A stretch of 32,352 nucleotides of DNA from Fimbriiglobus sp. (GTDB lineage Bacteria > Planctomycetota > Planctomycetia > Gemmatales > Gemmataceae), in assembly GCA_025362195.1 (NCBI GenBank), contig JANYHV010000284.1, positions 1 to 32,352 on the forward strand. The letters are read 5' to 3'. Below, one piece after another: positions 1 through 32,352 of the stretch. Below the pieces are notes generated by a model. That model saw nothing but the letters and a program-made list of their open reading frames with translations. It did not search any database and was not told where the DNA came from. The translations under genes were made by a program, and so were the position numbers. Every line of letters starts with the position of its first letter. Position 1 is the stretch's first letter.

Positions 1-53
1 CCCACAAGGGGCACCCCTACAGTGCTTTTTAATGTAGGGGTGCCCCTTGTGGG
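1..53. repeat. Perfect 20-bp inverted repeat (hairpin) at window edge
   Basis: Bases 1-20 and 34-53 are perfect reverse complements around a 13-nt loop that contains a run of five T. The left arm begins at the first base of the window, so the stem may be longer. No T-tract follows the stem, so it is not a standard intrinsic terminator. It could be a dispersed palindromic element, the end of a mobile element, or a processing/termination hairpin of a gene outside the window. Confidence 0.75.
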
Positions 54-310
54 TACCCGGCCTACGCCCCCCCCAACGCGGACCCGGAACCGCTACACGG
101 TTGTGAAGTCCGCTCGAGCCCGACGCGCTAGCGAGGGTCGAGCGGTCGTGGGCAAGGTGGATGTCGATGACCGCACGGCCGACGACCCGAACATCGTCAA
201 CGACCCATCGACCCTCGCTAGCGCGTCGGGCTAACAAGAGTCGCCTGCGGCGGAGCCGAAAACCTCGGCGAAGCCCGCGGCGTTCGACCGGATCACCGAC
301 GCGATCCGCT
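54..310. other. Gene-free stretch downstream of the surface-protein gene
   Basis: I see no gene here. The only open frame (22-234, plus) spans both inverted repeats, has no ribosome binding site and no recognisable protein character. A short open run in the plus strand from about 235 to 310 has protein-like codon use but no start codon after the TAA at 232-234, so it may be a remnant or chance. The stretch holds the 25-bp inverted repeat described separately, plus a weak 5-bp-stem hairpin near 255-269 that could help termination of the minus-strand gene ending at 311. Confidence 0.5.
117..232. repeat. 25-bp perfect inverted repeat, 66-nt spacer
   Basis: The arm at 117-141 (core CGACGCGCTAGCGAGGGTCG) is exactly complementary to 208-232. 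Imperfect pairing continues a few bases inward. The arm itself holds the small palindrome GCTAGC. It lies in non-coding DNA, so a dispersed palindromic repeat of the genome is the likeliest reading, but only one copy is visible in this window. Confidence 0.7.
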
Positions 311-2725
311 CTAGCCGACGAAGACGCCGGGGTCGAGGGTGGCTCCGCCGAAGGGAGCGAAGTCTTGGGCGACGCTCGGCTCGCCGGCGGCGGGGAACGA
401 CCGGCCGAGGTAGACGCGGACGCGGGCGGGGAGGCCTTCGCCGGACGCCCCGATCAGGTCGGCCCGGCCGTCGCCGTCGAGGTCCTTGACGGCCACCCGC
501 ACGCCGCCGCGCGACGCCGTGTCGCCGCCGACGAAGAAGTTGGCGACCGGGGCCGCCTGCGCCGCGGCCGGGCCGGACGCGAGCAGAAGGCTGCCGTCGA
601 GGGCGAAGACGCGCGGGCCGCCGCCGGGGCCGCCGCCGAAGATCAACTCCGCCTTGCCGTCCCCGTTCAGGTCGCCGACCGCGGCCACGACGCCGTTCCG
701 CAGGCGGACCGCGTCCTCGCCGGGGAAGGCGAAGAAGTCGCCGGTCAGCCGCGCCGGGTTCGGCTGCGCCAGGGCCGTGCGGCCGTCGAACAGGGCGACC
801 CGCGGGCCGCCGCCGAACCCGGCCGCGACGACCAGGTCCGGGAACCCGTCGCCGTTCACGTCGCCGACCGCGACCCGGGCACCGCCGCGGAACCCGGTGT
901 CGTCGATGCCGAAGAAGTTGGCCCGCGCGACGAGGGCACCGGCCTGCACGTCGAAGACCTGGACGCGGCCGCCGCCGCCGACATCGGGGCTGACGACGAC
1001 CTCGGCCCGGCCGTCGCCGTCGATGTCCGCACCGGCGACGAACAACCCGCCGGTGAAGGTCGGTTCGTAGGTCGCCGTGGCCGCGAGCAGGTCGGCCCCG
1101 GTCGCCCCATCGACGACCCGGACCAGCGACCCGCCGCCGGGGCCGACGGCGTAAATGCGGTCGGGCACGCCGTCGCCGTTCACGTCGCCGACGGCGGTGC
1201 GGACGAGCGACACCGAGGAACCGAACGGCGCGAACGAGGTGCCGGCGGCGTACTGGCCGGCGGCGTTCAGGTCGAAACTCGTCGCCGCGGAGCCGCTGCC
1301 GCTCACGAGCAGTTGCGACGGCAGGCCCGAGTCGAGTTGGAGTCGGGCGACGCCGGCGTCGAACTCGCCCGCCGTCGTTTCGACGAGTCCGGCGAGCAAC
1401 ACCCGGCCGTCGGCGGCCACGGCGACCCCGGTGGCGGCGTCCGACTTCGCCCCGCCGCGGTCGAACGCCACGGTCGTCAGGCCGGCCCGGCCGAACGAGG
1501 CGTCGAGTGCCCCCGCCGGGGTGACGCGGGCCAGGCCGAAGTCGAAGTCGCCGCCGCCGAGTTCGACGGACCCGGCCACGAGTGCGTTGCCCGCCGCGTC
1601 GAGCCGCAGGGCGTTGGCCACGTCGGCGTTCGCGCCGCCGCGGTCGAAGGCGATGCCGACGAACCCGCCGGTGCCGTAAGTCGCGTCGAGTTGGCCGGTC
1701 GTGGTCAACCGGGCGGTGTAGAAGTCGGTGTCGGCCGCCGTCGCCCGGGCCGCGGTGCCGGCCACCAGCAGGTGCCCGTCGGCCAGCACCACCAGCGCCG
1801 CCGCGGCGCTGGCCGACGCGGTCGCTTCGAGGGTCTTCGTCAGGGTCGTGCGGCCGGTGGTGCCGAAACTGGCGTCGAGCGTCCCGGCTGCCGTCAGCCG
1901 GGTGAACGCGCTGGCCGTGACGCCGACGCCGCGGTTCGCGCTGCCGGCGAGGAGTACGGAATCCTCAGGGCCGACGACGACGGCGGCCGCCTTGTCGTCG
2001 CCCGTCCCACCGGGCAGGTCGAAGCCGACGGTCGCCTTGCCGGTCGCGTTGAAGGTCGTGTCCAGAGCACCGACGGCCGTGAGCCGGACGGCGGCGAAGT
2101 CGAAGTTCGCCGGCCCCTCGGAGTACCCGCCGAGGACCACGCGGCCGACCGAATCGACCGCCAGCGACTGCGCCCCGTCCCGGTTCTGACCGCCGCGGTC
2201 GAAGGCGACGAGGAGCTTGCCCGTGCCGCCGAAGGTGAGGTCGGGCTTGCCGTCGGCGGTGAGCCGGGCGGCGGCGAAGTCGGTGTCGCCGCCGGCGAGT
2301 TCGGCGTACCCGGCCGCGACGATGCGGCCGTCCGGCAGGACGATCAACGCGTTGAGCACGTCGGTGTTCGCGCCGCCCGCGTCGAACGGGATCGTGGCGA
2401 CGCCGTTGGTGCCGAAGGTCGGGTCGAGGGTGCCGTCCGCGGTGAGCCGGAAGACGCCGAAGTCCGCGTCGCCGTTGGCCGCGGTTACGGTGGTGCCGAC
2501 GACGACGCGGCCGTCCGGCAGGGCCTCGACGACCCGCGGCAGCGGTGACCCGTTGAAATTGATCGAGTCCGACAGGACGAACCGCCCGCCGACCCCGAAG
2601 GACGGATCGAAAGTGACCGCGCTCGGGGTGGTGCGGTCGTCGAGGCGGGTCACGTGGAAGGCGAGGCGGTTCGGCACGGCGGTCACCCGGGTCAGTTGCG
2701 AGAAGGGAAGCGACGCGGCGATCAC
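311..2725 (-). CDS. Secreted/surface protein with delta-60 (DUF5122) repeats and FG-GAP/VCBS repeats
   Basis: A large beta-repeat protein of about 800 residues. Near the N-terminus lies VTRLDDRTTPSA, the motif typical of exported Gemmataceae proteins. It is followed by about seven delta-60-type repeats (pattern D-x-x-F-G-x-x-G ... DGRVLLAG ... ARLTADG) and then five FG-GAP/VCBS-like repeats with DxNxDGxxD calcium-binding loops (DVNGDGVPD, DIDGDGRAE, DVNGDGFPD, DLNGDGKAE, DLDGDGRAD). Both repeat types usually form beta-propellers or calcium-stabilised beta structures outside the cytoplasm; the ligand is unknown. The frame stays open to a GTG at 2839 that overlaps the kinase stop. I chose the GTG at 2725, which has GGGA upstream; GTGs at 2686 and 2677 also keep the motif. 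It is the last gene of the sigma/kinase run. Start uncertain; gene itself secure. Confidence 0.85.
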   Translation of the reverse strand: MIAASLPFSQLTRVTAVPNRLAFHVTRLDDRTTPSAVTFDPSFGVGGRFVLSDSINFNGSPLPRVVEALPDGRVVVGTTVTAANGDADFGVFRLTADGTLDPTFGTNGVATIPFDAGGANTDVLNALIVLPDGRIVAAGYAELAGGDTDFAAARLTADGKPDLTFGGTGKLLVAFDRGGQNRDGAQSLAVDSVGRVVLGGYSEGPANFDFAAVRLTAVGALDTTFNATGKATVGFDLPGGTGDDKAAAVVVGPEDSVLLAGSANRGVGVTASAFTRLTAAGTLDASFGTTGRTTLTKTLEATASASAAAALVVLADGHLLVAGTAARATAADTDFYTARLTTTGQLDATYGTGGFVGIAFDRGGANADVANALRLDAAGNALVAGSVELGGGDFDFGLARVTPAGALDASFGRAGLTTVAFDRGGAKSDAATGVAVAADGRVLLAGLVETTAGEFDAGVARLQLDSGLPSQLLVSGSGSAATSFDLNAAGQYAAGTSFAPFGSSVSLVRTAVGDVNGDGVPDRIYAVGPGGGSLVRVVDGATGADLLAATATYEPTFTGGLFVAGADIDGDGRAEVVVSPDVGGGGRVQVFDVQAGALVARANFFGIDDTGFRGGARVAVGDVNGDGFPDLVVAAGFGGGPRVALFDGRTALAQPNPARLTGDFFAFPGEDAVRLRNGVVAAVGDLNGDGKAELIFGGGPGGGPRVFALDGSLLLASGPAAAQAAPVANFFVGGDTASRGGVRVAVKDLDGDGRADLIGASGEGLPARVRVYLGRSFPAAGEPSVAQDFAPFGGATLDPGVFVG

Positions 2726-2835
2726 CGCGATTTCCCAGGTCGAGTTTACCCGGCCGCCGCCCCGGGCACAGGGGAGTCCGACTGAGGGCGGATCGCCGGC
2801 CGGCGCAAGGAATGGTTTCCGGCGGGGCGGGGGCC

Positions 2836-4973
2836 TCACCGGTTCGACGGTCGGCAGGGCGGAGCGGCTCGGTCGGCGGCCTCCGGTGCCGGCGCTCCGG
2901 CGGCCTTGGCGCGACGGAAGGCCTCCGCCGCTGCGGCTGTTCTACCGGCCCGCTCGTGGCAGGACGCGAGTTCGAGGTGGGCCGGCCAGAAGTCGGGGTC
3001 GAGTTCGCCCGCGCGTGCGAAGTCCGCGGCCGCCGACTCGGTGCGGCCGCACTGCCGCTCGGCCAGCCCGCGGTTGTACCAGCACCACGCGGCCCCCGGG
3101 GCGAGGGCGACGGCCGTCGTAAACGCCTCTCGGGCAGCGGCGGGGTCGCCGGCACTCAGCAGGGCGACCCCGCGGCCGTACTGACCCCAGAGCAGTGCCG
3201 GGTCGAGGCGGCAGGCCCGGTCGAACTCGATCGCGGCCCGCATCGAGTCCCCGCCGCCGAGGAGCGCGCGGCCGGCCGCGACGTGCCCCCAGGCCGTCCC
3301 CGGGTCAGCCGGCGGTGATCCGGCGAGCGATTGGACTTCGGCCGAAATTGCCGCCGACTCGGCCGTGCCGCGCGTCAACCGGGCGAGTTGCCCGCCGACT
3401 TCGGCCAGGTCGTCGCGCCACGCCCGGTCGCGCTCCGGGGTCGCCTGACCGGTGAGGGAACGCGACAAGTCGGCGCGCCGGTCCCAGACGGCGCGGCAGT
3501 CCCGCTCGACGGTGCGGGCCAGCGCTAGCGGTAAGGCGTCGGACGCGGTGGCGAAGCGCAGGCGTTCGGCGAAGGCGTGCAACTCGTCCGCCGCGGCGGC
3601 CCGTTCCGCCGTCGCCCGCAGGTCGCGGAGACCGGTGCGGAAGTCGCGGTGCCAGGGCATACCGTCGGCCAGCGCCTCGGCCGCGGGGAACTCTCGGCGG
3701 CTTGGGCGTGGCGACCGGCGGCGAGGTGGGCCACCCCGTCCGCGCGGCCCGCCTCGGCCAGTCGATTCCACCGCGCGGTGTGTGCGGAAGCACCCGCCAG
3801 GCCCAACGCGACCGCCGCGGCGACGAGGCCGGCCGGGAGGGCGTGCGGCCGGCGGCGACGCCACTTCCGCCAGCGCTCGGCGAGGCTCCGGTTGCGCACC
3901 CCCCGCAACGGTAAGTCGGCCAGGTGCCGGCCCAAGTCGGCGGCCAAGTCGGCCGGGCGGGCGTACCGGTCCGCCGCCGCCGGGGCCGTACACCGGGCGA
4001 AAATGTCCGCCAGTCCCGGCGTCACCGGGGCGGCGGTCGCGCGCAACAAGTCACGGAGCATCAGGCCCAGCGCGTAAGTGTCGGCCCGGCCGTCCACGGC
4101 GTCCGACAGGCGGCGGCCCTGGCGCACGGCGTCGAGGGCGGCGGCGTGTTCCGGGGCCATCGCGCCGGGCGTCCCGCCCAGCCACTCGGGCGGCAGGTCG
4201 CCCCGCGCGAGTGGCGGGTGGGCCAGGTGGAAGTCGAGGAGCATCGGCGTGCCGTCGGCGGCGATCAGCACGTTCGACGGCTTCACGTCGAGGTGCAGGA
4301 TGCCGCGGTCGTGGGCGTACTGCAGGGCGTCCGCCAGGGCCGCGCCGACCCGGGCGACCGCGTCCGCCGGCGTCGCGCCGGCGAGCCGGACTTTCGGATC
4401 GGCGAGGGTGCGGCCGCCGAAGTCCGGCAGGCACAGCGCCCGCAGGCCGCGCTCGGGGAACTCCGCGACGGCGTACAGCGGCACGATGTTCGCGTGCTGC
4501 AGGCGCGCCAACGACAGGTGCTCGACGCCGGTGTCCGGACTGACCTTTAACACCACGGGCCGGTCGGCCAGCCGCGGTTGGGTCGCCAGGAAGACGCGCG
4601 ACTGAGCGCCGCGGCCGAGTTCGGAGCGGAGCGCGAAATCCCCCAGGGTCTCGCCGGGCGACGGGAAGTCGGTCGCGGCGAGCCGGCCGCCGAGGAGCCG
4701 CTGGCACTCCAACAGCGCCCGGATTTGCGGCCGCCGGCCGGGGAAGCGGGCGTCGAGTTCGTCGAGGGTCGTCGGCCGGGCGTACTCCTCGCGCAGCGCC
4801 AACTCTTCGGCGAGCAGTTCGAGAACGGCGTCCGGTCGCGCGGCCAGGTGCGGGTGCTTGGTCAGCGCGTCCTCGACGCGGGCGAACTCGCCGGCGGCCC
4901 AGGCCGCGGCCATCTCGTCGGCGCACCGGGCCGCGACCGACGCTGCCGGTAACTCCGCGGCGACGTGGGTCAT
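2836..4973 (-). CDS. Serine/threonine protein kinase with membrane segment and TPR C-terminus, one apparent frameshift
   Basis: Hanks-type kinase. A glycine loop (LGRGAQSRV, ~119-127), catalytic Lys143 in VVLKVS, HLDVKPSN (~227-234), DFH in place of DFG (~247-249) and APE (~273-275) are visible, so it should be active. One transmembrane helix (~379-397) follows, then a C-terminal region with about four TPR units (for example YGRGVALLSAGDPAAAREAF). The kinase frame runs off after residue 427 (base ~3693) into low-complexity, out-of-frame sequence, while the TPR part continues in another frame. Restoring one G (GAGAG to GAGGAG near 3690-3695) joins the two into about 712 residues. The deletion may be a sequencing error or a real lesion; the intact reading of both halves favours error or a recent event. 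The ATG at 4973 lies 40 nt after the sigma-factor stop, suggesting one operon and linked signalling. Confidence 0.85.
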
Positions 4974-5013
4974 TCGTCACCCGCCCCGGCCGAATCGCCG
5001 CCCGGCTGCTCGG

Positions 5014-5583
5014 TCAGCGCGAGGCGCTGCGCAGGCGGCGGAGCGCGCGGCGGACGCTGCCCTCGTGCAGCCCCGTCCGCGCCGCGATCTCGTTGAGCTT
5101 CAGGCCCTCGCGGCGGAGGTCCAGAATCGCGCGGTGCTCCGGCGGGCAGAGTTCGACTAATCGCCGCCACGTTTCGGCGGCCTGCGCGACCTCGCTCGCC
5201 GGGGGGAAGCGGCTCGGGCTGGCCGCGAACGGCTCGTCGTCGCCCAGGCTTCGCACCGGGGTCGCCGGGTCTTCCTTGCGGATGCGGCTCACCAGCCGGC
5301 GGCGGGCGATCGTGGCCAACAGGCCGCGGACTCGGGCCTCGTCGCCGACCGGCCAGCCGTCCCGGCCGAGTTGCCGCACGACCTGGACCCAGACCGACTG
5401 GACCACGTCGCTGGGGTCGAAGCGCGAGCGGAGCCGGTCCGAGAGTTGTCGGCGGACGATGGCCCGGAGGTACGGCGTGTACGCTTGAAACAGCGCCTCG
5501 GCGATTTCCAACTCGCTCCGACTCAACTGGCCCAGGGCGTCCCGGAGTTCGTGGGCCGGGTCGCCCGGATTAATCGTCGGCAT
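5014..5583 (-). CDS. RNA polymerase sigma factor, ECF/sigma-70 family
   Basis: A 189-residue sigma factor. Region 2 is visible as the RSRFDPSDVVQSVWVQV segment (core binding and -10 recognition). Region 4 is a C-terminal helix-turn-helix, LKLNEIAARTGLHEGSVRRA, ending with the basic ALRRLRS helix. Length and architecture match planctomycete ECF-type factors that lack region 3. The chosen ATG lies inside the last codons of the upstream gene (14-nt overlap, to 5570), which implies translational coupling; the frame stays open upstream, but that stretch is out of frame with the overlapping gene and looks non-coding. The kinase gene follows 40 nt downstream, a common pairing in Gemmataceae where kinase signalling and ECF factors are linked. 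I see no anti-sigma factor by domain; the upstream gene product is the only positional candidate. Confidence 0.9.
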   Translation of the reverse strand: MPTINPGDPAHELRDALGQLSRSELEIAEALFQAYTPYLRAIVRRQLSDRLRSRFDPSDVVQSVWVQVVRQLGRDGWPVGDEARVRGLLATIARRRLVSRIRKEDPATPVRSLGDDEPFAASPSRFPPASEVAQAAETWRRLVELCPPEHRAILDLRREGLKLNEIAARTGLHEGSVRRALRRLRSASR

Positions 5584-6454
5584 GGCAGCCCCCCCACGAC
5601 GCGAGCACCGACCGCGGCCCGGCGTCAACCCGACGGCGGGCGGCCGTCACCCGCGCGGCGTACCCGGCCCCGCCGAGCGCCGCGACCGCCCCGGACAGCC
5701 AGGCGAAGTCGGGCGCGCCCGACTCCCAGACCGCGTCGTCCGCCGTGGCTTCGAGCCGGCCGAGTAGCCCTTGCGCGGCGCGACTCAAGGCGTCCGCGTC
5801 GAAGGGGAGACCGCCGGCGAACGGCAGGGCCTCGGCGAGTGCGGCGAACGGCCAGAGGCCGGGTTCGGCGAGCGACGGCGACCCGCCGGGAGTCGCGGCC
5901 GCTTCGGCAGTCGCGTCCTCGGGCCGTCCGGTCGTCGGCCGGTCGGTCCGGGTCGGCCGGCCCGGCGTAACCGGTGGCGAACCCCACGCGAGAGTCGTCG
6001 CGGCAAACGCGATCACTGCGGGGTACGCCGTCGGTGGGCGCGGGTCGTAGCGTCCGGCGGGTTCGGTCGTGGCGACGCCGGCCGCACTGCCGGTCGCCTT
6101 TTCGGTCGCGGCCAGCGCGGCGACACCGAACGACGGCCGCACCTCGCGCAGGATCGCGGCCGACGTGCGGGGCGGCGACACGACCGTCAGGATCACGTCC
6201 GCGTCCGCCGCCGCGACCGGCTCGCGGACTCGGGGGACGGCGGCGACCGGGGCGAGTTCGACGAAGACCCCGCCGGCACGCGGCGGGTTCCGCTCCCCGG
6301 CGGGGGCGACCCGGGGCGGCGGGGCGTGGTCGCGGCGGTCTTCGGCGGGCGGGCGCGGGACCGGCTCGAAGTCCGGCGACGCATGGGCGTGCGACGGCAA
6401 GCAGCGGGCGTCCATCGACTCCAGGCGCAACCGGGTCGAACGCAGTCCACTCAT
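5570..6454 (-). CDS. Protein of unknown function with N-terminal LESMDARCLPS motif, upstream of sigma factor
   Basis: 294 residues. I do not recognise a catalytic domain. The N-terminus carries RLRLESMDARCLPS, a variant of the LE-x-L-(D/E)-x-R-x-x-P-S motif seen at the start of many exported planctomycete proteins. The middle is rich in Pro, Ala and Thr and probably disordered. Near the C-terminus a Gly/Ala-rich stretch (FAWLSGAVAALGGAGYAA) followed by basic residues could be a membrane segment. The frame is open back to 6985, but the ATG at 6454 has AGGGGA seven bases upstream and places the motif at residue ~9, so I chose it. The end overlaps the sigma-factor start by 14 nt. Position suggests a role in controlling the sigma factor, but no known anti-sigma motif is visible. 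The motif and the coupled overlap argue that it is real. Confidence 0.65.
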   Translation of the reverse strand: MSGLRSTRLRLESMDARCLPSHAHASPDFEPVPRPPAEDRRDHAPPPRVAPAGERNPPRAGGVFVELAPVAAVPRVREPVAAADADVILTVVSPPRTSAAILREVRPSFGVAALAATEKATGSAAGVATTEPAGRYDPRPPTAYPAVIAFAATTLAWGSPPVTPGRPTRTDRPTTGRPEDATAEAAATPGGSPSLAEPGLWPFAALAEALPFAGGLPFDADALSRAAQGLLGRLEATADDAVWESGAPDFAWLSGAVAALGGAGYAARVTAARRRVDAGPRSVLASWGGCHADD

Positions 6455-6626
6455 CGTCGGTTCCCCTGCCGCGTGCCCGCCCGTCGAAACCGTAGCAAGC
6501 TCATAGTCACCCTCGCGCGTCCGGGACCGCCGCGCGAGCGGCGAGAATCCCACCGGGATGATCGCCGCGGGGGCGCGAAAGCGGGCGCGGAAGTCTGTTC
6601 GGGTCGTCCGCTCGATTTCGCTGGCT

Positions 6627-6655
6627 TTGCCGACCGCCCCGTGAGATGGTAGACT
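6627..6655 (+). promoter_or_regulatory. Candidate sigma-70-type promoter for the 6717-8474 gene pair
   Basis: TTGCCG at 6627-6632 and TAGACT at 6650-6655 are separated by 17 nt, 61 nt before the ATG at 6717. They lie in the 262-nt gap between two divergent genes, which otherwise shows no gene. This is a pattern match only; GC-rich planctomycete promoters vary widely. Confidence 0.35.
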
Positions 6656-6716
6656 CCGCCGTCGAGACACCGGAGTTCTCGGCACCCGATCCACGGCAGT
6701 CTGACCAGGAGTTGCG

Positions 6717-7562
6717 ATGAACGTCCAGCAAGTTCGGCGGGCTGTCGGCGGGGCGTTGGCGTGCCTGGTTTGTGCAGTCGTCGGCCTCGCCGCGCAACCG
6801 CCCGGGAAGACCGACCCGCCGGACGAGCCGACGAAACTCGGCGACGCGATCGAAAAGTCCGTCGCCTGGTACGACGTCACCCCCGAGGACTGTGCGCCGC
6901 CGCTCGCCCCGGTCCCGGTCCTCCGGTGGCGGAACGTGGTCCGCGGCCAGGTCGGGGAAGCGATGCTGGTCGTCTGGCCGCACAACGGCCGGCCCGTGGC
7001 GATGGCCAGCCTTTACCCCTGGGACGCGAAGATGAACCACGAGTTCGATTCGCTCTCCCGGGGGACTCGCCTGACCGCCCGCGACAAGGACCGGGTGATC
7101 TGGTCGCCGGGCACGGGCGGGGTGGAATTCAAGGACGTGCCGAAAGGCCCGAAGCCCGCGAAGACGGCCCCCGACCGGTTACGGCAGATGAAGGCGATCG
7201 CCGAAGGCTTCACGGCCAGGATGACGGGGTGGCAGGCCGACGACTCGGACCAGGAAGCCCTGCGACTCCTCCCGCGGCCGCTGTACCGGTACGACTTCAC
7301 GGCCGCGAAAGACCCGGACCCGATGCTGCTCGACGGGGCGCTGTTCGCCTACGTCCAGGGGACCGACCCCGAAGTCGTCCTCGTCCTCGAAGCGGTCGGC
7401 ACGGCGGCGCAGGCCGACTGGCAGTACGCCTTCGCGCGGGCGACCTCGGGCGGGCTGGAAGTGAAGGCGGGCGACGCCGTCGTCTGGACGGCCAAGAAGC
7501 ACCCGGCCCACAGCGTGGCCACGCTGCCCCACTTCACGATGTCCCGCGCGCTGGAGAAGTGA
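6717..7562 (+). CDS. Secreted protein of unknown function, paralog 1 of a five-member local family
   Basis: 281 residues. It starts at an ATG with AGGAG five bases upstream and begins with a signal peptide (RRAVGGALACLVCAVVGLAA), so it is exported. I do not recognise a named domain. It shares a conserved core with four neighbours: a GRPVAMASLYPW segment, then an F-K-D-V-P-x-x-P linker and RLRQMKAIAEGF, then LRLLPRPLYRYD, then DGALFAYVQGTDPEVVLVLEA, then a W-x-Y-A-x-A-R segment. It has no obvious catalytic Ser-His-Asp set or metal site, so it may be a binding or structural protein. It is followed 33 nt later by paralog 2 in the same direction, and the pair converges on the minus-strand operon that carries the other three. 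It is more diverged than the minus-strand copies. Confidence 0.85.
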   Translation: MNVQQVRRAVGGALACLVCAVVGLAAQPPGKTDPPDEPTKLGDAIEKSVAWYDVTPEDCAPPLAPVPVLRWRNVVRGQVGEAMLVVWPHNGRPVAMASLYPWDAKMNHEFDSLSRGTRLTARDKDRVIWSPGTGGVEFKDVPKGPKPAKTAPDRLRQMKAIAEGFTARMTGWQADDSDQEALRLLPRPLYRYDFTAAKDPDPMLLDGALFAYVQGTDPEVVLVLEAVGTAAQADWQYAFARATSGGLEVKAGDAVVWTAKKHPAHSVATLPHFTMSRALEK

Positions 7563-7595
7563 CCCCGACCCTGATTTCGGAAGCGACGTGAGTCG

Positions 7596-8474
7596 ATGCC
7601 GCACAACTTCTTTCCACTGTCGGCCGGTGCCTGTCTGGTGGCCGGCGCACTCCTGGCCGCGTCCTTCGTGACCGCCGCCGACGATTCGGCGAACGCGAAC
7701 GACGCCAAGCCGACGGCGGCCGAGGACGTCTACCGCCGCGAGGCCGAGCGGTTGGTCGGCGGCATCGACCTCGAAGTCTACCGGGACGACGCGTGGTCCA
7801 AGGTCAAGCGGATCGCGAAGCCGCTGCTCCACTTCGGCGACGCCACGCGGGGGCACGACCGGGGCAGCGTCTGGGCCTGGGGCGAGACGGGCCGGCCGGT
7901 CGCGGTGCTCGAACTCTGGCAAGACGCGAGCGACCGCGACCGGTGGTACTGCTCGCTCGCCAACACGTCCGGCGGGAAAGTCCGGGCCGCGCGGGCCGGC
8001 ACCCCGTGGTGGCGGGAGAACGAGTCCGCGTGCGAACTCAAGGATGTCCCCGGTGCCCCCGCCCCGGGCGACGCCGGCCAACGGCCGCGGCAGCGGAAGG
8101 TCCTGGCCGAGAAGTTCGCCGGCCACCAGTTCTGGGACCCCGACAACTCGCGGTACGAACTCCGCCGGCTCGACCGGCCCTTGCATACTTACCGCGACGA
8201 GGCCGGCGGACTGCTCGAAGGCGGACTGTACGTCTTCGCCAACGGCACCAACCCAGAAATCCTGCTGTTCGTCGAAGCCCGCGTCCTCCCGGCGGATAAG
8301 TTGAAAGCCGCCTGGCAGTTCGCCGTCGGCCGCTCGTCTCATGCCGAACTGCACCTCGACTACGACGGCAAGGAAGTGTTCACCGGGCCGCGCGGCCACG
8401 CCCTCTCCGGGCCACGCAATCCGTACTGGATCACGGCCCTGGCCGCGACCCCCGTCGCCGAGCCGAAGCCGTAG
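7596..8474 (+). CDS. Secreted protein of unknown function, paralog 2 of the local family
   Basis: 292 residues with an N-terminal signal peptide (LSAGACLVAGALLAASFVTA). It shares the family landmarks: HFGDATRGHDRGSVWAW and GRPVAVLELW near residue 100, ELKDVPGAPAPGDAG, RQRKVLAEKFAGHQF, YELRRLDRPLHTY, GGLYVFANGTNPEILLFVEA and WQFAVGRSSHAELHL. Together with paralog 1 it is the most diverged copy; the cysteines are not conserved between copies. The spacing of 33 nt from paralog 1 suggests a two-gene transcript. The shine-dalgarno is weak (GTGAG just before the ATG). Its 3' end faces the pseudo-caspase gene across a 109-nt gap that contains a long hairpin. Function unknown; gene call secure from the signal peptide and paralogy. 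Confidence 0.85.
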   Translation: MPHNFFPLSAGACLVAGALLAASFVTAADDSANANDAKPTAAEDVYRREAERLVGGIDLEVYRDDAWSKVKRIAKPLLHFGDATRGHDRGSVWAWGETGRPVAVLELWQDASDRDRWYCSLANTSGGKVRAARAGTPWWRENESACELKDVPGAPAPGDAGQRPRQRKVLAEKFAGHQFWDPDNSRYELRRLDRPLHTYRDEAGGLLEGGLYVFANGTNPEILLFVEARVLPADKLKAAWQFAVGRSSHAELHLDYDGKEVFTGPRGHALSGPRNPYWITALAATPVAEPKP

Positions 8475-8502
8475 CGGTCGGGCGAGGGCCTGTCTCGTCT
8501 GT

Positions 8503-8563
8503 TGGTGCCGGCCGCGGCGAGGCCGGTCGGCGGCGCTGTCGGGTCTCACCGCGGCCGGCACCA
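8503..8563. terminator. GC-rich hairpin between convergent genes, possible bidirectional terminator
   Basis: Bases 8503-8517 pair perfectly with 8549-8563 (15 bp, core GGTGCCGGCCGCGG) around a 31-nt loop. It lies between the stop at 8474 (plus) and the stop at 8584 (minus). There is no T-tract on either side, so any termination would be weak or factor-assisted. Confidence 0.45.
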
Positions 8564-8583
8564 GCGGAACCCGGCCGGCCCAC

Positions 8584-9522
8584 TCACTTGCCCGTCAGCA
8601 CGATCTGGGCGGCGCGGAGGCCGTCGCGGTGCGGGCGCTTGTTCGCCTTCTTGCCCGGCGGGGTGCCGCCCTGCTCAACCGGCAGGTACGCCGTCTGCAC
8701 CTCGTGCCCGACGCCGTCGCCGTCGTCGTCGAGTTGGGCGTGCTCGGTCGAGAGTTGCTCGGCCGTGGCGTAGGTCTGCGCGACCTCCTTCGCCACCGCC
8801 ACGTACAGGTCGAACAGGGTCAACTTGCCGTCCTTGTCCGCGTCGTGGTCGGCGGCGGTCAGGCCGGCCGCGAGGACCTGCGCGAACGCGGCCGCGTAGG
8901 TCGTCTCGTTGGTCTCCGCGTCGGCCTCGGTGGCGGCGATGACGACCCGGTCCCGGCGGGCGAGCGGGGCGACGAAGTACCCGCTCAGCGACGAGGTCAT
9001 CACGAACACCTGCTCCGTGCAGGTCACGTCCGCGAAGAGCTTGCCGAACTCCGCCGCGCTGAGGTCCGGGCCGGGCAGGTTCCACCACGCCTGCCGGCCG
9101 TCGTGGTGGCCGTGGCCGAGGGTGATGACCCACAGGCCGTCGTCCGGGCCGAGGGCCTTGCGCACCCCGGCGACGGCGGCGGTCACCGCCTCCCGGGTCG
9201 CCGGCCCGGTCGCGCCGGGCAAGTCTTTCGGCGCGTCGGCCCCGAAGACGACGTGCTGGCGCTCCGGCGGAATGCCGACGGTCTTCGCCAGGCCGTCGCG
9301 GAGTTTGCGGACCGTGTCGGCGAACGCCTTGGCGTGCTCGGCGTCGCCCGGGTGGCCGCACAGGATCAGCGCGTGCCGGACGCGCGGCGGGGGCGTCGCC
9401 GCGGGGACGGCGGGGACGGCGGGCGGGGCCGGCGGTACGGCCGGAACTGCGGCCGGCGGCGCGGGCGGTTGGGGCGTCACCAGGGCGAGGGCGACGGCGA
9501 TCAGCAGGGCGTAGCGTGCCAT
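8584..9522 (-). CDS. Caspase/legumain-fold (clan CD) protein with Ser at the nucleophile position, EF-hand-like loop
   Basis: 312 residues. Signal peptide (~1-17) is followed by a Pro/Ala/Val low-complexity linker (~18-46) and then a clan CD-like fold: beta strand HALILCGHP (~50-58), DGLWVITLGHGHHDG with the His at 137, and VFVMTSSLSGYF (~172-183). In active caspase, gingipain and legumain relatives the latter reads (D/E)-x-C-x-S-G; here the Cys position is Ser178 in S-L-S-G, while the GHG His is kept. The next strand, RVVIAATEADAETNET, and an EF-hand-like DHDADKDGKLTLFDLY (~225-240) follow, as in other planctomycete caspase-like proteins. It is probably inactive as a Cys protease, or uses Ser. 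The ATG is one base after the stop of the preceding paralog gene, so translation is likely coupled. Fold assignment is from motif order only. Confidence 0.7.
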   Translation of the reverse strand: MARYALLIAVALALVTPQPPAPPAAVPAVPPAPPAVPAVPAATPPPRVRHALILCGHPGDAEHAKAFADTVRKLRDGLAKTVGIPPERQHVVFGADAPKDLPGATGPATREAVTAAVAGVRKALGPDDGLWVITLGHGHHDGRQAWWNLPGPDLSAAEFGKLFADVTCTEQVFVMTSSLSGYFVAPLARRDRVVIAATEADAETNETTYAAAFAQVLAAGLTAADHDADKDGKLTLFDLYVAVAKEVAQTYATAEQLSTEHAQLDDDGDGVGHEVQTAYLPVEQGGTPPGKKANKRPHRDGLRAAQIVLTGK

Positions 9523-9523
9523 G

Positions 9524-10399
9524 TCACTTGCCCTCGGCGGGGAAGAATTTCGTGGAGCCGTTCGGGTACTGGCGGACTCGGGCGAGCAACTTGCCGGCCT
9601 CGTCGAACACCTTTTCCGGGTAGGCTCGGTAGAGGTGGAGCGGGTCGTGGTTCGTCGGGTTGTTCTCGGCGTGGACCGACTCGTAAACCAACTTCTCCTT
9701 CCGCGAGACGCTCAGTTCCCAGTCGGAGAACCGCCCGCAGGCGTACTCCCAACGGAGCACGCCCTTCTCTTCGCGCGCCTCAAGAAGGATGAGCACCTCC
9801 GGGTCGGTGCCGCCGCCGGACATCAGCGAGAACAGCGCGCCATCGACGACGCCCGTTTTCGCGGCGGGGTAGCGGAATAGCGGGGCCGGCAGCAGCCGCA
9901 ACTCCCAGCGCTTCCGGTCCCAATCGATGCTGTGCCCGGTGAACTCCTGGGCCAACCGCCGCATTTGCACCAGCCGCGCGCCGGCGGTCGCGGCCGGGGC
10001 CGGGGCGTCGGGGAGGACCTTGCGCTCCAGCCCCGCCAGCGGCTTCCACTGGTTGAACTCGCCCCGCGTCACGATCAACTTCTCGCGGTCGAGGGCGTGC
10101 AATTCGTGGACGACCTCCCGGCCGGGCAACTTGTCGTGCGGGTACGACAAGATGCACGCGACCGCCGCCGGCCGGCCGTCGCGCAGCCAGACGAACAGCG
10201 TGCCCTGGGTGTCCTGGCGGACCGGGTTGAGCCAATCGAAAATCGGCTCCTTCTTGAGCGCCAGCGGGACCGTCGGGTCCGACTCGACTGCGATCGAGTA
10301 GGTCCCGACCTCCTGGGCGTAAATCGGCAACATCGCCTTCGCCAGCCCGTCGGGCGGGTCGGCAAACGCGATCATCAGTAGTGCGGCGAGTACGCCCAT
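9524..10399 (-). CDS. Secreted protein of unknown function, paralog 3 of the local family
   Basis: 291 residues. The ATG at 10399 has a strong GGAGGT seven bases upstream. A short hydrophobic N-terminus (MGVLAALLMIAFADPP) should act as a signal peptide. Family blocks: LPIYAQEVGTYSIAVESDP, LKKEPIFDW, VWLRDGRPAAVACIL, HELHALDREKLIVTR, RLVQMRRLAQEFTGHS, WELRLLPAPLFRYP, DGALFSLMSGGGTDPEVLI and WEYACGRFSDWEL. It is closely similar to paralog 5, at the level of entire conserved segments, pointing to fairly recent duplication. It is followed after a single base by the pseudo-caspase gene. The 147-nt gap in front of it contains a palindromic repeat, so the operon may have an internal break or processing site there. 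No enzyme signature seen. Confidence 0.85.
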   Translation of the reverse strand: MGVLAALLMIAFADPPDGLAKAMLPIYAQEVGTYSIAVESDPTVPLALKKEPIFDWLNPVRQDTQGTLFVWLRDGRPAAVACILSYPHDKLPGREVVHELHALDREKLIVTRGEFNQWKPLAGLERKVLPDAPAPAATAGARLVQMRRLAQEFTGHSIDWDRKRWELRLLPAPLFRYPAAKTGVVDGALFSLMSGGGTDPEVLILLEAREEKGVLRWEYACGRFSDWELSVSRKEKLVYESVHAENNPTNHDPLHLYRAYPEKVFDEAGKLLARVRQYPNGSTKFFPAEGK

Positions 10400-10448
10400 C
10401 GTCGAAACCTCCGTTGGGGGGCCGTTGCGAAGTCAGGTCTTCGGCTCC

Positions 10449-10531
10449 AGGCGAACCGGAAGCGTCAGCGACCGGAATCTACGCTTGGAGTGTCGCGGGA
10501 GACTCCGGCCGCTGACGCTTCCGGTTCGCCT
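10449..10531. repeat. Palindromic dispersed repeat, family shared with 32272-32338
   Basis: An inverted repeat: 10449-10480 pairs with 10500-10531 with 30 of 32 positions matching (first 22 bp perfect, core GGCGAACCGGAAGCGTCAGCG), loop 19 nt. The same core with few changes forms the palindrome at 32272-32338. It sits in the gap between paralogs 3 and 4. It has no ORF, so it is a MITE- or REP-like element rather than an autonomous one. Confidence 0.75.
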
Positions 10532-10546
10532 CGAATTTCGTCGCCG

Positions 10547-11440
10547 TCACTTGTCTTCCGCGGGGAGGTACTCGCCCCACCACATCGTGTCGATCGCCCG
10601 GACGCGGGCGAGGACCTTACCGTCCAGGCTCACGATCTTGTCCGGGTAGACGCGGAACAGGTGCTGCGGGTCGTGCAGCCATGTGTTGGCGTCGCTCCGG
10701 GTCGGCGACCACACCTCCTTGCCCCGACGCTGTACGTGAAGGCTCTTGTCGGAGAACCGCCCGCAGGCGAACTCCCAGCTCGCCTTCCCGTCGGTGACCT
10801 TGGCCTCGATCAGTAGCAGAATCTCGGGGTCGGTGCCCGCCGTCGTGACGAACGTGAACAGCGCCCCGTCGGTGACGCCGGACGTGGCCGCGGGGTAGCG
10901 GTACAGCGGGGTCGGCAGAAGCCGCATGTCCACCCGCTTCTTGTCCGGGTCGAGGCCGTGCGCGGCGAACTCCGCGGCCACCGCTTTCAACTGGACCAGC
11001 CGGGCCGCGGCGGTGCCGGCCGGGGTCGGGGCGTCGGGGAGTTCCTTCCGCGCCAGCCCGGCCTGCGGCACCCACTCGTTGAGCGCGCCTTTGGGCCGGG
11101 TGACGATGAGCTTCTCGGGGTCCAGGGCGTGGAACTCGTGGAGCAATTTCCGCCCCTTCAGCCGCGCGTTCTCCGGCTCCGAGTAAATCGTGCCGATGGC
11201 CGCGGGTCGGCCGGCCCGCAGCCAGAGGAACACAACGCCCTGCGTAAACAGCCCGTCGCGGGCGGCGTCGGACCACTCCAGGATCGGCTCCTTCACGAAC
11301 TCCAGCGGCCGCTTCGGGGCCGTCTCGACGGCCATCGAGTAGGCCTCCGCCTCGGCGACGTAGATCGGCAGCATCGCCTTCGCCAGCCCGTCGGCCGGGT
11401 CGGCCAGGGCCAGCGCGAGCACCGAGAACAGCACGGCCAT
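10547..11440 (-). CDS. Secreted protein of unknown function, paralog 4 of the local family
   Basis: 297 residues from the ATG at 11440, chosen because GGAGGAG lies just upstream and the signal peptide MAVLFSVLALALADPADG then starts at residue 1; the frame is open for 11 more codons upstream. Family blocks: AKAMLPIYVAEAEAYSMAVE, VKEPILEWSDAARDGL, LWLRAGRPAAIGTIY, HEFHALDPEKLIVTR, RLVQLKAVAAEFAAHG, DMRLLPTPLYRYP, TDGALFTFVTTAGTDPEILL and WEFACGRFSDKSLHVQRR. Its C-terminus (DKIVSLDGKVLARVRA...WWGEYLPAEDK) parallels that of paralog 5 (WWGEVFPVNDK). The gap to paralog 5 is 50 nt; the gap to paralog 3 is 147 nt and holds a repeat. No catalytic motif recognised. Confidence 0.85.
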   Translation of the reverse strand: MAVLFSVLALALADPADGLAKAMLPIYVAEAEAYSMAVETAPKRPLEFVKEPILEWSDAARDGLFTQGVVFLWLRAGRPAAIGTIYSEPENARLKGRKLLHEFHALDPEKLIVTRPKGALNEWVPQAGLARKELPDAPTPAGTAAARLVQLKAVAAEFAAHGLDPDKKRVDMRLLPTPLYRYPAATSGVTDGALFTFVTTAGTDPEILLLIEAKVTDGKASWEFACGRFSDKSLHVQRRGKEVWSPTRSDANTWLHDPQHLFRVYPDKIVSLDGKVLARVRAIDTMWWGEYLPAEDK

Positions 11441-11490
11441 CGTCACTCCTCCGCGGGGGGCACACTGAGTCACTTACCGGCCGGTCGGCG

Positions 11491-12369
11491 TCACTTGTCG
11501 TTCACGGGGAAGACTTCGCCCCACCACACCTTGTCCGTGGCCCGCACCCGGGCGAGCAGCTTGCCCTCCAGGTTCACGACCTTGTCGGCGTAGACGCGGT
11601 ACAGGTGCAGCGGGTCGTTGTTGAACGTACACGTCGGGCTGCGCACCATCGACCAGACTTCCTTCTCCTTGCGCTGGACGTGCAGGTCGCGGTCGGAGAA
11701 GCGGCCGCAGGCGTACTCCCAGCGGGCCTTGCCCTCCACCACCCGCGCCTCGATCAGCAGCAAGACCTCGGGGTCGGTGCCGGCCGTCGAGATGAGGGTG
11801 AACAGCGCCCCGTCGGTGACGCCGGACTTGGCCTCGGGGTAGCGGAACAGCGGGGCCGGTAGCAGCCGCAACTCCCAGCGCTTGCCCTCCGGGTCCTGGC
11901 TGTGGCCGGTGAACTCTTGGGCGAGCCGGCGCATCTGCAGCAGCCGCCCGCCGGCGGTCGCGGCCGGGGCCGGGGCGTCGGTCAACTCCTTGCGCTCCAA
12001 CCCGGCCTGCGGCACCCAGTCGTTCATCGCGTTGGTCCGGGAGACGACCAACTTCTCGGGGTCGAGGGCGTGCATCTCGTGGATCAGTTGCCGGCCGACC
12101 GGCTTGTCGTGCGCCTGCGAGAAGACGCTGGCGAGGGCCGCCGGCCGGCCGTCGCGCAGCCACACGAACACGACCCCTTGTTGCAATCCCTGCCGCGTCG
12201 CGTTCGACCAGTCGAACACCGGCTCCTTCTTCAGTTCCAGCGGCTTGCCCGGCGCGGACTCGACGGCGATCGTGTACTCGGTCGCCTCCCGAACGTAGAA
12301 GGGCAGCATCGATTTTCCCAGAGCGTCGTCGGGCAACGCCAACAGCAGGCAGGCCAGCAATGCGGTCAT
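11491..12369 (-). CDS. Secreted protein of unknown function, paralog 5 of the local family
   Basis: 292 residues from the ATG at 12369 (GGAG eight bases upstream; a GTG three codons earlier is the alternative). Signal peptide MTALLACLLLALPDDALG. Family blocks: KSMLPFYVREATEYTIAVES, LKKEPVFDWSNATRQGL, VWLRDGRPAALASVF, HEMHALDPEKLVVSR, RLLQMRRLAQEFTGHS, WELRLLPAPLFRYP, TDGALFTLISTAGTDPEVLL and WEYACGRFSDRDLHVQRK. It is the family member directly after blaR1 (15-nt gap), so it is likely co-transcribed with the BlaI/BlaR1 pair. Function unknown. The strict conservation of the LRLLP-PL-RYP and GTDPE-LLLIEA blocks across five copies suggests a folded domain under selection. Confidence 0.87.
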   Translation of the reverse strand: MTALLACLLLALPDDALGKSMLPFYVREATEYTIAVESAPGKPLELKKEPVFDWSNATRQGLQQGVVFVWLRDGRPAALASVFSQAHDKPVGRQLIHEMHALDPEKLVVSRTNAMNDWVPQAGLERKELTDAPAPAATAGGRLLQMRRLAQEFTGHSQDPEGKRWELRLLPAPLFRYPEAKSGVTDGALFTLISTAGTDPEVLLLIEARVVEGKARWEYACGRFSDRDLHVQRKEKEVWSMVRSPTCTFNNDPLHLYRVYADKVVNLEGKLLARVRATDKVWWGEVFPVNDK

Positions 12370-12384
12370 GGTCGGCACTCCAGA

Positions 12385-14262
12385 TCAACGGTTCAGGGGG
12401 GTGATGGCGTCGCGCACCAACTGCCGGAGCGTCGGCGGGAAGAACGACGGCGGCGGGACGAGTTCCGGCGGCGGCTCCAGGGGGAGCGTCCGGGCGTCGG
12501 GGCTGAACGCGGCGGTCGCCACCAGGTGCTTCGGCAACTGCCGGTCGCCGACGAGTGCCCCGCCCGGGAGTCCCCGCCAGGTCACCCGCCCGGTCCACTC
12601 GCCGACGACCAGCACCGTGCCGTCGGGCGTGAAGCGGGTCGCCCCGACCGGGCCGGCCGCCGGGTGCGTGGCGAGCTTCCGCCGCTCGGGGATCGACCAG
12701 CACTCGACCCACCCGGTCTCCGCGAGCCACGACCCGAACGCCACGGCCACGGTCCGGCCGTCTGGGGAACAAGCGATGCTGTTCGCCGGGCCTTCGACGG
12801 TCCAACTGGCCAGTGGCGATACCGTCCGCGGGTCGTGGACCGTGACCCCGCCCGCCGCGTCCAGGACCAGCAAGCTGCTGCCGTCCGGGGTGTACGCGAC
12901 GGCCCGCGCCGCGGCCGGGGCGTGCGCTTCGGCGAGCGGATTGCCCGCGTCGTCCCACGTCCGCACCAGTACGCCGGGGCCGACGGTGGCGAGCTGCCGG
13001 CCGTCCGGCGCGAACGCCACGGCGAGCGGCCGGCCCGGCCCGAGTGCCCGCGTCGTCCCGTCCGCGTGGCGTAGCACGACCTCCCGGTCGCGGGCCAAGA
13101 CGGTCACCCCGCCGCCCGGGGCCACCGCGGTCGCCCAGGCCGGCGGCTCAGAAATTTTGACGGCCGGGGGTGCCGGCGGCGAGTCGGGTCGCGGGGATTC
13201 GGCGGCGACCGGTTCGGGTTCGGGCGGGGACTCGGGGCAGTCCGACACGGCGGCGCGCAACACCGGTTGCGTCACCAGCACCGCGACCGCCAACAGTCGG
13301 ACGGCGGTCCCCCCGCGCAGCCGGCGGGGCCGGTCGGCGTGGAGAATGCCGAGCAGCCGGCGGCGCAGCAGCCGGCTACTGTGGTTGGCCGCGCTCGCCC
13401 CCGGCGGGAGGTACGGCCGGCGCAACTCGGCCGCGAAATCGACGGTCGCCAGCAGGGCCTCCGCGTACCGCCGGGGCGACGCCCCGAGTCCGCCGACGAC
13501 CCAGGCGTCGCAGCACTCCTCCTCGGCCGCCTCAAGCCCGCGCCGCGCGAGCCAGACCGCGGGGTGCCACCAGAACAGCCCGGTGGCGACGAATTCGAGG
13601 ACGCGCACCCAGTGGTCGCGGCGGAGGTAGTGCGCGAGCTCGTGCGCCAGCAGCGTGTCCCGCGCCTCGGGCGACAGGCGGGGCAACAACTCGCGGGGGA
13701 ACAGCACGACCGCCCCGCGTCCCCAACTCCACAGCATCGGCGAGGCGATCCCGGTCGCCAGCTTCACCTCGGGCGGGCGGGCGATGCCGAGCGCCGCGGC
13801 GAGGCGGCGGGCGGCGGCGGCGACTTCCGGCGGCGCGAGTTCCGCCATCGCGACGCGGCGGTGGAAGCGGACGATCCGCCCGCCCTGGCAGGCGAACCAC
13901 GCGGCCGTGCCCAGCCCCCACGCGGCGAGCCCCAGGTCGGCGACGCCGATCGACCAACGACCCGCCCGCCCCGCGGGCACGCCGGCGACGGCCCCGGCAC
14001 TCGGCCCGCACGTTGACGGCACGGCAGGGACGAGGAAGCCGACTCCCGCCGAGGGTGCTTCCGCGAGTTCCGACACCCAGGACGCGGGCAAAACGGGCAG
14101 CGGGAGGGTGAACAGCGGGGGCGTGACGAGCTTGAGGAGGACCAACACCCAGGCGGCGTGGCGCAGCGCGGGCGTGCGGACGGCGCACCCGACGGCCAGC
14201 GCGACCAGCGCCAGGCCGGCGGCGGTCGCGGCGTTCCCGAGCACCGCGGAGATCACGATCAC
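12385..14262 (-). CDS. BlaR1-type M56 membrane metalloprotease with WD40-like C-terminal domain
   Basis: 625 residues from the GTG at 14262 (GGAAAGGGGG upstream; 20 nt after the blaI stop). The frame is open further upstream, but that part overlaps blaI. Transmembrane helices are visible near residues 2-28, 36-58, 104-125, and 318-338. The M56 zinc site HELAH lies at ~207-211 with downstream acidic residues (EAAEEECCDAW, ~244-254) as third-ligand candidates, and WWHPAVW ~231-237. In beta-lactam sensors the extracytoplasmic part is a penicillin-binding domain; here it is replaced by a Pro-rich linker (~340-375) and four or five WD40-like repeats (AFAPDGRQLATVG, AYTPDGSSLLVLD, ACSPDGRTVAVAF, RFTPDGTVLVVG), too few for a full seven-blade propeller. 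By family logic it senses a signal and cleaves BlaI. Signal unknown. Confidence 0.85.
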   Translation of the reverse strand: MIVISAVLGNAATAAGLALVALAVGCAVRTPALRHAAWVLVLLKLVTPPLFTLPLPVLPASWVSELAEAPSAGVGFLVPAVPSTCGPSAGAVAGVPAGRAGRWSIGVADLGLAAWGLGTAAWFACQGGRIVRFHRRVAMAELAPPEVAAAARRLAAALGIARPPEVKLATGIASPMLWSWGRGAVVLFPRELLPRLSPEARDTLLAHELAHYLRRDHWVRVLEFVATGLFWWHPAVWLARRGLEAAEEECCDAWVVGGLGASPRRYAEALLATVDFAAELRRPYLPPGASAANHSSRLLRRRLLGILHADRPRRLRGGTAVRLLAVAVLVTQPVLRAAVSDCPESPPEPEPVAAESPRPDSPPAPPAVKISEPPAWATAVAPGGGVTVLARDREVVLRHADGTTRALGPGRPLAVAFAPDGRQLATVGPGVLVRTWDDAGNPLAEAHAPAAARAVAYTPDGSSLLVLDAAGGVTVHDPRTVSPLASWTVEGPANSIACSPDGRTVAVAFGSWLAETGWVECWSIPERRKLATHPAAGPVGATRFTPDGTVLVVGEWTGRVTWRGLPGGALVGDRQLPKHLVATAAFSPDARTLPLEPPPELVPPPSFFPPTLRQLVRDAITPLNR

Positions 14263-14282
14263 GCCCGCCCCCTTTCCGCGAG

Positions 14283-14684
14283 TTACTTGCCCCGGCCGGA
14301 ACCTTTGCCGTCGAGTTCGTCGAGCATCTTGCGGAGGTTCTCGCAGTCCTCCCGCGTCAACTTTTGCGACCGGACGAGGTGCGTCAGGAGCGGGGCCAGG
14401 TCGCCGTCGTACAGCTCGTCGGCGGCGGCCTGGAGGCGCTTGCCGGCCAGGTCTTCGCGCTTCAAGACCGCGCGGTAGTGGTGCGGCCACTTCGTCCGGT
14501 CGCGGGTCACGCACCCCTCGCCCTCCAGCCGGTCGAGCAGTTTGCGCACGGTGGCCAGCAGCGCCGCCGGGGTGTTGCCGTACAGGGCCTCGGTCAATTC
14601 CTGGACCGTCGCCGTGGGCCGCTGCCACAGCTCGTTGAGGAGCGACAGTTCCGTGTCCGTGATCTCGCGCGCCGCCCTGCCCAT
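14283..14684 (-). CDS. blaI: BlaI/MecI family transcriptional repressor
   Basis: 133 residues, usual size for the family. An N-terminal winged helix-turn-helix is visible: ITDTELSLLNELWQRPTATV, TPAALLATVRKLLDRLEGEG and CVTRDRTKWPHHYRAVL; the C-terminal helices (LAPLLTHLVRSQKL...LRKMLDELDGKG) serve dimerisation in relatives. The ATG at 14684 gives the normal BlaI N-terminus MGRAAREITDTE; the frame extends far upstream but only as non-coding sequence. The M56 protease gene follows after 20 nt, the classic arrangement in which the protease inactivates the repressor. I could not find a clear TACA-n-TGTA operator upstream; an AT-leaning patch near 14737-14747 is the only candidate promoter area. 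Targets could include its own operon with the three downstream paralogs. Confidence 0.9.
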   Translation of the reverse strand: MGRAAREITDTELSLLNELWQRPTATVQELTEALYGNTPAALLATVRKLLDRLEGEGCVTRDRTKWPHHYRAVLKREDLAGKRLQAAADELYDGDLAPLLTHLVRSQKLTREDCENLRKMLDELDGKGSGRGK

Positions 14685-14771
14685 GTCGCCCCATTCCCGT
14701 TCGTTCGATCCGCCGCCACGTGCCGAGTCTCGATACCCTTTGTACCGTCCGCCACCGCGAACCGGCCTCTG

Positions 14772-14803
14772 TCTTCTGGACCTGGCCACTAGATGGCCGG
14801 TCT
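14772..14803 (+). repeat. Degenerate solitary REP-like element
   Basis: The sequence (begins TCTTCTGGACCTGGCC, ends GGCCGGTCT) matches the first REP unit at 23249-23280 over most of its 32 positions, including both ends, but the GTAG headpiece reads GGAC. It lies alone between the GATase-like gene and blaI, 8.5 kb from the transposase. Probably a decayed copy spread by the RAYT. Confidence 0.6.
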
Positions 14804-14818
14804 GCGATTCCCCCGCGG

Positions 14819-17212
14819 TCACGCCAGCCCGAGCCAGCGGCGCAGGAACCACTCGGCCCCGAGGAGTGCGATTAACCCTGCCAGCAGCCAGTCGCGGCTC
14901 CACAGCGGGGTGCGGCGGACGGTCTGCGGGGCGTCGGCGACGGCCAGGTCGCGGAGGACGTCCGCCAGCGCGGCGGCGTCGGTGAACTCGCGGCCGCCGG
15001 TGGACCGGGCGAGGGCCGCGAGGAACTCCCGGTCCGGCAGGGGGTTCTGCTGCTCGTGCGGGTCGCTCAAGACCTGCACGTCGAGCGAGCAACTGTCGAT
15101 CTGCGTCGCCCCCTCGTAGGCGGTCAGTTCCACCTTGAACGCCTGGCCGGCCGACCCGCTCGCCAAGGCCTCGGCGAGCGGTAGTGCCAGGGCGTGGTCC
15201 TTCGACTTCGGGTCGAGGGTCAACTCGATCTCCTCGCCCCACCCGGCGAGCGCGCCGGACTCGCCGGGGGCGCGCGGCCGGCCGACCGGCCACTTGACCG
15301 GGCACGGCGGCAGGTCGGCCCCGTCGAGTTGGCGCGGCTCGAGCAGCGCGACGACCCGGTACCGGCCGGTGCGGTTGGCCGACTCGTCGAACGTTTGGGC
15401 CGCGAGCGCGACCGTCTCACCGGGGCGGTAGAAGCGCTTGTCGGAAGCCGCCACGAGCCGCCGCCGGCCGATGGCGGAGTCCTCGGTCAGCCAGTTGATC
15501 GCGTTCCGGGCGAACTTGGCGAAGTGCCGGCCGTCGCCGCCCTCGCCCCACTGTCGGGTGAACCCCGGGGACCACGCGGCCGAGAGCGGGGTGGCCAGCG
15601 CGAGCGTGCGGCCGCGGCCGTAAGCCCCGACCGCGAGCAACGGCGGCGTGCCGGTCCCGGCCACGGCTTTTTGCGACCCCAGGAGCGTGCCGGACTGCGG
15701 CTTGACGCGCACCCAGGCGTTGCGGCCCATCGACTCCGGGAGGGCTTTGAGGGCCGCGCGCGTGGCCCGCTCGTCCTCGAACAGCCGCCAGACGGGGTGC
15801 AGGTCGGCCCCCGTCGGCTCCACGACGGCCGGCGTCGGGTCCCAGTCGGGCGTGCCGAGGAATTCGATCGGCAGCATGCGCTCGACCGCGGTCCCGGCCC
15901 ACCCGCCCGACCCGAAAGATCGCGGTCCGCCCGCCATCAGTAGGCCGCCGCCGCGCTTGCCGATCCACTCCTCGACCCAGCCGAGGACTTCGTCGCTCAG
16001 GGCGGCGCGCGGCACGTTGGACAGCACGAGGGCGTCGTAGGCGAGCAGCTCGGCCGCCGACTGCGGGAAGCCCGGCGCGAGGTGGGAGGTCTCGCGGGTC
16101 AGCACCCGCCGGGGCACGCCCCCGGGGGGCACCTGGTAGACGGTACACTGCACGTCCGGGTCGGCGACGAGCGCGTCGCGGAACGGGGCGTAGGCCGCGT
16201 CGGCGTCGTCGCCCGGTTCGCCCGCGAGTTGCGCCGTCCGCGGCTCGACCGAGCCTTCGAGCAGGAGGACGCGGACCTTGGTGCGGTCGAGTTCGATCTC
16301 CAGCGGGAAGTCGTTGTTGGCCGGAGACAGGTCGCCGGGCAGCGGGGGAATGTGCAGCCGGAGTTTCTTCAAATCCGGCTCCGCGCGGAAGGCCACGGTC
16401 ACGGGTTGGACGCCGTCCCGGAGCGTAACCGGGAGCGCCGTCAGGGTGCGGCGGACCTTGCCCGCGTCGTCGAGGGCCTGGAGTTGCAAGTCGGCCCGCC
16501 GGCCGGCGAAGCCGAACGAGCGGAGGAAGACGTTGACCGTGATTTGCGACTGCTTGCGGGCCTTGGCCGGGGCGACGGCGGCGACGACGGCCACGTCGCC
16601 GCCCCCGGCCGCGCGGCCGACCGGTACGACGTGAACGGGGACGCGCGACCGCTTCCAGGTCGCCGCCACGTCGTCGAGCTTGTCCGGGTCGCGGACCCGC
16701 CCGTCGGAGACGACGACGACGGCCGCCGGGGCGTCGCGGCCGAGCCGGCCGGCGAGTTGCCGCAGCGCGGCCCCGAGCTGCGAGTCGGCGTCGTTCGGCG
16801 GGGCGAGTTCCCCGCCGGCGTCCGCGGAAACGAGTCGTTCGCCGAACCGGTACACCCGCACGTCGGCGTGGCCGCGTTGGAGTTCGAGGGCGGCGCGGAG
16901 CAGGGTCGTGCCCTCCTGCCAGCGCGACTCGGGGCTGCCCAACCGCATACTCTGTGACGCGTCGAGCAGGACGTGGACTTCGGGCCGGTGGACGCCGCCG
17001 GCCGTGACGGCGACGCGGACCGGGTTCAGCCCGATGGCGACGAGCGCGAGCACGGTCGCGCCCCGGATGACCCACAACGCCCCGTGCCGCGCGCGGGCTT
17101 GCGCCGGTCCGGCCCGCCGCCGCGCCCACGTCACGGCGACCACCGCGGCGGTCAGCCACGGCAGGACCGTGCGGGCCGCGTCGAGATCGAAAGTCGCGTC
17201 CGTCCAGGTCAT
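14819..17212 (-). CDS. Membrane protein with VWA and glutamine-amidotransferase-like domains
   Basis: 797 residues. Two N-terminal helices (~14-30, ~46-62), then a VWA-type domain with the MIDAS motif DASQS (~84-88) and a VVVVSDGRVRDPDKLDD stretch, then a central domain resembling class I glutamine amidotransferase-like proteins (EWIGKRGGGLLMAGGPRSFG, followed by a W-x-G-T-A-x-x-x-LLPIEFLGT-type region), and a C-terminal helix (DWLLAGLIALLGAEWFLRRW). Such proteins close the MoxR/DUF58/BatA clusters of planctomycetes; biochemical role unproven. The amidotransferase Cys is not evident, so catalysis is doubtful. The ATG at 17212 shares one base with the stop of the DUF4175-like gene (TGATG), indicating coupled translation. 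The 3' end is 134 nt from blaI. Confidence 0.85.
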   Translation of the reverse strand: MTWTDATFDLDAARTVLPWLTAAVVAVTWARRRAGPAQARARHGALWVIRGATVLALVAIGLNPVRVAVTAGGVHRPEVHVLLDASQSMRLGSPESRWQEGTTLLRAALELQRGHADVRVYRFGERLVSADAGGELAPPNDADSQLGAALRQLAGRLGRDAPAAVVVVSDGRVRDPDKLDDVAATWKRSRVPVHVVPVGRAAGGGDVAVVAAVAPAKARKQSQITVNVFLRSFGFAGRRADLQLQALDDAGKVRRTLTALPVTLRDGVQPVTVAFRAEPDLKKLRLHIPPLPGDLSPANNDFPLEIELDRTKVRVLLLEGSVEPRTAQLAGEPGDDADAAYAPFRDALVADPDVQCTVYQVPPGGVPRRVLTRETSHLAPGFPQSAAELLAYDALVLSNVPRAALSDEVLGWVEEWIGKRGGGLLMAGGPRSFGSGGWAGTAVERMLPIEFLGTPDWDPTPAVVEPTGADLHPVWRLFEDERATRAALKALPESMGRNAWVRVKPQSGTLLGSQKAVAGTGTPPLLAVGAYGRGRTLALATPLSAAWSPGFTRQWGEGGDGRHFAKFARNAINWLTEDSAIGRRRLVAASDKRFYRPGETVALAAQTFDESANRTGRYRVVALLEPRQLDGADLPPCPVKWPVGRPRAPGESGALAGWGEEIELTLDPKSKDHALALPLAEALASGSAGQAFKVELTAYEGATQIDSCSLDVQVLSDPHEQQNPLPDREFLAALARSTGGREFTDAAALADVLRDLAVADAPQTVRRTPLWSRDWLLAGLIALLGAEWFLRRWLGLA

Positions 17213-20200
17213 CACTTGGCCCCCCCGGCCGACAGCGAGCGGAGGTAGCGCTCGACGAGGTCCTTGTACTCCGGCGGCACGGCTTCGGTCCCGGCGGTGA
17301 AGCGGTCGCCGGCGACGAACTCTTGCAACTTCGCCACCAGCCGCGCGTGGGCGACGGCGACCCCCCGGCCGAACGCCTCGTTGCCGACCGCGACGGGGCC
17401 GGCCGTCAACCCGGCCCGGAGGTCGTCATCGACGACCGCGGCCAGGCCGGCCGCCTCCAGGCGCTCGACGAACTGTGCGCCCTGCTGGCGGAGCCGCCGC
17501 CAGTCGGCCGCGTCGTCGGCCGCCCCGGCCCGCTGCTCCAGGTCGTTCGCCTCGCGCTCCAGCCGGCCGACCTCTTCGAGCCGCGGGGCGACCGTCTCGC
17601 GGTACGCCTGGTCGAGCTTCTGGCCGAGCGCCGCGAACCGGTCGGCCAGGTCCTGCCGCCCGCCCTTGTCGGCCCCGGCTCCGGCTTTTTCGAGCCGGGC
17701 GATCGCGGCGGCCAGGTCTTCGGCCTTCAAAATCCCGCCGGCCTTGCGGGCCGCGTCGGCGTCCGCCTCGGCCCCGGACCCGGCCAGTTTCTCCAGTACG
17801 TCCTTCAACGACTTGGCCTGCTCGGCGGCGTTGCCCAGGCCCGGCAGCTTGCCGTCGGCCCCCTCGCCGGCCCCGGGGGGAGTCTTCATCGGGTCGGCCG
17901 GGGCCGCTAGCGCCGCGATGTCGTTGGCCAGGTCGCGGGCGGCGGCCAGTTGCTGCGCGGCTTCCGCGGCCGCCAGCGCGCCGACCTGCTTGGCCGCCGT
18001 GCGGAAGATTTCGCGGGCGCGGTCGACCTCCTTCCGGGCCGTCGGCCGGTCCCCCTGGCCCAGCGCGTCGGCGGCGGCGTTGGCGGCCTTCGCGGCGTCG
18101 GCGATCCGCGTCTTGGCCAAGCCCGTCAGCCCCTTGGCGGTGGCGGCGATCTTGTCGATGGCGGCGGCCCGGCCGGCGATGTCGTCCTGCCGCTCCTGGG
18201 CCGGGTCGTCGCCCTTCGCGGGCTTCTTCGGCTCCGGCGTGTCGCCCTCGGCCTTCAACGCGGGGGTCGTCCCCGGCCCGGCGATGGCCCCGGCGACCTC
18301 GTCCTCCTCGCCGGCGAGCTTGGCCAGTTCCTCGGCGATTTGCGGCAGGGTCTCGGCCTTCTCGTCCTGCCGGCGGAGTTTCTGCCGCTGCAGCCGGTCG
18401 AAGGCCTTCGCCTGCGCCCGGACGGCCCGCGTCTGCTTCGTGAGCGCCACCTGCGCCGTGTTCCGCGCCTCCATCAGGTAGCGCAGCGCGTCGCGCTCCT
18501 GGCCAACCGCCGTGGCGAACTTCGCCCCGTTCAGCGAGTCCACGGCCGACAGCATCGCCTCCTCCGCCTGGGCCAGGATGGCGGCCCCGTCCACGCCGAG
18601 GCCGACCAGAAAGTCGGCCAGGTCGCGCGTCTGGGTCGCCAGCTTGTTCTCGAACGCCGCCAGCTTCTCGACGGCGGCCAGGTCGAGCCGGACCTTCGAC
18701 CGGCTCTCGAGCCGCATCGTCTGGTTCAGGTTGAACCGCTGCCGGGCGATCACCTCGTCGAGGAAGATCAGCTCGCGGCGCGGGCCGCCGGCCGCCTCCT
18801 CGGGGGCGTCGAGCAACTTGAAGGTCCGCAGGAACGGCCGGATGTCGATGAAGCGCAGCTCCGTCGTCGCCCGGTGCGGCGCGTCGGGGAAGTTGTCCTC
18901 CGCGAAGGCGTAGTAGGCGACGCAGTCCTTCTGCGTGAGCACGAGCTGCTCGAGCATCAGCACCTGCTCGGCGACCGCCTCGCGCTGGTGCGGGTTCGCC
19001 ACGTCGTGCAGGATCAGCGTCCGCTCGACCTCGTTGTTCACCTGGAAGACGACGCCGACGCGGGCGACGCCGAAGTCGTCGCGGGCGCGGGCGCGGACCA
19101 CGATCTCGGCGAGCGTGTGGACTTCGAGGCCCTCGCCCGGCGCGTCGAACGAGACCGACGGCGGCTGGTCGGCGGCGACCCGGACGCGGTGCCGGTTGGC
19201 CGCCAGCGGCATCCCGTCGGCGTCGCGGGCCTCGACGGCGTACTCGACGTCGGCCGTCAGCGGCAGTTCGACCGAGACCGCGTTCAGGGTCACGGCCATC
19301 TCGAGGCGGCGCGGCGGGGCGGCCGGCGCGGCGGGGTCTTTGACCACCAGCGTCGCCGACACCGGCGGGCGGTCGAGTTCAAAGCGCAGGGTCGCCGCGC
19401 CGCCCTGGACGGCGGAGAAGCTGCCGGCGTCGTGGGTCGCGGGGGGCACGCCGGTGTAGGCCGGGGCGGTGACCGCGGCGCGAACGCTCAGGATTTTCAG
19501 CGCGTGCCGGACGACGACCGTCTGGACGGCGGACCGCTCCGGGCCGGCCGCGACGTAGAACTCGGTCGTCGATCGCAACTTCGACAGCCTGGCCGCGAAG
19601 CCCTCCTCGGTCGCCTCCATCGGCTCCCGGTTCCAGTCCGACGCCCCGACTTCGCGGGCGAACAGGACCACCTCGGGGCGGGCGCGGCCGGCCACCGTCG
19701 CGGCCACCTCCACGTCGGTGCCCTCGTCCACCGCGTCGGCGGACGCCGTGACCGCCAGGGCCGTGTACGGCTCGGACGCGAGCGCCACCCGGCCGACGGC
19801 GGTCCGCCACTCGGGGGCCTGCGCCGCGGTCACCGCCAACAGCGCGACGACGGCCGCGGCCGCGGCCCCGGTCATCAGCGCCGGCCGCACCGGCAGGGCG
19901 GCCCGGAGTGGCAGCGGCTTCGCCCGCTCGGCCGTCTCGACCTCGAGCGCCGCCGCCAGGCCGGGCGAGACGCCGTCGCGGGCCAGCTCGTCGGCGGCGC
20001 GGTGGCCGTGCTGCGTCGCGGTCCGTAGGCGCTGGCCGAGGCGGGGGAACATCGCCTCGAGTTCGGCCGCCACCCGCGACCGGTCCCAGGCCCGCGCCGG
20101 GCGGACGACCCAGCGCGCGGCGAGCGCCCCGACGGCGAGCGCCGACGCCGCGAGCAGGCCGGCGCGGACCGGCCGCGACAGCTCGAAGGCGTAGTCGGCG

Positions 20201-20337
20201 GCGGCGACGGCCGCCACCAGGCCCGCCCCGACGAGGACGGTCCAGGCCAGGCCGCGGCCGACGTGGACCGACCACGCCTGCCGGGCGACCCTGCGGAACC
20301 GCCGCCGGAACTCGGGCCGAATCTCGATCGTGGACAT
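17212..20337 (-). CDS. DUF4175-like large membrane protein with long coiled-coil/helical C-terminus
   Basis: 1041 residues from the ATG at 20337, which has GGAGGT six bases upstream. Two helices near 25-45 and 55-75 and a third (~150-170, TGAAAAAVVALLAVTAAQ) precede a beta-rich, Ig-like extracytoplasmic part (~175-480). From ~560 on it is highly helical and charged, rich in Ala, Lys, Glu and Asp (for example QRLRRQKLRRQDEKAE-like runs), consistent with coiled coils. This architecture is what DUF4175-family proteins show in the same cluster position. Role is likely scaffolding in a membrane complex. It follows the BatA-like gene after 13 nt and overlaps the next gene by one base. Family name is from architecture and context. 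Confidence 0.8.
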   Translation of the reverse strand: MSTIEIRPEFRRRFRRVARQAWSVHVGRGLAWTVLVGAGLVAAVAAADYAFELSRPVRAGLLAASALAVGALAARWVVRPARAWDRSRVAAELEAMFPRLGQRLRTATQHGHRAADELARDGVSPGLAAALEVETAERAKPLPLRAALPVRPALMTGAAAAAVVALLAVTAAQAPEWRTAVGRVALASEPYTALAVTASADAVDEGTDVEVAATVAGRARPEVVLFAREVGASDWNREPMEATEEGFAARLSKLRSTTEFYVAAGPERSAVQTVVVRHALKILSVRAAVTAPAYTGVPPATHDAGSFSAVQGGAATLRFELDRPPVSATLVVKDPAAPAAPPRRLEMAVTLNAVSVELPLTADVEYAVEARDADGMPLAANRHRVRVAADQPPSVSFDAPGEGLEVHTLAEIVVRARARDDFGVARVGVVFQVNNEVERTLILHDVANPHQREAVAEQVLMLEQLVLTQKDCVAYYAFAEDNFPDAPHRATTELRFIDIRPFLRTFKLLDAPEEAAGGPRRELIFLDEVIARQRFNLNQTMRLESRSKVRLDLAAVEKLAAFENKLATQTRDLADFLVGLGVDGAAILAQAEEAMLSAVDSLNGAKFATAVGQERDALRYLMEARNTAQVALTKQTRAVRAQAKAFDRLQRQKLRRQDEKAETLPQIAEELAKLAGEEDEVAGAIAGPGTTPALKAEGDTPEPKKPAKGDDPAQERQDDIAGRAAAIDKIAATAKGLTGLAKTRIADAAKAANAAADALGQGDRPTARKEVDRAREIFRTAAKQVGALAAAEAAQQLAAARDLANDIAALAAPADPMKTPPGAGEGADGKLPGLGNAAEQAKSLKDVLEKLAGSGAEADADAARKAGGILKAEDLAAAIARLEKAGAGADKGGRQDLADRFAALGQKLDQAYRETVAPRLEEVGRLEREANDLEQRAGAADDAADWRRLRQQGAQFVERLEAAGLAAVVDDDLRAGLTAGPVAVGNEAFGRGVAVAHARLVAKLQEFVAGDRFTAGTEAVPPEYKDLVERYLRSLSAGGAK

Positions 20338-20350
20338 GGGACGACCTCCG

Positions 20351-22309
20351 TTAAGCCACCGTGCGGTTCGCCAGGACACCTTCGACCAGCCAGCACACCA
20401 CCACGACCAGCCACAGCCAGGGCCACAGTTCCCCCGCCCGGAGTTCCGTGCCGTCGTCGAGCGCCGCCGTCGGCGTCACCGGCCCGGCGTCGTCCGCGGC
20501 CAGGGTCAGGCCGAGCCGGCGGGCGAACTCCTCGGGCGAGCACGCCTCCAGGTCCGACTCCGGGGCTTCGAGGTTGCGGACCTCCCAGACCTCGCCGACC
20601 CGCCTCACGCCCGGCACCTCCCCCGCCGCCGGCAGGTCCCGAATCGGCCCCGCCCCGGCCAGCCCCGCCGCCCCGCGCACGAGTTGGTGGACCAGCGGCA
20701 GGAAGAGCCGGCTGCGGCTCCAGTCGCCGTGCTCGCGGCCGACGGACGCGACGCACCACAGCACGCGCGGGCCCGCGCGCTCCAACAGCAGCGGCGTGCC
20801 GTCGCGGAACTTGGCGAGCACCTGCACCCCGGCGGCCGGCACCACGCGGGTACACGCCGAGAACGTCAGCCGGTGCAGGTCGCCGTGCTGCGGGTCGGCG
20901 AACGGGGCCAGCACCGGGTGGTCGCCCGCGAACTCGGCGACGCGGAACGGCACGTCGCGGGCGGCGTGGGTGCCGGTGACCTCGCCGACCGAGAGTCCGG
21001 CGGCGGCGTAGCTCGCAACGCTGGCCGGCCCGACGTTGCCCCCGCCGAAGACGACGGCCGCGCCGCCACGCTCCAGGAAGGCCCGCACCCGCACGGCGTC
21101 GGCCGCGCCGAACCCCGCGACGTTGGCCGCCACGAGCACGTCGACCTCGCGCAACTCCGGCAGCCGGGCGTCCGCCGCGTAGGGGAACACGCTGACCTGG
21201 AACGGGCCGTCGGGGTTCGCCTCGCCGGGGGCCGCCAGTCGCAGCGCCGCTTCGAGGAAGTACGCCTCGCCCAACACCGCCACGTCCCGCGCGGCCCCGT
21301 CGAGCAACAACAGTCGCGGCTTGGCGGTGGCGTACACGGCGACGTGCCGGGCGTCGTCGAAGGGCACCCCGTCGTTCCCGGCGACCGACACCGTCCCTTG
21401 CCACAGCCCGGCACTCAGCGGCGGCGTCTCGAAGCCGACCGTGGTCGAGGCACCGGGCGCGGCCGACGCGACCCCGGAGAGCGTGACGACCTTGCCGCCG
21501 TTGGCCAGCGTTAGCCGCACCGGGAGTTGGTCCAGCCGCTCCGGTCGCGCGTTCAGCACGGTCGCCTGGACCGTGGTCGGCTGGTCGGCCCGCACCATCA
21601 GGCTGACGGGGCGGACCTCGGTCACCGCGACGTTGCCGGTCGCGGCCGGGCCGGCGTCCCAGACGCGCACCGGCACGCCCTTGGGGAACGCGAACGCCTC
21701 CAGGGTGCCGAAGCCCGAGCGCTGCAAGTCGGTGAGGACGTGGACGGCCAGCGGGCCACTACCCCGCGCGGCGTCGCACCGCGCGGCGGCCCAGGTCAGC
21801 GCGGCGGCGAAGTCGGTGCCCCCGGTGAGGACCTCCGGGGCCTTCAGGTCGGCCAGTGACACCCGGCCGTCACCCGGCGAGCCGACCGGCTCCGCCTTCG
21901 TGTCGAACCAGGCGACCTCGACGCGCGACCGGGCCGGGGCACCGGCGACGACCTCGGGCAGCCGGCGCAGGGCCAGCTCCACCAGCCGCACGCCGTCGCG
22001 CTGGCGGCCCATGCTCGCCGACCGGTCGATGAGGACCACCGTCAGCCCGGTGTCCCCGTCGGTCGCCGGCGCGGCGCGGTACGGCCGGGCGAAGAGCAAC
22101 GCCAGCAGCGCGACGCAGCCGACGCGCAGGGCCAGCAGCGCCCAGCGCTTGAGCTTACGCCGGCGGGTGTCGTGGCGGACGGCGAGCTTCAGGAAGCGCA
22201 GCGTGCCCAGGTCCACCGGCCGGGAGCGCCGGCGGAAGATCAGGTGCGCCAGCACCGGCAGGGCCACCGCCGCCAGCGCCGCCAACATCGATGCCTGGAG
22301 GAAGCCCAT
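20351..22309 (-). CDS. BatA-type protein: aerotolerance N-terminal domain plus VWA domain
   Basis: 652 residues. The N-terminus is the BatA (aerotolerance regulator) membrane module: a helix at ~8-24 (MLAALAAVALPVLAHLIF), a basic loop with RRRSRPVDLGTLRFLK, and a second helix at ~57-74 ending in FARPYR. A VWA domain follows with the MIDAS motif DRSAS (~95-99). The C-terminal half includes a GATase-like/Ig-type segment (RAFLERGGAAVVFGGGNVG), and a final helix (LWPWLWLVVVVCWLVEGVL) near the end. VWA domains bind protein partners through a metal; with MoxR they form envelope or folding systems. It lies 12 nt after DUF58 and 13 nt before the DUF4175-like gene. Confidence 0.87.
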   Translation of the reverse strand: MGFLQASMLAALAAVALPVLAHLIFRRRSRPVDLGTLRFLKLAVRHDTRRRKLKRWALLALRVGCVALLALLFARPYRAAPATDGDTGLTVVLIDRSASMGRQRDGVRLVELALRRLPEVVAGAPARSRVEVAWFDTKAEPVGSPGDGRVSLADLKAPEVLTGGTDFAAALTWAAARCDAARGSGPLAVHVLTDLQRSGFGTLEAFAFPKGVPVRVWDAGPAATGNVAVTEVRPVSLMVRADQPTTVQATVLNARPERLDQLPVRLTLANGGKVVTLSGVASAAPGASTTVGFETPPLSAGLWQGTVSVAGNDGVPFDDARHVAVYATAKPRLLLLDGAARDVAVLGEAYFLEAALRLAAPGEANPDGPFQVSVFPYAADARLPELREVDVLVAANVAGFGAADAVRVRAFLERGGAAVVFGGGNVGPASVASYAAAGLSVGEVTGTHAARDVPFRVAEFAGDHPVLAPFADPQHGDLHRLTFSACTRVVPAAGVQVLAKFRDGTPLLLERAGPRVLWCVASVGREHGDWSRSRLFLPLVHQLVRGAAGLAGAGPIRDLPAAGEVPGVRRVGEVWEVRNLEAPESDLEACSPEEFARRLGLTLAADDAGPVTPTAALDDGTELRAGELWPWLWLVVVVCWLVEGVLANRTVA

Positions 22310-22321
22310 GACCGCCCTTCG

Positions 22322-23212
22322 TTAGTGCTGCGAGCGCCGCGCGAAGTAAGCCTGTAACGCGCCGTCCAGGGGGTCTTCCGTCGTCAGCTCGACCCGATCG
22401 ACGCCGCGCGTCAGGCACTCGCGGTCGAGTTCGGTCAGCCACTCCCGGACGGCGAGACGGTAGCCGTCGCGGACGCCCTCGCTGAGCGTCGTCACCGTCT
22501 CGCCGGTCTCGAGGTCGCGGAAGCGGACGTTGCCTTCGAGCGGCAGGTCGCGCTCCCACGGGTCGAGCACCTGGAACAGCACGACTTCGTGCCGCAGGAA
22601 CAGCAGGTGGTCGAGGCCGCCCATGAGGCGCGGGAGGTCGTCGAAGCAGTCCGAGATGACCGCCACGACGCCGCGCTGCTTGCACAGCTCGGCCGCCTCG
22701 TGGATGGCCCGGCCGGCGTCGGTCGTGGCCCGCGGGACCGCCGCCTGGATCAGCCCGAGGATTTCCGCCAACTGGTGGGCCGCGGCCCGCGGCGGCAGGC
22801 TCGCCAGCACGCGGTCGGCGAACAGCGTCACCCCCGCCGCGTCGTGCTGCCGGATCGCCAGGTGCGCCAAAGCGGCGGCCAGGGTCGCCGCGTAGTCGAG
22901 TTTGCTGCGGCCGAGGCTCGCGCACGCCATCGACCCGCTCACGTCGAGCAGGACGTACAAGTTGAGGTTGGTGTCGCCGTCGAACTCCTTGACGTAGAGC
23001 CGGTGCTGGCGGGCGTACAGCTTCCAGTTGATGTGCCGCGGGTCGTCGCCGGGCACGTACTCGTGGTGCGACGCGAACTCGACGCTGAAGCCGACGCGCG
23101 GGCTGCGGTGCAGGCCGTGCAGGAACCCCTCGACGACGGCGCGGGCGCGCAGCTCGACGCCGTCGAGGCGGGAGAAGAACGCGGGGTCGGCCAGTTCGCG
23201 CGTCGCGGTCAT
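22322..23212 (-). CDS. DUF58 domain protein, MoxR partner
   Basis: 296 residues. The DUF58 signature GDDPRHINWKLYAR is at ~55-68, and a VWA-type MIDAS motif DVSGSM at ~90-95, followed by a second metal-site region (VVAVISDCFDD, ~200). DUF58 proteins partner with MoxR ATPases, likely as adaptor or substrate-binding proteins at the membrane. It has no transmembrane helix. In most genomes moxR and DUF58 are adjacent; here they are separated by 907 bp holding a RAYT and REPs. The ATG at 23212 has only a weak upstream Shine-Dalgarno, unlike its neighbours, and the nearest REP hairpin ends only 37 bp from the start, which could affect expression. Confidence 0.92.
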   Translation of the reverse strand: MTATRELADPAFFSRLDGVELRARAVVEGFLHGLHRSPRVGFSVEFASHHEYVPGDDPRHINWKLYARQHRLYVKEFDGDTNLNLYVLLDVSGSMACASLGRSKLDYAATLAAALAHLAIRQHDAAGVTLFADRVLASLPPRAAAHQLAEILGLIQAAVPRATTDAGRAIHEAAELCKQRGVVAVISDCFDDLPRLMGGLDHLLFLRHEVVLFQVLDPWERDLPLEGNVRFRDLETGETVTTLSEGVRDGYRLAVREWLTELDRECLTRGVDRVELTTEDPLDGALQAYFARRSQH

Positions 23213-23248
23213 CGGCTGAGGTCTCGCCCTGGAGGCTGTGGGTCTTGA

Positions 23249-23320
23249 TCTTCTGTAGCTGGCCGCTGTGAGGCCGGTCTTTTCTTGGTCTTCTGTAGCC
23301 GGTCGCTTCGAGGCCGGTCT
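23249..23320 (+). repeat. Two tandem REP units (R1, R2)
   Basis: R1 at 23249-23280 and R2 at 23289-23320, same orientation, 40-nt period, both with GTAG headpiece and a bulged hairpin. R1 carries variant bases in the stem (CTGGCCGC in place of CCGGTCGC), with compensating pairing kept on the other side. Confidence 0.8.
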
Positions 23321-23334
23321 TGGGCTTTTCTTGG

Positions 23335-23434
23335 TCTTCTGTAGCCGGTCGCTTCGAGGCCGGTCGGACCCCCTAGGTCAGGGCCTCCCGTGTGGGGAAG
23401 TAAGACCGGCCTCAAAGCGACCGGCTACAGAAGA
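23335..23434. repeat. BIME-like unit A (two convergent REPs)
   Basis: REP R3 (plus, 23335-23365) and REP R4 (minus, 23403-23434) face each other around a 37-nt centre that contains CCCCCTAGGTCAGGG. This 96-bp unit is repeated inverted at 23991-24086. It sits 15 bp beyond the transposase stop. Confidence 0.85.
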
Positions 23435-23449
23435 CGAGACCGCTGCCGC

Positions 23450-23923
23450 TCACTCATATCGCAGGTCGTTCAATACGCCTTGCCATGGCCACTCCGCTGG
23501 CTCGGCTACCAGGCCGGCCCGCACGGGGTTTTCGCGCACGTACTCCCACTTCTGCTCGTAGCTCTCCGAGGATCGAATGACGTGGTCGTGGAATTCCCGC
23601 TGCCATAACGGTAATGCGTGCCCCAGTCTCTGGGCAACGTACTTGGCCGTCCACTCTTTCCACTGACCGACGAAGTACCCTAATGGCCGCTCCTCACGGG
23701 CATCGCCGACGAAGAAATGGACGTGGTCCGGCATCACCACGTAGCGGCCGACGGCCCACCCCGACAGCCGCAAGCAGTTGGCCCACACCTCCAGCGCGAT
23801 CGCGTGAAAGCCGTCGCTCCCCAAGCATCGGGCGCGACCGGCAGTACACGTTGTGACGAAGTACACCGCATGCGGCACATGCACCTCGTCGAGGCGTCGC
23901 AAATATTTGTGGCCTGGTGTCAT
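23450..23923 (-). CDS. REP-associated tyrosine transposase (RAYT, IS200/IS605-like Y1 family)
   Basis: 157 residues. Single-strand DNA nicking/joining enzyme of the HUH/Y1 class that acts on REP hairpins. The HUH motif is MPDHVHFF (His67 and His69); WQREFHDHVIR (~107-117) is a RAYT landmark, and Tyr128 in WEYVRENPVRAGLV is the likely nucleophile. The frame extends 22 codons upstream into the right-hand REP R5, so the ATG at 23923 was chosen; its Shine-Dalgarno is weak. Length is typical. The gene is intact, with REPs of the expected GTAG type on both sides, so it may still be active. RAYTs are usually single-copy domesticated genes rather than free transposons. Same strand as the operon it interrupts, so read-through transcription could express it. 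Confidence 0.9.
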   Translation of the reverse strand: MTPGHKYLRRLDEVHVPHAVYFVTTCTAGRARCLGSDGFHAIALEVWANCLRLSGWAVGRYVVMPDHVHFFVGDAREERPLGYFVGQWKEWTAKYVAQRLGHALPLWQREFHDHVIRSSESYEQKWEYVRENPVRAGLVAEPAEWPWQGVLNDLRYE

Positions 23924-23948
23924 CGCGTCCGCCGAGTCGGTGTATTTT

Positions 23949-23978
23949 TTCTGTAGCCAGTCGCTTCGAGGCCGGTCT
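23949..23978 (+). repeat. Single REP unit R5 at the transposase 5' side
   Basis: CTGTAGCCAGTCGCTTCGAG followed by GCCGGTCT; one change in the stem (CCAG for CCGG). It lies 26 bp upstream of the RAYT start, 12 bp before BIME-like unit B. Confidence 0.75.
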
Positions 23979-23990
23979 TGTCTTAGCAAT

Positions 23991-24086
23991 CTGTAGCCGG
24001 TCGCTGAGAGGCCGGTCTTACTTCCTCACACGGGAGTCCCTGACCCAGGGGGTCAGACCAGCCTCGAAGCGACCGGCTACAGAAGA
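23991..24086. repeat. BIME-like unit B (two convergent REPs), inverted copy of unit A
   Basis: REP R6 (plus, 23991-24018) and REP R7 (minus, 24055-24086). The unit is the reverse complement of 23335-23430 with 7 differences in 96 positions; the centres also match, not only the REPs. It lies between the RAYT start and the moxR stop at 24120. Confidence 0.85.
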
Positions 24087-24119
24087 TCGGCCGGATGCCG
24101 GCCAGTACCCCCCTCCCGA

Positions 24120-25163
<1,044 letters not shown>

Positions 25164-25177
25164 GGCGGTCCTCTCAG

Positions 25178-26794
25178 TTAGTGGGCCTTCGCGGCCTCGG
25201 TGGGGTCGATCAGGCCGTCGCGGTCGGTGTCGAGTTCCTCGAAGGCGTGGCGCGGCCCGAGGAACTCCTTCCAGGTCAGGTCGCCGTCGAGGTTGCGGTC
25301 CATCCGCTGGAACCAGACCGGGCCGACCGGCGTGCGCGTCGCGGCGACTTGCCGGGGGACGGTCGACTCCCCCATGCCGCCGGTGCCGAACAGTTGGAAC
25401 GTGCCGCGGACGACTTCGAGGTGCAGCCGGCGCGGCGGGTCGCTCGCCTTGAGCACGGCCTGCCCCGGCTTGCGCAAGTTCTGCAGGGTCGTGGCGGCGA
25501 CGCGGATCTCGCGCAGCCCCAGCCGGCCGTCGTGGTTGCGGTCGAGGGTCTCGAAGAAGCCGTGGCCCAAGTCGTGCAAGACGATGTCGCAGCGCGTGGC
25601 GGCGACCTCGGCCCGGCCGCGGACGTAGGACTCCATCTCGGCCCAGAAAATCTTGTCGTCGCCGTCGGCGTCGATGGTCTCGAAGAGGCCGCGCTGGAAG
25701 CGGGCGTTGTCCTTGAGTTCGTCGCGGTCGAGGTAGCCGTTCTGGTCCGCGTCGAGGCGGTTGAACTGCGCTTGGGCGTCGGCGAGCGCGACGCGGACCG
25801 GGTCGAACGACCGCACCGCCAGCGCCACGTCAGTGTCCGCGAAGCCGAAGGTCGCCACGTCGGGCCGGGTCGAGCGGGCGTTCGACGCGGCCGTCGCCTC
25901 GACCCGCGGCGGCTGGCCGGCGGGCGGCTCCAACTCGAGCGCCGCCTCCACGTCGGGCTTCTGCCGCCGGAAGGCCGCGAGTTCATCGACGCTCAGCTTG
26001 CCGTCGCCGTCGGCGTCGAGGGCGCGGAACCGCTCGGCCGACAGGCCGATCTCGTCGGGCGACAGCTTGCCGTCGCGGTCGCGGTCGTAGCGGCGGACCA
26101 GGCGCGGCCCGAACAGCAGCCCCGCCCCGTCCACGAGCAGCGTGCTGGCCGCCGCGAGGGGGCGCTCGGGCGTGCCCGGCATCACCGCGACGAGCATCCG
26201 GGCGGCGTCGGGCGGGTTGAACTCGTCGAGCGTCACGCAGTCGTCGTCGTCCGTGTCCTTGGCGAGCAGCAGCGCCGGGGCTTCGAGGAGTTCGCTCTCG
26301 GAGAGGACGCCGTCGCGGTTGGTGTCGAGCGCCGCGAAGACGAGGTCGTCGGTCTTGCGGGCGGTGTTGTCCTGGCGGAACGCGAGGGTCTCCCCGGCGA
26401 CCCGCTCCAGGGCCTCGGCCAGCTTCGCCGCCGGCACCGTCTCGGCCGCCTCCTTGGCCGACATCGGCCGGGCGGTCCCCCCGCGCCGCGCGGTGTTCAG
26501 CGGCGACCGGTCGAATTCGAGGCGGCTCAGCTTGCCGTCGCCGTCGGTGTCGAGCGCCGCGAAAAGCCGGGCCAGGTAGTCGCGCCGGACCGCCTGCGGC
26601 GACTTGCCGCCGATGGTGATCTTGAGGCGCAGGTGCAGCGGCCCGCGGTCGAGCAGCAGGAACACGTCGCGGACCGCCTCGGGGTCGTCGGCCGGCGCGG
26701 GCCGGTCGGCCGCCGCCGCCAACGCGACGGCGAACGCGGCGGCCGCAATCGGCCCCGCCAACGTCGCCCCCAGAGTTCGCAGCGGGGCGCGCAT
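25178..26794 (-). CDS. Secreted protein with about ten EF-hand motifs
   Basis: 538 residues. A signal peptide (LAGPIAAAAFAVALAAAADR, ~13-32) is followed by ten canonical or near-canonical EF-hand calcium loops: DTDGDGKLSRLEF, DTNRDGVLSESEL, DTDDDDCVTLDEF, DRDRDGKLSPDEI, DADGDGKLSVDEL, DADQNGYLDRDEL, DADGDDKIFWAEM, DRNHDGRLGLREI, DRNLDGDLTWKEF and DTDRDGLIDPTEA. Only DTDDDDC departs from the usual Gly at position six. It probably binds calcium outside the cytoplasm. The ATG at 26794 overlaps the DUF1501 stop as TGATG; the frame is open further upstream but there only shadows the DUF1501 gene. EF-hand proteins next to DUF1501/DUF1549 genes are frequent in planctomycetes; the exact function is unknown. 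Confidence 0.9.
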   Translation of the reverse strand: MRAPLRTLGATLAGPIAAAAFAVALAAAADRPAPADDPEAVRDVFLLLDRGPLHLRLKITIGGKSPQAVRRDYLARLFAALDTDGDGKLSRLEFDRSPLNTARRGGTARPMSAKEAAETVPAAKLAEALERVAGETLAFRQDNTARKTDDLVFAALDTNRDGVLSESELLEAPALLLAKDTDDDDCVTLDEFNPPDAARMLVAVMPGTPERPLAAASTLLVDGAGLLFGPRLVRRYDRDRDGKLSPDEIGLSAERFRALDADGDGKLSVDELAAFRRQKPDVEAALELEPPAGQPPRVEATAASNARSTRPDVATFGFADTDVALAVRSFDPVRVALADAQAQFNRLDADQNGYLDRDELKDNARFQRGLFETIDADGDDKIFWAEMESYVRGRAEVAATRCDIVLHDLGHGFFETLDRNHDGRLGLREIRVAATTLQNLRKPGQAVLKASDPPRRLHLEVVRGTFQLFGTGGMGESTVPRQVAATRTPVGPVWFQRMDRNLDGDLTWKEFLGPRHAFEELDTDRDGLIDPTEAAKAH

Positions 26795-28092
26795 CAGACC
26801 AGTCCCTCGATGGCCTGGCCGCCCTTGACGAGCGGGATCGGCCGGCCGTCCCAGGTGTGGTTCTCGGCCTTCGGATCCACGCCGACGGCGGCGAACACCG
26901 TCGAGAGGAAGTCGGAGACGCCAACCGGCCGGTCGGTGACGGCCATGCCGTCCTTGCCCGTGCTGCCGACCGCCTGCCCGCCCTTGACCCCGGCCCCGGC
27001 GAGGACCGCCGACCACGCCAGCGGGAAGTGGTCGCGCCCGGCGGTGGGGTTGATCTTCGGCGTGCGGCCGAACTCGCCCATCCAGACCACCAGCGTGTCG
27101 GCCAGCCGGCCGCGGTCCTTCAAGTCGGCGAGCAGCGTGGCGAACGCCGGGTCGAAGGTCTCGCTCAGGGTCTTCACAGCCTCGAAGTTGTTGGCGTGCG
27201 TGTCCCAGCCGTCGAGGGTGACTTCGACGAACGACACGCCGCGCTCGATCAGCCGGCGGGCCAGCAGGCAGCCTTGGCCGAAGCGGTTGCGGCCGTAGGC
27301 GTCGCGCAGCTTGGCCGGCTCGTCCTCCAGGCGGAAGCCGCCGCGCGCCTGCGTGTCGATCATCCGCTGGGCCTTGCGGTAGCTCGCGGCGTGCGCCTTG
27401 GCCCCCGCCCCGCCGTGGCGCTTCTCGAAGTCCCCCTGCAACTCGCCGAGCAGCGCCCGGCGCACGTCCTGGTCCGACGCGGCGACCGGCCTGTCGGCCT
27501 TGAGGAAGTCGATGGTCAGGTTGGCGCGGGCGGTCGGGTCGTCGCTGATCCCCGAGACGGCCATCGGCGCGAACTGCGGGCCGAGGAACCCGGCCCCGAT
27601 GTCGCCACCCAGCCCGCCGAAGCCGCCCTGCGAGATCGTGATGTAACTCGGCAGGTCGTGGTCCGGGTCGCCGAGTTGCTTGGCGAACAGCGACCCGAGG
27701 GCCGGGTAGGCCACGACCTCGCTGGGCAGTTGGCCGGTGTGGAGCAACTGCGTGGCGCGCCCGTGCTCGCCCTCCTTGGTCGTCATGCTGCGGATCACCG
27801 CGAGGTCCTTCGCGCCCGCGGCGAGCTTCGGCAGGTGCGCGCTGAAGCGCAGCCCCGGCACCGCGGTGGCGGCCTCCTTCGACGGCCCGCCGTTCTTGTG
27901 GTCGGGCTTCAGGTCCCAGGTGTCGGTCTGGCTCGGGCCGCCGGACATCCACAGCACGATGCACGCCTTGGCGTTCTTCTTGGCCTCGGCCGCCGCCGCG
28001 AGGCCCGGCAGCCACGGGCAGGCCGCCGCCCCGAACGCGCTGGCGAAGCTCATGCGAGCGAAGTCGCGCCGACTGAAATCACGCATCCCCAT
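26794..28092 (-). CDS. DUF1501 domain protein (sulfatase-like fold), Tat-type signal
   Basis: 432 residues. The N-terminus MRDFSRRDFARMSFASAFGA carries a twin-arginine-type motif (SRRDF) and a hydrophobic stretch, predicting export in folded form. DUF1501 landmarks: WMSGGPSQTDTWDLKPD (~48-64), SMTTKEGEHGRATQLLHTG, VTLDGWDTHANNF, VVWMGEFGRTPKIN and AGRDHFPLAWSAVLAGAGVK. The fold is related to the alkaline phosphatase/sulfatase superfamily; substrates unknown. In planctomycetes DUF1501 is almost always next to a DUF1549/DUF1553 gene, as here (15-nt gap). The ATG at 28092 has GAGG five bases upstream; a second ATG two codons later is an alternative. It overlaps the EF-hand gene as TGATG. Confidence 0.93.
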   Translation of the reverse strand: MGMRDFSRRDFARMSFASAFGAAACPWLPGLAAAAEAKKNAKACIVLWMSGGPSQTDTWDLKPDHKNGGPSKEAATAVPGLRFSAHLPKLAAGAKDLAVIRSMTTKEGEHGRATQLLHTGQLPSEVVAYPALGSLFAKQLGDPDHDLPSYITISQGGFGGLGGDIGAGFLGPQFAPMAVSGISDDPTARANLTIDFLKADRPVAASDQDVRRALLGELQGDFEKRHGGAGAKAHAASYRKAQRMIDTQARGGFRLEDEPAKLRDAYGRNRFGQGCLLARRLIERGVSFVEVTLDGWDTHANNFEAVKTLSETFDPAFATLLADLKDRGRLADTLVVWMGEFGRTPKINPTAGRDHFPLAWSAVLAGAGVKGGQAVGSTGKDGMAVTDRPVGVSDFLSTVFAAVGVDPKAENHTWDGRPIPLVKGGQAIEGLV

Positions 28093-28107
28093 GAGAACCT
28101 CGCCGGG

Positions 28108-29577
28108 TTAAGGACACAGAACGAACTCGGGACTGTTCAAGAGCGCCCAGAAGATGTTGGCGTAGGCCTGGCGCTCGGCCTCGGCGTCGCCGGGCTTGGC
28201 CCGCACGACTTTCAGGAACCGCTCCCGCTCGGCCGGCCGCGGCGTGCGGCTGTACGCCGCGAGGAACAGCGTGTCGAGCTTGTCGCCGTCCTTGAGGAAC
28301 GGCGCGTCCACGACGGCCCGCAGGGTCATGCTGTCGTCGAGCGTCGTCGCGCGGGAGATCACGCCGCCGTTCATGAGCAGCAGCGCCTGCGGGATGCCGG
28401 CCCGGAAGTCGGTGGGCGACGCGCCGCGGGCCTCCTCGAGCCTGGCCCGCAGGGTCATCCCCTCCGGCGTGTACCGGGGGCTGAGCGTCCGCCCTTTTTT
28501 GAGGGCGAGCGACTGGTCGAGCGCGGCGAACACCTGGTCCGGGGAGAGCGTGCGGATCGGCCGGCGGGCCGAGCCGGGTTCGGCGGCCGCCGCGCCGACC
28601 TGCTGGTACGCCTTGCTCAGGCAGATGCCCTCGACCAGCCAGCGCACGTTGAACCCGCCGGCGGCGAACTTGTCCGCGAGTTCGCCCAGGATTTGCCCGC
28701 GCTCCTCCGGGGCGAGCGTGTCGAGGTCGTCCACCGTGGAGACCAGCCCGGTGCCGCACAGGTCTTGCCAGACGCGGTTGACCGCGTTGGCGGCGAAGTA
28801 CGAGTTGGCCGGCGTGGCGACCCAGTCGGCCAGCACCGACCGGGGGGTGCGGCCCGCCGGGAACTTCGGGGCCGGGCCGTCCAGGAACTTCGCCTCGAAC
28901 TCGCGGTTGCTGTCGATCGCGGTGATCCTCGTGGCGACCCCGTCGGTGACGCGCCCCGGCGTCGCGCCGGTCCCGGCGAAGAAGGCCGCCATGCCCCAGA
29001 AGTCCTCGCGCCGCCAGGCCGCGAGCGGGTGGTTGTGGCACTGGGCGCAGCCGAGCCGGACGCCCAGGAGGCCGCGCGACACCGCCTCGGCGACGCGCTC
29101 CGGGGTGTTGCCGACGGCCGAGTAGAAGCCGGACGGGCCGGCGCTGGCGTCCCCGGTGGCGGTGAGGACCGAGCGGGCGACCTCGTCGAACGGCGCGTTC
29201 CTGCGGAACTCGCCCTTCAGCCAGCCCTCGAGCGGCCCGCGCGTGGATCCGGCCGGGGCGAGTGTGCGCGCCCACAGCCCGGCGAAGTGCTCGGCGAAGC
29301 GCTTGTCGTCGAGCAGCGTGGCGACCAACTGGTCGCGCTTACTGGCACTCGTCGAGCCGAGGAAGTCGCGGGCCTCCGACACGCTCGGGACGGTGCCGGT
29401 CAGTTCGAGGTAGGCGCGGCGGAGGAAGACCTCGTCGCCGGCGACCTCACGCGGGGGCAGCCCCTTGGCGCGCCAGGCGGTCTCGAGCTTGGCGTCGATC
29501 CAGGCGGCGAGTTCCGCCGGGCTTTCGGCCGGCTTCCCCGCGCCCAGGCCGATCACGAGAATGGTCAGCGACAGCAT
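28108..29577 (-). CDS. DUF1549/DUF1553 domain protein
   Basis: 489 residues. After a short signal-like N-terminus (MLSLTILVIGLGAG) comes DUF1549 (~20-215: AWIDAKLETAWRAKGLPPRE, FLRRAYLELTGTVPS, RFAEHFAGLWARTL) with LGCAQCHNHPLAAW at ~176-188. CAQCH fits a c-type heme-binding motif, but the Cys may instead be structural. DUF1553 follows (~250-489: ADWVATPANSYFAANAVNRV, YQQVGAA, LSPDQVFAALDQSL, TLFLAAYSRTPRPAERERF, FWALLNSPEFVLCP). It is compact: it lacks the N-terminal cytochrome c-like domain seen in longer relatives. First gene of the run, 185 nt from the U32 gene with a candidate promoter; GGAGGGG lies eight bases before the ATG. Confidence 0.93.
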   Translation of the reverse strand: MLSLTILVIGLGAGKPAESPAELAAWIDAKLETAWRAKGLPPREVAGDEVFLRRAYLELTGTVPSVSEARDFLGSTSASKRDQLVATLLDDKRFAEHFAGLWARTLAPAGSTRGPLEGWLKGEFRRNAPFDEVARSVLTATGDASAGPSGFYSAVGNTPERVAEAVSRGLLGVRLGCAQCHNHPLAAWRREDFWGMAAFFAGTGATPGRVTDGVATRITAIDSNREFEAKFLDGPAPKFPAGRTPRSVLADWVATPANSYFAANAVNRVWQDLCGTGLVSTVDDLDTLAPEERGQILGELADKFAAGGFNVRWLVEGICLSKAYQQVGAAAAEPGSARRPIRTLSPDQVFAALDQSLALKKGRTLSPRYTPEGMTLRARLEEARGASPTDFRAGIPQALLLMNGGVISRATTLDDSMTLRAVVDAPFLKDGDKLDTLFLAAYSRTPRPAERERFLKVVRAKPGDAEAERQAYANIFWALLNSPEFVLCP

Positions 29578-29651
29578 CGAACGCCCCTCCGAGCAACCCG
29601 AGTGGACCGCCGCCCGACGCCCAGAATTGCGGGGGCGGCGGGCACAAGTCC

Positions 29652-29681
29652 ACTATAAAGACAAATTGACTTGAGTTGCAA
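29652..29681 (-). promoter_or_regulatory. Candidate promoter for the DUF1549-DUF1501-MoxR-VWA run
   Basis: On the minus strand, TTGCAA (29676-29681) and TATAGT (29652-29657) are separated by 18 nt, 75 nt before the ATG at 29577. The surrounding 29640-29720 region is the most AT-rich stretch in the window, which supports the call. A second TTGACA-like hexamer lies farther upstream near 29698-29703 with no good -10 partner. Confidence 0.5.
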
Positions 29682-29720
29682 GGGCTTCTCGCCCCGAATG
29701 TCAAAAATCGGCGAAATTGC

Positions 29721-29754
29721 CGCCCCCGCCGGCCGCCGCGTGGGCGCGGGGGCG
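29721..29754 (-). terminator. Hairpin downstream of the U32 gene, possible terminator
   Basis: CGCCCCCGC (29721-29729) pairs with GCGGGGGCG (29746-29754), 9 bp, 16-nt loop, starting 9 nt after the U32 stop. Minus-strand sequence after the stem is GGCAATTTCGCCGATTTTTG, a weak T-rich tail, so termination is plausible but not certain. Confidence 0.5.
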
Positions 29755-29762
29755 TCACCGGT

Positions 29763-32246
29763 CTACACGACTTGCAGGGTGCCGCGGGTCACGCCGAGTT
29801 GGCTCATGACTTGCAACGGCTTCCAACTCGCCGCGCCGGTCACCTCGCCGCGGATCACGCGGGCGTAGTGCTCCAGCAGCGGGCCGACCTGCGCGGGCGT
29901 CTCGCGCAAGAGGTCGACGCGGAAGCGGCGGACGCCGAGGTCGCGCATGCGGCCGACGTACTCCGCGGCCGACTGCGCCACGCTGTTGAACACCGTGTTG
30001 CGGCAGCCGGCGTCGGGCACGACGGGGAAGTTGGCCCCGACGCGGTCGCGCAGCTCGACGGCGTGCCGGTCGCACGGCCGGCCGCAGTCGCGGTGGTCCT
30101 TGCCGCTGGAAAGGAAGGCCGCGAAGACGCAGAATTCGTTGTGGAACATGGGCATGTGCTGGTGGACGACCGGCTCGAACCGTCCCGCGTCCGAGGCGCG
30201 CATCAGCCCCTGGAACTGCTCCCAGTTCAGGTCGTAACTCGGCGTCAGTCGCGCCAGCCCCGCCTTGAAGAGCACGTCGGCGGTGCGGCGGTTGGCGACG
30301 TTCAGGCTGAAGTCGCCGAGCAGCTCGGCGTCGGGCAACTGCTCGCGGAAGTAGCCGATCGACGCCAGGTTGCGGACCAGCACGGCCGCGGGGTTCGCCT
30401 TGACGACCATCGCCGCGAAGCCGCCCTCGGTCGGCTTCCAGACCCGCAGCGGGGCGACCGCCAGCGGCACCCCGGCGGCGCGGGCGACCTCGACGGCGTC
30501 CTTGTAACGCCGCAGGTCCTCGAAGTCGGCGATGACCAGCGCCGGCGTCGGCAGGCCGTCGGGCCTCCACGCGAGTACCGCGTCGAGTTGGGCGGGGTTG
30601 CGCACGAGCACCGTCAGCCGGCCGTCGGACTTCGCCACCGGCGCGTTCACCGGCTTCGTGTGCGGCGTCGCCGGGAGGGTGGCGTGGCGGACGACGCGGC
30701 GGGCCACCAACTCGGCGGCGGCGGCCCGCCGCAGGTCGTTGACAACGGACTTCGGCACCAGCACGCCGTCGGGGAGCGTCAGGGTCAGTCCGGCCAGTTC
30801 AAACGGCGTCTCGCCCAGTCTGGCGACGGGGACGCGAAGTTCGTCGGCCGTCGTGCCGCGCTGCCGGGCGACTTCGAGCGGGCCGGGCCACGTCGCGCTC
30901 CCCGCGCGGCCGGCGTCGTCGGCAAGGGTCAGCGTCAGCGGCCCGCCGAGTTCGCCACTGAGCGTCGCGGTCACCGGGGCGCGGCGGTGAGTCCGGTCCT
31001 GAGAGTACGTCTGCTCGAGCCGCTTCATCAGCGCCGGGTCGGCCGTCTTCCACACGTCGCACCCCACCGGCACGCGGCGCAGCTCGATCGCGTCGGCGGC
31101 GAAGCGGACCTCGACCGCGTTGACGCCCCCCGGCACCGGCAGCACCTCCCAGACGCGGCCGCCCGGCTCCTCCTCCGCCGGCCGGCCGAGGTCGAACAGC
31201 AAGCCGTCGCCGGGCTTGACCGCGTCCGTCAGCGTCTCGGCGAGTTCGATGCGGACCCCCCGGCCGCTGACGCTGAGCACCGTGCCGAGTTTGACGCCGC
31301 GGCTCTTGGGGAAGCGGCCGCGGACGAGTTTCTGGTGGTCGACGCCGTCGAGGAAGCCGTGCGTCAGGCCGCGGCTGAAGGTCTGCGCCAGGTCGAGTTG
31401 CTCGCGGCGCGGCAGGGCGAGCGGCGTCGCGGCGAGCGCGGCGTCGATCGCCTTGCGGTAGGTCGCCGTCGTCGCGGCGACGTAAGGCCCGCCCTTCAGC
31501 CGGCCCTCGATCTTGAACGACACGACGCCGGCCTCGACGAGTGGCGCGATGAGGTCGTAGGCCGCCAGGTCTTGCGGGCTGAGCAGGTACGCCCGGTCGC
31601 CGAGCGGCTTGACGACGCCGTCGACGACCATCTCGTAGGGCAGCCGGCAGGCCTGGGCGCACTGGCCGCGGTTGGCGCTGCGGCCGCCGAGGGATTCGCT
31701 CGTGAGGCACTGCCCCGAGTAGGCGACGCACAGCGCCCCGTGGACGAACACCTCCACCGGCGTGTCGGTCGCGGCGGTGACGAGCCGGATGTCGTCGAGC
31801 GACAGTTCCCGCGCCAGCACCACGCGCTCGACGCCCAAGTCCCGCACGAAGGCGATGCCGCGGGCCTCGGTCAGCGTCATCTGCGTCGAGCCGTGGACGG
31901 CCAGGGTCGGGGCGACCTCGCGCAGCAGCGTGACGACCCCGAGGTCCTGGACGATCACCGCATCGACCCCGGCGTCGGCCATCGCGCGGATGTAGCGCTC
32001 GGCCTCGGGCAGTTCGTGGTCGAAGACGAGGATGTTCATGGCGACGAAGCCGCGGACGTTGCGGGCGTGCAGGAAGCCCATCACCTCGGGGAGTTCGTCG
32101 AGCGTGAAGTTGTTGGCCCGCGCCCGCGCGTTGAACGCCGACAGCCCGAAGTAGACGGCGTCGGCCCCGTTGGCGACGGCGGCGCGGAGCGCCTCCCAGT
32201 CCCCGGCGGGGGCGAGCAATTCGGGCGGGTGGGCGAGGGTGTTCAT
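29763..32246 (-). CDS. U32 family protein (RlhA/YdcP type) with extended C-terminus
   Basis: 827 residues. The N-terminal TIM-barrel-like U32 domain shows ELLAPAGDWEALRAAVANGA and the family signature EVFVHGALCVAYSGQC (~165-180), with Cys173, Cys180, Cys196 and Cys200, the four expected ligands of an Fe-S cluster. A middle DUF3656-like segment follows (~370-480). The C-terminus (~690-790) has a second Cys-rich cluster (FCVFAAFL... HRDCGRPCDRHAV... DAGCRNTVFN) resembling another U32-type Fe-S site. E. coli RlhA, about 650 residues, hydroxylates C2501 of 23S rRNA; related U32 proteins modify tRNA or ubiquinone, so rRNA/tRNA hydroxylation is the leading idea but not proven. It is transcribed alone, with a hairpin after its stop. 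ATG at 32246 fits the family N-terminus. Confidence 0.9.
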   Translation of the reverse strand: MNTLAHPPELLAPAGDWEALRAAVANGADAVYFGLSAFNARARANNFTLDELPEVMGFLHARNVRGFVAMNILVFDHELPEAERYIRAMADAGVDAVIVQDLGVVTLLREVAPTLAVHGSTQMTLTEARGIAFVRDLGVERVVLARELSLDDIRLVTAATDTPVEVFVHGALCVAYSGQCLTSESLGGRSANRGQCAQACRLPYEMVVDGVVKPLGDRAYLLSPQDLAAYDLIAPLVEAGVVSFKIEGRLKGGPYVAATTATYRKAIDAALAATPLALPRREQLDLAQTFSRGLTHGFLDGVDHQKLVRGRFPKSRGVKLGTVLSVSGRGVRIELAETLTDAVKPGDGLLFDLGRPAEEEPGGRVWEVLPVPGGVNAVEVRFAADAIELRRVPVGCDVWKTADPALMKRLEQTYSQDRTHRRAPVTATLSGELGGPLTLTLADDAGRAGSATWPGPLEVARQRGTTADELRVPVARLGETPFELAGLTLTLPDGVLVPKSVVNDLRRAAAAELVARRVVRHATLPATPHTKPVNAPVAKSDGRLTVLVRNPAQLDAVLAWRPDGLPTPALVIADFEDLRRYKDAVEVARAAGVPLAVAPLRVWKPTEGGFAAMVVKANPAAVLVRNLASIGYFREQLPDAELLGDFSLNVANRRTADVLFKAGLARLTPSYDLNWEQFQGLMRASDAGRFEPVVHQHMPMFHNEFCVFAAFLSSGKDHRDCGRPCDRHAVELRDRVGANFPVVPDAGCRNTVFNSVAQSAAEYVGRMRDLGVRRFRVDLLRETPAQVGPLLEHYARVIRGEVTGAASWKPLQVMSQLGVTRGTLQVV

Positions 32247-32271
32247 GCGGGCATTCTACGGGCGACGCCAA

Positions 32272-32338
32272 GGCGAGCCAGAAGCGTCAGCGTCTGGAGT
32301 CACGGGCGACCTCCAGGCGCTGACGCTTCTAGCTCGCC
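32272..32338. repeat. Palindromic dispersed repeat, same family as 10449-10531
   Basis: 32272-32299 pairs with 32311-32338 (26 of 28 positions), loop 11 nt. The core GGCGAGCCAGAAGCGTCAGCG differs from the 10449 copy at only two or three positions. It lies 26 nt upstream of the U32 start, so it may carry or separate that gene's promoter. Confidence 0.75.
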
Positions 32339-32352
32339 GGGGGTGCCTATCG

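Follow-up and report, generated by a model that had tools for sequence, protein, structure and literature searches.

A REPtron in the planctomycete Fimbriiglobus and a candidate RAYT residue for recognition of the REP loop

The stretch of DNA analysed here ("the window", 32,352 nt) is contig C61 of the Fimbriiglobus sp. bin G000, which comprises 5.66 Mb in 509 contigs at 87% completeness and 4.3% contamination. Between a moxR-type AAA ATPase gene upstream (24120–25163, minus strand; Pfam AAA_3, 1.8e-61) and a DUF58 gene downstream (22322–23212, minus strand; Pfam DUF58, 7.5e-47), which is where the original prediction had placed the insertion, the window carries a RAYT (TnpAREP) gene of 157 codons (23450–23923, minus strand; codons 23923 to 23453). 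The list of open reading frames also holds a longer frame of 179 residues that starts from TTG, but the sibling RAYT on contig C319 is likewise a 157-residue frame beginning with ATG. The protein matches the NCBIfam model NF047646 for REP-associated tyrosine transposases, HUH nucleases of the Y1 family with a single tyrosine (101.8 bits; cut-off 80), and its H67, H69 and Tyr128 are invariant in an alignment of 16 sequences, confirming the intact HUH/Y1 transposase that had been predicted; Val46 adjoins Trp47. E. coli TnpAREP bound to a REP hairpin (PDB 4er8) is the sole PDB match of a single-sequence phmmer search (E ≤ 0.1), ranks first among the 7 matches of a profile search and is the best Foldseek match to the fold (TM 0.74, from an AlphaFold model with pLDDT 88). 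Both proteins share this fold, the HUH/Y motifs and the positions that contact GTAG: the guide-contact residues W94, Q95, E100, H101 and R104 of the E. coli enzyme (PMC6006769) align with W, Q, D, H and R of the window RAYT, letters found in 77/84, 75/84, 77/84, 70/84 and 79/84 alignment rows, respectively. Asp in place of E100 distinguishes the window RAYT from the E. coli protein and is what subclasses 2.5 and 2.7 regularly have (PMC6006769). TnpAY1 class 3, which occurs chiefly in Planctomycetes, Acidobacteria and Proteobacteria and has a Y----Q motif and a CnGA foot (PMC6006769), was considered and rejected, given that the window RAYT has YVRENP and GTAG.

Seven GTAG-headed REPs, as many as had been predicted, are found in the window with up to 3 mismatches, all within 23255–24080, whereas none of 100 dinucleotide shuffles contains any. 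On the DUF58 side (three plus-strand and one minus-strand REP), REP 1 (23255–23278, plus strand, 2 mismatches) and REP 2 (23295–23318, plus strand, 0 mismatches) stand singly, REP 1 being of another subtype (GTAGCTGGCCGCTGTGAGG) that is frequent in the same-genus genome G001, and REP 3 (23341–23364, plus strand, 0 mismatches) and REP 4 (23405–23428, minus strand, 0 mismatches) form the 97-nt REPIN B (23335–23431). On the moxR side (two plus, one minus), the single REP 5 (23953–23976, plus strand, 1 mismatch) is followed by REPIN A (23990–24086, 97 nt), made of REP 6 (23993–24016, plus strand, 0 mismatches) and REP 7 (24057–24080, minus strand, 1 mismatch), with its GTAG ends outside and 65 nt from start to start. 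The gene is thus flanked by inverted REPs with GT(A/G)G heads, and the two REPINs are themselves mutually inverted, with 90/97 positions of REPIN B identical to reversed REPIN A; near-identical inverted units bracketing the gene had been correctly anticipated, though as 96 nt with 89/96 identities. CT lies immediately 5' of GTAG in all seven REPs. The expectation that the REPs fold as bulged hairpins is weakly supported for a single REP, as six 33-mers with single REPs fold roughly as well as shuffles (z −0.23 to −1.06), whereas a 97-nt REPIN folds strongly (z −8.5, reached in 0/200 shuffles). By eye, the 8-bp stem of the window subtype contains one G.T wobble and one G.A mismatch, which counts against reading the locus as a REPtron.

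REPs of this kind are present throughout the bin. A pattern for the window subtype matches 19 sites in G000 (at most 3 mismatches), of which 12 lie beyond the window, and a pattern for the subtype found on C319 has 51, 22 of them exact, with 0 matches to the backwards control in either case. A head-free REP pattern finds 61 places in G000 (backwards control 3) and 47 in G001 (control 1), and 1 place in G002, another member of the genus (control 2); the numbers for G000 apply to a mixture, because the bin seems to combine two sibling lineages, and the counts are probably too low, as contig ends coincide with REPs in a number of cases and assembly breaks at REPs may have removed copies. With 61 places in the genome, the scarcity of further copies that would have spoken against the prediction is not seen, and the predicted RAYT with cognate GTAG REPs holds up. 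GTAG heads 48/61 REPs in G000 and 31/47 in G001, the remainder having other heads such as GGAG (5 and 12, respectively), so that the headpiece supposed to be common to all copies is shared by most of them. The pairing and orientation suggested by the window recur as well: a set of 61 REPs with up to 2 mismatches includes 19 head-to-head pairs, their members oppositely oriented and spaced 64–68 nt apart, of which 2 lie in the window, 1 on C319 and 16 on contigs without a RAYT match. None of 42 distinct copies at the examined loci falls within a predicted open reading frame, although the codon-based gene prediction behind this was crude and missed even the RAYT. These repeats are therefore multi-copy, paired in opposite orientation and, as far as the crude gene caller goes, extragenic, like REPs and REPINs elsewhere. 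Their 61 places in a 509-contig bin fall short of the more than 100 copies per genome given in the available portion of PMC2817692, which is a usual rather than a defining trait. G001, with its 47 REP places, yielded no RAYT, which also counts against the REPtron reading, yet the gene may have been lost in assembly, given that many G001 REPs are near contig ends. Other repeats in the window are a dispersed, partly palindromic element at 117–303 (about 140–190 bp; present about 30 times in the bin, with many copies 92–96% identical), sequence resembling which adjoins REPs on C36 and C218 by eye, and a roughly 70-bp palindromic repeat at about 32272–32338, with copies of 81–87% identity on C163, C6, C93, C352 and C456.

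The bin probably holds two sibling lineages with the REPtron at the same site in the second haplotype. C319 is collinear with window positions 14814–23975 at 87% identity and C466 with the moxR side of the window at 91%, and where C466 ends and C319 begins the two contigs overlap by exactly 21 nt inside a REPIN, as would be expected if the assembly broke there; a duplication in place of a sibling lineage could conceivably also account for this second copy. More widely, C466, C319, C280 and C212 run collinear with segments of window positions 14814–30388 at 87–91% identity. The RAYT of C319 is 80% identical to that of the window, and in a tree the two cluster with one RAYT from Planctomycetota and one from Verrucomicrobia (100/97). 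The five REPs adjoining the C319 gene belong to a different subtype (CTGGCCTC..GAGGCCGG, vs CCGGTCGC..GAGGCCGG in the window). This split is not clean, since REP 1 of the window represents a third subtype and C319 carries a window-type REP at 9234–9260, distant from its RAYT. Behind the same gene as that intact REP, the window has what looks by eye like a degenerate REP with the head GGAC (14778–14800, plus strand). The RAYT thus occupies one site in two haplotypes while its adjoining REPs have changed subtype, which is most simply explained by a gene that kept its place and a concerted turnover of the adjoining REPs.

Between the haplotypes, RAYT dN/dS is 0.10, a rough value with dS as high as 1.19, compared with a dS of 0.22–0.33 in three neighbour genes. 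Taken with the differing REP subtypes, this elevated dS might mean that the RAYT and its REPs arrived at the site twice or that the cassette was swapped between lineages, but we regard such a history as improbable. Its dS excess is confined to transitions (0.218 at four-fold sites vs 0.012–0.044 in the neighbours) and its four-fold C↔G divergence, measured over just 55 sites, is 0.145 and thereby comparable to the 0.136–0.22 of the neighbours, so the RAYT seems to be as old as the genes around it. Weaker codon constraint would explain the raised dS, as the RAYT has a GC3 of 0.77 in a nine-gene comparison where the others reach 0.94–0.97, apart from one gene at 0.84. The cassette swap was therefore rejected once the four-fold changes had been split by type.

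A second alternative, also raised by the original prediction, is a composite mobile element whose inverted 97-nt ends let the RAYT and its flanks transpose together. Besides the near-identity of these ends, the surroundings of the gene could be taken in this sense. Among 30 DUF58 loci, moxR is found beside DUF58 at 23, no more than 216 nt apart in 17 and 659–963 nt apart in 6 (the window included), and only the window and C319 have a RAYT in between, so the block looks inserted between two genes that are usually close together; most of the other pairs are probably paralogous, being only 37–44% identical. RAYTs of at least 50% identity are found in 4/95 genomes of the family (its own included), and the 3.4-kb loci of the three from other genera (54–67% identity) lack any match to moxR or DUF58. 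The REPs at these three loci, which are headed GTAG or GTGG and have related stems, speak for a REPtron. In the accessible part of PMC2817692, the unit of a RAYT gene between two inverted REPs is likened to transposable elements, but the same arrangement is described there as the normal one. We consider joint transposition very unlikely: both haplotypes are occupied at the same site, only two RAYTs (on C61 and C319) and no third were found in the bin, 16 of the 19 REPIN pairs lie on contigs without a RAYT match, and the C↔G divergence described above makes the gene appear equally old as its neighbours. Whether relatives lack the block has a mixed answer. The sole close orthologue of the site (80%), in G002, is without a RAYT but has a 272-residue gene there instead (L091:686–1504), the sibling contig C319 has both RAYT and REPs, and no clean empty moxR-DUF58 site was seen among these loci. 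The G002 gene is similar in DNA to genes in a row at window positions 6717–12378, where by eye several similar-looking genes of about 280–310 residues each follow one another.

That the gene belongs to a classical IS200/IS605 insertion sequence rather than being a RAYT is hardly credible. A Pfam Y1_Tnp match barely above its cut-off (24.4 vs 23) speaks for it, but the NCBIfam IS200 model reaches 20 bits against a cut-off of 55 where the REP-associated model exceeds its own, REPINs are dispersed without the gene, and the bin offers two RAYT places in lieu of a family of full-length copies. The locus is very probably a REPtron, that is, a domesticated-type HUH/Y1 nuclease present in one copy per haplotype together with its own REPIN population. 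This reading draws directly on the identity of the protein, the architecture, copy number, pairing and (crudely assessed) intergenic placing of the REPs, and the constraint on the RAYT. By analogy with the E. coli and S. maltophilia enzymes, the RAYT would bind a single-stranded REP hairpin through the GTAG foot and the loop, would cut via Tyr128 at the CT dinucleotide beside the REP and may occasionally copy REPINs into new intergenic places.

Compared to described systems, this is a real but ordinary REPtron in a planctomycete. It had been put forward as a sign that the GTAG recognition code reaches a distant phylum, but this is no discovery because GTAG REPs in Planctomycetes were already reported in 2013: the available text of PMC3733652 gives R. 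baltica several REP families and places REPtrons in most species with GTAG REPs. Like the window REPs, the GTAG-headed families that it describes from R. baltica and O. terrae come from the PVC superphylum, a likeness of head and host. The REPtron Sm of S. maltophilia, with a group 3 TnpAREP, has REPs of 23 nt consisting of GTAG, an 8-bp stem and a 3-nt loop, a layout shared with the REPs of the relatives analysed below, while the imperfect stem of the window subtype is unlike it; its loop is GCT with an essential G13, whereas loops in the window subclade start with T except in some window REPs (comparisons with the accessible part of PMC8266576). The REPs of E. coli differ in their greater length and a bulge, and SELEX showed no selection of their loop bases. 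As in the window, REPINs are known as oppositely oriented REPs on either side of a spacer, and RAYTs as single-copy and vertically inherited genes (the latter from PMC8049555; both as far as the available parts of PMC3116915 and PMC8049555 extend); relative to these, the window adds a new lineage, with dozens of REPs in a fragmented bin.

Related RAYTs were surveyed at loci from named records, of which the best 80 out of 280 were used and most belong to Verrucomicrobiota, by scanning up to 400 nt from the RAYT for 8-bp stems (at most 1 mismatch) with a 3-nt loop and ranking all tetramer heads. GTAG is the head of such 8-3-8 hairpins at 44 of these 80 loci and the next head, CCGG, at 8. When perfect 8-bp hairpins with loops of 3–5 nt were taken first, GTAG headed 95/395 near the RAYT (next TGTA, with 29) and 7/242 at more than 1500 nt from it. 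This prevalence of GTAG on 8-3-8 hairpins beside related, mostly verrucomicrobial RAYTs is new here. In Planctomycetota, RAYT matches (E ≤ 1e-25) are found in 4/392 genomes including its own; plasmids gave 5 records with a match, all below 60% identity, and viral contigs gave none. The GTAG rule is one of this RAYT clade and not of all planctomycete Y1 proteins, since among 27 more distant planctomycete homologues GTAG is not the top head of repeated words (10/27, with GCGG on top at 17). Five homologues of about 40% identity in the family (L250–L254) likewise have no GTAG- or GTGG-headed 8-3-8 REPs. Two planctomycete Y1 transposases, at L026 (1232–2268) and L039 (889–2509), are accompanied by dense arrays of GTGG-headed or other repeats that are unlike the window REPs.

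The part of this work worth following is a correlation between the REP loop and a single RAYT residue. Going by the majority of REPs at a locus, the loop begins with G at 36 of the 44 loci and with T in the window subclade (C319, L120, L121 and L247–L249); read as 8-3-8, the window REPs themselves have loops starting with T in at least five of seven cases, by eye and in a register made uncertain by the imperfect stem. One alignment column fully separated 7 T-loop from 33 G-loop proteins, with Val in 7/7 and Glu in 33/33. This column, V48 in the alignment, is V46 counted from the ATG, beside Trp47, and E. coli TnpAREP has Ala there in a profile alignment judged by eye. Over 45 loci, the rule "G if and only if Glu" has L184, with one A-loop and one G-loop REP, as its sole departure; a protein-length filter took 4 of the 44 REP loci (L123, L165, L167 and L190) out of this test. 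Letters other than G are less regular, with Val (L126) and Phe (L194) at A-loop loci, and three Glu loci (L146, L151 and L174) are uninformative because they have no 8-3-8 REP.

The resulting prediction was recorded before further loci were obtained and held at 8/8 new loci, 2 of them G with Glu, 5 T with Phe, Phe, Phe, Tyr and Thr, and 1 C with Ala; these include relatives of loci in the first comparison. They come from 60 stretches of the same genomes, chosen by hand out of 136 matches and mostly second or later matches per genome, of which 6 near-duplicates of earlier loci were dropped and 46 of the remaining 54 had no 8-3-8 REP. In the joint set, 51 of 52 loci follow the rule, making this column the best single-residue predictor among 153 (the next reaches 48/52), and Glu goes with G, and Val, Phe, Tyr or Thr with T. 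L302 has another hairpin layout and was left out of the 52, though its T loop and Thr agree with the rule, and L310 has a gap at the column in the joint set, having shown Ala in the new-locus alignment. Parsimony counts 3 switches between Glu and other residues and 4 between G and other bases, so few independent events underlie the support, and shared descent accounts for a large part of it. We propose only tentatively, at clearly less than even chances and from sequence comparison, that the residue at the Val46 position in the first long helix may read the base with which the REP loop begins (G by Glu, T by Val or an aromatic residue, and perhaps C by Ala) and that RAYT and REP specificity may shift together. 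A literature search on RAYTs, loops, specificity and covariation returned only an unrelated review, a thin basis for calling the correlation unpublished.

The locus adds a well-resolved planctomycete case to the known RAYT/REP systems, and its two sibling haplotypes with one RAYT site and differing REP subtypes are a natural example of RAYT-REP co-divergence. The correlation suggests where in the RAYT loop specificity may sit. In the available text of PMC8266576, structural data on the REP contacts of group 3 enzymes are said to be missing, and a relation between one residue and one base brings this question within reach of assays with oligonucleotides and two point mutants of environmental enzymes. 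If the relation is true, it would amount to a simple, swappable recognition code for the hairpins that a RAYT copies.
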